A stretch of 64,000 nucleotides of DNA, taken from assembly GCA_903813345.2 (NCBI GenBank), contig CAIIXF020000007.1:6081730-6145729 (forward strand), written 5' to 3'. Position numbers and translations under genes: made by a program. Position 1 is the stretch's first letter; each line of letters starts with the position of its first letter. This DNA is from Owenia fusiformis (taxonomy: Eukaryota > Annelida > Polychaeta > Sabellida > Oweniidae). Positions 1 to 64,000 of the stretch are shown piece by piece. Under the pieces are notes generated by a model. The model did not search any database. It was not told the DNA's origin and saw nothing but the letters and a program-made list of their open reading frames with translations.

Positions 1-214
1 AAGATATTTCACTTTTTGAGGTTTTACAATATGGGGTCTATGGGGACCTAGAAGTCACATTTTCAAAGAAAAATAAATTTTCATAGTTGATAAACTCTTT
101 GCAAAACCACGTTTCTAGATGTAGTTTTACATGTAGATTCCAAATATGACATCAGTTTGACTAAATTGTGAATATTTAACGACGTAAATCAAGATTATTT
201 CTACTCGCATCTAG
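1..214. repeat. Truncated copy of a dispersed MITE-like repeat, cut by the window edge
   Basis: This stretch matches, in reverse complement and with moderate divergence, positions about 7607-7828. Both copies share the words aagatatttcacttttt, atctacatgtagat-type sequence, aatcaagatt and the end word ctactcgcatctag. The copy near 7.6 kb has that end word on both sides, so this one should continue about 200 bases to the left of the window. No coding content is seen. Confidence 0.6.
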
Positions 215-1312
215 GATATTGCAATATGAATTAACCGACACTCATTTATTGAAATCAGGTCACATTCAGTTCTTGAATGATAGAAAACTGTCCTTATGTC
301 ACCAGAAGTTTCTGTCTACAATAAACTGATTTTTTCACTTTAGCTGAAGAAAGGTGGAGCTTTAAAGGATTAGATTGTAAATAAATGTAAAATAAAATAA
401 CAAAGAACGGGTTTTGATCAAACCTACACAGCAGTATATAGCTAACACCGTAAACTTTAGACAGGGACTAAGTAATGACATTAGCAGATGTAATTCAGTT
501 TTTATATCTCTCTAGTACAAGCAAACATATTTCGTAATTCATATATTTGTTTTCTTCATTGAATCTCTATAGTGTATTGAGCAGGGTATCCTGTGCCTAA
601 TTGAGTTTAATGAAGCTAACCATAGAACAAACTGCATTTCTGGTCGACTTGACTCCCCATAGCCTATGGTTACTAATTACAATACAATACAGAGGCAGGA
701 ATATCTCGAAAGTATTGTCTGAATCAGGGATAATCATTCAACTGGCGATACAAGTTGTTAGTCTTAAGAAAGAACAGTGATCGTGAATTAATGAGTATTT
801 GATTTGATTAATTGACTTTTAATATGTCTCCTGTTGGTTAGTGTATTGGTAGATATTTTTTAGATACAAGCGTATTGCTTCATTTAATTTGTTATATAAT
901 CAATATTATCGTCCGTGAAAGGAAATGTATCACTGAAAAATCTGGTAATAAAAATATTTCAAGTCTCGAGGAGTAACCTTATAGATGTTCGATCGAGTTA
1001 CGGCATTTGCGTACCTGATTTCATTAAACAATTGGTTAGGGCTGAGGACTTTTCGACACGCCATACTGCAAGCAAAGCCATTTTTTCAGAATAAGTGAAT
1101 GCCCCTCTCTAACTAGGAGATTGAAATAAATGAACCGATGTTTCATTTTCAAGTAAAGTTTAGAAAAAGGCTTCAGAGTTTTTTTTATCAAATCAAGGAC
1201 TGATAATAATATTATGAGTAAAAATACATAAGAACAATCTAACCTTTTACATAGAAACGATTTTAAACTTGTTTTCATTATTTCAAATTTGATTTCATAT
1301 AACAATAACCGG
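215..1312. other. AT-rich non-coding stretch
   Basis: No splice-consistent exon, recognisable domain or strong repeat is visible. The longest open frame is an 89-codon minus-strand frame (1036-1305) whose translation resembles nothing I know and which looks like chance in AT-rich sequence. Bases 240-340 show weak similarity to the reverse complement of 7531-7600, so the flanking repeat may extend here. Confidence 0.5.
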
Positions 1313-2210
1313 TGATTTACTCGATTACGCGGGTTACAGTTCGTTTCGGTAACAAAATGTCGGAACCTCGAAGAACCTCGTATGTCAGTATCATATGTTT
1401 AAAAAATGTACATGTTTGCGAACAAGTATAGTTCAGACTGTTACGCGGTAAACACGATACAAAAATATGCCATATTCCGCAACGAATATGGCATATTCAC
1501 TTGCGGTGTATGACAGATTCACCTGCGGTATATGGCATACATACTAAACAATGAGAACGTGATACGGAAGTACGCAATTGTCAATTGCATCGATTGAATA
1601 AACAAGTAAAACTTTATAAATTATTATAATGATTACTGAACAATACAGTTTATCGAATATATCAATGTATGCAAAAGAATTACTCACCAATCTCACGTAA
1701 TAAACTTGCCCAATTAATCCAGGATTCATATATTAGTATTCGACGCACTAACAATATTGGTAATCCAGCGTAATTTTACATTTAGAGTCGATTCTCGCAA
1801 CCAATCAAACCAAGTCTTTCTGTATCACGTTTTCACCTGCTGAATATGTCCTATTCACCTGCTGTATATGGCATATTCCGCAAGTGAGTATGACATATTC
1901 TGCAGGTGAGTATCGGGTATTTACTGAAATCAATGTATCGCATATTCACTGCGGAATATCGCATACTCACCTGCGGAATATGCCATATACCGCAGGTGAG
2001 TATGGCATATTCACCTGTATCACAAATACCGCGCAACCATGAATGTATGCCATATTCCGCGTAACACAGACGACAACAGAATCGTCGATTTAATACCTCA
2101 CTATTGTTACGTAAACGGAGCGGGTTAGAAGTGGAGATCTTAACTGTTCCGTTCCATTTAATTTCCGTTTACGTTTACCTTTTCGGTAACCAGCGTAATC
2201 GAGTGGATCA
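1313..2210. mobile_element. TIR element (about 0.9 kb) with internal palindromic minisatellite
   Basis: Bases 1313-1337 are the reverse complement of 2186-2210 with 22 of 25 positions matching (core actcgattacgc). Between them lie two clusters, 1461-1540 and 1835-2065, of a short word and its own complement (tatggcatattcacctgcgg and relatives), separated by unique AT-rich sequence. There is no transposase-like frame, so this is a non-autonomous element. The superfamily is unknown and I did not find a clear target-site duplication. Confidence 0.65.
1835..2065. repeat. Palindromic minisatellite, unit about 19-22 bp
   Basis: The words catattcacctgcgg and its complement ccgcaggtgaatatg alternate many times with small changes. 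The tract therefore reads almost the same on both strands and could extrude a series of small hairpins. A smaller cluster of the same word lies at 1461-1540. Short open frames here (for example the 61-codon minus frame at 1851-2036) are products of the repeat and not genes. Confidence 0.75.
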
Positions 2211-2349
2211 TCAGATCGGTACCAGCTGTAAAAATTCTCTGATGTAGGTGACTGCATTATGTACATTTTAAATATTGCGATTAATGCATCTATTCTTGTA
2301 ATTAAGAAAAATACAAATCAACATAACCTTATATAAGTATTTATAATCT

Positions 2350-2545
2350 TACACTCGCTTCCATAAGTTTTGCAACCGCAATTTTTTATTGAACATCATA
2401 GCAAAGCCTGTTGATTGTTTGACTCTTAATTTTGCTCCTCAATTACAATAGTTCGGAAATTTATCCGAAAGATGAGTTTTTTAAATCGCCAAATATAAAT
2501 AGAGTTTGATAAGTGACCAAATGGGGACTTCCGGTTGGAGGAGGT
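2350..2545. repeat. Diverged end of the cactcccctc MITE family
   Basis: The segment begins with an acactcgcttccataagttttgcaacc-like end, with internal tcctcaattacaatag, both found in the elements at 38042-38918 and 54587-55964. It is more diverged and lacks the opposite end. The stretch atcgccaaatataaa near 2490 also recurs near 59670 with similar flanks, so two old dispersed repeats may abut here. Confidence 0.5.
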
Positions 2546-3349
2546 GTACTTTTGCGGTGTCCTCATGAGTGATCTAGTATTGGTAAGTTAAAGTATAATT
2601 TATTAAATATATGGTGTAAATCGTTTGATCAAAAAATGGTGAAAACGTAGAAATTTTGAGTATTCCAACTTAAATGGTTACCTGATGTTCCTTAATTAGA
2701 GTAAAACCAAGTTAAGGGGAGGAAAATAAACAAACAGCAAACGCATAACTGGAGAGTAGCTATGTCCATCTTGACAAAACATCATTATTAGTCTGACCTT
2801 TTTAAGAAAAAACAGAGTTGAAGCTAAATGTATTAATCAGGCTTCACTATCGCAACTATGCGGGTAAAACACGTTTGAAAATTAGAATGTGTAAACGTTC
2901 CCATATAGGCGATATCTGTCAAATCAATCAACACTTTTACAACAGCAAAATTGGCCCATATCCATATACGTATTTCAATGATTCATGCCAATTATCCAAC
3001 GCCCTGCCATGAATAGATGAACGTTTAAAAAGTCACACAATCTCGAAATAAAACATAATTGAGGCGTTTAATATAAAGAACTACAGGTTTAGAAAATTAC
3101 TTTGGTCGTGATATGAACCGGGGCATATAAAACTTTATATGTCTCTGACCGGGGGTATTAGTATAGTAGGAACAAGGGGTTCCCATGCACCCATAAGGTG
3201 TGAATAAGTTACATACATTTTTGTAATCCCTAGGGTGTCTATTTAATGAATTCATTTGTTAACATTGCCAACTAATGTCCCATAGTACTTTTATGGCGGC
3301 ATTTAGTTACCATGGTTACGCATCTTTAGACATCTTACCTTGGTTTCTT

Positions 3350-4075
3350 AAATCATTTGTAGCTCTGTCATTATTTGGTCTATAGAAATGATATTGGTAC
3401 CAAATTAAACCTCGTTAAATTTCCAATAAATTTCTGATATTCAATTATGCAAATTATCTAATTTGCATAAATTATGACGTCATCAATCTATTTTTGGTTC
3501 AGAATTTCCAACTATAGCAACGTATCTATTAGAACTGAGGCCGTATGACAAAATTTCTGAAAGGTTTTGTCCTTTATTCTATTAGTAGAAGGTATAAGCA
3601 ACATAAAAGTGAAAACAGATTCAAAATTGAATCAGTATTACGAAAGTTATGTAACTTTCGAGGCAGCTATCGTGAATGTCATTATTTGACAATAATATAC
3701 ATACATCTTACCTTGGAGTCTTGGATCAATGTAGCTTCGCCATTATTTGGTCTATAGAGATGATATTGGTATCTGATTAAACCTTATTAAATTTACTATA
3801 TGGTTACAATATTCAGTTATGCAAATTAGCTAATTTGCATTAATTGTGACGTCATCAATCCATTTTTGGTTCAGAATATCCTAGTATAGCAACATATCTA
3901 TTAGAACTGAGGCCGTATGACAGAATGTGTGCATAGTTTTATCCCTTATTTGATGAGTGGAAGATATAAGCAACATTAAAGAGACAACAAATCTTCAAAA
4001 TTGGATCAGAATTAACAAAATTATCCAGCTTTGGAGGCAGCTACTGTGAACGTCATTGTTTGACAATTATAAAAA
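3350..4075. repeat. Two tandem units of about 350-370 bp inside the left arm
   Basis: Bases 3350-3715 and 3727-4075 are direct, diverged copies. Both contain cattatttggtctataga, ttatgcaaattanctaatttgcat, gacgtcatcaatc, cagaat, gaactgaggccgtatgaca and gaggcagct in the same order. The mirrored pair lies at about 6616-7340 in the right arm. A looser relative sharing gatattggtaccata and tatgacgtcat occurs at about 63650-63775, so the unit also exists outside the palindrome. Confidence 0.75.
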
Positions 4076-4612
4076 GAATATTAAATTAACAAAAAAAGTA
4101 ACAACCATAGTTGTTTCAATCTTATTGAGTAAAAATGTGCATGTATTGAACTGAACTAATACGTATGTGGAAAGGTTACATGTATTTTCACTATCATTCA
4201 CAGGGGTCAAAACGGTTATCTCGACCCTGTATATTAAAGATCCAATTTTATAATTTACCATGCACTTTCAATGATTCATATAAATAGTATACATATAGTC
4301 TGATTTTCATCATATTCTTGATTCTTAAAGTATCTGATGTATAAAGCATGATTAGAAGTGAAGATGATTCATCATATGGCTTATGTAATATTTCTAACAT
4401 TTCAGATGCTATGGTAATATCACTTGATAATGAGGTTTTTACATTTCACGTTCTTAATGAGTTAAAAGAAAGTTATTCTCCCTTTGCTTTAGAGATAAAT
4501 AGTCCCATGAATTTGTTAAAAAAAATTATAACTTAATTTAACCCCCTCCTGACAGCCCCCATATTTGAAGATTTTGGTGAAACCTGGCAAAATACATTAA
4601 TTATTAGGTTCC

Positions 4613-5035
4613 AGAAGCCCCCAGAAGCTATATGATGGCCCCCAGTGGCCCCAAGAATCTATACAGGGGCCCCAAGTGGCCCCCAGAAGGTATATGATGG
4701 CCCCCATAAGCTATACAAGGGCCCACAGAAACTATACTGTGGTCTCCAGAAGCTATATGGTAGCCCCCAGTGGCCCTCAGAAGCTAAATGATGACCCCCA
4801 GAAGCTAATTAGTGGCCCCCAGGAGCTATATGATGGCACCCAGAAGCTATACAGGGAACCCCAGTGGCCCCAAGAAGCTATACGATGGCCTCCAGAAGCT
4901 ATACAGCAGCCCCCAGAAGCTACACGATGGCCCCCAGAATCTATATGATGGCCCCTAATGGCTCCCAGAAGCTAGACAGGGCCCCCAGTAGCCCCTAGAA
5001 GCAATACGGTGGCCCCCAAAGCTATATGGTGGCCC
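4613..5035. repeat. Minisatellite array, agaagctata orientation
   Basis: Tandem, imperfect units of about 30-35 bp are built on cccccagaagctatatgatgg with small variants (cagtggcccc, acaggggccc). It is far richer in G and C than its surroundings. Open frames here translate to Pro-Gln-Lys-Leu-Tyr repeats on either strand and are repeat artefacts. Confidence 0.85.
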
Positions 5036-6066
5036 ATTGGGGGACACTGTATAGCTTCTGGAGGCCATCGTATAGCTTATGGGGGCTACCGTATAGTTTC
5101 TACGGGCCCTTGCATAGCTTCTGGGGGCCATCTTATAGCTTCTGGGAGCCACTGGGGGCCCCTGTATAGCTTCTGGGGGCTACAGTACAGTTTCTGCAGG
5201 CCCTTGCATAGCTTCTGGGGGCCATCGTATATCTTCTAGGAGCCACTGCGGGCCCCTGTATAGCTTCTGGGGGCCACTATATAGCTTTCGGGGCCACTGA
5301 GGGCCACCGTATAGCTTCTAGGGGCTACTGGGGGGCCCTTTATAGCTTCTGAGAGCCATTGGGGGCCACCATATAGATTCTGGGGGCAATTGTGTAGCTT
5401 CTGGGAACCACCATGTAGCTCCTGAGGGTCACTATTTAGCTTCTGGGGGCCATCATATAGCCTATGAGGGCCACTGGGGGCCACCGTATAGCTTCTAGGG
5501 GCTACTGGGGGCCCTTCACATCTTCTGGGAGCCATTGGGGTCCATCATATAGATTCTTGGGGCCATCATGTAGCTTTTTGGGGCTCCTGTATAGCTTCTG
5601 GGGGCCATCGTTTAGCTTCTTGGGGCCACTGGGGTCCCCTGTATAGCTTCTGGGAGCCACCGTATAGCTCCTAGGGGCCACTAATTAGCTTCTGGAGGCC
5701 ATCATATAGCTTCCGAGGGCCACTGGGGGCCACCATATAGCTTCTGGGAGCCATAGTATAGTTTCTGGGGGCTCTTGTTTAGCTTCTGGGGCCCCCATGT
5801 AGTTTCTGGGGGCCACCGTATAGCTTTTTGGGGCCACTGGGGGCCCCTGTATAGCTTCTGGGCGCCACCGTATAGCTCCTGGGGGCCACAGGGTTTCCTG
5901 TATAGCTTCTGGGAGCCACCGTATAGCTCCTGGGGGCCACTATTCAGCTTCTGGGGGCCAACATATAGCTTCTGGGGAGCACAGTTTAGCTTCTGGGGGC
6001 CACTTGGGGCCCCTGTATAGATTCTTGGGGCCACTGGGGGCCATCATATAGCTTCTGGGGGCTTCT
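5036..6066. repeat. Minisatellite array, opposite orientation
   Basis: This is the same unit as the array to its left but inverted (ccatcatatagcttctgggg), about 1.03 kb against 0.42 kb. The orientation flips at about 5035-5040, which is some 300 bases left of the geometric centre of the palindrome. The two arrays have therefore gained or lost units independently since the palindrome formed. Confidence 0.85.
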
Positions 6067-7605
6067 GGAACCTAATAATTAATGTATTTTGCCAGGTTTC
6101 ACCAAAATCTTCAAATATGGGGGCTTTCAGGGGGGGGGGGTTAAATTAAGTTATAATTTTTCTAAACAAATCCATGCGACTATTTATCTCTAAAGCAAAG
6201 GGAGAATAACTTTCTTTTAACTCATTAAGAACGTGAAATGTAAAAACCTCATTATCAAGTGATATTACCATAGCATCTGAAATGTTAGAAATATTACATA
6301 AGCCATATGATGAATCATCTTCACTTCTAATCATGCTTTATACTTCAGATACTTTAAGAATCAAGAATATGAAGAATATGATGAAAATCAGACTATATGT
6401 ATACTATTTATATGAATCATTGAAAGTGCATGGTAAATTATAAAATTGGATCTTTAATATACAGGGTCGAGATAACCGTTTTGACCCCTGTGAATGATAG
6501 TCAAAATACATGTAACCTTTCCACATACTTATTAGTTCAGTTCAATACATGCACATTTTTACTCAATAAGATTGAAACAACTATGGTTGTTACTTTTTTT
6601 GTTAATTTAATATTCTTTTTATAATTGTCAAACAATGACGTTCACAGTAGCTGCCTCCAAAGCTGGATAATTTTGTTAATTCTGATCCAATTTTGAAGAT
6701 TTGTTGTCTCTTTAATGTTGCTTATATCTTCCACTCATCAAATAAGGGACAAAACAATGCACACATTCTGTCATACGGCCTCAGTTCTAATAGATATGTT
6801 GCTATACTAGGATATTCTGAACCAAAAATGGATTGATGACGTCACAATTAATGCAAATTAGCTAATTTGCATAACTGAATATTGTAACCATATAGTAAAT
6901 TTAATAAGGTTTAATCAGATACCAATATCATCTCTATAGACCAAATAATGGCGAAGCTACATTGATTCAAGACTCCAAGGTAAGATGTATGTATATTATT
7001 GTCAAATAATGACATTCACGATAGCTGCCTCGAAAGTTACATAACTTTCGTAATACTGATTCAATTTTGAATCTGTTTTCACTTTTATGTTGCTTATACC
7101 TTCTACTAATAGAATAAAGGACAAAACCTTTCAGAAATTTTGTCATACGGCCTCAGTTCTAATAGATACGTTGCTATAGTTGGAAATTCTGAACCAAAAA
7201 TAGATTGATGACGTCATAATTTATGCAAATTAGATAATTTGCATAATTGAATATCAGAAATTTATTGGAAATTTAACGAGGTTTAATTTGGTACCAATAT
7301 CATTTCTATAGACCAAATAATGACAGAGCTACAAATGATTTAAGATACCAAGGTAAGATGTCTAAAGATGCGTAACCATGGTAACTAAATGCCGCCATAA
7401 AAGTACTATGGGACATTAGTTGGCAATGTTAACAAATGAATTCATTAAATAGACACCCTAGGGATTACAAAAATGTATGTAACTTATTCACACCTTATGG
7501 GTGCATGGGAACCCCTTGTTCCTACTATACTATATGATGGTTACTGAATTAGTCATAGCAAAGATCTCAACTGCATTGTTCTGAATAGTAATCCGACTTC
7601 AATAG

Positions 7606-8033
7606 ACTAGATGCGAGTAGAAAAAATCTTGATTTACGCCATTAAATATTCAAAATTCAGTCAAAGCGATGTTATATTTGAAATCTACATGTAAGAGTAC
7701 ATCTAGAAATATGGTTTTGAAAATTATTTATCAAGTTTGAAAATTTAATTATTTTTGAAAGTGTGACTTCTAGTTCGGGTTGATTCTCCATAGAGCCCAT
7801 GTTACAAAATCACAAAAAGTGAAATATCTTTTCTTGTATTGGTCAGATAACATTTTCATTTACTGGACATATTTTGATTTGTATAAATATTAGATACACA
7901 AGGGTTATATGAAAATTGAACCACTAAAACAGATGTAATTTAAGTTAAAGGGAACTTTCTACGATACCCGCCATGCTATCTGACCCGAACGAGCCACCTG
8001 GTGGTGAAACTGGTAACTACCTACTCGCATCTG
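7606..8033. mobile_element. Short TIR element (MITE-like)
   Basis: The ends ctagatgcgagtag (near 7606) and ctactcgcatctgcg (near 8019-8033) are inverted copies. Internal sequence matches the truncated copy at 1-214. It has no coding capacity. It lies about 75 bases outside the right end of the large palindrome. Confidence 0.5.
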
Positions 8034-9171
8034 CGTTATTCATTTTTCGATTTCGATTATTTGTAACAACGGAAATCCGGTATTTAAAAACGATTCTTTG
8101 TCGTTGATAACACCCACAAATGAGAATATTTCAGCCTCTTGTAGCCGAAACGCATCATAACAGAAAGATCTTTTAATCCAGAATAGCATAACGATACAAG
8201 CGAGATCAGAAAACTATATCTAGGATTATGAAATCAACGATGTGCCAACTTCTTCTAGCAGACTATTCAGTTAAAAACAACTTTGCGGTCACATATGCAT
8301 CTGTTGAACATAACCAGCTTGTCGAAGAAAAATAATATTTATTTAAACACATGCTGGTGATGCAATTACGGTATTGTTAGGTAAGCCAGGCGTTGCCGTT
8401 TGACAACATAAACAACATATTTTTTCAATTTTTACAACTCTTTTACAATCAAGATTTCTGTGCAAAACATTATTCTATGGATTCCTGTTCGTATAATGTT
8501 ATCATTTAAATGCATCTTATAACCCGTACTCTGTAACATCCAGAACATCTATATGCATTTATGAGTTCTGGAGTCCTGCGTTCGGTTAAAAAATACTAAT
8601 CAGAAAATAAAGGTTAACGATCAGAAAATGTCTTCTAAATTGTCAGAATTTATTCCCGTGACACTTGATTTATTATTACTAATCCGTCTCCATATTTTAA
8701 CCTCGTCAGATTCGATTTAAATAAAACACGGTCTATCCAATTAACGAATACAGTATACAGGGTTGGTTAAAAAACAATACCCGATTTGGTATATTACACT
8801 AAGTCTTATAATCAATAGTAAAGGTATACTTTACTTATTTGAGTGGCTGGGTTGCTATTTAGAGTTTCCAGTGAGAAAATAGTAAATCTGCGGGATTATG
8901 TTAATTTTTTATTTATAGAATATCATTTGTTAGGTGAATACATGCTTGTATATTTGCATCAGTGTGTGACTAAACTTTTGTTTATGAATTGCAGTGTTGT
9001 TTAATAACATTTTACATTTTATAACAATTTTAACAATTGCTCAATATGCCCTCCCCCATCTACGTCAACAATAAGCTTCAAGCGGTAGAGTCGTCTATCA
9101 ATAGCCTTATTGGCAGATTTCTGATGCAATTCATTTCAGCAGTTTTATTTAGGATTCTGTGTTTCATCTCA

Positions 9172-9372
9172 TCAATACTGTTTTTTGGATGCTTGTGATT
9201 GTACTATTAAGATGGCTCCGTGTATGGTAATCAACCACATCTTAGCATCGGGGCTGTTGGGTGGCCAAGCATCTGGATCAATCAAATTGACACCTTGTTC
9301 GTAAAGCAATATCTCCTTTGATCTATGGTACGAGGCAAGCGATGTATTTTTGAAAAATAAAATCTTCACCAC
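9172..9372 (-). pseudogene. Mariner transposase remnant
   Basis: The 66-codon minus-strand frame contains DAWPPNSPD, the conserved segment around the third catalytic acidic residue of mariner (DD34D) transposases. Upstream it reads like the usual EQGVNLIDPD-type run, but after the motif the frame loses similarity and soon ends. Only this C-terminal catalytic piece is left, so it cannot be active. It lies inside the TIRs of the 8758-10144 element, in agreement with the assignment. Confidence 0.7.
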
Positions 9373-9422
9373 ATAAACGTTTTATGTCTTTTAACAGACC
9401 CCTTTTGAGTACTTTATATATA

Positions 9423-10044
9423 CAGGGTGGGCCAAAAAAACGCCACTTTTTTTTCAAGACAGGACAACTTTTTTATTTTCCAACCTACATACCCCAAATT
9501 TTGCAGTTATATTGTGCCAGGGGTTCTTAGTAATAATATAATGTAACAAGTCCTTCAACTAAGATTATATTGGATCTAAAAGGGAAGTTCAATTGGTCCG
9601 CCACCCTAATTGATGATATATTTTAGGTTTTAGTCGCCTTGCTGATATAGCAGTATCAATGAAATGTTAGCTAAGTTTTTTCAACCTGTCTTAATTGTCA
9701 GCTTTAGTTGAGCAATTTTCTAGATTGGGTGCCTTCATACAGTCTCCTGGAGACCTTTCCATACCCTATACTCACTGGGGTTTGCATCAGGGCTATTAAC
9801 TTGGCGATCATCAGGCCGTATCAGTTCAGGAACATTTCGTAAATTATGCTCATTTTTCACGGCACACCACATAATAAAGTGAGACGCTGGTGACATATTT
9901 TACTCAAGTAAGAGTGTATAATTCATGGTTCCTGGCTAGATAACAACCTCAAGTTTCATTTGGTATGCAAATTATGATTTTGTATCAAAAATTAAAAAAG
10001 TTATAGCATTTTGAAAAAAAGTGGCGTTTTTTTGGCCCACCCTG
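9423..10044. mobile_element. Nested mariner-type MITE, 622 bp
   Basis: About 36 bp at each end are near-perfect inverted repeats (cagggtgggccaaaaaaacg, then ccacttttttt), flanked by TA. The element interrupts the older 8758-10144 mariner. I see no transposase motif, so it was probably mobilised in trans. Confidence 0.8.
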
Positions 10045-10152
10045 TATATTATATATTTAATATATATAAGTCAATGTACCATATTGAACGTAACTATTTC
10101 TATCCTGATTTAAAGTTTGGTATTGTTTTTTTTGGCCCACCCTGTATATGTA

Positions 10153-11024
10153 CAGTAAAACCTGAGTAAATGAACACATCTCTTTCGTGAACACCTACCA
10201 ACAGTTAACGTTTTTTCGACAAAACTTTTTTTCCCATTGACTGCCATGTTAGTGTACAATCCTAGAGTGAACACCTACCTACTATGAGCAGTGAACACTA
10301 AATCTTGTCAAAACAATTTGAATTATCCTGTCTCTAGTGTATATTGAATCAGATATAAGATTTCTCGCGGATTTTCTGCAACTGCCTTATCAGAATGAAA
10401 CAGTTCATGTTGTTAAACATAAGCAAATGGTCAATTTGAAAGGTCGATCTCCTCTTCTGTTGACACAGGTGTGACTAATCGTAATTCTTAATAAGCTTTG
10501 ATTTTGAAAAACAGAATATTCATGTAGCATTGGTTGCTTTGGAGAGAATCTGGTTAACTATTGTTACTTCGATAAGTCCGAACTTATATTTTTCTCATTC
10601 TCATCAATTAAAAAAAACAGATTTGATTTAAATCAAAATGATCAACTTAATTGACTCTATCATGTCCTTGAATTAATTCAATAAAGTCCTTTAGCTACAT
10701 CAGATGTGTCAAGGATTCCAATATTTAAAGGATCATCTCAATGGGATTATAAAGAGAAATATAGAGAGATTAAAATTTAACAATAAAATGATGAACCATT
10801 CAGATGACAGTCAGCCTAAAATATGTTAGTTTAAAATAACATTAAATAACATAGATTATGGTGCCATAGGTTACCATGGGTAAAAATTCAAATTAAATTG
10901 ATTTTCCAACTGGTCTCTTTATATAATCAAATCTTTGCTGTAGTGAAAACCTACCAACGGTTAACATTTTTCTCGGCGAAAAAATGTTCACTATACAAAG
11001 GTACACTTTACACAGGATTTAGTT
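10153..11024. mobile_element. Pogo/Tigger-like non-autonomous element
   Basis: The left end cagtaaaacctgagtaaatg and the complement of the right end, caactaaatcctgtgtaaag, match in most positions and look like Tigger/pogo termini. Near each end a direct copy of cctaccaacrgttaac-tttttc recurs (about 10192 and 10944). The interior is AT-rich without a clear transposase frame. Confidence 0.55.
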
Positions 11025-13952
11025 GCAAAAGCTTTTTACACAACACTAATAGTGTTAATATCGTTCCCTGAAAGACACCCGATCCAATTGTATCTATGAG
11101 TCCACACCATGCTGCTAAAAGTGGGACCCTGGTATTTAAAAGAAATGCTGTGTTATTGACTGAACGACAATGAAACTATTTGACATATGACTTAGATGAA
11201 ATCAAGGAACCGCTTTAGTCACCAAGTTGATAGATCAAACGCAGCCTCTGTGTATAAATTGCACTTACAGGGTATATATACTGTATTTTTATTCCCAAAT
11301 TCAAAATGATTTCAGAATCCGTAACCCGATACGGTAATAAGGTCCACATGTTTTTCGTGAAAGGTATCATGAATGGGAAATGGAAGCTATAACAAGTACG
11401 TAGCACTGGTGAATCCAGCCCCACTCCACCTTAGGTGGGCAAAGGAAAAAATGTCAGGCCAAAAGTTTGTAGGGCCTCATTAGTGGGCCATTTTGGGCAT
11501 AACTAGGGCCAAATTATCAAACATGGGCCTTCAATTATCAAATCTGGGCAATTTGGGGTTTTAGGGGCCCAAAATATTTCATACTTGAAATGCGGGCGCT
11601 CCCTTGTTAGCTTCTGGATCCGCTAGTGCGTAGGCTTTTAGGGCTTTACTAAGAGTATAACAAAGACTATATAGTTAAATCGTAAAACAAGCAAAAAAGA
11701 AAAATGCTTTGGTAGCCAATAGATTAATAAATCCCTTTAGGCATATGGTTAAGAACCCATCTTGATCGTTTCCACTTTCGACGTCCTTGGTCGGTTGACA
11801 ATTAATGGATTATTTTATCTTTCGGATTTCTACACAATCAGTTCTGTGATTTAAGGACAATGCCATTATTTATTTATTTATAATTGGGAATATGAGAAAA
11901 ATATTCGTGCCTTGCAGCATTTATTAATTCTATATATCTATCAAACACGTTCCGTAACAACGAGGAATATTTGTAAAAGTGAAAATTAAAATATGTTTGT
12001 TAACCTTGGTAATGATAAACGATATATCGGAAATAAGTTTTGGAAGAGTACCATCAAAAATATTAGCGAATAAACATTAATTCTGAATCATTAGTTTTGC
12101 TATGTTGTTTTTCTTGATACCCCATGCATCTAGACACTATTATTATACATTTCCTGATGTTTAACATTCTAACTGTACCGCAATGGCTTAAAAGGTTTTT
12201 AGAACCTAACATCTGAACGGAAACCGATGATTAAAGATTTAACGTAATTTTTATAGAGTGGTATGACTCAATACATATCCTGCAATTTATCTTAAGTTAT
12301 ACTTCTACTTGTTTTTCGTCGCTGTTTAAATATCATTTTTCTATAGTTCAATCGGACGAGGGGAATGTCTATTAGCTCATTTTTCATTTGAGTCAACTTT
12401 ATAATTATTGGACAATGCTTCACACGCAACAACTGTATACATTCAGCATAGCGTAACTGCTTTAAACCTTGTTTTGAGCAAAACAGCCAAACGTTGAAAA
12501 ACTTGTTTTAAAATATAAACCACTATACAATAAGCATCTACACAAACACTTATTAGATGTAAAGCGTACACCTATACGTATTTGAGACAATGAAAAATTA
12601 GCATATCGGTACAATGGCGTCATAGCGACTTTGAGGTAACACTTTAAATTATTACCAAGCTCCAAGGTAAAGCAATGTCACGTGGGATTAATATTCGCCT
12701 AGACAACGATCAAGAAAAACAATCTGAAAACAATTTTCTTCGCGCTAATTATATATCAGGGATTTATTTCTCGTGTTAGAGATTAATTGTAAAGGTACTG
12801 AGGAAGTATCATAATTTTTCAGACTTCTCCGGACAACACCAGCTATTTTTCTTTGATTGCGTGCGTACCTACAGACATCTTTCCTTTAATGTGAAAATTT
12901 CCATCCGTTATCACTGCTTTGTCGGTTACAGACGGTTACATTACACAAAACAATAGACTTCTACGAAGTCTAGTGAAACACGAGGACGGTTAATTTGATA
13001 GATTATAGGCTAAAATCGTCTCCTATAGATTTGTCATTATTTATCTAGAAAGTTGTCAAATGTTGGCAGATGACACTTTGATCGTTTCAATGATTCAATT
13101 TAATTGTCGATTTATCTGCATAATGTGAAGAATTTCTGAAGGCATGACTCCATTTCGATTTACTGCAAAGCTAAAAAGACTATGAATAATTATAATTTAC
13201 ATAAGTACGAAACTATCATTATCATCGCCATCTTGATATATCAATCATCCCGCAGATACAAAGACTACTTGTTATTCAGAAAACATCTGAGAAAATGTTG
13301 TTTTTCCCGATCGTTTGGAACGATAATGTCAAATGATCTTATATCTGATTGAAGATAATCCCTTAGCCCAATACCATTATCTGGACTTTCAATTAGCGGA
13401 GGGATACATATTTTTGCGGTGGTGTGTTTTCGTCCAGTACATTGATTGCATTACCTAACCTTACCCGTAGCATTTTTACTTCAAATAACAGCTCTAGACG
13501 GTTTGAGAGTTAATCCATAATGCTATCGGATAACAGCCATATTGATGGTGTTTATGATGGTCTCAAATGACTTATTTGATAACATAAACCGATTAGATAT
13601 CATTATTGATAATTCTCATGCAAATGACAATAATGATCAATTGAAAATATAATAGGATTTAACTAATTCCCTGTCCGAAGAAGATTTATATGTCATAAAT
13701 ATATTAAACATAATATTTTTCACAAAAATTAGCACGATCATTTGATTTACCGATTAATTATGTGCCGTTGGACTTTTTTCTGAACCCCAGTTAAACCCCT
13801 AACTAGTTCTCCAACCGTCAAGCTGTGCTAAATTGTTTTAAAAATCGAAAAATGGGTTGTGGTCGAGTAGAAGTGAAATGTCATAGCATAACATGCTAAT
13901 TCGTTCATAAGCAAACAGTCTTCAATACATAAACTTAGCTACTAACCCAAAC
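11025..13952. other. Non-coding stretch
   Basis: No supported gene. Bases 11430-11600 hold a degenerate run of gggcc-containing words; a similar tract of aatgggcct words is at 15270-15330. Open frames of 67-69 codons are not recognisable. Confidence 0.45.
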
Positions 13953-14640
13953 CCACCTATCACACCAAACTAGTTCTTACCCGTTCTTGCCAGGTCCTAC
14001 GAAAACGTCGTAAAACGGGCTCAAGTCAGTATAAATTTGTAAACTCACCCATTACTACTTACTACTGAAGTCTGAATCATCACTTTTTCCTGGCACATTG
14101 CTAATAATATGCAATGCTTCTTCAACACACACTCGTCGACATCCATAAGACGCCATTTTGTTACTGCAAAATTGTTGTAATAATTGATGAAAAACGAACT
14201 TTCCTTCGAAATTAACTCAATTTTAGTTTGTTCAGTGTAAAGTTCAAGGTCACATCTCAGAACGAGGCTAGGTGAGGGGAATCCCCTAATTTTCATATGT
14301 CTGCTTATTACAAATGTAAATAAACAATGAATGACGAGATGACCTCCTAGAATAATTCTACTTCAAACGAGTTGACCTTCTAATTGTTAATTGCCGTACT
14401 TCAAGGGACGCGTTGTAATGTTCTGCAATCGGATATCAATTGCAGTAAGTGTATATACCGACATAGTGCGACCTGAACGAACTGCGAATGATATGGTGTA
14501 TTGATGACTGTTTTGAACGGAGCAGCAATTATTTTTAGACATATTTCCCGACCACAGCCAGATTAAGTCCATTTTAATACGACTTTTTGTAGGATTGGAA
14601 AGAAAGGTTGAGAACTACCTTAATGTGACAGTGGGGTAAA
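13953..14640. mobile_element. Repeat-family element with ctatcacaccaaa termini, copy 1
   Basis: It starts with cctatcacaccaaactagtt followed by cctacgaaaacgtcgtaaaacgggct and ends with the inverted, more diverged form (ccgaccacagccagatt ... gtaggattgg). The internal block 14395-14600 (gggacgcgtt, gcgacctgaacgaactgcgaa, atatttcccgaccacagcc) is shared with 31130-31337 and, inverted, with 14650-14880. The short open frames here are not protein-like. Confidence 0.65.
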
Positions 14641-14644
14641 CGGT

Positions 14645-14885
14645 GCATCGTGTAACCCCCTATCACACCAAACTAGTTCTTTCCAGTCCTACGAAAAAGT
14701 CGTAACACGGGCTAAATCTGGCTGTGGTCGGGAAATATGTCTAAAATAATTAGTTAATCGTTTCTAAACAGTCTTAAATACGTCCATCTCATTCGCAGTT
14801 CGTTCAGATCGCACCATGTCGGTGTACACACTGATGTCCGATTGCACAACGTTGTATAGCGCGTCCCTAGTAGGGTTGAAGTACG
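14645..14885. mobile_element. Truncated inverted copy of the same family
   Basis: The stretch starts ccctatcacaccaaactagt and runs through tctggctgtggtcgggaaat to gcgcgtccctagtagg, the reverse complement of the family's right-hand block. It lies head to tail against copy 1, so about 250 bp here form an imperfect inverted pair with 14390-14640. Confidence 0.65.
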
Positions 14886-14894
14886 GCTGTGAAG

Positions 14895-15530
14895 CTCCAA
14901 GTGTTCTGGGCTACCCAAGTATTCCGACTCTTGCCGAAGTATTCTGACTTGGCCCAAGTATTCTGGGTTTACTTATTTTATCAAATACACTCGATACGGT
15001 GATTTTCAATTTCTAATATCAATTTTAGGTTTCTACAGAGATGACTGTTGAAATTAAGCTAATGAAACCACCTATAATGTGGCTGCCTCGTTCACAAAAT
15101 TCTTTCCATTTATTCATTTAAACTAATAGTATACACAATGGGTAAAGTAAAATCCCCGGCTGTTCGACTTTTGTACCATGGGACACTCCTGACCAATAGA
15201 ATATTTAGACAGAATATATCAATATAATTAGGCTGGGTCTCAATTTCAGGAACATACCTCATTTTTGGAAAATGGGCCTTTAGAAAAAATGGGCCTAGAT
15301 TTTAAAAATGGGGTCCATATTTTTAAAAATTGGGTCGAAACTTTCAACGAGACAACCTTTTAGGACTCTCTTTTTTCATCCTAGCATTTTTCCAGCAAAG
15401 TTTTATTTTTTGAACCCTCTCTTGTGAATTATAAGATATTATAAAATTAGCGATCTCGGAACACTTGGGTTGTCAGAACAGTTGGGCAAGAGTCAGAACA
15501 CTTGGGTAGCCCAGAACAGTTGGGCTTCCA
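14895..15530. mobile_element. Fold-back-like element with TIRs built of 14-20 bp words
   Basis: Bases 14895-14970 and 15455-15530 are inverted copies. Each arm is itself a run of the word cccaagtattctga / cccaactgttctg separated by short links (gggcta, ctcttg). The interior (15240-15350) contains runs of aatgggcct. No coding sequence was found. Confidence 0.6.
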
Positions 15531-17599
15531 CATACGGCAATTACGTTCCTGGGTGCTAGAGTGCTATAAAAGTATCAATTAATGTTGTAGTAGTTCTTTA
15601 TAACCCGAATGTGGCTATTCATTTTAGCAGAGCCTGTGGATGATTTAGGTATAAGATGCAAAGACAAGGGCTAGTCCACGGATAAACCGTTTTAATTTAA
15701 CGCAAGTAAAGACGACTGTATATAAAAACGTAATTCCAACATATTCTGATTGAAATGGACGTGTTTTGAAAATGCCCTCTTAAAAATCGACCCCAGAGTA
15801 TTTTGCATTTTTACGTTTCGAGTGCAGTTCCACAATCTCTTGATTAAATCATGGACTTCTATCCCGACTGTACAGTTTATACCGAGCTGTCCACAGACTC
15901 CACACGTTGTTCATAGTAAATTCAATTTATGAAAGCCCCGTGGAACAATGTTGGATCCACAGTCTGGCGGCCATTTTGGAGTTTTTTAAAATTAAATCTT
16001 GTCATCGCGATTCCAATTTAATACGAAGGAAAGTAGGTTTTGTCAAAATTTTGGAGGGAATTGTAGATCTTCGCACAGTAAGCTAGTAGATACCTTTATC
16101 AATTATTACTGAGCGACTCGTGTCTATCGACTTTTGTTTGTAATCTTTCCGACATCCTGGGAAAACATACTTTGTTTACCTAGTAACACACCCAAAGTTT
16201 AACAAAATATAGGATTAAATGGTGTTGCAAAGTCGTTCAAGCTCCGGCTATTTAACACATTTATCGCAAGATCAATTCTAGATAAAAGGTAGCGTACTAT
16301 TATTTATCTTATCAAATTCTAAGTTGATATCATTAAGGCTGCTTTTTTAACTGCTCACGGCGCAAGTCAATTCTCCGAAAAAGTAAAAAGAACGAAAAAG
16401 AACAACAAGTCCCTGCGGTGCAAATGACATGCAATTACAACTCATCCAAGCTCATTTACACAGCTAATTACGATGTGTCAAACTTCTCGGCTAATCGCGT
16501 GTGTCAACTGCGTTGGCTAGTTGCTAGTGCACTTCAGGAGTTCGATTACAATAGTATTACAAATAATATTTGATCCAGCCTTAATATAGCTAATTAGTAC
16601 TATCCCGGGTGACTTATGTTGGAAACATTCTAGATAAGAAACTTACCTAGCAAAACGGATGTTGTGTAATGGCTAAGAAAATATAATATTCAATTCCTCG
16701 TGTGACATTGGAATGCATAAATACGTCACAAAATACTCCTACCTTGTCCTATCAAAATGGGCAATGTGTCATGACACATGTATTAACCAATCTGAAAAAG
16801 AGGAGTGATCACTCTGAACTACTACTCTCAGCACATTGTATTACACATAAACATGTTTTTAACATCATATCGTTGTTTCTAGTTACTGAATACACATTTA
16901 CGCTGATGTATTACTGTTTCTAAAAGCAACAAGAGTATTAGACACATGAAACGATACTATGGAACTACTTGCTCTGAACATTTTGTTTATTTTGTGCAGG
17001 TTCATTGCCACATTGATTGCCGTAGCATTTTGGTATTTTTGTAGTTTTAATAACTTTCACATAAACATTGGCTTATTCAAGGACTAGTATACATGGAGGT
17101 ACCCGAGCGCATTGCCGATATCATATAAGGAATGTAAAAACAAAGAAATCGAGAACATAACCTGGTCTATAGCATTTTTCACAGTACTCCTTTCGTACAA
17201 CTTCACTACGAATAATTATCAATAAATGAAGCCATTGTTCGTATACTGACAACAACAAAGACGGCGATTTTTAATAAAAAGTATACTTTTCTATAACATA
17301 GTGCGTTCTTTAACAACAAAGAACGCGGCCATATAAGTTAGATACGTGATCCCCACATATGGCTGATATGAGATATGATATTCCGTATGACACTGTGGAT
17401 GTCAGCAAATGCATTGACATATATCGCACATAATGCCACATTTCATACGTTGCGGTTGACGAAATAATGCAAAATTCAAAGAGGAAAAGGCTAAACTGTC
17501 AGCAGAACAAAACACATCCTCGCAAGATTTGTAACTATTTCTCTTAATTATCACTTGCCTTTCCTAGTATTTAAGAAGGTGTATCCTCGATTAAAAACA
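15531..17599. other. Non-coding stretch
   Basis: I see no exon with flanking splice signals that encodes a recognisable domain, and no strong repeat. The 60- and 73-codon frames at 15750-15932 and 16702-16923 are not recognisable. Confidence 0.4.
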
Positions 17600-17690
17600 A
17601 TACGGTATAGTCCATGGTATGACTTCCGAATATGAAGGATCCGTAGCACACTATAGCGCAGCAATATTTGAAGCAATATCTATGGAGGTG
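17600..17690. repeat. Short dispersed repeat, inverted partner at 22020-22110
   Basis: The words gtccatggtatga and tagcacactatagcgcagca-atatttga occur here and, in reverse complement with the same spacing, at 22020-22110. Both copies fall inside unrelated short open frames. It is a dispersed repeat of unknown type. Confidence 0.55.
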
Positions 17691-17914
17691 CATATGTCTT
17701 GATTCTTTTAAAATACCATTTGCTGGAAAAACTTCCGGCTTTCGGGTCGAAAAATGTCTTTCATCATAAGGGGTCAAAAAACGTAAATATTTTGATTCGA
17801 ACTTTTATACATTTTATAAGACTCCGACCGTGATTCTAAGCATTCGAACAAAAAAAAGATTATTGTGATGTAAAAATATACTTTAATTATACTGTGGATG
17901 TAAGTGTTTAATTA

Positions 17915-18296
17915 GTGTAATTACGCAAGTGTTTTTTTCAGATTTTGTCTGATTTTTCAAATATGAGCCAAGCAGATTTAACAAAAATTGTGTGGAATAT
18001 TTAGATAATTTATGAGTTGGAATATATTAGTTTTATTACCATTTAAAACATTTCATTACCACATGTTTTCCATATAATCGCAAGGGGTCAAACAACAAAT
18101 TATTGTTCATGTTTTATAGAACATAATACAATAACAAATAGGGATGATTTATCACTCAAAACCGCTTAAGTGTAAAATTAATTTTGTTAAAAAGTGAAAA
18201 AAATCCTAAAATGTTTTTTCAAATATCTATTTGAAAAAACATTTTAGGCTTTTTTTCACTTTTTAACAAAATTAAAACACACTTGCGTAATTACAC
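17915..18296. mobile_element. MITE with terminal and internal inverted repeats
   Basis: The ends gtgtaattacgcaagtgt (17915-17932) and its complement (18279-18296) are inverted with about one mismatch. The right half contains a hairpin with two 47-bp arms (18179-18225 and 18228-18274), a 2-base loop and one mismatch. There is no coding sequence. Confidence 0.7.
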
Positions 18297-21200
18297 AAAA
18301 AACCAAGAACGTTCCTCATGGTACTTAACTGTCCTTTAAAATCGCAAATGGATTTGGACTGCAAGCTTTTTCTTTTTGATGTACATCACTTTGTCAACAT
18401 GAACCAATAAAATCTATCGTTTTTCTCAATTTTTAACTTCCCCTTTGTTTTTCATTTGAATAAAATTGAAAAAGTCGACTCTATTGAAACATGAATTGAT
18501 GCGATCATGAAAAATGATGCTTAAGACGATAAGAAAATGATAACAGTTTTACTTGGGAAGAATTGATCATTAGGCTAGTTCACTATTCGTCCGCATGTCG
18601 ATTTTCACAAGACAATTAGAAACAAATGACAATGAGTTAGAAAGTTCACTTTAGGGACCGCTAACTTCACGAATCGACATTTTTGATATGTAGGATATAA
18701 CAAGCAGAACTGAGAAACAACCAGTGTGTATTTGTATCCAAATATGACCACGTTTATGTAAAATTTTCCGTCAAAACCCTGTCGTGTTTCACATTGTATT
18801 CTAAAAGAGAGATAAAAAAGAGAATAAACTAAGTATATGTACATGTACGTATTACGTCCGCAAAGTTTATATGCACTGAACACATCTTTTCTACATTCTT
18901 TTCACACCAACTTTACCCAAACATCGCACTGATTCATGAAACCAAGATTTACATTTTTAGATTGAATGACAATGGGATGACAGATGCCATGTCGTCAAAT
19001 TAATGTTTTGACACCCTTGGCATATGTTTTCTTTTTTTATCTCACATACCAGGTATGGTTCTTTGACTTGTTTTTACAATTTGAGTAATTTTTCCTTTGG
19101 GTTTAGCTTTTAATGCATGCTTAAACCAGTTGCGGGTTGACGCAGTGACGTTTTTCCTGCATGTATCACAACAGGACAACCATTTACGTCATATTGGAGT
19201 ACAAACATCATCTATCGAGATATGATCTGAAATGTCCCTTTAACATATTCCAATCAAGAAGCCGGTCCTTATTCTACTCGAGTCTACGTTATCAATTGAA
19301 ATATGATATTGATGTTCAGTCCAGTCCATTAAGGATGACGTACAGTTCAATCATAAAAATCATCTGCATTTATTGTTTCTCTTGACACCATTATCTGCGG
19401 AGCGCTTCGCCGATGACCCCCCCCCCCCCTCTCCCTCTCCAAGTTCCTATCACAAGAACCATTTTTCATGGCAACTGGAAGTGTTTTTATTACTATGCTT
19501 TGGTTTATTCTGAGATTTTTGTTTTAGTGGCTAAAATTTCCGCTTTAGAGAAACAAATTTCTTTCGTGTCAGACTCGATCCTTTTTCGGATTTCTGATTT
19601 CGCATCTCATAACTTTCGCTATCAAACTTGTTTCTTCTGATGTTTTGTTTTTCTTTGAAACTCTTGAAGTCTATATTTTTAGTGATCTACCCCCGGTTTT
19701 ATTTTTCGAAGAGGGGACAAATCATCTTGCTTTTGTTGCATCTATCGTCGCATGCGTATCTCGTGCTTTATGTTTCTGTAATGCTAGTTCAATTGGCGAT
19801 ATTTTTCAATGAGGAACGTAATTTTATGCCCTGCATGTCTTGATTTTTTTATTTTTCTATTCTCGAGCATTGATTACTTTTTGTTTTTCTTTGCATGTTT
19901 TGCAAAGAATTACGTTTCACGAAGGGAATAGTTTACATGAGATCGTAATAATGTATCGAGTAGTAGATCCGAGATCGTAATTAAAAAATAATAAGCAAAT
20001 AAACATCGTTGAAAAGCTATAAAATCTTTCATATTACAAATTAGAGATGCCTGTTTATGCTGTTCACCATTGAGAATGATGCATTCATTGAAAGGGAAAC
20101 TGATTCCAAACGTTAATAGACTTTATGATTGCACTCAGCAATCCCCGGGAATGCACTGAACGAAACAATATTCACAGAGGTTGACACATTTTGGGCTGTA
20201 ATGGTCTTCATAGTGATTTTTGTAGTAATTTTTTTTCGGTTAATTATGCTTATGGAAGTTCCAAATAACTTGACATCTGCTTGCATGTAACTTATTTTTG
20301 TAAAGACGTATAAAATGGAAAAGGTACGCTGAACAAAGAGAAAACTATTTAGCTGTTATCTTTTCAATGTCTATCAATTGATCGTTATGCGTAAATTACC
20401 GTAAAACTGTTATAAATGTGTTATCAGAGTATTGGTAATCATATATAATCAAATTAATCCATCTGTGATTTATACAAATGACTAATTTACTGCTTTGAGT
20501 TCAATGGTATAACCATGTCGATTTTCACGCATGTCGATTGTCACAGTTTCACACTATATTCGCTCATAGATGGGGTCGTGCTGGTTATTTCGTAAAATCT
20601 TTTCGTTAAAATAGAGTGGATATAATGTTTTCTTGAATAGTGTCCATCTTTACACAAGAATGCTGCCCATGTTTGAATTACATCTTGGTCGTTTTTCACA
20701 AGAAAAATGGTGAATTTTCAGAAATTTTCAGATAATGCTCATTATAATTCAATCACAATTATTATCACGATTTGAAATACGATGGTCTGATAAACTGAAT
20801 CAATGACTTGCTAACCACATATAACCTATTTTTCTCGGATTCCCCTCATGCCCCGTGGGTGTGTTTAATAACCATGTCGATTTTCACAGAATAAATTTTA
20901 CATTTACTTTATTGAGTCTATATATTCGGTAATAGGTGGAGATCAAATCCGGTGCTCTCATCACACTCTGAATATATGTTCTCTATGCCAGCATAACTAA
21001 AATCAAAAGATGCGACCATTTATTATTGAGATATGACATGTTTTCAAAAGCGTGTTGTCCTGTTACATTGACAATTTCACCGAAATTCACAATTTTGGAG
21101 CCAGAGCTACTTACAATCGAAACTATCAAAAAGTATGCTGACGTACTTCAGATAAAGGCATTCTATTTTAGAATACATAAAATGTTGAGCAAAAATACGT

Positions 21201-23713
21201 TTTGTTTCAGCTATGTTCAATTACATGAAAAATGCCTATTTTTAACAATTATTTGTTTTCACTGTTATATCAAATTAAATGTTACAGAGGTATTGAAATG
21301 TTCATATATTCCAAGGGCATGTCTAATAATCAATTAGAGTCATATGCAATCGAACGCCTTACAATTCCTCCTCGACGTTCCTTGTGGCTATCATCAAGTT
21401 TTCTAATGGTTGTTTCTTCTTTGACCTTACCGCTGGATCTATAAGCAGATTTTAGGAAGATAATGATAACCATTTTTCTCAATCATTCAGGAGTTCGACC
21501 AAGTCTTGGCGTTTTTTTATAAGCAACTGAGCTATATCTAACTACGAGAAAAATAATTTCCAGTTGTATTCCCAATTAGTCAAGGAAGAGCAATAGGCTC
21601 TCCTTTATTTTTAATGTTCACCGCTGAATAAGAGTCCATATCTCAAAACGAATTGAGACCTATTTTGTGAAAAACTTACATAATTTAAGCATTTGTAATT
21701 CTAATATAAAAGTGATTCATTTGTAGCATTAATCTTATTAATACCTGAGATACAATACAAAACGTCGATGCACTGATTACAAAATGTTTTGGTATTGATA
21801 AGAAAAATAACCTCAAACGTATAACTTAGAAACCTTGATCATATATTTAAAATAGTTTTGTATTATTTTCTGTTACATTGTGTTCTCCAAATTGTGAAAA
21901 ATTGGGATTTTATTTTTTGGTAATTGTTTTACCTCTGTTAATGGGAGGCATAATTCACCCTAAAAGCCGGAAGTATATTAAACGGTTATAATAAAAATTA
22001 TTAGGGAACATATGTAGGTATGTTAATGTTAGGTCAAATATCGCTGCGCTATAGTGTGCTACCATCTCCTTTATTAGACGTCCTAGAGATTTCATACCAT
22101 GGACAAACTTCTTAAAACCTGAAGTGAAATCAAAACAGTATCTAACTGTTGTGCTTTTATATATTTTCTGAAATAAAAAGTAAATAGACACTAAAAGACA
22201 CTAATAGACACACAAAAATAAACACTACAACCACACAGATAAATTAGCACGAGGATATGCCAAAGGAAAAACAGAACATTGTGATTTATTGTACATCATT
22301 ATTGTTCTTTTTATTGTACATATCAGGAGTGTATGTTACTTTTATTGCGTGTGATCAGACAGTGTTTTACAGTGGATCGTTATTTCACAATTAACACTTA
22401 CCTCTCTGGGAATATTTTAATATACAAAGTGATACTAAACATTCGATCCATCTCTATAAAGAGCGATTGATTTATCTTCTAACCAGATATATTCGCTTCT
22501 AATAATCATTTTTGAAATGATTCAATCACAGTATGGGTCATTTTAAAGCAATTATAAAAACGATTAGGAGAATTTGGGAGTATAACTTTTTAATAGTTAT
22601 CTTCAAGAGGCTGATTTGACTGTCTATTTGCCGTGATTAATGGTGGTCATTTATTTAAATCGCTGAAGTCGTAAGACATCTTCATGTCGAGATTCTGAAG
22701 GCTTGCCAGACTGATTATTCCAATTGATTTCATCTCTGTAATTATTACAAAATACAGAGATTGAATGCATACGAGATGGAAACATCAAGAGATCTTTACC
22801 ATAAAGAGGTTCCCATGAAATATAATAGCAACCCTAAAGATACGGCGCTTCAGTACTTCATAGTGGTTCCCTTATTGCCCCAAGTGGTTCCCTAGTATGC
22901 CCTAGCGTTGCTTTAGTTCTCCATAGGATATATCTAGTTCAATTAAAAATGAGCATGTGATCTCGAGGGGGGGGGTACCAAGACTAGGGAGAGGTACCAA
23001 GAAGAAAAAATGAAGAGGCTAGTGTAGACAAAGCTGACAGTAAAGACAGAAATATACAACCCTTAACTAGAGGGAGGACAGGACGTGTGAATAATATGTT
23101 TTATTTGGTTTGATTTTGAAGTTAGAAACGACCAGAAGAAGAAGTCTTGCATCAACATTACTTTTATTTTTTGTAATATCTAAAAATGCCTAAAAATGTT
23201 TCACCTGCGGGATGAAATTGCAATAACAATTTATATCCACAATATTACTCAAAATTGGTGTTATTACACACTGTATGATGGAAATGGATAGACTATTATC
23301 AACACTGGGTCGGAGGGCAAAATGTTTGAATGAAACTAATATGGATAAAATGTATCTATCAGAAGTTATTTGTTTTGAATGGTAACGAATTACAAAAAAC
23401 AGCAGAAAAATAACCTGGCATTCTCAGAGTTCAAAGATCAGTGTTATTCAAGTTTAAATAGCTCACATCATCGACTACTTGCTGAACTGTCAGGAAACTT
23501 AGCTGCAGCCTCAATGAACACATTGTACTGTATTCTTAAAGTTTATAATACACGCAACGATACCACAGACAGCTTTCCTACCAAAATAAAAAAGCTATGA
23601 ACCAGTAGCTACGATTGTAGCATTTGCTGAATGAAACGTGATCGTAAATATATGAATCCATACACAGCGCCTAATAATAGAACAGATATAGTCGATTTTA
23701 GAATTAACTTTGG
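18297..23713. other. Non-coding stretch with scattered short repeats
   Basis: No supported gene. The word catgtcgattttcac occurs near 18594, 20516 and 20875; the last two are about 360 bp apart and are each followed by a tatattcg...gatggggt / tatattcg...ggtggaga match, so they are a loose direct repeat. Homopolymer runs occur at 19418-19430 (C) and near 22966 (G). The 103-codon frame at 21026-21337 is unrecognised. Confidence 0.4.
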
Positions 23714-26670
23714 CACTGGGGATGAACTGGAAACGAGGGAGGTTTTGCCTCGTATCAAAATGGCGGCGCGTGAAAAAATTTCATTCGGTAAGATTTTTGT
23801 TTTTTACAATTTTCGTGCTTTTATCCTTCAAATTAAAACTTAATATTTGGCAAGTAAATAGTTTATAAGTTCCGGTTTTATAATATGATTGCAAATTAGA
23901 AATCAATACAGACATTGCTGAGATATTTACATTTCAATTCTCTCACTTAGGAAACGAGGCACCTGTCTACATTTTGTAACAATGAAACGAGGCAATGTTT
24001 GACTTGCAACGAGGCAACTATTCTTTCTGTGATAGTGTCTACATTTAATGATCTTATTTCCACCGTTCTGGTCACATACGACCGATTACGTTTTACACGA
24101 TATACTTAGGTGGTTCAAAAAGTTTTGCATTTGATGTCATAACTTCAAGGAAAATAGTATTATTGCAATGAAACTTGGTACACATATGTGTTATATATTT
24201 AAAAATTTTGGGACCTCAATTTGGGACCTCAATTTTGATTGGTTCTTGAGATATGGTTGCTATGGTAACCAGAGTGGTGGGTACCATGTTCAACCCGAAA
24301 TTACGTTTTTCCAAACAGTTTTCTTGCTTGAATAAACTCTTTGTAAAATGGCAATTAGCAGGTGTAAGTGTCTTTGGGTGGCTATTTTTCTTCTAATTCT
24401 TCAATTTTTCTAATTGTCTCTATGACATCACAATAGACAAGTGACACGATAAGTTCCTTTGTGATGTATACTGTCCAAAACGCCGAAAAAAACGTGCGCA
24501 TTTCGTTCGGACTTTTCACGCGAATTACGTATATGTCACGCATTCCGTTCGAAATTTTTCGTACCTAAATATTTCGAAAACGTTAAATAGCATTGTTTTG
24601 AGTGTCAATTCCAATAAACGAGCCAGCTATCCGAGCTATCAATGGTAGCGCATGTATCGTCAAAATGTTCTCTCAAATGAGAAAAATCTCGTTCAAAAAA
24701 GTGCTATTTTAATAGGGAGCTTAAGCTACACGTATTTTAGAAATGGCGAACGTAAACGTGAAATGACCCCTGGGAACTATAGTTCCGTTCTGGATTGACT
24801 TATATATAACTTTTATTGACATATTGTATCATAACATGATTACATTAGTCATAAACTACTCACTAAAACTACTATCTACTACTAAACTACTTACTAAAAC
24901 TACATCTTTATAAAAATATACATGATTTGATATATTTTTTACAGAAAGCATACAAGAAAGGCAAAATATTTTAAAGTGTGATGCACAAATTTTGCTGATT
25001 ATTCTAAATTGTTAAATGAATTGTATATAAATTTACCAAGATGTCGTTGGAAGATGATATTATCATTAGAAATTATATTTATAAATAAATCGTTACTATT
25101 CAAGTCAAATGTTGGTAATATTTCAGGAATTTTACTGAAAAATATTTGCCTGTGTTGAGAGTGCTTTGTACAATTTATGATAAAATGAAATTCATCCTCC
25201 ACACATTTACATATATTACACAACCTTTCATTAACTGGTTTAGGTTTGGGTTTTATGTGTCTTCCAGATTCTATTTTTAGCCGATGTGAACTTAACCTAA
25301 ATCTACCTATTGCTAATCTATATTTTTTATTATCTAGTTTCAAATATGGTTGCAAAGACCCAATTAAAACAGTTTAACTGATACCTTTGTAATCATTCAT
25401 GCAAATAAAGACGTTGAAGACAAGAACTAGTTCTCTGAAGATTGCAATTTTACACGTTTACGTACACTTCTCTTTAAAACATGTGTCGTTAAACCTCCCT
25501 ACTAATCGTACGCAAATGGGGCATTGTTGTTGCTCGAGATGGCTATATTTGATAGAATATAATTCCAGATACGATAAAAAACGAATGACCATGGTAATAA
25601 TTAAATGACTCGCCTATATTACAAAAATAGCAGAGTCAAGGAGCACACTGGCATTGTCTCATTGGTGTACATTGGATTTTACTGTTTGTATTCTTTAATG
25701 TCTGTATGTTCCTTATTATGTCACTATCAATTATGTTATTCTGCATATAGTCCAACGAAATGTGGAAATGTTCGGCGTCTGTCGTCTGGAGTTCGGCGTC
25801 TGGCGTTTTGCGTCAATAGCAAATTCTTTAGCAATTTTAGCAACTTTCAAAAACTGAACAAATGCGTACCGCTTAGACTGACATCATATTTTACTGTGAA
25901 CAATTATAAACTTATTATGACTTTCAAGTATTTCTTAGAACATTTACATGGTAGCAGATAAATGGACTTATTTGTTATTACTAAGTTACAACACGTGTCA
26001 TATGTTAATGCCTTGTATTTTCTTAAATGCTAGAAATGGTGATGCATTTGCAAATGAAATATTCATAAATTTTCTAGATTATTAGCCATATGAAAAATGT
26101 TAATGGTCGATGGCATAAATATTATGATGTCGCTATCGTGAATTAAAATAAATGATGTTTCAACGTAGAATAAAAGCAAGCTTTGTTCACAACTGTCTAT
26201 ATCTGCTTCCCTATTCAACATAACATTTTTGCTTTTTAGGAAGCTTCAACATAACAATATCAGCAACGTTGTCGTTTCCTGTTACAGAAATAGCATTTGA
26301 ACAGGGATGCTTCTTTTTGTAGGCCCCGTTCTGTAATAAAAACAAAACATTTTAAATTAAATATGGTTGCCTCGTTTCATTCTTAAGAATGCTATATAGC
26401 TGCCTCGTTTCCTTGAGAAACATGCCTCGTTTCCTAAGTGAGAGAATTGATATGTAAATATCTCAGCAATGCCAGTATTGATTTCTAATTTGTAATCATA
26501 TTATAAAACCGGAACTTATGAACTATTTACTTGCCAAATATTAAGTTTTAATTTGAAGGATAAAAGCACGAAAATTGTAAAAAACAAAAATCTTACCGAA
26601 TGAAATTTTTTCACGCGCCGCCATTTTGATACGAGGCAAAACCTCCCTCGTTTCCAGTTCATCCCCAGTG
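23714..26670. mobile_element. 2.96-kb TIR DNA element with TTTGG target duplication
   Basis: Arms 23714-23960 and 26423-26670 are near-identical inverted repeats of about 247 bp beginning cactggggatgaactgg. The flanks carry the same five bases, tttgg, at 23709-23713 and 26671-26675, a credible target-site duplication. Just inside each arm the word gaaacgaggca or a shortened form repeats three times, as transposase-binding sites often do. No transposase was recognised; the interior contains a LINE fragment (about 24797-25375), so the element is non-autonomous or decayed. Each arm includes an ATG followed by a splice-donor-like gtaag. Confidence 0.75.
24797..25375 (-). pseudogene. 5'-truncated non-LTR retrotransposon, C-terminal end
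   Basis: The minus-strand frame 25355-24999 (118 codons) contains LSSHRLKIESGRH followed by a C-X2-C-X7-H-X4-C cluster with the usual acidic-His context (EDEFHFIINC), typical of the extreme C-terminus of CR1/L2/R-type LINE reverse-transcriptase proteins. Beyond the stop lies about 200 bp of 3' tail ending in a tcaataaaagttatat-like word. The reverse-transcriptase core and endonuclease are absent, so this is a dead, 5'-truncated insertion. It sits inside the 23714-26670 TIR element. Confidence 0.75.
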
Positions 26671-29652
26671 TTTGGGGTTTCATAATATTCCGTTGATAAT
26701 TCTAATGTCAGTATGCGCCGTAGGTTCTCGCAGCGATTAAAACAAAACATTCAACAAATGGAGTGGAATTCTCTATAGGGATTGTCGGTCAACGTGGCTA
26801 CAGCGTGATGTGTTTATATGTGATGACCACGTTCAAGCCATGTTTCATGAACGGTGATACCTGATAAATTCCCATGAGTTTCCAATGAGTATCCCAAAAG
26901 GTGAAGCACGTTACTATGTAGTTTCAAAAGTACAGTCATCTTGAGGAGGGAAACCACAAACGCAATCAACATTCATACCCACTAAGCCCAAAATCTATTG
27001 ATATCAACTCATAAAGAATATTAACAAATCAACATGAAAACACTTATTATTACACCTTTGTTTGACATACTCTAGTACCTTAATGTTATTATTAGTAGCG
27101 CATTACCCTAAAAATATATGACCCAGACCTCTAATCAGGCAAGGTATGCAAAGTGCATCATTTGTATTCCGGTTGGGTATAGTATATGTACAGAGTTCAG
27201 TTTTTTTCTGAAGGTTAATTATGAGAAAATGCATCCCACAAATATAATGTCTCTCCTTAGATATGCTTAAAATGTATAATATGTCATAATTTCGTTAGCT
27301 TAATCAGTAAGACATCAACACGAGAGAAACACTCCTTTTAAAAAAAGGAAAGACGTTTTGAAATTTCGTATAAGCTGTATAATTTATATAAGACGTTTTA
27401 AAATAAAAATATCGAACGAGGCTGGGTGATAATTGGGTCTCATCAATTACACATTTGTTAGAATTACAACGGGTTTGATTTATAACCAGTAGCTACTGAT
27501 ACTTATCTGAGAAAACTAGCATCGTTGCAAATAAAGTTTCAAATGTACCAAATATCTGACTAAAATTAAAGATCGATGAGTTAGCTCCGTTGGTACGGCA
27601 GATTAATACACTGTCCCCTTTGAAATACGTGATATGTGCGGGGGTTACACAGAGAGGTTAATGGGCAACCGCCAATAACATTTAGGCGCGATTTCTTTAT
27701 AATGGTTGAAAATATTTCGCAGCATCTGTCGATTACAAACATGCATGTTACCTGTTGCGCAGATCTAGAATATTAATGTTTCACGTTACAATCGAGTTCT
27801 TTAGGTTGTTGCCATCAAAACGTTATCTTCATTTTTTCGTGAGTGTCAGCGAGTGATATCGTATATATGTAATATAGTATATCGATGCATCGTAACATTT
27901 CACACCACGATCATCTACACATCAAAAATGGAGCTTAGCGTGAGTTCAATACATCTTCAAAGAACTCGGGACTGATGATCAAAAATAGCAAATAGTTGTT
28001 ACTTGTAATAGTATAGATTACTTGAGATTTACACCACTGTTGCTCATGTTCGTCGGCTATCAGACATAAATCTACTCTGGGTGTATCGGCTACCACTCTT
28101 TTTCCTCTCACACTTTGCACCATGCTGGGGTACCATTTTCACACCCGTGCTTCAAATGCAACTTTATACACCCTCATTTTAATCCATTGCCTCACACGTG
28201 TATAACATGTATCACATTTTGTGAATCTCTATACAGCATCGAGTGTGGTACATTTCGATCTATTGTATTCCATCATGCATGTTCCTATTTGGCGTTTTAA
28301 TAAGTCCATCGATGTATATCAATAAAGGGGCTGACCAATATCATAGATTATCCTTACTAAATACTATGAAATCAGAGTCCTAGTGAAACATATGATACAT
28401 TAATCACCACTTTGATTAATTTTTATCGTATTCTTTTTCGATAATATAAGAAATACTTACCTATACAAACAGCGTCGAGAGCGAGCCAGGCGCCAGAAAG
28501 GTAGAATTACAAGATGAGTGACGTAATTTGAAAAATGCTTAATCCATCCGACTATAAGATATTGACATTTTTATAACAAACCAACATCTCTTTAAGTCCA
28601 TTTGCTTTTCAATATTCATTGTTACAAACATTTTAGCGTTGTAAGTACTAGTGGTAATTCGCATAAGCACAAGATAGGTTCATATAAAAAACATCAAAGC
28701 GGTACTTGCTTAGAACGTGACAAGTGGTAGTATTATATAATTTTGGGAGTGAACGGAAATGTATTCTTTCTAGCATAGATATTAAAGGGAATCTAATAGC
28801 TTACTCTCCTTTTCTCGAGAACCCGAGTAGAATAAATGAGACCGAAGATATGACATGGGTTCGATATTTTTCTAACAGCTACCGTTTATTTTGCGTACCG
28901 CGATAAACCTAAACTCCCCCCCCCGTATTCTTCAAAATATGATTGAAATGTATTTGATTATATTGAATGTTTTAGTGTATCGCATGTAATGGACATACAT
29001 GTACTGATCATCATTATGCGTCGAAAAGCCGGGAGTGAAAGTCTATACACTGGATGAAAACGTTTAACAGAAACTATAAGAAGGCTTAAGGGATAACTCC
29101 ACTATTAAATGGCCCGATACAATTCAATTGAAAAACATGCAAATCTTCGGATCAATTATGAAAAAAAAGATTTCAGTTACCAAACCACATATACCACGTT
29201 ATAGCTCCATATGTCCCCCTTGGAACTCGAAATGTCTCTAGAAAAAAGAGCCACCAAAAGCAAAAGATCTGATCGACCGCTTTTGCCGCCATTTATTCGA
29301 ATTTTCAACACTTTTCAACAGATTTCAAACTCAAGACCACCGTCACAAAAAGTCAAATATCTGTAGTGAACCAAATAATTTCATAATACTTTTTATGAAA
29401 TTATATACACAAGAGATAAACAAAATAAAATGTAAAGTCTACATTTTCACTGGTGATTGCACTGAAAAATCTGGATTTCCATCAACCATTATCCCGATTT
29501 TAAACATAGATTTTTTGTCTACCATTTCAACAGCTGCAACAGCAACATCTGTGGAGTAATCCCCAAGCTGCTGAAATAGTTGTTAGATATAACTAAGTAT
29601 CAGAAAGATGGTGCAACACATGGTTTGCAAAGGATTCAAGCAAACCAGTTAT
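26671..29652. other. Non-coding stretch
   Basis: No gene found. A weak tRNA-derived SINE candidate is listed separately at 27568-27680. The 61- and 62-codon frames near 28 kb are unrecognised. Confidence 0.4.
27568..27680 (+). repeat. Possible tRNA-derived SINE head (weak)
   Basis: The segment gttagctccgttggta resembles the A box of RNA polymerase III promoters (TRGCNNARYNNGG) with one mismatch, and acggcag follows as in a D-arm. I do not find a convincing B box (GGTTCGANTCC) at the right spacing, so a folded tRNA gene is excluded and a decayed SINE is only a possibility. Confidence 0.2.
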
Positions 29653-29706
29653 TGTTCACCAGTGACATCTATACAACATTCATTGGTTATTATCAAACGA
29701 AGGTAA

Positions 29707-29976
29707 CGGCCGTCACCTTCGCACCAAAGATAGCTGACGGGAAGTGTCGGTTTTGATATTTTTAGTTTGCATCAAATAAAACTACTTTATAGTTGGCGTA
29801 ATGCTTTGATATTTGAACCAAATCAGACCCATTTGACATGGGAACTATGGAATATGATAATTTGTTCATATATCATGCGTGGGCGCCACAGTTCAAGGAT
29901 ATCTTCCACCGCTTAGGGGAAGACATATCGAATAGACACTTCCCGTCCGCCGTCTTTGATGCGAAGGTGAAGGCCG
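29707..29976. mobile_element. MITE with about 40-bp inverted ends
   Basis: Left cggccgtcaccttcgcacca...gacgggaagtgtc and right gacacttcccgtc...tgatgcgaaggtgaaggccg are inverted copies. Weaker similarity continues outward to gttcac on both sides (about 29653 and 30006). It is non-coding. Confidence 0.65.
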
Positions 29977-30530
29977 ATACTCTTGTTGATACTGGCCAGT
30001 GAACATTGCAATATCAAGACAAGTAATTGAAGACATTATTGTTCACCCGATGAGGACTCCAGAATCAACCGATACGCGCCTCTCTGGCTCTATTTGACAT
30101 TGCAAGATAAACATGCTTACGGGAAATGACAGTTAAACTATTGTGGTTACACTATTCATTTAGATATGCGCAAACCGATTTTTGCAATGATGAAGGGCCA
30201 TATCAAAGATTATTGCATGATTAAGTTGATGTCCAAATTTGTTTAACTGGCCCAATTTATCTTGTATATTAATTATCAAACGTTCTGACTAATAATACCC
30301 AATGGTTTTTACCTTTAGTGCAGCATACAGATGGAATCTTAACGTTCCTGAAAACGCTCAATAGAAGTGTTTTACATATTCAATGAAATCCAATGTAAGG
30401 TTTGGTCAATGAATCGTTTCAGGGGTTTCCTTTGTTTTTTCGAAGCATACGGCACTTTCAGGAATTTGTGACAGGACCATTTATAGAGAGGTTATGCTTT
30501 ACCTATTTAACAGAGATGAACGTGAACTTA

Positions 30531-31337
30531 CCCTACTATCACACCAAATTAGTTCTCACTACGTTCTCGAAAACGGGCTTCAACTGTGTACGGACGGACT
30601 GGACCTACTAAGAACCGTTTGGGATCTATTTACAAACTTCATCGAACGTACTCGAACGGATAGGTTCTCTAGAACTTAGACAATGCTCAAAATGTTCTCG
30701 TGGTCGTCACGTTCTACAATTAGAACGAGTGACAACGTACTAACGACAAGCTGGACGTACTACTAACGGAACCGTTGTACTTCAATCCCATAGGGACGTT
30801 TTAACAACGAGTTGAACTGTCTGAGGACGTGTTGAGAACGAGGTAGAACTAATTGCAAACGGGTTTAAACTGATTAAGAACGTATTTAACACTGCTTATG
30901 AACGAGTTAGCAAAAATATAACTATCACACCAAACAAGTTGCCACTGCGTTCTTCAAAACTGGTTTTAAACTGTGTGCGAACGGAATGAACGTAGCTGCA
31001 ACTTTCTAAGGTCTATTTACTAACTTTATAAACGTTCTCAGACGGGAATGTGATTTTAGAATTTTGAATCGATTCAAAATTCGATGGCGACCATACCGTT
31101 CTGTAATCAGGTCATTTTGACCTTCTAGACTAAGGGACGCGTTCTACGACGTTGCACACCGACGTGGTGCGACCTGAACGAACTGCAAACGAGATGGACG
31201 TATTGAAGACCGTTTAAGAACGAAGAAGTTAATTATTTCAGACATATTTCCCGACCACAGCCAGATTGAGCCCGTTTTACGACGTTTTCGTAGGACTGGC
31301 AAAAACGGGTAAAAACTGGTTTGGTGTGATAGGGGGG
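30531..31337. mobile_element. Repeat-family element with ctatcacaccaaa termini, copy at 31 kb
   Basis: The left end ctatcacaccaaattagttc is at 30535 and its inverted form is at about 31300-31337. A second left-type end (ctatcacaccaaacaagttg) lies at about 30922, so two units overlap or are nested. The block 31130-31337 matches 14395-14640. Words aacgaac, gaacggac and acgtact are frequent in between, and no protein is recognisable. Confidence 0.65.
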
Positions 31338-33111
31338 TTAGATACGCACGCAGAAATTGACGTCAGATTAGTCTACACATCATCATGAAAGTTACTGGTG
31401 CTAATTTGTAGAGAGGGGACTATTTCAGCCACGTTGTAGAAGAGTCAGAAACCTTTGCAATACGTATGAACTTGGTTGTCAAATTTAGAAAGCTGACTTC
31501 TCAATTTCAGATTCTAAACGGTTTTAATGGTAAAACGACAACTTAAAAATGTGATCATTTTATGTCATAACAACACTAATAGGCCTAACTGTAAGGCTTG
31601 GGTAGAAAACGGAGAATCGGTGAATTATCCATACTTAGTATAGCCAAGTCATCGATCAAAGGGCGCACCGACAATAGTATGTTTTTTATATAGTATAGTT
31701 TTTTGGTTGACTTTCCTATTCTACTACATGAAGTTAGATCATCGTTCACTTAAGGTCCGAAAAAGTTAAACAATTGGATTTTTCAGTTACCTTAGACCAC
31801 ATCCGGAACTAAAAAAATCATTTCATTGTTGGTCACGTGAATATGAGACATAACGCATGGGCACATCGGCGATATATCTAAGGGGATCATTACAAGAAAC
31901 GCTGGTAATTTTAAATATATCATTCCCTTACTGTCTCCAACTGGGATGTGTGTCCGTCGAGTATGAAAGTATTGGGTAAAATATTAATGATGTTTTTACC
32001 ATTATTGAGTCATTTGTTTGTGATCTACGACTGCATCTGTAAGGACGCCACATGTACGTGGGCCAAGAGATCTCGTAGTTTGAGTGACTGATACATCAGA
32101 CTCAGCGACACTGCATGGGGGTTGCGAAAAGTTACTTATTGAAAGTACTTGCAGGCATGATTATTTCATGATTGCAATTTGACCGAAAAAAATTATTTAC
32201 AGTATGTTAATGTACAGTGCATGACCGATGGTTTCATTCTAGCAATCGAGGTCTTAATTATAACGATTTAGATCGTATAAACCAACTTTTACATTTACCG
32301 ATCTGTAATAAAAAACGAGTTATAATGTATGTTTTTAGCTAATTTGACATCACAATCGTGTTAGAATTCTAGGTGTTCTAATAAACAGAAAAACACACAA
32401 ACAAACAAATCTTGTACAGACGCCATTTTGCATAGGTTGTAGAACTTGATCTAGTTACACAAAATTCGAGGATCACATACACGTACAGCATCACAAAACG
32501 CGAAAATCAACGGAGAATGCGAACGTGAGAGTGAACACACACGTTCAGATTCACGTTTTTATATTAACGCGTATCTAATAAACCTCTGTATCAACGGAAC
32601 GTCAAATCCAATGTCAGTAGCATTTACACCATGAAGTACTAAATACGGTACAAAAGCCATATCGGCGTTTCAGGTAGAATGCAAATATCATTATCAGGTA
32701 TATATGGCTTCTCTTATCATATTCAGTGTATTTGCGTCTTACATATTACATATAAAATCAATAAAACGATTTGTCAAGATCACGACTGCACTCAAAATTA
32801 TCAAAAATACTCTTTTTCAGTTTTACTAATTTATAACTGATAATTCAACAAGGGTTTCCGGCAGATTGAAAACAATTTTTTTGCTCTCATATGTCAAGCC
32901 CGTGTGTGACTCTAGACGCAAATGGAAGTCTCTATTCTGGTCTGTAAACACACTCATCCAATCTCGAAGAACAATGTGAAATGTACACATTAGAATGCGA
33001 CAAAGATAAGATAATATGTGCAGAATACAACTATACTTGAATTTATTTGAATACAAACCATTGGAAGGCTAAAATCCAAGAAACGTGCACTTGGATGTTA
33101 CACTAACCAAA
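31338..33111. promoter_or_regulatory. Presumed 5' flank of the SLC6 gene (promoter not identifiable)
   Basis: This precedes the first coding exon. I cannot place a transcription start, TATA box or upstream non-coding exon with confidence. A pyrimidine tract ending cag occurs at about 32808-32820, so an untranslated exon joined here is possible. Nothing else was recognised. Confidence 0.25.
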
Positions 33112-33156
33112 ATGGCAACGACAATGGAGATGTCGGGAGTAAAATCTAACGGGAAG
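33112..33156 (+). CDS. SLC6 exon 1 (start codon, cytosolic N-terminus)
   Basis: Encodes residues 1-15, [15 protein letters not shown], ending in phase 0 at the donor aag|gtacgtaag. The ATG has a good context (accaaaatgg, A at -3 and G at +4). An in-frame GTG lies upstream, so the ATG at 33112 is preferred. The assignment depends on phase and donor match to the 39808 exon over a 6.65-kb intron, so it is less certain than the others. Confidence 0.7.
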
Positions 33157-36100
33157 GTACGTAAGTCAAATATGTTCTTGTTGTCTTTTGCGCCTATAGT
33201 CCTGCAATATATTGCCATATTTTCAAGAATGATGGAAATTTTGGATGCATGCTATATTTGTAACTTTTCAGTATATTTAGGGTGTCCTGAATTCAAATCT
33301 GCCGGATGCAATTTGAGTACTTTGCGGCATTAATTTGTACAGTCATTTCAATATATGCATCCCAGGGTCTATTTTCTCAATTTTTTCAATTCAATGAATT
33401 TGCGTTTGCTAATTTTAAAATATGATAATGAAAAGTTTGAACAATTTTAAAATACTCGTGATGAACATTTCAAAGCTGAAATATCGTTTCATAATATTCA
33501 AAGAACCAAACTCCAAAGCATTCACATGTACCAATAACGGATGACTTTTAAGGAAAAAGTGATATGATTACCGTTTTCGTATTACCATTTTAATTAGCGT
33601 TTTAAATCTCATACGACACCAAGTTGGCTCCATGCCAGGAATCTTCAATGTTTTATTAATCATGACAACTGAAAGTGTTCTAATTGTAAAAGGCATCGTC
33701 AAAAAAATGTTCGTATTGTGTTTGAAAAATGTTTAACAAAGTTTCAAACTCGTCAACTTCAATCAACATTCGATGTCGTACATAAAATCGCATAGGAAGG
33801 ACAAAATCGTGGAATGATTCATTGCGACGATTTATATCCAGAAAATTATCTCGATGTAAACAGAGTAGTTATCCCGAGCTTATGTTTTTAACCCTTTCAT
33901 TTCTACCTGTAAATATATATGCTCAAGCTTTCTCAAACAACTAATACATCTAATGGCTACATTTGCATTTAGTTCAAATACATTTATAATCAACTACTTT
34001 GCCACATTCTTGAATTGTCGAGCTTTTATGGTTTCGATGTTAAGCTCTAAAAGATAAAATATACTCGTGACTTAAGTTCAATGACTCTGGATAAAAACAA
34101 GGTCGTGAAAAACCTTACGAAGACTGCAGTTTTTATTTCGTATTCCATTTTGCTGTTGCATTGAGGATCTTTATATGACCTATTCAGGTCAAGTCGCTTG
34201 ATTTATACCCGTGATGTCGTGATGTAATAATTAACATATTATCTCTAATTATTCAATCCTACTTAGTTAATTATATAAGTAATGAATTAATGAGTTAAAT
34301 TGAATTCCACAACTGAATAGTTATTCACAATGTCTTCAAACTGGACAAAGGCATCGATTGTCTGATCTAACGACGTTTGACCTCAGGATTTTGTCTCTCA
34401 CCTGCGGGTGACGTTATCTTTCTACCAAATGTTTTATGATGAAGGCCACTTCGTACACTCTTTATCTACCGAACTCGACCCCTGCTGTTTACAAATATAC
34501 GGTACGTAGTTGCATTGATATATATATATTAAAAGTAGGGTCTCTCGAAATGTAAATGTGTGAAGATAGAGTCGATCAGAGCATTCGCCTAAGATAACAT
34601 TCAATAAAATTCATAATTTTTAGCAGTTAGTTCCTGCACCAAAAAAGCGCTTTGCCTGTAAAAAAGCTGGGATCGGTTGATGAAAATAAAGAACAGAACA
34701 TATCGATACATACGAGTACTTCATAATGGAGATTAATGAAAACAAATCTTGAAAATATGATACTTTGGACAGCCTTACCCATTCATAGTTCCCGTGTATA
34801 AAGAAGTAACTTTGTAATTTGCGCATTGTCATCGTAATTCGTGCGATGAATATGCATACGAATTCCAAAGGTGCTTTTTGTACGTCTCTAAACGGTAATG
34901 TTTTTTGTCAGCTATTGGTAGCTACATAGTTGTTCAATAATTTCCCTTTTCAATATTTAAACCAAATTGTAATTTATGGAAGATTAAATTAGTTTGTCAC
35001 TACTTCATCGAAAAATGGCATTGGTGTCAGAGACTTTGGACTATGAAAATCACAGGATATAGAAAATACTATTCTTGTATATTTGTTGACAAAGATACCA
35101 CAAAAACGAATTACCGTATTTCAATGCAGTGATATACTTCTATATCCTGCGATAGTCCCAAGAAGAACATTGAAAAATAAAAGATTCGAGCAATTTGCAT
35201 GAATTTATTGAACGACCTGCTATTTTAACAGTAATACCGAGTGTTACAAAAATTGTACCAAAAGTTGACAAGAATTACTCTTTTTCTTCCTTAAAAAGTA
35301 AGTTTTTTACATGTATATAAAATTCATTTTTCAAAATTCATACTCACTGAGAAATTTAAACTTTTAGAGACATGTATTCTTTATAACCTTGACCACGATC
35401 GATGTAGAAATGAATGCAATTCTCAACACAGAAAAATTGGTGATTTTGCTGAAACGAAATTTTTTCTAAAACTTAATAAAATTACCCATTATAAAATCTT
35501 AAGATGTTTATGATAATTGGATTATCGACTGTCAAAAATATCCGTCCCTTCATCATTCACATAGTTATTTTATGTTTGTGTCCTTAGTAGTTACACATCT
35601 TATGATTATGATTCTTAAATTGTGTGTCAAAAATTTTCCTTCATTATTCATAGGGGTTACTCCGTGATTCTCTCTGTTCATTTTTTGGGGGAACACCCTG
35701 TACAAAAATCTATATATTGCAGACCTTGATTTATTCAGAATTTACACAGGCTTTGATCTATTTGTGTGTCATTGGCGTTGTATTGATACCTTTGGACCAG
35801 TTTGAGAGTGTACTTGTTTATTCGTGGGTCTAAAACCTATTTATAATTTACAATTATATTCAAGTATTACGCATGCGCGCTATGTACAATTCGTAACTAT
35901 TGTTTCGAAGACAATCCCTGGATTAGCTTGTTGGATTATTTCAGAGTACTTAGTGGAAAAGTGCAAATATGCAAACCAAAAAGGTATTTCAATTTACGCA
36001 TTTTGACATCGCGATTAAATAATCTTATAGCTGTTATCACTTGATTCATTTTTAATTAGTAGATTGGTCTTATTGGTCTTAAATTTCATTACATTGCAAT

Positions 36101-39100
36101 ATTGATCTGAACTTGAAACGGTGCCAGTGAAAGTAAGCCCGGATGATATCATAAGTTATGGTATATTTAAATAGTTACTGTTCTACAATTGAATATTCAC
36201 CAAAAAGCTAGGTCAATTAAAAGTATTCCTGGAACATAATTTTGCATTATACAAACTGAAGTTAACTACTCAAATTATATGATAAAGGTGGTCTACAAAC
36301 TTGTGTTTACCAATATTGTTTACTTTTTAAATAATCATTTTTATAGTAATTTTTAACATTGTACATGGGTATTGGATGAATATAGTCCATTGACTTTAAC
36401 ATATAAATGCAAGTATTGCAGTCACTCTGTCTCCAATCGAAAGGACCAGTCTGAAGCGCTGAAATTCAAATGCGCATATGTCAATGGGTATTATCAAATT
36501 TAAGTAAAGGAGTGTGGCAATTTATAATGATAATCTAATATATTAAACAATAATTTTTTTGATGTAAATAGAGGTCAATACTGATAATCTTTGATTTACA
36601 TTTATCATTATTTATGATGATCATAAACTTGTTGAACAATGGATTCACATGAACACTCGTAAACATGACAATGTATTAGCATTAGCTACTTCGTGTACTT
36701 GAGTGTCGGTGTAGATTCGATATGAAGTAAGCTTGTATTCGCGAATGCGCCTGTAACGCCTGTCGTCTACCAGATTGACCTACTATTTTATGACCAACTC
36801 GTTTAGATATGAATGGAATAGTGGCAGGTAAATTGAAATGAGTTGCCCATAAAATAGAAGGTTAATCCGGTAGCCGACCGCCGAAAGTTGCATTCGCGAA
36901 TGCAAGCTAACTATATTGTCTCGATACTGGACTTTTTGGTAGAGGGGGTATTTTTGAATATACTTCTAAATGAACCAAAGTTTCCTTTGTGTATCTTCCC
37001 TTGATCTGCTCAGTTGCTAAGAGAACACAACAACTCATGTTGGTGCAATTATTTTATTTTAATATGAAATAATAATGATAATAATATCAATAAGCAAGTT
37101 GGGTAGTCATATCTGAAGTTGGATTGAAGTTGAAAACTGTTCACAAACAATAATACAATCTGTATATATTTAAATATAAATACTTTTCACATCCACTTGT
37201 TATTGACAATCAGTAACCGTTACATAAAGGATCGTGTTTTTTACAGAATGTTTTCAATAATTGGTTTAAGAAAAAACATGCTGAATTCAGTTCACCATAT
37301 CGCTACCCATCCTTTGATATATACATAGCTATATCATAGCTTAACTATCCTGTTGCTTGCTATGCAACCCCATCCTTTGCATTCTACTAAATATCATATT
37401 TACAATTTTTATTTCACTGTTTTGATTCTCATTTTGTGCTGATTGAATCCGCTCTACATGATAATATAAATCCTGTAATACTTCCCTGGTATACCATCCA
37501 TCCATTATTCGTAGATAAGCTACCCTTCTCCCTAAAGACTTAGATACATTATCACAGGGTGCGTACCAAATTAAGCGAGAAAATTGAACGCACGGGCAAA
37601 TACCAATTCCTTGTGTTGTACCGTACCGTTGTGTAGGTTTAACTATGAAATTCACCGTCAAGTTCACTGGCGATGTAGTTTCAGACATGTGTATATAGAA
37701 ATATCGAGAAACTAGACCACATCTTTCTGAAACGACGAAAACAACTGTTTGCTCACATTTCATCACCCTCGTGTCGTACCGTACCCAGCGCGTTCACTGT
37801 CACGCTTAATTTGGAACGCACCCTGTAACTACGGTGAATCCTAAAACAAGTAGTCCGTTCTCTCTTCTTTGGATACTAAATCAAATTAAAATGTATAATT
37901 CGTTGATAGAATAATACTGTCATATTGTGAAAAGGTATTAATGCATATTTTCTCAGGACGGATTCAAATGAATGTACTTACTGTACGATACAAGTTAAAA
38001 GAAATGTCTACCAAAACCATTGTTTTACTTTAATAAAGATACACTCCCCTCTATAAGTTTGGCAACCTTTTTTCCCCCATTGAACTACGTGTTAAAGCCT
38101 CTTTACCTTTGAATTTTTATTTACTTAACCTGCGATGAAAATACTTATATTATTGATGGAAACGTAATTTGACTTTAATTCCAATACTTCCAAATTTTCA
38201 CAATTTTTTTCCTCAATTACAATAGGTCGAAAATTGATGATAAATTTGATGAATTTTTGAAAATCGACATTCCCATGTTAACCAATGGGAAATGGTAGGT
38301 TTGCCGCAAGTCATATGACAGAATATCCATCTATCCGAGTCCTTGCAAAAAATACGAGTTAGGCAGGCAATTGAATTTGCTAACTTTATTTAACAAGAAA
38401 TTGATATGTTTCTTCAGGTTCAACAAAGTTATAGGGCTTTTAAGTCAAAATTGTTTTTCAAAAAACCTCTCCCATTGAAATAACACAGGAGGCGAAAAAT
38501 TATTTTCAAAAATGACTTTGAAGCGCTGTAACTTTAATATTCATCAAATAAACGAAACACTTAGTGTTCAAAAAAGTTAGACAACTCAATTTTCTATACA
38601 AAAATATTTTTTTGCTGAATCTTTTACTTAAAAGATATCCTGATTTCTGATTTGCCCCGAACCCTCCATTTCCCATTGGATTACATGGGAATGACGATTT
38701 TCAAAAAGTCATCAAATTTATCATCAATTTTTGACCTATTGTAATTGAGGAAAAGAATTGAGAAAATTTGGAGGTATTGGAAATAAAGTCAAGTTACGTT
38801 TCCATCAATAGTATAAGTTATTTCATCGCCGGTTAAGTAAATAAAAATTCAAACGTAAAGAGGCTTTAACACGTAGTTCAATGGGGGAAAAAGGTTGCCA
38901 AACTTATTGAGGGGAGTGTAAATACCATCATCTTGCTCTATAGTATATCATTTCATTTCTCATATAAAACATATACTAGCACTTGACCATCATCGGTGAC
39001 AAAAGCGGCTAAACCCATGCTTTGCTTATCACCCAGCTTTCCACCGACCATATATGGCCATACTCACATTCCGGCCATCTTGGATTACCAGGAAGTAGCG

Positions 39101-42100
39101 TTCCTAGTGATATTAACATATTATGGTAATACTTTCAGGATGGTATAGACAACATGGGATATCAGGTTCGTACAGTGCACCCCACGTATACCAATCACAA
39201 AAGCTAGTTGTTCAGCCACTATGATCTGGTGATGTATTATATGTACATGGTGTTTTGCAGTTGATGTTTGTACTAATATTGTCGTATCATCTGTCCTTGA
39301 TTATATGATCACTAGCCCGGAACGTTCTTGAAATGATATATATACGACAAAAGAAAAGTTTCTATAATTTAAAGAAAAAATGCAGTGTTGTACATTATGT
39401 TCCTGCTTCTCTGATCACTGCCGATTGAAATTAATTACATAACTGATCATGAATGTTTAATGCATGCGACAATCGTAGTTATCTGAAGCAAAATAAAACG
39501 ATACCCGAAGACATTCATATTTCCCTCTTTTGGAAACGGGTGTTCTTGATACCAGAATTGTTGCCATGGCAAATCAAAAATCTAGGAGATACGATACACA
39601 TACATCTATATTAAGATTTAGCAGAATGGAAAAATACACAATCGATACAAAAAAAACCTAAAAACGAAAATGATCCTCCTTGTTTTCGTTGCATTTATCT
39701 TGAGACAAGGTATTTGTTTTTCTGAGTCGGAACGGGTGTCATAGTCCGTAGACAAAATATCAGCATCAAATTCTCCGTCGTAATATTAATTTATTTTCTC
39801 ATTTCAGGGTGATGTCAACCCAGCATTTGAACTAGAGAGCAAAACTGACTTATCAAAAAGATCTGGGGATGAAGCTGAAGAGCCAGAAAAAAGGCAGGCC
39901 TGGGGCGGCCAACTGGAATTCATCCTTACGTGTGTTGGCTATGCCGTCGGATTGGGAAATGTCTGGAGATTCCCCTATCTTTGTTACAAGAATGGCGGGG
40001 GTAGGTCTATATAGGCTTCTTAATTGTCCTCAACTATAGTATTTTCTAACAATTTCGACCCATTAAAAACAAATAAAAAACTTTGTCACCAGACTATTCC
40101 CGAGCTTCATATTCACCGTTGCTTATATACATATGGAACGTTTACCAATTTACCATTGACTCATCGTTTTCAATGCCCTCTCAAATTTTAATGATCGGAG
40201 CTTTTCAAATATCAAATCGGTCAGGAAAAAAACTAATAAACACATTAATTTCGTATTTAACAACATTTTTCATTTCCCAAGATTTAATTCTTCAGAATCC
40301 ATTAAAATCATGGAAAATATTCTGCTAAAAGAGCGTATTCTTCCAACGGTAAAAAAGGTTTGCTTGGATACATTCTCTAACTGATCATTTTAGATATTTT
40401 TGGACATTCACTCTTGTGAATTTTTAAAAACCCATTGTCCATGCATTAATAGTAGCTCAACGGTTAAATGGGGAATAAGGTTTCTGAATGAGATCATTTA
40501 CCAACATGTGATAGTAATATGAAACTACACAATGTAATAGTAGAGACAATGGGCATTTGAGTACAAATGATGCTCAAGTATCTTCTTAATAGGGAGGTAA
40601 AGTTACACATATTTTGACCCCTTTCTCCTGGTGGTCAAATAAACCCCTTTACTCCTAGCCTGGTGAGTTAGTTATAAACGACATGTATATATTTGATATT
40701 ATGTTAATACAAAACTTAACATTTACACGTGGTTGTTTGGGTTGGGGCATAACAGTACCGCTCTCACTTCACTTTTCGGGGACCTAATTACAATTATTTT
40801 CTGTATACCTTTATACTCAATTGGTCCAGTAAACACTACAAATGGGAGAACTATAATCCAAAGAGGTCATAATTCTACACTATCACGTACACGTTTTTAA
40901 ATAAACATACTATTAAAAAATCTGCATGACTTGCTCCAACATTATTACTTTATTCCGATAATATTATATCAAAACGAAAATAATGACTTTACATTTAATG
41001 AAATAAGGGACAGTAACGGGACATTTGCATATCAATTTACATGCGCATCACCTTGTATAAGGTACAATAATCTGCATATTCATTTTACATGTCATGTTTA
41101 TTAATGACTGTAATAGAAGATGGACTCACACATAGCTGATTACAGTAATAGACAATCACCTTACACAAATGTAAATTTCATCGCATCCATTGAATTCAAG
41201 CTGTGTATTTTATCAAAAGGTTCAAGCCTTGAAGTTTTACATTTTCGTTGTACTTATACTTATCATTTATTTGAGCGCCCACTTGATATGTGAGCTACTT
41301 AATATTATTTGAAAATGAGTTGAGACAAATCATAAGATTACAGGATGACTTTTGACAATGATAAATCATTATGTTTAAGTGTTGCATTATCTTGTGACTC
41401 TCGATCTAATGTATTGGATTTACATGACTTATCTAGACTTGTATAGTCATACGACAGTCTTAAACGAGCCACTTTACATGAAATGTCCACTATGTACAGA
41501 TAAAGTTTACAAATGGCGACGACACACGAATGTGCATCATGATAAACCATGACATCTCACTTCTTCTCAGCCCTGAGATGTTTCAGGTGAAACAGAAAGA
41601 TGCTATGCGTATCAGAATGGCGAATACGCAGGACACAAAATAATTCCCCATGTTGGTCGTGAAGTAAGAATTCTGAAAAACCTGGGAATCAGTGTTTCAT
41701 GTGTTAAATGCGATAAATTAACGAATTTAAAATGTCCCTTTTGTATGGAGAATTTTTTAAGTTCAATCCAAATAATTGAAAATATCAAGTACACGTAGCT
41801 GCATTTAACTCGATTGAAGAAAGATATTACCAATTTTATGATTGTTTCACATATCCCTTTCATCTTTGACCGATTTGCAACAATGAAATTTGCAGTTAGA
41901 GTTGAGTCATAGAATCATTGAAGTGTAAGGTCTCGTCTGTATAGGTTGTGATGAAATATGACAGCAAAACAAATCTCCAAACTCTCCCACTTTTGTTATA
42001 TGTCACCCTGTGTTTGCGCCAAAATCAACGCTGGAACTTTATGCAAACCAAAACAAAATAATATTAAACACAATGCAAAAGTGGCAATCTATGCTAGTAT

Positions 42101-45100
42101 CTTGTCACACTAGCCATGCGTGGTAACTAGGCTGGACCATTTTCATAAATTGTGATAAACGATAACATTTGAACTGCACTACACATGTCATTCAAAAGGT
42201 CGAGGATGTTCAAATCATGAGACTTGCCGATCAATATCTAGTGCTCCTTAGATCTTAGGTCATGTTGAGATGTTTATTTACATTCTTATCAAACTACATT
42301 ATAAACTTTCAAGAGATCTCATAAAGGGTGGCGCATATCGTTTAGCAAATCGAACGCTCGTTTCTGGTGTTGCTCACCGTTTAGTATAAAAGGCCCGATT
42401 CCGGAATAGTACTCTGGGGTTCACAGGCTCGAGATCGTTGTGTCAACACCTCTGTTATGCCTTGGTCACATTTGCTCCGATTGTACGGCGCCCGGCCGAT
42501 TGAGTATTCTGTTCAAAATTGAATACAATATTGAACAAAACATCGGAGCATATGTGACAGGCATAATATAGCGTTTTAGTATATTATTGATCATCACACA
42601 TTTATAAAAGGGAGATTTTCATTTTGACGTTTCGGGATATTCTATTTGTGTTTGATTGACATCTAAAATTGCCCCATAGTACACAGCTTGGCATATGAAA
42701 TATCATCCAAATGAAACAAAGCAGTTCTAATACAAGGATTTATATTGGCTGTTATACATGAATTCTTTGAACAATTACTTTATCTGCTAAGAAAGTTTCT
42801 ATTAATTGGATTTTACAAAACTCCCCTTATTTCTTAAAAATGGACTGGTCTAGTTGACTCGCCTGGAGTCGCCATATTTTTTTATACGGGAAGCTTAGCG
42901 GAACCCTTTAACGAGGCGAAATTGACTTAATATATGACTGAAATCGGGAAGACAAAATTTGACATTCACGAACAAAATTGCTTGTGAAAACTATTTACAA
43001 AAGTGTTCCAGAGACTAATCGACTTGGCTAAGGTTTTATTTGAAGATACATTGCCTTATTAAGCAGGTAGAGAGGGGCATACAGAACACGGAAGCAAATG
43101 CAATGTTGAAAATTTTATATATTTCCGTTTGAAAATGTTATTTCATGTCACGTAGTCCAGTGTTCCATATGGGGATTATATACATACTTTACTTGTTTAC
43201 ATGGACGTAAATCAATACATGAAATCTGCAGTCTTCCGGGTTTTATCATCTGGGTTTGTATTGTCTTATTGGGGCTTTCCGACTTTGAAACAAACATTAC
43301 TTTAAAGGATTTGTGTCTCAGGAACATTTTTGTAAATAGTTATTTTAAACAATTCTGAGAGAATATCACATATTTTTGTCTTCTCAACTTCAGTCATGAA
43401 TTGCGTCAATTTTGCGTGCAAACATTGGGTGGACGTTGTCATGACCGGGTGCCCAAACGTGTCAGGAACACATAGATACTCGAATGATGTTGATTGGACA
43501 TCAGGGTGCAGAGAAATCGTAATTTTACTGAGTGGCTTCACGAAAAAAATAAGCAGCATTATAAGCCACCTTAAGAACTTTTTTGTTGTTGTCAAGATAT
43601 CGAAGATTCCCTTTCTGTTTTTCAACATTGATTCTAATGACTTTAGTTTGAATAAGATGACCCAACATATTATGGTCTTGGAATTGGTACAATGGTTTTT
43701 GATTTGTGAGTTACGGAGGGATGTGCGAGACATCTTTGTGCTGTCAGATCAACAGGGTATGTCTGTGGGTTTGTCTTTTACGGATCCTTCACTCAAAGGG
43801 CTCCATTTATTTCTCAATTTAGAATTGAAGTACCCTTGGACCTAGCATGCGTTTATGTTTCATTGCCATCAATTACATTGTTATTATTATGCAAGCACTT
43901 CATTTAGTTTAGTCATAATTGCCGAGTCATTATTGTTAATATACCAGGTATAATAGTAGTCTATGACGTCTATGAAGTGATTATCTTAGTATCCTAAATC
44001 CAGGGATAGTATTCAAAGAGACCTACTGTTGGCAATCGTTTTGAATAATATACCAAATGACGTGGAATCGCGGTATATTTGTCAACTATTATTTATATGA
44101 CTAATATAAGTAAAGAAATTATCACATCATTATTTCTGATATCTTCCCAACATTTAAATACACATTTTATAATAAATTTTCTATATATATATATATATAT
44201 ATATAGCAAATTACTAAACGAAGAGAAACTCGGTATTCTTACAAGAAACTTGCTCTATAGACTAAATAGATTCCATATTTGATATTCCTTTATAATGTAC
44301 CCTTTGCATATTAGTTCGACTTCTCGTTTTCTAAAAGAGAGCTACGTGCAGGGTATTAATGGCGTCACAGTGTTTTTAAAAAATGATTCTTCGATAGGGT
44401 ACTCGAGTAAGCTTGTTTTTAATTCTGTTTATACCTCTCAACAATTATCTAACAGCAATCGTGGTACTTATGTCATTTTGACTGAATTGGTTAAAAGTGT
44501 TTTTTATCTTATCAACTATAAATCGTATTATAACTTATGAACATTTTAGATTCTTCAACAAACAATCTTCGACGTGCCATGACAATGGCTATGCTAATAA
44601 ATCAAAAAGCCCTCCATACGAGTATTTGTAAATAATCGTATTAGAGAGTAATGTAATTAAGTTATTTTTCTTATTTGTAGGAGCCTTTTTAATCCCGTAT
44701 GTTATAATGCTGGCCTTCGTTGGACTCCCTTTGTTTTTCCTCGAGCTGTCTTTTGGCCAGTTCACCAGCCAAGGCCCCCTCTCAGTATGGGCTGTTAACC
44801 CTCTCTTCAAAGGTAAAGACTGTTACATATTATGGATTAAAAATTGCATTAACTAATCCCAAATTAAATGAAATCTAAACCCAGATGGATATGGACATGA
44901 ACTTGTTGATGTTCATCAGAATATTTTGCTTTTAGGTTTAGGTTATTCAATGGTAATGGTGTCATTGTTGATTGGGCTCTACTATAACGTCATCATCGCC
45001 TGGTGCATCTACTTCTTCTTTGCTTCCATGCGCTACCCATTACCCTGGACTTCATGTGATAGGGCCAATTGGGCTACAGAACGATGTCTTGACAGTTCAG

Positions 45101-48100
45101 AACCAACAGGAAACGGTAAGTTATCTGGTAATATTATCTGGCATATGGGCGGACACAATTTAGTTTTAACCAATCACTACGTTATCATAAATACTAAGAA
45201 TATTATTTAATCTTACTCATTTTGCTAAACCTTCCAAAGATATATTGTCTTTAGGAAGTTTTCCCTCAACATAGGCACAAAAACACTTAAATGTTCACAA
45301 CTGCATAAGATCTTTTGTTTTGATTTAATAGTTTCTTTAGTTTGTAGGAGCTTGTCACTTTTGATATTTTTTAATGTTGTTTGTAGTTTCAAATATCACA
45401 ACCACCATGTCAACGTTGACTACAGCTGCTCCAATTGACCCAACGTTCAACAGGACAACCCCAACGGAGGAATACTTCTAGTAAGTGCAAAAGACACATG
45501 CGTATTCGTCTATTATATCCAACTGTTTGCACTTCATTCATATGCAGTCTAATGAGATGTATTTAGATTAAAAATATATGAAAATCCAAATAAAACGGAA
45601 AACAATTAAATTATTTAACAATTGTTTATACCAGCTAGCTTTACATATTTGGTATAATCTTACTTGGGGAATATAATTAATACATAATGATATAATGTAT
45701 ACAAGCCAATTTGCAATAATGTGTAAACCTGGACTTGTTTTTCAATGTGTACACGTATGTAATGTTGTATATGTATAATATGTGTAATAATTTTATATAA
45801 ATGTGTCTAATGTATATTATTTTCTTAGCATCAACGTACTTGGCCTTACCAGTGGACTTGACAATATGGGTGGTGTTCGTTGGCAACTGGCACTTTGCCT
45901 GTTGGCTGCCTGGCTAATAGTTTTCCTCGTCCTCATCAAAGGAATTTCTTCTCTTGGAAAGGTAAATACAGAAATGTCTTATAATTTCCAAAGAGGTCTG
46001 AAACGAACCGCACACTATTTTGCAGGAATATATTATATTATAAAGTCGCAATGCCACTTAAAAATGATCGATGCAATGCTCATATATAACTACATTTCCA
46101 AGGGACAATGTCGACTTTTGCTTTATTATTCACTCCTCTTATTCAAGGTTGTGTACTTCACCTCTATCTTTCCCTACGTGTTGCTGACAGCCCTTCTCAT
46201 AAGAGGCTGCCTATTACCGGGGGCGGGAGAAGGAATTCGCTTCTACCTACAGCCGAATATTACCAGACTAGCTGATGCCGAGGTACGTGCATTGTAAATA
46301 CACAATGGGTCAAAAATGATGTTGTACAAGGTAGTCGTATACATGTTCTTACATATTTTTGCACATTTCCTCCATTTCACATGCATACCTGCTCATTCAT
46401 TCCGTATCTTAGTATCAGGCTTGATGAGCCATGGTTAACAATGTTGAATTTGTCGCAAACAGTTCAATAGTGTCACGTTATAATTTTGATTTATGCGGGT
46501 TTACCTTTAATGGTTTGTAGAAACATGATCAATTAAAATCGACTCCAAACGACAATTACATTATATACACCTTAACTCTATACACCAGCACTCCTTTTCA
46601 TTCAGGTTTGGAGCGACGCTGCCGTCCAGATCTTCTATTCCCTAAGTGCATGCTCTGGAGGTCTCATTGCTATGGCAAGTTACAACAAATTCAGCAACAA
46701 CTGTCTAAGGTAATCAGCGCATGAAGATATTCATTTCAATAACTTAGAGTTCAGTTCCTAAAAGCCCGTTGATGTCTTGATACGACCAGATGGCAATCTC
46801 AGCTACATCGATAGCCTAAATACCAAGTAAATTATGAAAAGGGATTTGATTTTGAGCAAACTTATTTTTGTGGGCTGTCATATTGCAAGATAACTGACGG
46901 GAATGATGGCCTCGCATCATACAAGAATAGCTGAAGAAACTTTGATTTTCATTTTGCCTGTGAATAATGCCTTAATGCGCAATATGTACCTGGCCGACAG
47001 TAAACATAAAACACGTCTGCATTGGGAAATAGGTTCTTGAAAGTTCAAAGGACCATAACATCGTTTACCTTTATTACCAAGGCAAAAGGGTGGGCAATGT
47101 TATATTCAAATAGTCGTAATAATAATTTCATGACAGAACAGAAAATCGCTTTTAGGAACTGTCGAACTAAAAGAATTAAGATTGCTAACATGGACTAATT
47201 TAAAAAGTATTTTGCTTTCTGTTTAAAGTTGTGGTGTATCGTCATAACCTTCACTGACACTAATAAAATAATGGTTCTTACATTGAAGAGTTTCTGCATG
47301 TTTTGCTTTTTTATCGTTTTAGGGTTTGGAGGCTATCTTGCTTTTTTGTGTTATTTGCATGTTGCTTTTAGGTGTTAAGTAGACGCTTTTTTATTTCAGA
47401 GATTCCATCCTTGTACCGTGCATCAATTGTTTCACGAGTATTTATTCTGGGTTTGTCATATTTGCCGTCTTAGGCTTTATGGCAGATAAAAAAGGGGTTA
47501 GTGTTGGAGAGGTTGCTGAATCCGGTAAGAACCATTCACAAACGCCAAATATAGTTTGTATGCTGATTGATGAATTACAATAATTTCTTTACACCTATAT
47601 GTTTGCCTTTCTACTGATTTCGGGATCCCATTTAAACCGCTCCAAATCTTTGTAGTTAAGATTACATTTATATTTGCATGCACATCCATATCTAATACGA
47701 CATTCCATTGACCCAATCTTGTACCCTTAATGGCCGTGGTTCGATGTATACGACCTACCATGCAGGTGACTAAAATGGGGTTCGACTGCTGATTTGTGAA
47801 TCGCAATAAATTATGTTTGCATGTTTCATATATTAGGAATCCTACTAAGACCCCTTATCAAGCATTAACAAAGATAAAGATAACCAATATACCTTTTGCA
47901 TGCACAACCTTATTGACTAACATTGCACATTCCAGAGACTCCATTCTTGTACCTTTGATTAACTGTGGGACAAGTATATATTCCGGTTTCGTCATATTTG
48001 CCGTCTTGGGCTTTATGGCAGAAAGAAAGGGGGTTAGTGTGGGAGAGGTTGCAGAGTCTGGTAAGAAAGATGGACATGCCAACATTGTGCAATGTTTGAA

Positions 48101-51100
48101 TTGCGTAATTAGAGACATTGACATACAATCAGAAATTAATCTAAACAATAACTGATTATGTTACGATAATAGTTAAGATGAATGTGCATGATCTATGTTT
48201 CTACAGGGTGTCAAATAAATATCTCCCTCATTCATTTCAAAAGTATGAACTTTTGTACAAGTTTACATATTTTTTCTTTTAGCGTATTCAGCTGTTGGAG
48301 AATAGCAAGTTGCATGTCCATATCTCGCTTAAAACTTCAGTTGTTTATCAATTATTTAACTTTGATAGTCAATGGGCCCATCATCTGCCACATTTAGGCC
48401 GACAGTTCATGCGAGTTTAATGTTTTCAGAATATTTCCAATATTTCTTTTGCATTAGTAAAGCATCAAAATGTCTTCTCAATACATCTCGAGAGGCTTTT
48501 TGGAATAATTAGTTCCACCAGATTCTCTTTCCAGTAGGACATCCACCCGATCTTTTAGGAACGTCCCTATATATGCTTTGGTCCACTGAGGTTGGGGTTA
48601 TTTGAGGGGTATTTGTCATTCCCAAAAAGTCAACGTTTGATGATTTTAACAACTGTTGTGTCAAGAGATGTCTTTCATGCTTACAATATTTATGCCCAAA
48701 CTGCCAAGACATTGTTCTTTCTTCTTCTGATTCTAATTACGGATACATGTACTACTTTTGAAAATATTAATATCCTTCAACTGCAATTTAATTAAATACT
48801 CTGTGATTTTGATGTTAAAATACACGGCGCCCAAGGATATGACTGTAATCTAGTCCGCTAATATCCCCATTCCATCAATTTTGGACAAAAAATGCCATCC
48901 TCCCTTTTCATTTGTGATCCATTTTAAATGGTAAATATTGTTCCAGCATGCGTAGCTTCCCATTTCATCCTGCCAATATATCTATTTGAATCATCATGAA
49001 TAATGAGTGGCATAACAAGTGACTATATATTGAACTCTAAATTTGGAACTATTGACTTTTTATTAGATTGAAACTGTTATCAAAAGCAGCAAAATGTACC
49101 AATATTCATAAAATACTGCAAACCTTTACTTTTTGCTTCAAGTGTAACTTTTTTATTCTGTTTAGTTCATTATTCCTTTGTAGGTGCTCTAACACCTTAA
49201 TGGGGATTAATTAGGTATATAACATGTATGATATCATGTGTTTATGTTAAGGATAAAGGGGGGGGGGCATATTTATCTGACACCCTGTATATTTCTTTAT
49301 CATATCCCTTTTAGTTATTCTATGGTGTATAGCTGACTGCGATCTGTGTGACAAATCATAATGGAATCGTCTCGACAAACTTATCTATCTTCTCTCTTTC
49401 CTTAAAACATGTTGATGAAACGATAATTAAATTCTTCACTGTTTATTAAGTCTTTTTATAACATACCTATGATGATGTATAGTGCAAAGTGTACACAAGA
49501 CAGCGGGCCAATATAAGTTTTGAAAAGCCCGCGCCCGCTAACTTTCTGATTGGTCAAGGCGCTGACGTCATAACCAATCAATCGAAGATAAAACTGCGCG
49601 AGCAATTTTTTTAAACTCACTTCAATCATTTTCAAACCATTTGTTTGTCAATTCTATAAGAAAACGGTACTCTCTGACCAGTCTACATCATCATAGGTAT
49701 GTTATAAATCGTTTATGTCACTATCGTGGCACATATGCCCTCGGTTCTCAGAGATCAATGTCCCTCCCAAGGTCGGTCCATATATCACTGAGACCTCGGG
49801 CATATATGCCACGATAGTGACATAACCTCTAACTACTATATTTCAGGTACTCCACCTTAGTACCCTTTGCAATAATGCCATCTTAATTAGATGATCTATC
49901 TTTCTTGCATGTAGGACCTCATTAAACAACTTTGCCAATTTCAGGGACTCCCTTATTGTACCATTGATAAATTGTGGTACGAGCATATACTCTGGATTTG
50001 TCATATTTTCTGTATTGGGTTTTATGGCAGAGAGAAGGGGAGTGTCTGTAGACCGGGTAGCTACCAGTGGTATGTACTCATGTAGTGTGTGCCAACCTTG
50101 CTTATAATCATCCTTGAATTGTTTCCTTTATTAACCTCCCAAATGATATCCCTAAGGTACCTGGATAGACAGACATTCATAAAAAATATCATAACAAATT
50201 AAACTCTACAATGAATTTTAGGGACTCCATAATTGTTCCATTGATAAATTGTGGAACAAGTATCTATGCCGGGTTCGTCATATTTTCTGTGTTGGGTTTT
50301 ATGGCCGATCGCACAGGAAGATCCGTTAAGGATGTAGCAGCGAGTGGTATGAAAGTATATTTGCGAGCACACATAGAGCTTTGCATATTACTTTTTGTGT
50401 TTTGAAATGTTGCACAATGTGCTTTCTGATTAGACATCAGCTTGTAATACGTGTGTACATATATGATAGGGGCATTGTTTTGTACATACACTTTGTACAG
50501 TTGCTTCTTTGTACGGCACGTGTTTAGCCACAAGGCAACCATAAATGATTGGTACCTAAAGTGCTATGAAAATTAATGTTTAGCGAAGTGTCAAAGACTG
50601 CTGAAAGAGCATCACTTTTAAATCATTTTTGGTGTACTCATAAAATCAATGTAATCACCACTTTTCGGGTGCTTTTTATAGGCCCAAAATCAATGCATGC
50701 TTTTAATGTTAGCAAAATATGTTTTCTGTCGTTGCCTTTTGGGATTTTTGAGACAGTTAAACATGCGTCAACATAACAAAAAGTTGTGCTTTCTGATTTG
50801 ACATCAGCTTGTATTACGGGTGAACATACATGATAGGGGCATTGCTTTGTACATTCATTGTGTACAGTTTTGCTTATTTGTACGGCATATGTTTAGGCAC
50901 AGGGCAACCGCAGAGGATTGATACCTTAAAATGCTATGAATATTAATGTTTAGCGAAGTCTCAAAGACTGCTGAAAGAGCACAATTTTTAAATCATTTTT
51001 AGTGTATTTGTTGATTTGAAGATTCGATGGACTTGGTTTTGAGACAGTTAAACGATCAACAGATCTATTGATTGCGATTTACCTTGACACTAGCCTCACA

Positions 51101-53872
51101 AGGCATAAGACTCTCTTAAGACATGTTGAGAAAGAACTAGGTGTCATTCTAATGTCGATGGTTATATACGTTCCTGGGCATTATTTAGCGTATGGAGAAA
51201 GTCAAAACTCCTCCTTTTTACCGTTTATAATTATGGGGACTTAACTATATGTAACTACTATATATGTCACATTCCGGTTCATGTATTCAATGAGAAACTA
51301 TCATATTTTTCCCTCCCTCTACTCCCAAACTTCTACAATGCTATTCCATTTTTTACAATAGTCGTAAGCCAAATGGTTGCTTAAGCGTCTTTATATGCTT
51401 CATTGTGCTCCTTAGACAAGTTTCAAGCATATGACTCGTGTTGTTAAACTGTTGACTATAATTATATAGTGCATTAATCACATTACTATGACGAGGGATG
51501 TAGTTCTTATTTAATTAATACTTATTCATAAAATACATTTTATCACCTCATACTTGAATGCTTACTTTAATCAATGAAATCACATTTACTATTTAGCTCA
51601 TCAAATTATGTGGCCATAAATTATTTATTTCATAAAATATTTACACATTATATGAAGTGTAGTTATAATAGTAAAATAGTATATATAATTGATCTGTTCT
51701 TCCTCTTGTTTTAACATTTGTATTTACAATTTCAGGACCAGGTTTAGTTTTTGTGGTTTACCCAGAGGGTTTAGCACAGATGCCCGGGACAACAGTTTGG
51801 GCAATCTTGTTTTTCTTTATGATGATGTGTCTTGGATTCAGTTCAGAGGTACGATGTGTTTAACTATATAAACTGCATATATGGGAGATCTTTATCATTG
51901 CTCACTTACGACATTTACCTGGAGGCCACAAAAATCAATGTACTCTACAATAATTCTAATACTAATAATACTATAAAAATCGTAAACCCTTTAGAATATT
52001 AAATATGATTATGCAATATACATAAAAGTATCAAGAAAAGTTTGTGTGATTATTCACTGTTCAGAATCATAATAACTGCAAAGATAAAAAGGAAAATCAT
52101 ATATTGTCTGATCTTTGTTCGTCTGTTATTCAAACAATATTAAAACAATACAATGTACTGCTTTTTTATGTCGCTGTTTGCATTATTCCAGTTTTCTATC
52201 ATCGAATGCGTATTTAGTGCATTCAGTGATGAGTTTCCACAGTTGCTTAGACGAAACAAGTGGGCACCGATAATCTTCAGGGGTATATGTTGTGCTTGTT
52301 TTTTCCTCATCGGGTTGCCCATGGTAACTGGGGTACGTATTCATTTTTTCAATTTTCAATTTTTCAATTTTGATAATGATGCTAATGAACAGTACCTTTA
52401 ATTGTAAACCAAAATGTGTTTCCAAATGTGTAAGTTTCGAATAGTTCTAGTATATAAAGATTTTGAAATTAGTATCGAACATTTATTTAACAGGGAGGAT
52501 TCTACCTGTTCAACATCGTGGATTCCTATACAGGCGGTTTTCCATTGTTGTTCGTCGGATTGTTCGAACTGATAGCACTTGTATGGATATATGGTGAGCC
52601 TACATATCGTGTATGAGGGTCGGGATATTGGTATTAGGCAAATACAATGCATATCTTATTTATATACGATGACATACTAGCTAATCTATTCACTTATATA
52701 TATGAATTAAAGTAGTGGGGTCGAGGATGTAAGAGTTCATTAGTTTTTTATGTTTTTAGGTTATCACAAATTTAAAGACGACATTGAAATAATGTTGGGA
52801 AAGAGGCAGTTGATATACTTTCATATTACATGGCGTTATATCGCTCCACTTCTCCTATTGGTAAGTATTATAGTATTTTTTTATAATATTACTGTATATT
52901 AAACAAGAATTTATAACTCTAATTTTATTTTGCATTTATTACATTTGTATATATATGTATTGAGGTAACAAGATAGTTCATAGCATTTCTTGAAATTGAT
53001 AGCAAGCAAAGTGTATATTAATGATTTACCTTTTCTGAAAGATAAAACACTTTGTGTAATTATGTATATTCAAATAATGTTGTTTCTTAATGATGTCATC
53101 GAAATGGATGGACCCACAATACTCGAGAACTTAAAATCGTGCATCAGTCAATGCGAGATGAAATATTGTATATGCTTTTTTTGATTCAGGCAGTCATAGT
53201 GTTCAGAAGTATACAATACAAGACCCAAACCCTGGATACCATATACGGCCTTTATCGTTACCCACCAGGCGGAACTGCACTTGGATGGCTGATTGTGACG
53301 TTTGCGATAATTTGGATACCTTTATTCTTCATCGGGACATTCTGCGTCAAAGGTGGTGGAATGGTAAGTTTGAAAAACAATGACTCAATATGGTTTACCA
53401 ATAATATATTTATTTGGTTTATACAAACGCAGTATTAATTGTAAGATATAACGTGTAAATATTCATTCCATGACACAATATGGGAATATTTATTATATGG
53501 GACTGATTTTCCAATCATTGCTCCAAGAGCAAACTACATTTTGAAAATGGATTGGACATATTTATTTTGTTCAGTAGATGTACACCGTTGTAAAACATTT
53601 CTATCGTTGATGACATGCGTTTCCCTAGTCTAACCTTATTGTTTTAGTTCTGCTGGAAAAGCATGCAGGCTACTAAAAACTGGCGACCACGTGATCGATC
53701 AGATAGGGAAGGAACAAAATATGATGACAGCTTACATCAGGACGTGTCAACAATCAGTTCGGGACATATCAATTCAAATGGAACGGTACCACCTACGTAT
53801 GAAGAGGTGGAATCAGCCACGGACTATTATTCTGAGAAGCCAAACACATATGCTACTTTGCAACAAGAATGA
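33112..53872 (+). CDS. SLC6 family Na+/Cl- dependent neurotransmitter/amino-acid transporter (15 coding exons, four alternative exon 9)
   Basis: A plasma-membrane, Na+- and Cl--coupled symporter with 12 helices. Joining exons 33112-33156, 39808-40000, 44681-44812, 44936-45115, 45387-45480, 45829-45961, 46148-46282, 46606-46709, one of four exon 9 copies, 51736-51848, 52192-52332, 52494-52593, 52760-52860, 53190-53363 and 53648-53872 gives 664 residues, normal for SLC6, with all phases agreeing. Residues 59-80 hold the TM1 signature [14 protein letters not shown] and NGGG. TM3 has Tyr140. Extracellular loop 2 has Cys164 and Cys174 and sequons at Asn183, Asn186 and Asn205. TM1 has Gly, not Asp, at the amine-contact position, so the substrate is probably an amino acid or related zwitterion. 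TM6 ([11 protein letters not shown], 314-324) is most like glycine transporters but has Ser321 where they carry Trp, and TM8 has Ser416 where most animal members have Asp. Exact substrate unknown. Confidence 0.95.
36727..36911. mobile_element. Small palindromic MITE in SLC6 intron 1
   Basis: The end gtaagcttgtattcgcgaat and the complement of the other end, gttagcttgcattcgcgaat, match. Similarity continues inward through ccagattgacc / ccggattaacc and ctattttatg, so nearly the whole 185 bp can fold back. Confidence 0.7.
37341..37766 (-). other. Unassigned 141-codon open frame, minus strand
   Basis: A long frame for this AT-rich region. Its first two thirds overlap the MITE at 37554-37826 and its last third (residues about 80-141) reads like ordinary protein ([19 protein letters not shown]). 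I do not recognise it and see no matching exon nearby. It may be chance, or a decayed nested sequence. Confidence 0.2.
37554..37826. mobile_element. MITE in SLC6 intron 1
   Basis: The ends acagggtgcgtaccaaatta and the complement acagggtgcgttccaaatta are inverted; the match runs about 27 bp (taagcgaga / taagcgtga). Total about 273 bp, with no coding function of its own. Confidence 0.75.
38042..38918. mobile_element. 877-bp TIR element (cactcccctc family, copy A)
   Basis: The ends cactcccctctataagtttg and its complement (aagtttggcaacc) are flanked by TA at 38040-38041 and 38919-38920. The arms are about 255 bp (38042-38296 and 38665-38918), so most of the element folds into a hairpin. A second, closely similar copy is at 54587-55964 just beyond the 3' end of the same gene. 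Non-autonomous; TA target suggests the Tc1/mariner group. Confidence 0.8.
39808..40000 (+). CDS. SLC6 exon 2 (N-terminus and TM1)
   Basis: Residues 16-79 plus the first base of 80. The acceptor is ttattttctcatttcag and the donor g|gtaggt. It contains the family entry motif WGGQLEFIL and the TM1 unwound segment Gly63-Leu64-Gly65, with Asn66, Trp68 and Arg69 in their usual places. The acidic stretch DEAEEPEK lies just before the membrane. Confidence 0.95.
42457..42565. mobile_element. About 109-bp hairpin MITE
   Basis: The ends tatgccttggtcacatttgctccga and tcggagcatatgtgacaggcata are inverted with few mismatches, and gaatacaatattgaac-type sequence lies in the middle. Too short to code. Confidence 0.65.
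43302..43845. other. Segment open on both strands (143 and 149 codons), unassigned
   Basis: The plus frame 43396-43845 and minus frame 43302-43733 overlap almost completely. Neither translation is recognised and neither shows a clear splice-linked partner. Long open frames on both strands are unusual for this composition, so one may be a remnant of a coding sequence nested in SLC6 intron 2. Confidence 0.25.
44180..44205. repeat. (TA)n microsatellite
   Basis: An uninterrupted run of alternating T and A in SLC6 intron 2. Confidence 0.9.
44681..44812 (+). CDS. SLC6 exon 3 (TM2)
   Basis: Completes Gly80 and encodes residues to 123, from AFLIPY through TM2 ([19 protein letters not shown]). The acceptor is ttcttatttgtag and the donor g|gtaaag. 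Both phase and residues continue exon 2 exactly across NGG|GAFLIPY. Confidence 0.95.
44936..45115 (+). CDS. SLC6 exon 4 (TM3 and first half of extracellular loop 2)
   Basis: Residues 124-183. It contains Tyr139-Tyr140 of TM3, the second of which is the conserved substrate-contact tyrosine, and the loop cysteines Cys164 and Cys174 expected to form the disulfide conserved in animal SLC6 proteins. The donor is g|gtaagt. Confidence 0.95.
45387..45480 (+). CDS. SLC6 exon 5 (extracellular loop 2, glycosylation sites)
   Basis: Residues 184-214, rich in Thr. Three N-glycosylation sequons fall on or next to this exon: Asn183 (NVS, split by the intron), Asn186 (NIT) and Asn205 (NRT). The donor is a|gtaagt. 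Confidence 0.9.
45829..45961 (+). CDS. SLC6 exon 6 (TM4)
   Basis: Residues 215-259, [15 protein letters not shown] then TM4 and the GISSLGK turn. The acceptor is ttattttcttag and the donor g|gtaaat. Ends in phase 0. Confidence 0.95.
46148..46282 (+). CDS. SLC6 exon 7 (TM5)
   Basis: Residues 260-304. It contains [10 protein letters not shown] and the loop [16 protein letters not shown], both strongly conserved in the family. The donor is g|gtacgt, phase 0. Confidence 0.95.
46606..46709 (+). CDS. SLC6 exon 8 (TM6)
   Basis: Residues 305-338 plus two bases of Arg339. It contains [20 protein letters not shown]. Ser321 stands where glycine transporters have a bulky Trp (from memory of the family). 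This exon ends in phase 2 and is the invariant partner for each alternative exon 9. Confidence 0.95.
47400..47524 (+). CDS. SLC6 alternative exon 9a (TM7 cassette, divergent ion-site version)
   Basis: First of four 125-nt versions of the TM7 exon. Acceptor cttttttatttcag, donor g|gtaaga. It keeps Asn348 (Na1) and Ser352 (chloride), but has Cys346 and Phe350 where the other three copies have Leu and Gly, in [14 protein letters not shown]. The C-terminal loop [11 protein letters not shown] is shared with 9b; the two differ at 4 of 43 residues. Including 9a together with another copy shifts the frame. Confidence 0.9.
47936..48060 (+). CDS. SLC6 alternative exon 9b (TM7 cassette)
   Basis: Second 125-nt version, acceptor cattgcacattccag, donor g|gtaaga. 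Helix [17 protein letters not shown] has the usual small residue at 350. The loop is identical to 9a. If spliced after 9a, the reading frame meets a TGA after seven codons. Confidence 0.9.
48204..49287 (-). mobile_element. Tc1/mariner-group relic between alternative exons 9b and 9c
   Basis: The ends cagggtgtcaaataaatat and, inverted, cagggtgtcagataaatat are flanked by TA on both sides (48202-48203 and 49288-49289). Total 1084 bp. On the minus strand at 48509-48712 the words [12 protein letters not shown] fit the segment just before the last catalytic residue of IS630/Tc1-type transposases, but the frame is broken. The insertion explains why the 9b-9c intron (1.88 kb) is far longer than the 9a-9b (411 bp) and 9c-9d (152 bp) introns. 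Confidence 0.65.
49455..49709. mobile_element. MITE, about 255 bp, in the 9b-9c intron
   Basis: The ends tataacatacctatgatgat and its complement atcatcataggtatgttata are inverted copies of about 22 bp. The interior contains gcgctgacgtcataacc. It is non-coding. Confidence 0.75.
49714..49828. repeat. Long hairpin between 9b and 9c
   Basis: The arm ttatgtcactatcgtggcac continues with atatgccctcggt, and the opposite arm is acctcgggcatatatgccac continuing with gatagtgacataa. About 33 bp pair with one or two mismatches around a 45-bp loop. It could be a separate MITE or a fold in the pre-mRNA next to exon 9c. Confidence 0.7.
49945..50069 (+). CDS. SLC6 alternative exon 9c (TM7 cassette)
   Basis: Third 125-nt version, acceptor tttgccaatttcag, donor g|gtatgt. 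It encodes [18 protein letters not shown] and then [12 protein letters not shown]; the loop ends VDRVATSG. Na1 Asn348 and chloride Ser352 are kept. Only 152 bp separate it from 9d. Following another copy, it meets a TGA after seven codons. Confidence 0.9.
50222..50346 (+). CDS. SLC6 alternative exon 9d (TM7 cassette)
   Basis: Fourth 125-nt version, acceptor aatgaattttag, donor g|gtatga. It encodes [18 protein letters not shown], with a loop [11 protein letters not shown] that most resembles GABA-transporter-type members. It has Ala at 355 where the other copies have Ser. After another copy it meets TAA at the fourth codon. It differs from 9c at 8 of 43 residues. Confidence 0.9.
50411..51052. 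repeat. Tandem duplication in the intron after exon 9d
   Basis: Bases 50411-50640 and 50790-51005 are direct copies (gtgctttctgattngacatcagcttgta, atgataggggcattg, aatgtttagcgaagt, caaagactgctgaaagagca); the words gagacagttaaac near 50752 and 51042 extend it. The period is about 375 bp. No additional TM7 exon lies inside either copy. Confidence 0.8.
51736..51848 (+). CDS. SLC6 exon 10 (TM8)
   Basis: Completes Gly381 and encodes residues to 418: [12 protein letters not shown], then TM8 ending CLGFSSE. Ser416 and Ser417 align with the Na2 pair; the first is Asp in most animal SLC6 proteins and Thr in bacterial LeuT. Acceptor acaatttcag, donor g|gtacga, phase 0 at the end. Confidence 0.95.
52192..52332 (+). 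CDS. SLC6 exon 11 (TM9)
   Basis: Residues 419-465, [20 protein letters not shown] then TM9 with IGLPMVTG. Acceptor tgcattattccag, donor g|gtacgt. If exon 9 is skipped, the shifted frame ends at a TAG early in this exon. Confidence 0.95.
52494..52593 (+). CDS. SLC6 exon 12 (TM10)
   Basis: Residues 466-498, [15 protein letters not shown] then TM10 to WIYG. The motif (G)GxYxFxxxDxY is conserved across SLC6. Donor g|gtgagc. Confidence 0.95.
52760..52860 (+). CDS. SLC6 exon 13 (TM11 start)
   Basis: Residues 499-532, [15 protein letters not shown] then the start of TM11 ([10 protein letters not shown]). Acceptor tgtttttag, donor g|gtaagt, phase 0. Confidence 0.95.
53190..53363 (+). CDS. SLC6 exon 14 (end of TM11, loop, TM12)
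   Basis: Residues 533-590. It includes the conserved [14 protein letters not shown] region and TM12 ([13 protein letters not shown]). Acceptor ttttttgattcag, donor g|gtaagt. Confidence 0.95.
53648..53872 (+). CDS. SLC6 exon 15 (cytosolic C-terminus, stop)
   Basis: Residues 591-664 and TGA. A hydrophilic tail with PPTY at 638-641 followed by EEVE, a PPxY site of the kind bound by WW domains of Nedd4-type ubiquitin ligases. Several later tyrosines (650, 651, 658) could be sorting or phosphorylation sites. The function of these motifs here is inferred. Confidence 0.95.
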   Translation, partial: FCWKSMQATKNWRPRDRSDREGTKYDDSLHQDVSTISSGHINSNGTVPPTYEEVESATDYYSEKPNTYATLQQE

Positions 53873-53990
53873 ATTACTTGTCTTACATGTACATAATAGC
53901 AATTCGTGTATATTTTGGAATCCTGTATTTTATTGTAATCCTATAATTGTGTTATAGAGACGTGTTGAATTGTACAGCTGTAACTGATTG

Positions 53991-53996
53991 AATAAA
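53991..53996 (+). terminator. SLC6 polyadenylation signal
   Basis: AATAAA lies 119 bases after the stop codon and is the first canonical signal there. Cleavage is expected about 10-30 bases further on. Confidence 0.75.
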
Positions 53997-54586
53997 ACAA
54001 TGATGGACTCCCGCTGTATATATATTATTAATTATTTATGGTTACCATTCTTATTATTTGGGAGAATTCAAACATTTTTCACCCATGTTTGCACTTTAAA
54101 TCCATAATAACCCCTGTCACCAATTTATAACATATCGTGAATTTTTTGGGAGATATTGTATTATTTGTGATTGCAAGAAACAGATTGGTAGGTCAAGTGT
54201 ACATGTTGCTTATAATTTTGTCAGCCCTATAGATCTGATTCTGCCTTCAATATACTTGGTTGTCACATATTTGCTATTTTGGACAAATGTTTCAAGATCA
54301 AATAGTTTTTATGAACATTATAAAAGTGCATTCTACTACTTCTGTATTAAAATCAAAAAGTACTTCACTGTCAGTGTTTGTTGTTTCGTTTCTTACTGGA
54401 TTATTAGAGCCCTTGGATGCATAATACTCGGGACTGGTTCGCTTTTCAGTAACCTATTGTTACTATTAATAAACGGATAAAATATTTGGATACAAATCGA
54501 CCTCCTTCTTGGTGAAAATGATGAAAATAAGAATTTCCATGAGAGGACCAGTGATGTTTACATTGGAGTGAAATACATCTAAAATA
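53997..54586. other. Intergenic, AT-rich
   Basis: Nothing recognised apart from an open 74-codon plus frame at 54256-54480 that is hydrophobic and resembles no known family. Confidence 0.4.
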
Positions 54587-55964
54587 CACTCCCCTCCATA
54601 AGTTTGGCAACCTTTTTCCCCCATTGAACTACGTGTTAACGCCTCTTTACCCTTTAATTTTTATTTACTTAACCTGCGATGAAAATACTTATACAATAGG
54701 ATAGTTTCTAAATAGCAGAAAAATCAATGAAATCTCGTGCTGCCATCTTTTATTCAGCTTTTAACTCTGGCTAGAGCTCCATTCACTTACATGCTAAAAT
54801 CTTGGAAAAGTGGCTTAATTTCATGATTTATCAAAGTGTGTTTGTTGAATCTGTATAAAACTTGAATGATATACCACATGATGACCCTGTTTATGAACAT
54901 GTTGTGATTAAACATGCTAATGTTGATTGACATACAAATAATCCACGATTTTAAAGAATTTTAGCATTGCATCTATGGACATTTGGCCCAACTTTTTTTA
55001 AATTGTCATAGAAAATTATTCAAATTACATAACTGTGTAAATCAAAGCTATTTTAGGAGAAAACATTCCACTGAATTCAAATATACCATTTAAAAGAAGG
55101 TAATGTAAGTCATTAGAGGTCTAATATGTAAGTCTCTTAAAATCTCACGAAAAACGAGATTTAGCGAGATTTCAAAAGCTATATGGAAACTATACTATTG
55201 ATGGAAACGTAATTTGACTTTAATTCCAATACCTCCAAATTTTCACAATTTTTTTCCTCAATTACAATAGGTCAAAAATTGATGATAAATTTGATGCATT
55301 TTTGAAAATCGACATTCCCATGTTAACCAATGGGAAATGGTAGGTTTGCCGCAAGTCATATGACAGAATATCCATCTATCCGAGTCCTTGCAAAAAATAC
55401 GAGTTAGGCAGGCAATTGAATTTGCTAACTTTATTTAACAAAAAAATTGATATGTTTCTTCAGGTTCAATAAAGTTATAGGGCTTTAAAGTCAAAATTGT
55501 TTTTCAAAAAACCTCTCCCATTGAAATAACACAAGAGGCGAAAAATTATTTTCAAAAATGACTTTGAAGCGCTGTAACTTTAATATTCATCAAATAAGCT
55601 AAACACTTAATGTTCAAAAAAGTTAGACAATTCAATTTCTATATAATTTTTTTTTCTTTGCTGAATCTTTTACTGAAAAGATATCCTGATTTTTGATTTG
55701 CCCGAAACCCTCCATTTCCCATTGGATTACATAGGAATGACGATTTTCAAAAATTCAACAAATCTATCAACAATTTTCGACCTATTGTAATTGAGGAAAA
55801 AAAATTAGAAAATTTGGAGGTATTGGAAATAAAGTCAAGTTACGTTTCCATCAATATTATAAGTTATTTCATCGCCGGTTAAGTAAATAGAAATTCAAAC
55901 GTAAAGAGGCCTTTACACGTAGTTCAATGGTGGAAAAAGGTTGCCAAACTTATGGAGGGGAGTG
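54587..55964. mobile_element. TIR element (cactcccctc family, copy B) with nested insertion
   Basis: Same ends and arms as 38042-38918, flanked by TA (54585-54586 and 55965-55966), highly similar throughout. A further roughly 500 bp (about 54694-55200) is inserted in its left arm. The two family members bracket most of the SLC6 gene in direct orientation, 16.5 kb apart. Confidence 0.8.
54694..55200. mobile_element. Nested TIR element inside copy B
   Basis: This sequence is absent from copy A. The ends caataggatagtttctaaa and the complement of the right end, caatagtatagtttccata, are inverted, followed inward by gaaatctcg on both sides. Exact borders are uncertain by a few bases. No coding function was seen. 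Confidence 0.65.
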
Positions 55965-56949
55965 TATATTCTGATCTTTCAGTTGGCATGGGAATATAGA
56001 CTAGAATCATATGATGATAAAAGCCTTTAGAAAGCGAAACTACTTATATTTCAACGAGCAGGCAAGAGACCTATATCAAAATACTCCCTTATATATAACA
56101 AAAGATGTATGAAATTTAACACGGTGAACGAGGTGTCAAAAGGCACCAATAAGACAATTAATTAAAATACTATTCTTCTTCCCTTAACTAGTTCAAACAT
56201 TACGATCAGTGTTAATCCCCACATAAATAGTTGTGGTCAACTTGTCATTGTGCCAGGTTGGAGCTCTGCCAGCAAATCTAGTGTTACGATAATTGTACTT
56301 TTTCTGGTTTGATTAACTTTATTGAACTAGTACTGTCTAGAACCAATGATCACCACTCACAATCATCTCCCTGTCAAATTAGACTTGTTAGTCAATGGTT
56401 CAGACAGCGGGTTTCTATCACACAGAAAACAGTATGCAATTTCTGTACTAAATCCAGAAGAACCTTGAAGATTGTTGCATAACATCCAAACAGGATCACT
56501 ACAGATAACTGATAAATCATATGATATAGTTTCAACAATGTGGAAGGTACACCTCCACAATAGTTAAAATGGAACAATACATTTCTGATATACTAAGTAT
56601 AGTTCACAACAAACAGTATAATATAATTCTCGATAGTACCAACAAAACCCATCATTGGGATTGGTATCACCTAATGTCAATGAAATGCAAAGATCATCGA
56701 GACTATTTTTTCAAAATTCAAATGTGATATAACATCAGTATCTATTTGGCATCCAGCATTCTCTCACAAGTGAATTATCTTCTGCTGCTAAAGAGGAACA
56801 TGTTATTTGTTGTCAGATGTGATTGAAATACTGAAAAATATGTTTCCATATAACATTGTATGTATCAATGTCAATTATATAGTGTTATTTAGTAAACTGA
56901 TTATTGTATTTGCAAAGGTTTTGAATATATAAGCACTAGTGCTAAAGGG
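55965..56949. other. Intergenic stretch
   Basis: No gene found. Overlapping 61- and 65-codon minus frames near 56363-56577 are unrecognised. Confidence 0.4.
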
Positions 56950-57710
56950 AAAGGACTTATTCTAGTCTACATTCATTTCACTATATGCCAACCACAACAG
57001 GAATCTCCGAAACCTCCCCCAAATCACCAAAATCGATCAAAACTGATTTTTTCACTATTCCAAAGTCAACCAGACTGTATTTACTGAAATAAAATTTCTA
57101 AAAAAAGTATTTAATTAAAAAAAGAAATCTGCAAAAAACACATTTTTTATCCGAAAACACATTTTGACTCCTATTTCGTCTTGTTAAATCTCAGTATCAA
57201 TTAGGAACTCTTTTCCTCTCAATCAATTTCCCAAAAATAATTCTGTAAAAAACACATTGTTTACCCCAAAACACATTTTGACACCATTTTCTTCTTGTTA
57301 AATCTCGGTATCAATTAAGAAACCATTTAGCTTTCAATGTGTTAACATGACCTGCCTGCTTGTCAAAAAGAGGTCATTATATTTGCAATGCACTGATTCT
57401 AGTTTACATTCATTTCACTTTATGCCAACCATAAGAGAAATCTCTAAAACCTCCCCAAAATCACTAAAATCGATCAAAATTGATTCATTTTCACTTTTCA
57501 ATAGTCAACCAGACTGTATCTACTAAAATAAAATTTCTGAAAAAACACATTTTTTACCCGAAAACACATTTTGACACCTATTTCGTCTTGTTAAATCTCA
57601 GTATCAATTAAGGAACCATTTTCCTTTCAATTAGTAAACATGACTTATCTGCTCTTCAAAATATAAGATGTCATTATATTTTCAGCCCCCTGATTCTAGC
57701 CTAATAGGGT
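56950..57710. repeat. Direct tandem repeat, period about 430 bp
   Basis: The words tctagtttacattcatttcac, atgccaacca, aaatcgatcaaaa, gtcaaccagactgta, aaaacacattttgacncc and gtcttgttaaatctc(a/g)gtatcaatta recur in order from about 56958 and about 57392. A middle segment (57235-57330) repeats the second half once more, so the array holds two full units and partial ones. Confidence 0.75.
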
Positions 57711-57938
57711 GCTTTGCATTTCATGAAAAGTAAATTCTCATTCTATGGCAACATTGGGACATTCTTTATCTAACTTACTGTTATTTGCCAAGCTTACCTT
57801 GGGAAAATAGAACATGTGACGGTAATCTTAGCCTAGAAAGACAATGACCTCCTCTTTTTTACAGCTGAATATTATTTAAAATAAAATACTGTTCATTCTT
57901 TTATGTTGCTATCTAAGTGGGGTTTCAAAACAGAATAA

Positions 57939-59054
57939 ATGTTCGTCCTTGCACTGATACAAGGTAACTACGAATATCGAACATGTAGGACTCCCACTAA
58001 CACAAAGTACATCAAACAAGGAATTTATCGATACACGAATCTCAAAAGGCAGAAGGGCGATGATAGCGTAACATATAAACATAAACATATCGGAACAACC
58101 ACAAGCAATAACAATCCCACAAATCCCCTGACAGCATCCAAACTCTACTGGTCAATCTGTGTACCAACCATGACGTATGGATTGAACCTTCTCCCTTTGA
58201 AAGACACTGACTATGATAGAATGGAGACTGCACATCGGAATATTGCGAAAAAATTACAAGGCTTACCACAAAGTACGAGGAACCCAGCCTGTATACAACA
58301 GCTAGGATGGTCTGACTTAACGTCTAAAATTGTCGTTGACAAAATGATGCTTATCTGGCAACTTTTAACACTGCCCATAAATAACATATACAAAGTCATC
58401 GCTATAACACGAATAATATGCCACAGGTCTCGTGCACTATCTAGCATATCGCCGATAGGAAATTGTTTGAAAGTCGCCGAGAATCTTGGAATCCAAAACC
58501 AAATATATGATATCATAGATACTGGAATCATACCATCCAAAACAGTATGGAAAAGGAACATTAGATCAATAATGTACGACAAAGCACTCTGGAGTTGGAG
58601 ACTAAAATGTATGATGTACACAAACATTCATTTATACAAGAGTGTTGTGGAATTTCAAAAGCCCAACCTATGGTGGGAAATCGCATCTCATAATAGTCAA
58701 CTAGTCAAGATATGCAAAACAATGATACTACTCCTCACGGGAGAGGGAAATTTGAATGCAAACACATCTAATTGGGGAACGTCATATGACAAGCACAGTA
58801 GAAGTTTATGCAACGCATGTAAGTCTGAGACTGAAACACTTGAACATCTAATTCTTAATTGTGACGCACATTAACAAATGAGAGATATAATCCAAAAAGA
58901 GTTAAACGCAAATAGTATCCCCGAAAACTGCTCAAATGAGATCAAATTAGCAATCATTTTTGGGAAAGATAAACTATTAAAGATAGATAGCTATGTAACG
59001 ATATCAAAGACGATTTATGCAATGTACACTAGTAACGATAGGATGATACTCTGA
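57939..59054 (+). pseudogene. 5'-truncated LINE, reverse-transcriptase C-terminal part
   Basis: The frame from 57939 reads KLYWSICVPTMTYGLNLLPL and ETAHRNIAKKLQGLP, the region after the reverse-transcriptase core of CR1/L2-like non-LTR elements, then a C-X2-C-X8-H-X4-C cluster (CNACKSETETLEHLILNC). A TAA at 58872-58874 stops it after 311 codons, but the same frame continues for 59 more codons to TGA at 59052. The catalytic core and endonuclease are missing, so it cannot transpose. A 3' tail to about 59310 ends near an aataaagatac word typical of LINE 3' ends. Confidence 0.8.
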
Positions 59055-59980
59055 AAATAAACCTAATGATTGTAAATACTGGTAGAATGAACATAACTTT
59101 TGTCATATGGCACTATTAGAACTAAATCAGGCGTAATGTTGGGGCAACGGTAGCACCTCAATAAGCTGACTGATATGATCTGATCGCACTATTTTATTCA
59201 AACACCTTTGTATATAGTGTATAATATGTTTTATTTTTGTTATTTATTATCATTGTAATATATTAAAAGTATGTACTCTCCAATATTAGGAGGCAATAAA
59301 GATACATAACATAATAAGGACACTACTCTCTGATAACCAGATATTCGCTTTGGGACAATGTGCTGTATACTCTATTTGAATTTAACAAATTCGTAAATTG
59401 TTATCAATCTGACCTTTTACAACATGATTAATGAGAAATTAAACATAAACAGACTTTAACAGACTTTCGATTTGTGAGTCAATTTTTGCAAACCTTTGAT
59501 TACGAGAGAACGTCGTGTACTCACACATAGAGGCAAGCTGTGTCCAATTTTGCAATTTGAGAAAATAATTTAAGCCTAAGATTCAATGCATTTTGGCTGA
59601 TTAATTCCATTCAGACGTTGTTTTCTAAACGTTAATAATTTATTACAGAAAAATTTAATCATTTTATTTTATATCGCCAAATATAAACAGGCTTTTACAT
59701 GTGATCCAGAAGGAGGGGCTTCGAGTTCCCAAACTAATTGAAGAAACTGATCCTAATCTATTCAGTGTGTTACACTACTTCAAGTAGTGTGTACATGAGT
59801 GTACTTTAGATAGTACAGCAACTTCTCACGTTTAAATAAAAACTTGGTCACGGTTTGGTGTACAATCTAAATTCGTTTCATCGAATACATATTGGTTTGG
59901 TATTCAGGTTTCTATTCTATTAGGTTAAAAGGCAGAGATTTGGGTTAACACTGCCGATGCGCAATTAATCCCAACACAGG
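59055..59980. other. LINE 3' tail and intergenic sequence before the C45 gene
   Basis: The first 250 bp are LINE tail. At about 59660-59725 atcgccaaatataaacag recurs from 2490 with similar neighbours. The sequence up to 59980 is the presumed 5' flank or leader of the next gene; no promoter element stands out. Confidence 0.4.
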
Positions 59981-60040
59981 ATGACGTCTATACCGATCCT
60001 CGTTTTCAAGGGAAGTCACTATGAACTTGGGTACAAGATT
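59981..60040 (+). CDS. C45-like exon 1 (start codon)
   Basis: Residues 1-20, MTSIPILVFKGSHYELGYKI, donor t|gtaagt, phase 0. The start is the only ATG in frame before the conserved strand. Confidence 0.75.
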
Positions 60041-63000
60041 GTAAGTACTAAGTAGTAAATATTCGTATTCTGTATTATAATGTACATATAATATTTTCAT
60101 TAAAACACCAGGGGATGCGGGCAATTATTGAACTGAAATGCCTTAACTATTTTCAAGAGCTGACAATTTTAGCACGAGCTTTACACCAGTTACATGGCTC
60201 AATAAATACCAGGGTATTTTAGGATTCTTTTTATGTAGTTATATCCCCGATAGTATGTACAGTACATATTAAGTAGTGTGTATAGTATCTTCCTTCAACC
60301 GCTGGAAAGTTGAAACTGGACTCAGGGAAATCGGAATACACTAAGAGTCTAATGTTTGTAAACATTCATTCTGATACTCATAGCATCTTTCTGTTTCACC
60401 TGAAACATCTCAGTTTTCAAAATTTCAAGTTTTACCACTTGAGATGCTGAAGGATGTAGGAATGGTATAATACCAGCATTAATGGTTGAGAAATAGGGAT
60501 CGAAACCAGCCATAGTTTTCTCCTGATGACCATTGTGAATTGTTGTGTTTTATGGATTATGATGACGGCTTTGCGAACGGATGTTGACCATTTGAATTGC
60601 CTATGGACTTCGAGTACTATATATAGTATCTACAACCATTTTTGATGTTATGAGTGTTGGCTATCAATTTTTCATTTTTTCTTCAACTGTATTGTAATGA
60701 CCTCAGTATGAATGAAATGTCCCCAGGTGTTCTGGTCCTGGATTGTGATATTGGTTCTCGATTGGAGGGGGGAGTGGGATGTTAGACATTGTTTCTTTTC
60801 ACGTTAGATCATGGTTTTGGGATATAGAGAGTCTACTTTTCTTATGACAGATTTACACTTACAGTTTGCTTTTCTTGTTGGGTTTCTTTAAAGTTTTTAG
60901 TCACCCTTCCCTTTGGCATTTGTGCTTATATATTCAGGGCTGGGAGGGTATGAGATGGCATCGTTTATCATGATGGTAAACATACTAAAATACGCGTTAA
61001 AACACCAGTAATTAATTATTATCGAATTTTTTTCACCCTTAGTCTCATCCTCAATAGATTAACTAAAATTAACAAATTCAAGAGTCGGAAAGCTGTATCT
61101 AAAAGAATCAGCTTTACAACTTTACAAATTTGCACATGATTTTCCAATTGGTAGTTAAAACATTATGGGAGTTCTTAACTCGATTACTAACTGGATAATT
61201 TGACATTTTAAATGGTATACTACACTGGCGAATACAGGGATGGGGCAAACAAGTTGACAAGTTCGTAAAGAGTCGCTAATAAGCAAAATATTGATTTCAA
61301 TAATTCAACAAGTGCATGGAAGGTACCACGCCTGCCAAAACCATTTTCTAAAAAGTCAATGCAGTGGGATTTGACTGATGATCTCAATTTGTATAGTGAA
61401 ATCATGTACTTTGTTGCTAGACATTCGAACATACATTTGTCATATTTTCTAGGGAACCACATTTAAGAATGAAATTCGAAAAACTCTGCTAGAGTTGCAT
61501 AAAGACAACCTTCAAAAATGTTTAGACTTTTATGAAACAAAAGCCGGGAACGTGTTTTGCGAAGGGTTCCTTAAGGCCGGATATGAAAGATTTCCACATA
61601 TTATGGAAGAGCTTAAGGGCATGGCAAAGGCCACTGAAATTCCTTTACAGATGGTAAGTGTTAAATAACCTTTTATACAAGCTCTCGATGTGATGTTAAA
61701 AATCTTGTTGTTGAATATTTTTCTTGGTAGATAAAAGTGGAGTACTTTGCTTGAAGATCTTTAGTTTGGTTTTAAATCAGTAATTGATTTTGTTTTAATG
61801 GTATGACGTGTCGCAAAAAGGTGGCGCATTTGTTTTTTAAGGGTATCGCGTGAATGTAACTTTGATTCCCCGGATTATAAGATAATATTCTAATTAAAGT
61901 TATATATCATTTTAAAGCTGTTTCGATGAAGATTTTAGATCAACTACACTCCGTTCACATTTTTTGCGCGTTCGTTTTTAAAAAAGAGTTTTTTACCAAA
62001 ACATCTGGCAAATATCCCATGTTGACACGTTACATTTTGAATTATTTTTCGTCTTTAAACGCTCATAACTCAAACAATATATGACTATTATACTTATTTT
62101 TCGTCTTGATAAAGGTAGATGGAAGATATTGTGACGTCATAGAGTCTGAAAAATAGAATCTGTTGACAGCGACCTTTTTCGCTCATTTTTTGGTACCTTC
62201 AACTTTTCAGGTGTACATTAAACAAAAAATACGAGATCAATTTTTAATAAATCATACATGATTATTTTGCTCCTAAACTCTAGTTTATTAATAAATAGTT
62301 GATTTTGTTCACAAAAGTATGTGTTTTCTGTTGTATGTGGAAAAGTGGAGGACGAAAGGTTTTCAAAAGTCATTAAAATTGGGCTAATTTACGCCATTCG
62401 CCTATTTTCAAGCACAGCAACACGTATATTTATTTCACCTAAAATATCAATTGATTCGTGTTTTGTGATGCTCCTAGCCCATTAACAATATATATATGAT
62501 ATCAGAGTTATTCGTCTAAAATGTTTTGAGATATAGAGGTAAATGTGGAGGACGAAAGGATTTTCATGTGTGTACATTTTTCTCAAAAACGTCACATTCT
62601 ATCATGTTAAAAGCGAGGATCCTCTGGATTACGCCACAAAATGTGTAACAATGCGTGCGCGAGCTTTTTGCGACACGTCTATAACATTAAAGCTGGTTTA
62701 TATCGACAAGTGCGTTCCATCTTTAATTATTGTATTCTATTTTGTATTCAAAACAATAAACTATGTCTACCAACATTCGTCTTCTTTGATATAAACTTAA
62801 GTTTGGGCTTTCGGTCGCAACCCAAGCTACATACATCGATTGAGTCTACTACGCATACAGTCACAACTATTGCACAATAATATAATATATGTGTTGTGAT
62901 ATTTTCAAGAATCGTAGTATAAAGAAAGTGAGAACAACTTCTTTAGAGAGAAAATGACATACGTTTTTGAATAATTATTTTATTAGATGCTGATAAACAA

Positions 63001-63085
63001 TTTGGAAAGAGAAATTCTTGCTAAAATAACACCTATGGATGAATCACCGGGGTGCACAGATGTATTTGTCAATAATGGGACGACG
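59981..63085 (+). CDS. C45 / Tan-like autoproteolytic amide hydrolase, 5' part (3 exons, continues downstream)
   Basis: Joining 59981-60040, 61453-61653 and 62987-63085, all phase 0, gives 120 residues. They resemble the pro-region of the acyl-CoA:6-APA acyltransferase / peptidase C45 family, which includes the arthropod carcinine and beta-alanyl-dopamine hydrolase Tan. Residues 8-20 (VFKGSHYELGYKI) match the conserved entry strand, and 67-84 include FPHIMEELKGMAKATEIP. At 109-110 a Gly-Cys pair (ESPGCTD) stands where the precursor is cleaved, making Cys110 the N-terminal nucleophile; this sits within about a dozen residues of the place in Tan. No signal peptide is seen, so a cytosolic enzyme is likely. 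The beta-subunit exons are not found before 64000. The substrate is unknown; the family also hydrolyses other N-acyl amines. Confidence 0.75.
60041..61452 (+). other. C45-like intron 1
   Basis: 1.41 kb, gtaagt ... ttctag. A short repeat at about 60370-60420 (tgtttcacctgaaacatctca) is the inverse of one at 41569-41622. No other feature was recognised. Confidence 0.55.
61453..61653 (+). CDS. C45-like exon 2
   Basis: Residues 21-87, acceptor catattttctag, donor g|gtaagt, phase 0. A helical pro-region rich in Lys and Glu ending ATEIPLQM. The spacing Phe-Pro-x3-Glu-Glu-Leu-x-Gly is typical of the family. Confidence 0.8.
61654..62986 (+). other. C45-like intron 2
   Basis: 1.33 kb. It contains a loose direct repeat of gtggaggacgaaagg near 62345 and 62546. 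The overlapping plus frames at 62543-62880 are not recognised. Confidence 0.5.
62987..63085 (+). CDS. C45-like exon 3 (cleavage site and nucleophile)
   Basis: Residues 88-120, acceptor tattttattag, donor g|gtgagg, phase 0. MLINNLEREIL is the strand before the processing site, and PGCTDVFVNNG contains the Gly109-Cys110 bond and the first strand of the mature subunit. Confidence 0.8.
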
Positions 63086-64000
63086 GTGAGGTACTTTTTC
63101 AAACATTACTGTGGTAGAAATCTTCAAACTGTTTAAGCTACGTTCACATCAACGGCGCTTTGATGGCGCTTTAAAGCGGCTTGTAAAGCGGCACCAAAAC
63201 GGAACAAAGCTTAATTAAAGCGTAGATGTCGTAATAGGTCGTAGTTCCACGAGAGAGCGTGAGGAAGCTTGTCAAGCGTAAAGCTTAACAAAGCGTTTCA
63301 CACCTTGATTAAAGCGTCTCAATTCGTTAAAAAGCTTGAGAGTCCTTCATGGAAGCGTAACAAAGAGCGTCAGATATTGATGAAAGCGTCTGACCTCGTG
63401 TCAGATCTTCATGCCAGATCGTAGCAAATACGCGAGTGGGAGCAGGGTCAAATATGGAACTTTAATTAAGATTGACTGCAACCGCTCGAAACATGTTGTA
63501 CTTTCATAATATTGATATGTAGATTCCAGATATGACAATGAAAAGTTTTGAAAAATGGCCGGTTGCTATGGAAACGGACGCAAAGTGCCACGCCCACTTT
63601 TCATTAGCCATAAAGTAGGATAAACACAATATTGGCCATAACCTTTTAAATTTTTAACTATGTTTAATGATATTGGTACCATATTGAAGGTAATAAATTA
63701 TCCTGTCACCATATGTATTATTTAGTCGTTTCAATTGTTCACCCGGCAATTATGACGTCATAATATCCTTAAATTCCCATTTTAAGGTATATTTAACGAA
63801 TTGCTCCACATCAATATCAATTAAATACCCTAGTGAATATTCTTATTAAATAAAATGAGATTATTTTTGTTCACGTTAATATGCTCTTTCCAGTGATATC
63901 TTAGATGTTGCATAAAACTAATACACTTTTGTTCTAGAGCCTCCTAAACTTATGGCTGCACTATGGTAAAATGATGAATCCATATTTAATCACTTCTTAC
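63086..64000. other. C45-like intron 3 (partial) with repeats
   Basis: No further C45 exon found. 63140-63420 is a degenerate run of aaagcg, aagctt and gcgtc words. 63500-63775 resembles units in the 3.3-kb and 0.1-kb repeats (tgtagattccagatatgaca, gatattggtaccata, tatgacgtcat), so an old dispersed repeat ends the window. Confidence 0.5.

Follow-up and report, generated by a model that had tools for sequence, protein, structure and literature searches.

Four probably mutually exclusive TM7 exons in an SLC6 gene resembling those of glycine transporters

Arrays of mutually exclusive exons are a known kind of gene organization, and the exon 4 variants of the solute carrier gene SLC12A1 (NKCC2) specify a membrane segment and change the affinity for ions. 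PMC9741552 names a third such exon in SLC12A1. This gene, like the candidate described here, belongs to the solute carriers and has at least three mutually exclusive exons in tandem; it differs in transporter fold and family, in the helix concerned and in copy number (three versus four). Among human mutually exclusive exon clusters, length was not divisible by three in 377 of 629 (PMC5740500). As in the present locus, the clusters in that portion of the paper comprised homologous exons in a row, with mostly conservative substitutions and commonly non-3n lengths; the genes it names include SLC25A3, SLC39A14 and SLC12A1, and no SLC6 gene is among them. Dscam-type arrays (PMC6071210) share with this gene more than two candidate mutually exclusive homologous exons; they use docking-selector pairing, whereas pairing here was no better than in shuffled sequence. 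For the upstream flanking intron paired with the variable introns, 46 of 60 shuffles were as good, and for the downstream flanking intron (coarser step) 57 of 60, and docking/selector RNA pairing was rejected for both flanking introns. The sequence-only reading knew of no described SLC6 gene with a four-way TM7 cassette; this agrees with our limited search of the open-licence literature, in which no published SLC6 case of such an exon cassette was found.

The window (the whole stretch of DNA analysed, 64,000 nucleotides) contained one SLC6 gene in which the TM7/early-EL4 segment was encoded by four tandem 125-nt exons with AG/GT ends. The best overall explanation, which we hold to be quite probable, is that this glycine-transporter-like SLC6 gene has a four-way mutually exclusive cassette which arose by tandem duplication of the TM7 exon. 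All exons were on the + strand. An uncertain, putative first coding exon (ATG GGA TAT CAG, with an in-frame ATG, then GT; 39154..39165) preceded exon 2 (TM1, 39808..40000), exon 3 (TM2, 44681..44812), exon 4 (TM3, 44936..45115), exon 5 (extracellular loop 2, 45387..45480), exon 6 (TM4, 45829..45961), exon 7 (TM5, 46148..46282) and exon 8 (TM6, 46606..46709), the invariant upstream partner of the cassette. The four copies were exon 9a (TM7 and the start of EL4, 47400..47524) and its TM7/EL4 counterparts 9b (47936..48060), 9c (49945..50069) and 9d (50222..50346). They were followed by exon 10 (TM8, 51736..51848), the invariant downstream partner, exon 11 (52192..52332) and exons 12-15 (52494-52593, 52760-52860, 53190-53363 and 53648-53873), ending at the stop codon. 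The 9b-9c intron held a probable transposon (48202..49289, no strand assigned) with inverted ends TACAGGGTGTCA...TGACACCCTGTA. The coordinates of the four TM7 exons given by the sequence-only reading, together with their lengths, open frames, acceptors, donors and phases (2 in, 1 out), were correct, as was its placement of both invariant flanking exons; its 664-residue protein was replaced by one of 653 aa in a gene model whose first coding exon is uncertain.

The predicted 9d isoform matched PF00209 over its full length (E = 4.9e-196; profile positions 1-522 of 524), and an Rfam scan of the whole window gave no match at gathering scores. A search for COX1 was likewise negative. For the whole protein, the best relatives of solved structure were GlyT2 and GlyT1 (SLC6A5/SLC6A9; best E = 2e-169), and the TM7 segment was collinear with theirs. 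To our knowledge, the mammalian GlyT genes have no TM7 cassette. The TM6 Trp of GlyT2 (SAAWGG), presumably the glycine-selecting residue, is replaced by Ser in this protein (SACSGG), so glycine selectivity is not to be assumed. Judged by sequence, the protein is GlyT-like overall only and lacks the TM6 Trp of the GlyT subtype.

Pairwise nucleotide identity among 9a-9d was 64-82%; at this low identity, and with repeat families barely exceeding the exon bounds, an assembly artefact or haplotype copies were ruled out. Substitutions were concentrated at third codon positions (e.g., 1/3/19 at the three positions for 9a-9b). For all six pairs, none of 20,000 random-substitution simulations per pair matched the low observed count of amino-acid changes. 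The dN/dS between copies was 0.064-0.132 in five of the six pairs, each with a dS of about 1 or above, and 9a-9d was saturated. Of 13 columns conserved in at least 80% of 34 paralogous TM7 exons, 12 each were kept by 9a, 9b and 9c and all 13 by 9d. Measured in this way, between copies and against paralogs within one genome, the copies are old and under coding constraint. A tree of 39 TM7 segments (42 columns) was poorly resolved: 9a and 9b grouped with support of 96/91, 9c joined them at 90/84, 9d was placed with poor support, and the four copies came out together in 20% of bootstrap trees. This tree is compatible with a single origin of the four copies and also with its absence.

The splice sites of all four copies fell inside the range of 45 reference sites. 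The acceptors of 9b and 9d were weak (each rank 4 of 45); 12 of 173 decoy AGs in the cassette introns scored at least as high as the weaker of the two, and two of 219 decoy GTs scored as high as the weakest donor. These weak acceptors would suit relic duplicates, with one or two copies in use and the others decaying while their frame is still intact. We regard relic duplicates as unlikely: every copy had an open frame and both splice sites, nearly all conserved family residues were retained in all four, and five of the pairs combine a low dN/dS with a dS of about 1 or more.

As the sequence-only reading had stated, inclusion of any one copy gave one open frame. All 11 multiple inclusions, and the full skip, ran into early stops. 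Computed stop positions confirmed that a second copy is read for seven sense codons (9b, 9c) or three (9d) before a stop, and that skipping all copies ends at the TAG at 52215 in exon 11. Because the exon length is 3n+2, a message with no copy or with more than one goes out of frame and meets an early stop. The 125-nt length was shared by 32 of the 35 other TM7 exons in the genome (33 were flagged automatically and one, L007, in which TM6 and TM7 are continuous, was removed by hand). The length and phases are therefore what is usual for SLC6 TM7 exons in this genome; they were inherited and are no special feature of the cassette, so that a tandem copy would be frame-locked from birth. The early stops caused by multiple inclusion or skipping all lay upstream of several exon junctions. 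They are what would be expected of a productive/unproductive switch, in which frequent double inclusion or skipping lowers expression through nonsense-mediated decay and isoform choice is secondary. Such a switch is very unlikely, as it would leave four diverged, constrained coding versions unexplained where one poison exon would suffice. With the copies constrained and every non-single combination prematurely stopped, the locus is best interpreted as mutually exclusive in its use of the copies.

Residues 10 (N) and 14 (S) of the TM7 exon, which we take to be the Na1 and Cl- ligands, were invariant across 9a, 9b, 9c and 9d. Residues 8, 12 and 23 varied between copies, in states that also occur among the 34 paralogs; residue 12, between the two assumed ligand positions, was F in 9a and G in 9b-d. 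Residue 17 was S in 9a-c, a state rare among the paralogs (1 of 34). Most of the remaining variation fell within residues 30-41, where extracellular loop 4 begins and where the net charge (charged residues counted) was about -1 in 9a/9b and +1 in 9c/9d. The earlier proposal that copy choice alters coupling to Na+ or Cl-, because TM7 presumably supplies both ligands and residue 12 lies between them, is unsupported and highly improbable, since both assumed ligand residues are the same in all four copies and residue 12 is widely variable among paralogs as well.

From the observed anatomy, frame logic, constraint and motif enrichment we infer how the mutually exclusive cassette may work. An ordinary 125-nt TM7 exon would have been duplicated in tandem, successively, to give four copies. 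Messages with zero or several copies would, given the position of their stops, be removed by nonsense-mediated decay, and the four single-copy messages would yield transporters that differ solely in TM7 and in the first part of extracellular loop 4. Copy choice may tune how the protein packs beside the Na1/Cl- site and how its extracellular lid is charged, and hence rate, affinity or allosteric sensitivity, leaving ion stoichiometry as it is.

The placement of UGCAUG, which we assume to be an Rbfox site, suggests that an Rbfox-type protein may help pick the copy. In general, an upstream Rbfox site represses inclusion and a downstream site enhances it. The motif occurred 44 nt upstream of exon 9a (47356..47361, +; a further copy at 47295), 39 nt upstream of exon 9b (47897..47902, +; further copies at 47675 and 47818) and 39 nt upstream of exon 9c (49906..49911, +), and was absent within 100 nt upstream of exon 9d. 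Additional copies were located downstream of exon 9b (48185), inside the probable transposon (48311) and 348 nt downstream of exon 9d (50694). Since 9a, 9b and 9c each have the motif some 40 nt ahead of them and 9d does not, high Rbfox would be predicted to disfavour 9c and leave 9d as the default, the effect on 9a/9b depending also on the downstream sites.

The five cassette introns (4,526 nt) contained nine UGCAUG copies against a dinucleotide-shuffle mean of 2.05 (P = 0.001) and an expectation of 1.3-1.4 from 213.9 kb of paralog loci (P = 9e-6 to 2e-5), the motif having been picked post hoc, once the flanks had been inspected. One copy was present in the other 11 introns counted. When hexamers were ranked, TTGCTT was first and UGCAUG second, with an unadjusted P of 3e-5 that fails correction for 4,096 hexamers. 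TTGCAT and TGCATG (one heptamer) were the sole hexamers common to three of the four upstream flanks at like offsets; among random quartets drawn from paralog flanks, 229 of 5,000 had any hexamer in common, a lenient null because the cassette flanks have common ancestry. Rbfox-like RRM exons were found in the genome (C9:4004839-4007447), the best two pieces being 78 and 79% identical; the best piece has an in-frame TAG within the reported match, perhaps from overrunning the exon end, and the Pfam Fox-1 C-terminal model (Fox-1_C) gave no match.

In line with the cassette reading, three sister SLC6 genes of the same genome held comparable tandem exon sets at helices other than TM7: five TM8 exons (C1:14657791-14663632), two TM6 exons (C6:1381597-1382323) and two TM2 exons (C7:11027966-11028506). 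The idea that SLC6 cassettes generally carry UGCAUG was rejected: the motif was not enriched in the TM8 array (5 found against 3.4 expected, P = 0.25), and the 1.55 kb TM2 array stretch had zero copies. A cassette common to all SLC6 genes was likewise rejected: a second full-length TM7 exon was found in none of the fetched stretches of 35 paralogous TM7 loci, which were every non-cassette locus among the 40 genome matches of the TM7 search. Both neighbouring exons lay inside 29 of these stretches and one neighbour in six. Two loci (L001 and L013) held just repeated pieces of the TM7 exon, and the match at C12:458741 was part of a minisatellite in L001. Searches with TM1, TM4, TM5 and TM9/10, at the level of match lists, revealed no further recognizable array besides minisatellites and a C5 region; the TM9/10 search was weak (11 matches).

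Taken tentatively, these arrays may indicate that the SLC6 family has repeatedly, in four genes, made single-helix exons into interchangeable arrays, and would thus be a modular family tuned by splicing, with at least the TM7 array under Rbfox-type control. On this reading exon edges are frequent sites of tandem duplication in the genome, and exon lengths of 125, 113 and 104 are frame-locked, so that each full duplicate would be born mutually exclusive.

SLC6 transporters set the levels of transmitters, amino acids and osmolytes, and are drug targets. If the four-way TM7/early-EL4 variants are real, they would be a natural experiment, in a fixed background, on the role in rate and affinity of a segment that adjoins the Na1/Cl- site and the extracellular lid. 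If four genes built arrays independently at four helices, they would make a good case for asking why exons and families differ in their proneness to form arrays. A frame-locked ancestral exon length combined with frequent local duplication is a candidate answer, and a testable one.

The SLC6 gene lay on the forward strand of contig C7, from about 39154 to 53873 of the window. Its exon model contained no stop codon, had AG/GT at every internal boundary and covered positions 1-522 of 524 of the PF00209 profile; the closest solved relatives of the protein were the glycine transporters GlyT2 and GlyT1. The TM7 exon was present in four copies of 125 nt each (9a, 47400-47524; 9b, 47936-48060; 9c, 49945-50069; 9d, 50222-50346), located between an invariant TM6 exon (46606-46709) and an invariant TM8 exon (51736-51848). 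Inclusion of any single copy gave a protein of 653 residues, rather than the 664 claimed in an earlier sequence-only reading, with the first coding exon uncertain. All 11 multiple inclusions, as well as the skipping of all four copies, ended at an early stop, which confirmed the earlier observation that only one-copy inclusion is full-length. On this exon model, mutually exclusive use of the four copies is likely. Within the TM8 exon, the window gene encoded LGFSSE versus LGLDTM in GlyT2; the Asp of the latter, which we take to be an Na2 ligand, was replaced by Ser, as it was in L002 (LGFSSQ), an SLC6 locus elsewhere in the genome.

The four TM7 copies were pairwise 64-82% identical in nucleotide sequence, and third codon positions accounted for most of the differences. 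The dN/dS ratios were 0.064 (9a-9b), 0.132 (9a-9c), 0.097 (9b-9c), 0.115 (9b-9d) and 0.100 (9c-9d); dS was saturated for the 9a-9d pair. Thirteen columns were at least 80% conserved among 34 paralogous TM7 exons (L033 excluded); 9d matched all 13, and 9a, 9b and 9c each differed at one (residue 17, S for A). Among 45 reference sites, with low ranks weak, acceptors ranked 20 (9a), 4 (9b), 14 (9c) and 4 (9d), and donors 32, 40, 18 and 15, respectively. In the cassette introns (the five introns between the TM6 and TM8 exons), the score of the weakest cassette acceptor was equalled or exceeded by 12 of 173 decoy AGs, and that of the weakest donor by 2 of 219 decoy GTs. By their sequences, the TM7 copies are old and constrained.

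The 498 Mb genome included 12 chromosome-sized contigs (C1-C12, 31.9-62.2 Mb) and C13 (0.66 Mb). Searching the whole genome with the peptide of exon 9b returned 40 matches. Apart from the four copies themselves and one hit inside a minisatellite, these were 35 further TM7 loci, which formed the paralog set. Both neighboring exons fell within the fetched stretch at 29 of the 35 loci, and no fetched stretch of any paralog contained a second full-length TM7 exon. The TM7 exon had the same length of 125 nt, bounded by AG and GT, in 32 of 35 paralogs, so the frame lock is older than the cassette. The scripted count of 33 was reduced by removing L007, in which the apparent acceptor was coding sequence continuous with TM6; TM6-TM7 coding was likewise continuous in L002 and L033.

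Exon-by-exon searches revealed three further tandem exon arrays, each in another SLC6 gene. Five TM8 exons of 113 nt occupied C1:14657791-14663632 (L003, L041; starts 14657791, 14659378, 14662212, 14663173 and 14663520), preceded by a single TM7 exon and followed by a TM9/10 match at 14669146. All acceptors were AG and all donors GT, except the first (GC). Copies 1 and 2 shared 67-78 of 113 nt with each other and with the rest, third-position differences dominating, and copies 3-5 were identical at 101-109 of 113 nt; the former are read as old and the latter as recent. Taken singly, copies 3-5 gave no signal of constraint, because they differed at few sites and third positions were hardly or not at all overrepresented among these. 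The minus strand of C6 carried a pair of 104-nt TM6 exons (1382323-1382220 and 1381700-1381597; L043), identical at 82 of 104 nt, with 2/1/19 differences by codon position. Two TM2 exons of 132 nt (C7:11027966-11028506, L042; starts 11027966 and 11028375) were identical at 90 of 132 nt, with 11/4/27 differences, and had no frame lock, since 132 is divisible by three. This pair belonged to the gene of L002, whose TM8 segment was the most similar to that of the window gene among the paralog loci compared (82%). Four genes and four different helices suggest at least four origins of these putative SLC6 exon arrays.

Two repeat series probably represent minisatellites of coding pieces: 10 weak TM5-like matches (C3:4722388-4723605) and nine TM4-like matches within a 372-codon open frame (C2:23624989-23626026), both in regular tandem at ~114-125 nt spacing. 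At C5:31895790-32070074, five TM8 matches occurred in ~40-kb steps, with TM1, TM2 and TM4 matches at the first only; these may be tandem copies of a gene that have decayed, or a single head with multiple tails. Minisatellites whose unit repeats an exon edge and splice site occurred within introns or next to them at 10 of the 35 paralog loci: L001 (8097-8683), L013 (1196-2986), L023 (1054-4582) and L029 (2292-2680), in coordinates of the gene's strand, and L011, L018, L019, L030, L032 and L033. One amphioxus study terms comparable exon-edge minisatellites 'mirages' (PMC3087553). Two ~95% alike repeat copies with inverted ends of ~260 nt flanked the window gene (38034-38920 and 54580-55967, the second carrying an insertion), a ~368-nt tandem duplication (50418-51006, 82-91% identical) lay in the intron after 9d, and a 311-codon open frame (57939-58871), probably a retroelement remnant, matched the reverse-transcriptase zinc-binding family PF13966 below threshold (E 1e-4).

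Residues N10 and S14 of the exon, presumably Na1 and Cl- ligands, were invariant across 9a-9d, leaving the proposed ion-coupling switch unsupported. Variation was found at TM7 residues 8, 12, 17 and 23, as conservative I/L changes at residues 4-5, and at residues 30, 31, 32, 34, 37, 38 and 41 at the start of extracellular loop 4; summed charge over residues 30-41 was about -1 in 9a and 9b and about +1 in 9c and 9d. With the presumed ligands invariant and the variation, including loop charge, elsewhere, we prefer the reading that the copies tune packing and the extracellular lid over one of altered ion coupling.

As to control of copy choice, long-range pairing gave no signal in the cassette. 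TTGCATG was common to the sequences just upstream of 9a, 9b and 9c, with UGCAUG, which we take to be an Rbfox site, starting 44, 39 and 39 nt ahead of the exons, respectively. Nine UGCAUG copies occurred in the 4,526 nt of the cassette introns (shuffle mean 2.05, P 0.001; 1.3-1.4 expected at the paralog-locus rate, P 9e-6 to 2e-5), one of them inside a probable transposon (48202-49289). One copy was present in 11 other introns counted, and UGCAUG lay within 100 nt upstream of the TM7 exon at one of the 33 paralogs compared, a set in which the L007 flank is coding sequence. Several points count against Rbfox control. The motif was picked post hoc, after inspection of the flanks; it ranked second among hexamers and was not significant after correction for all hexamers. 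No enrichment was seen in the C1 TM8 array or the TM2 array (C7:11.03 Mb). Rbfox-like RRM pieces were encoded at C9:4004839-4007447, with a TAG within one reported match; a search with the Fox-1 C-terminal model gave no hit. A term search of PMC11802352 gave no mention of Rbfox. Rbfox control of the TM7 cassette is plausible, at somewhat less than even likelihood.

In literature mostly outside subscription papers, no report was found of a mutually exclusive or duplicated-exon cassette in SLC6, glycine or neurotransmitter transporters, in agreement with the sequence-only reading, which knew of no SLC6 equivalent. Three mutually exclusive exons are described for SLC12A1 in PMC9741552; this kind of array is therefore already known in transporters, and, as far as searched, the SLC6 family and the TM7 helix are new.
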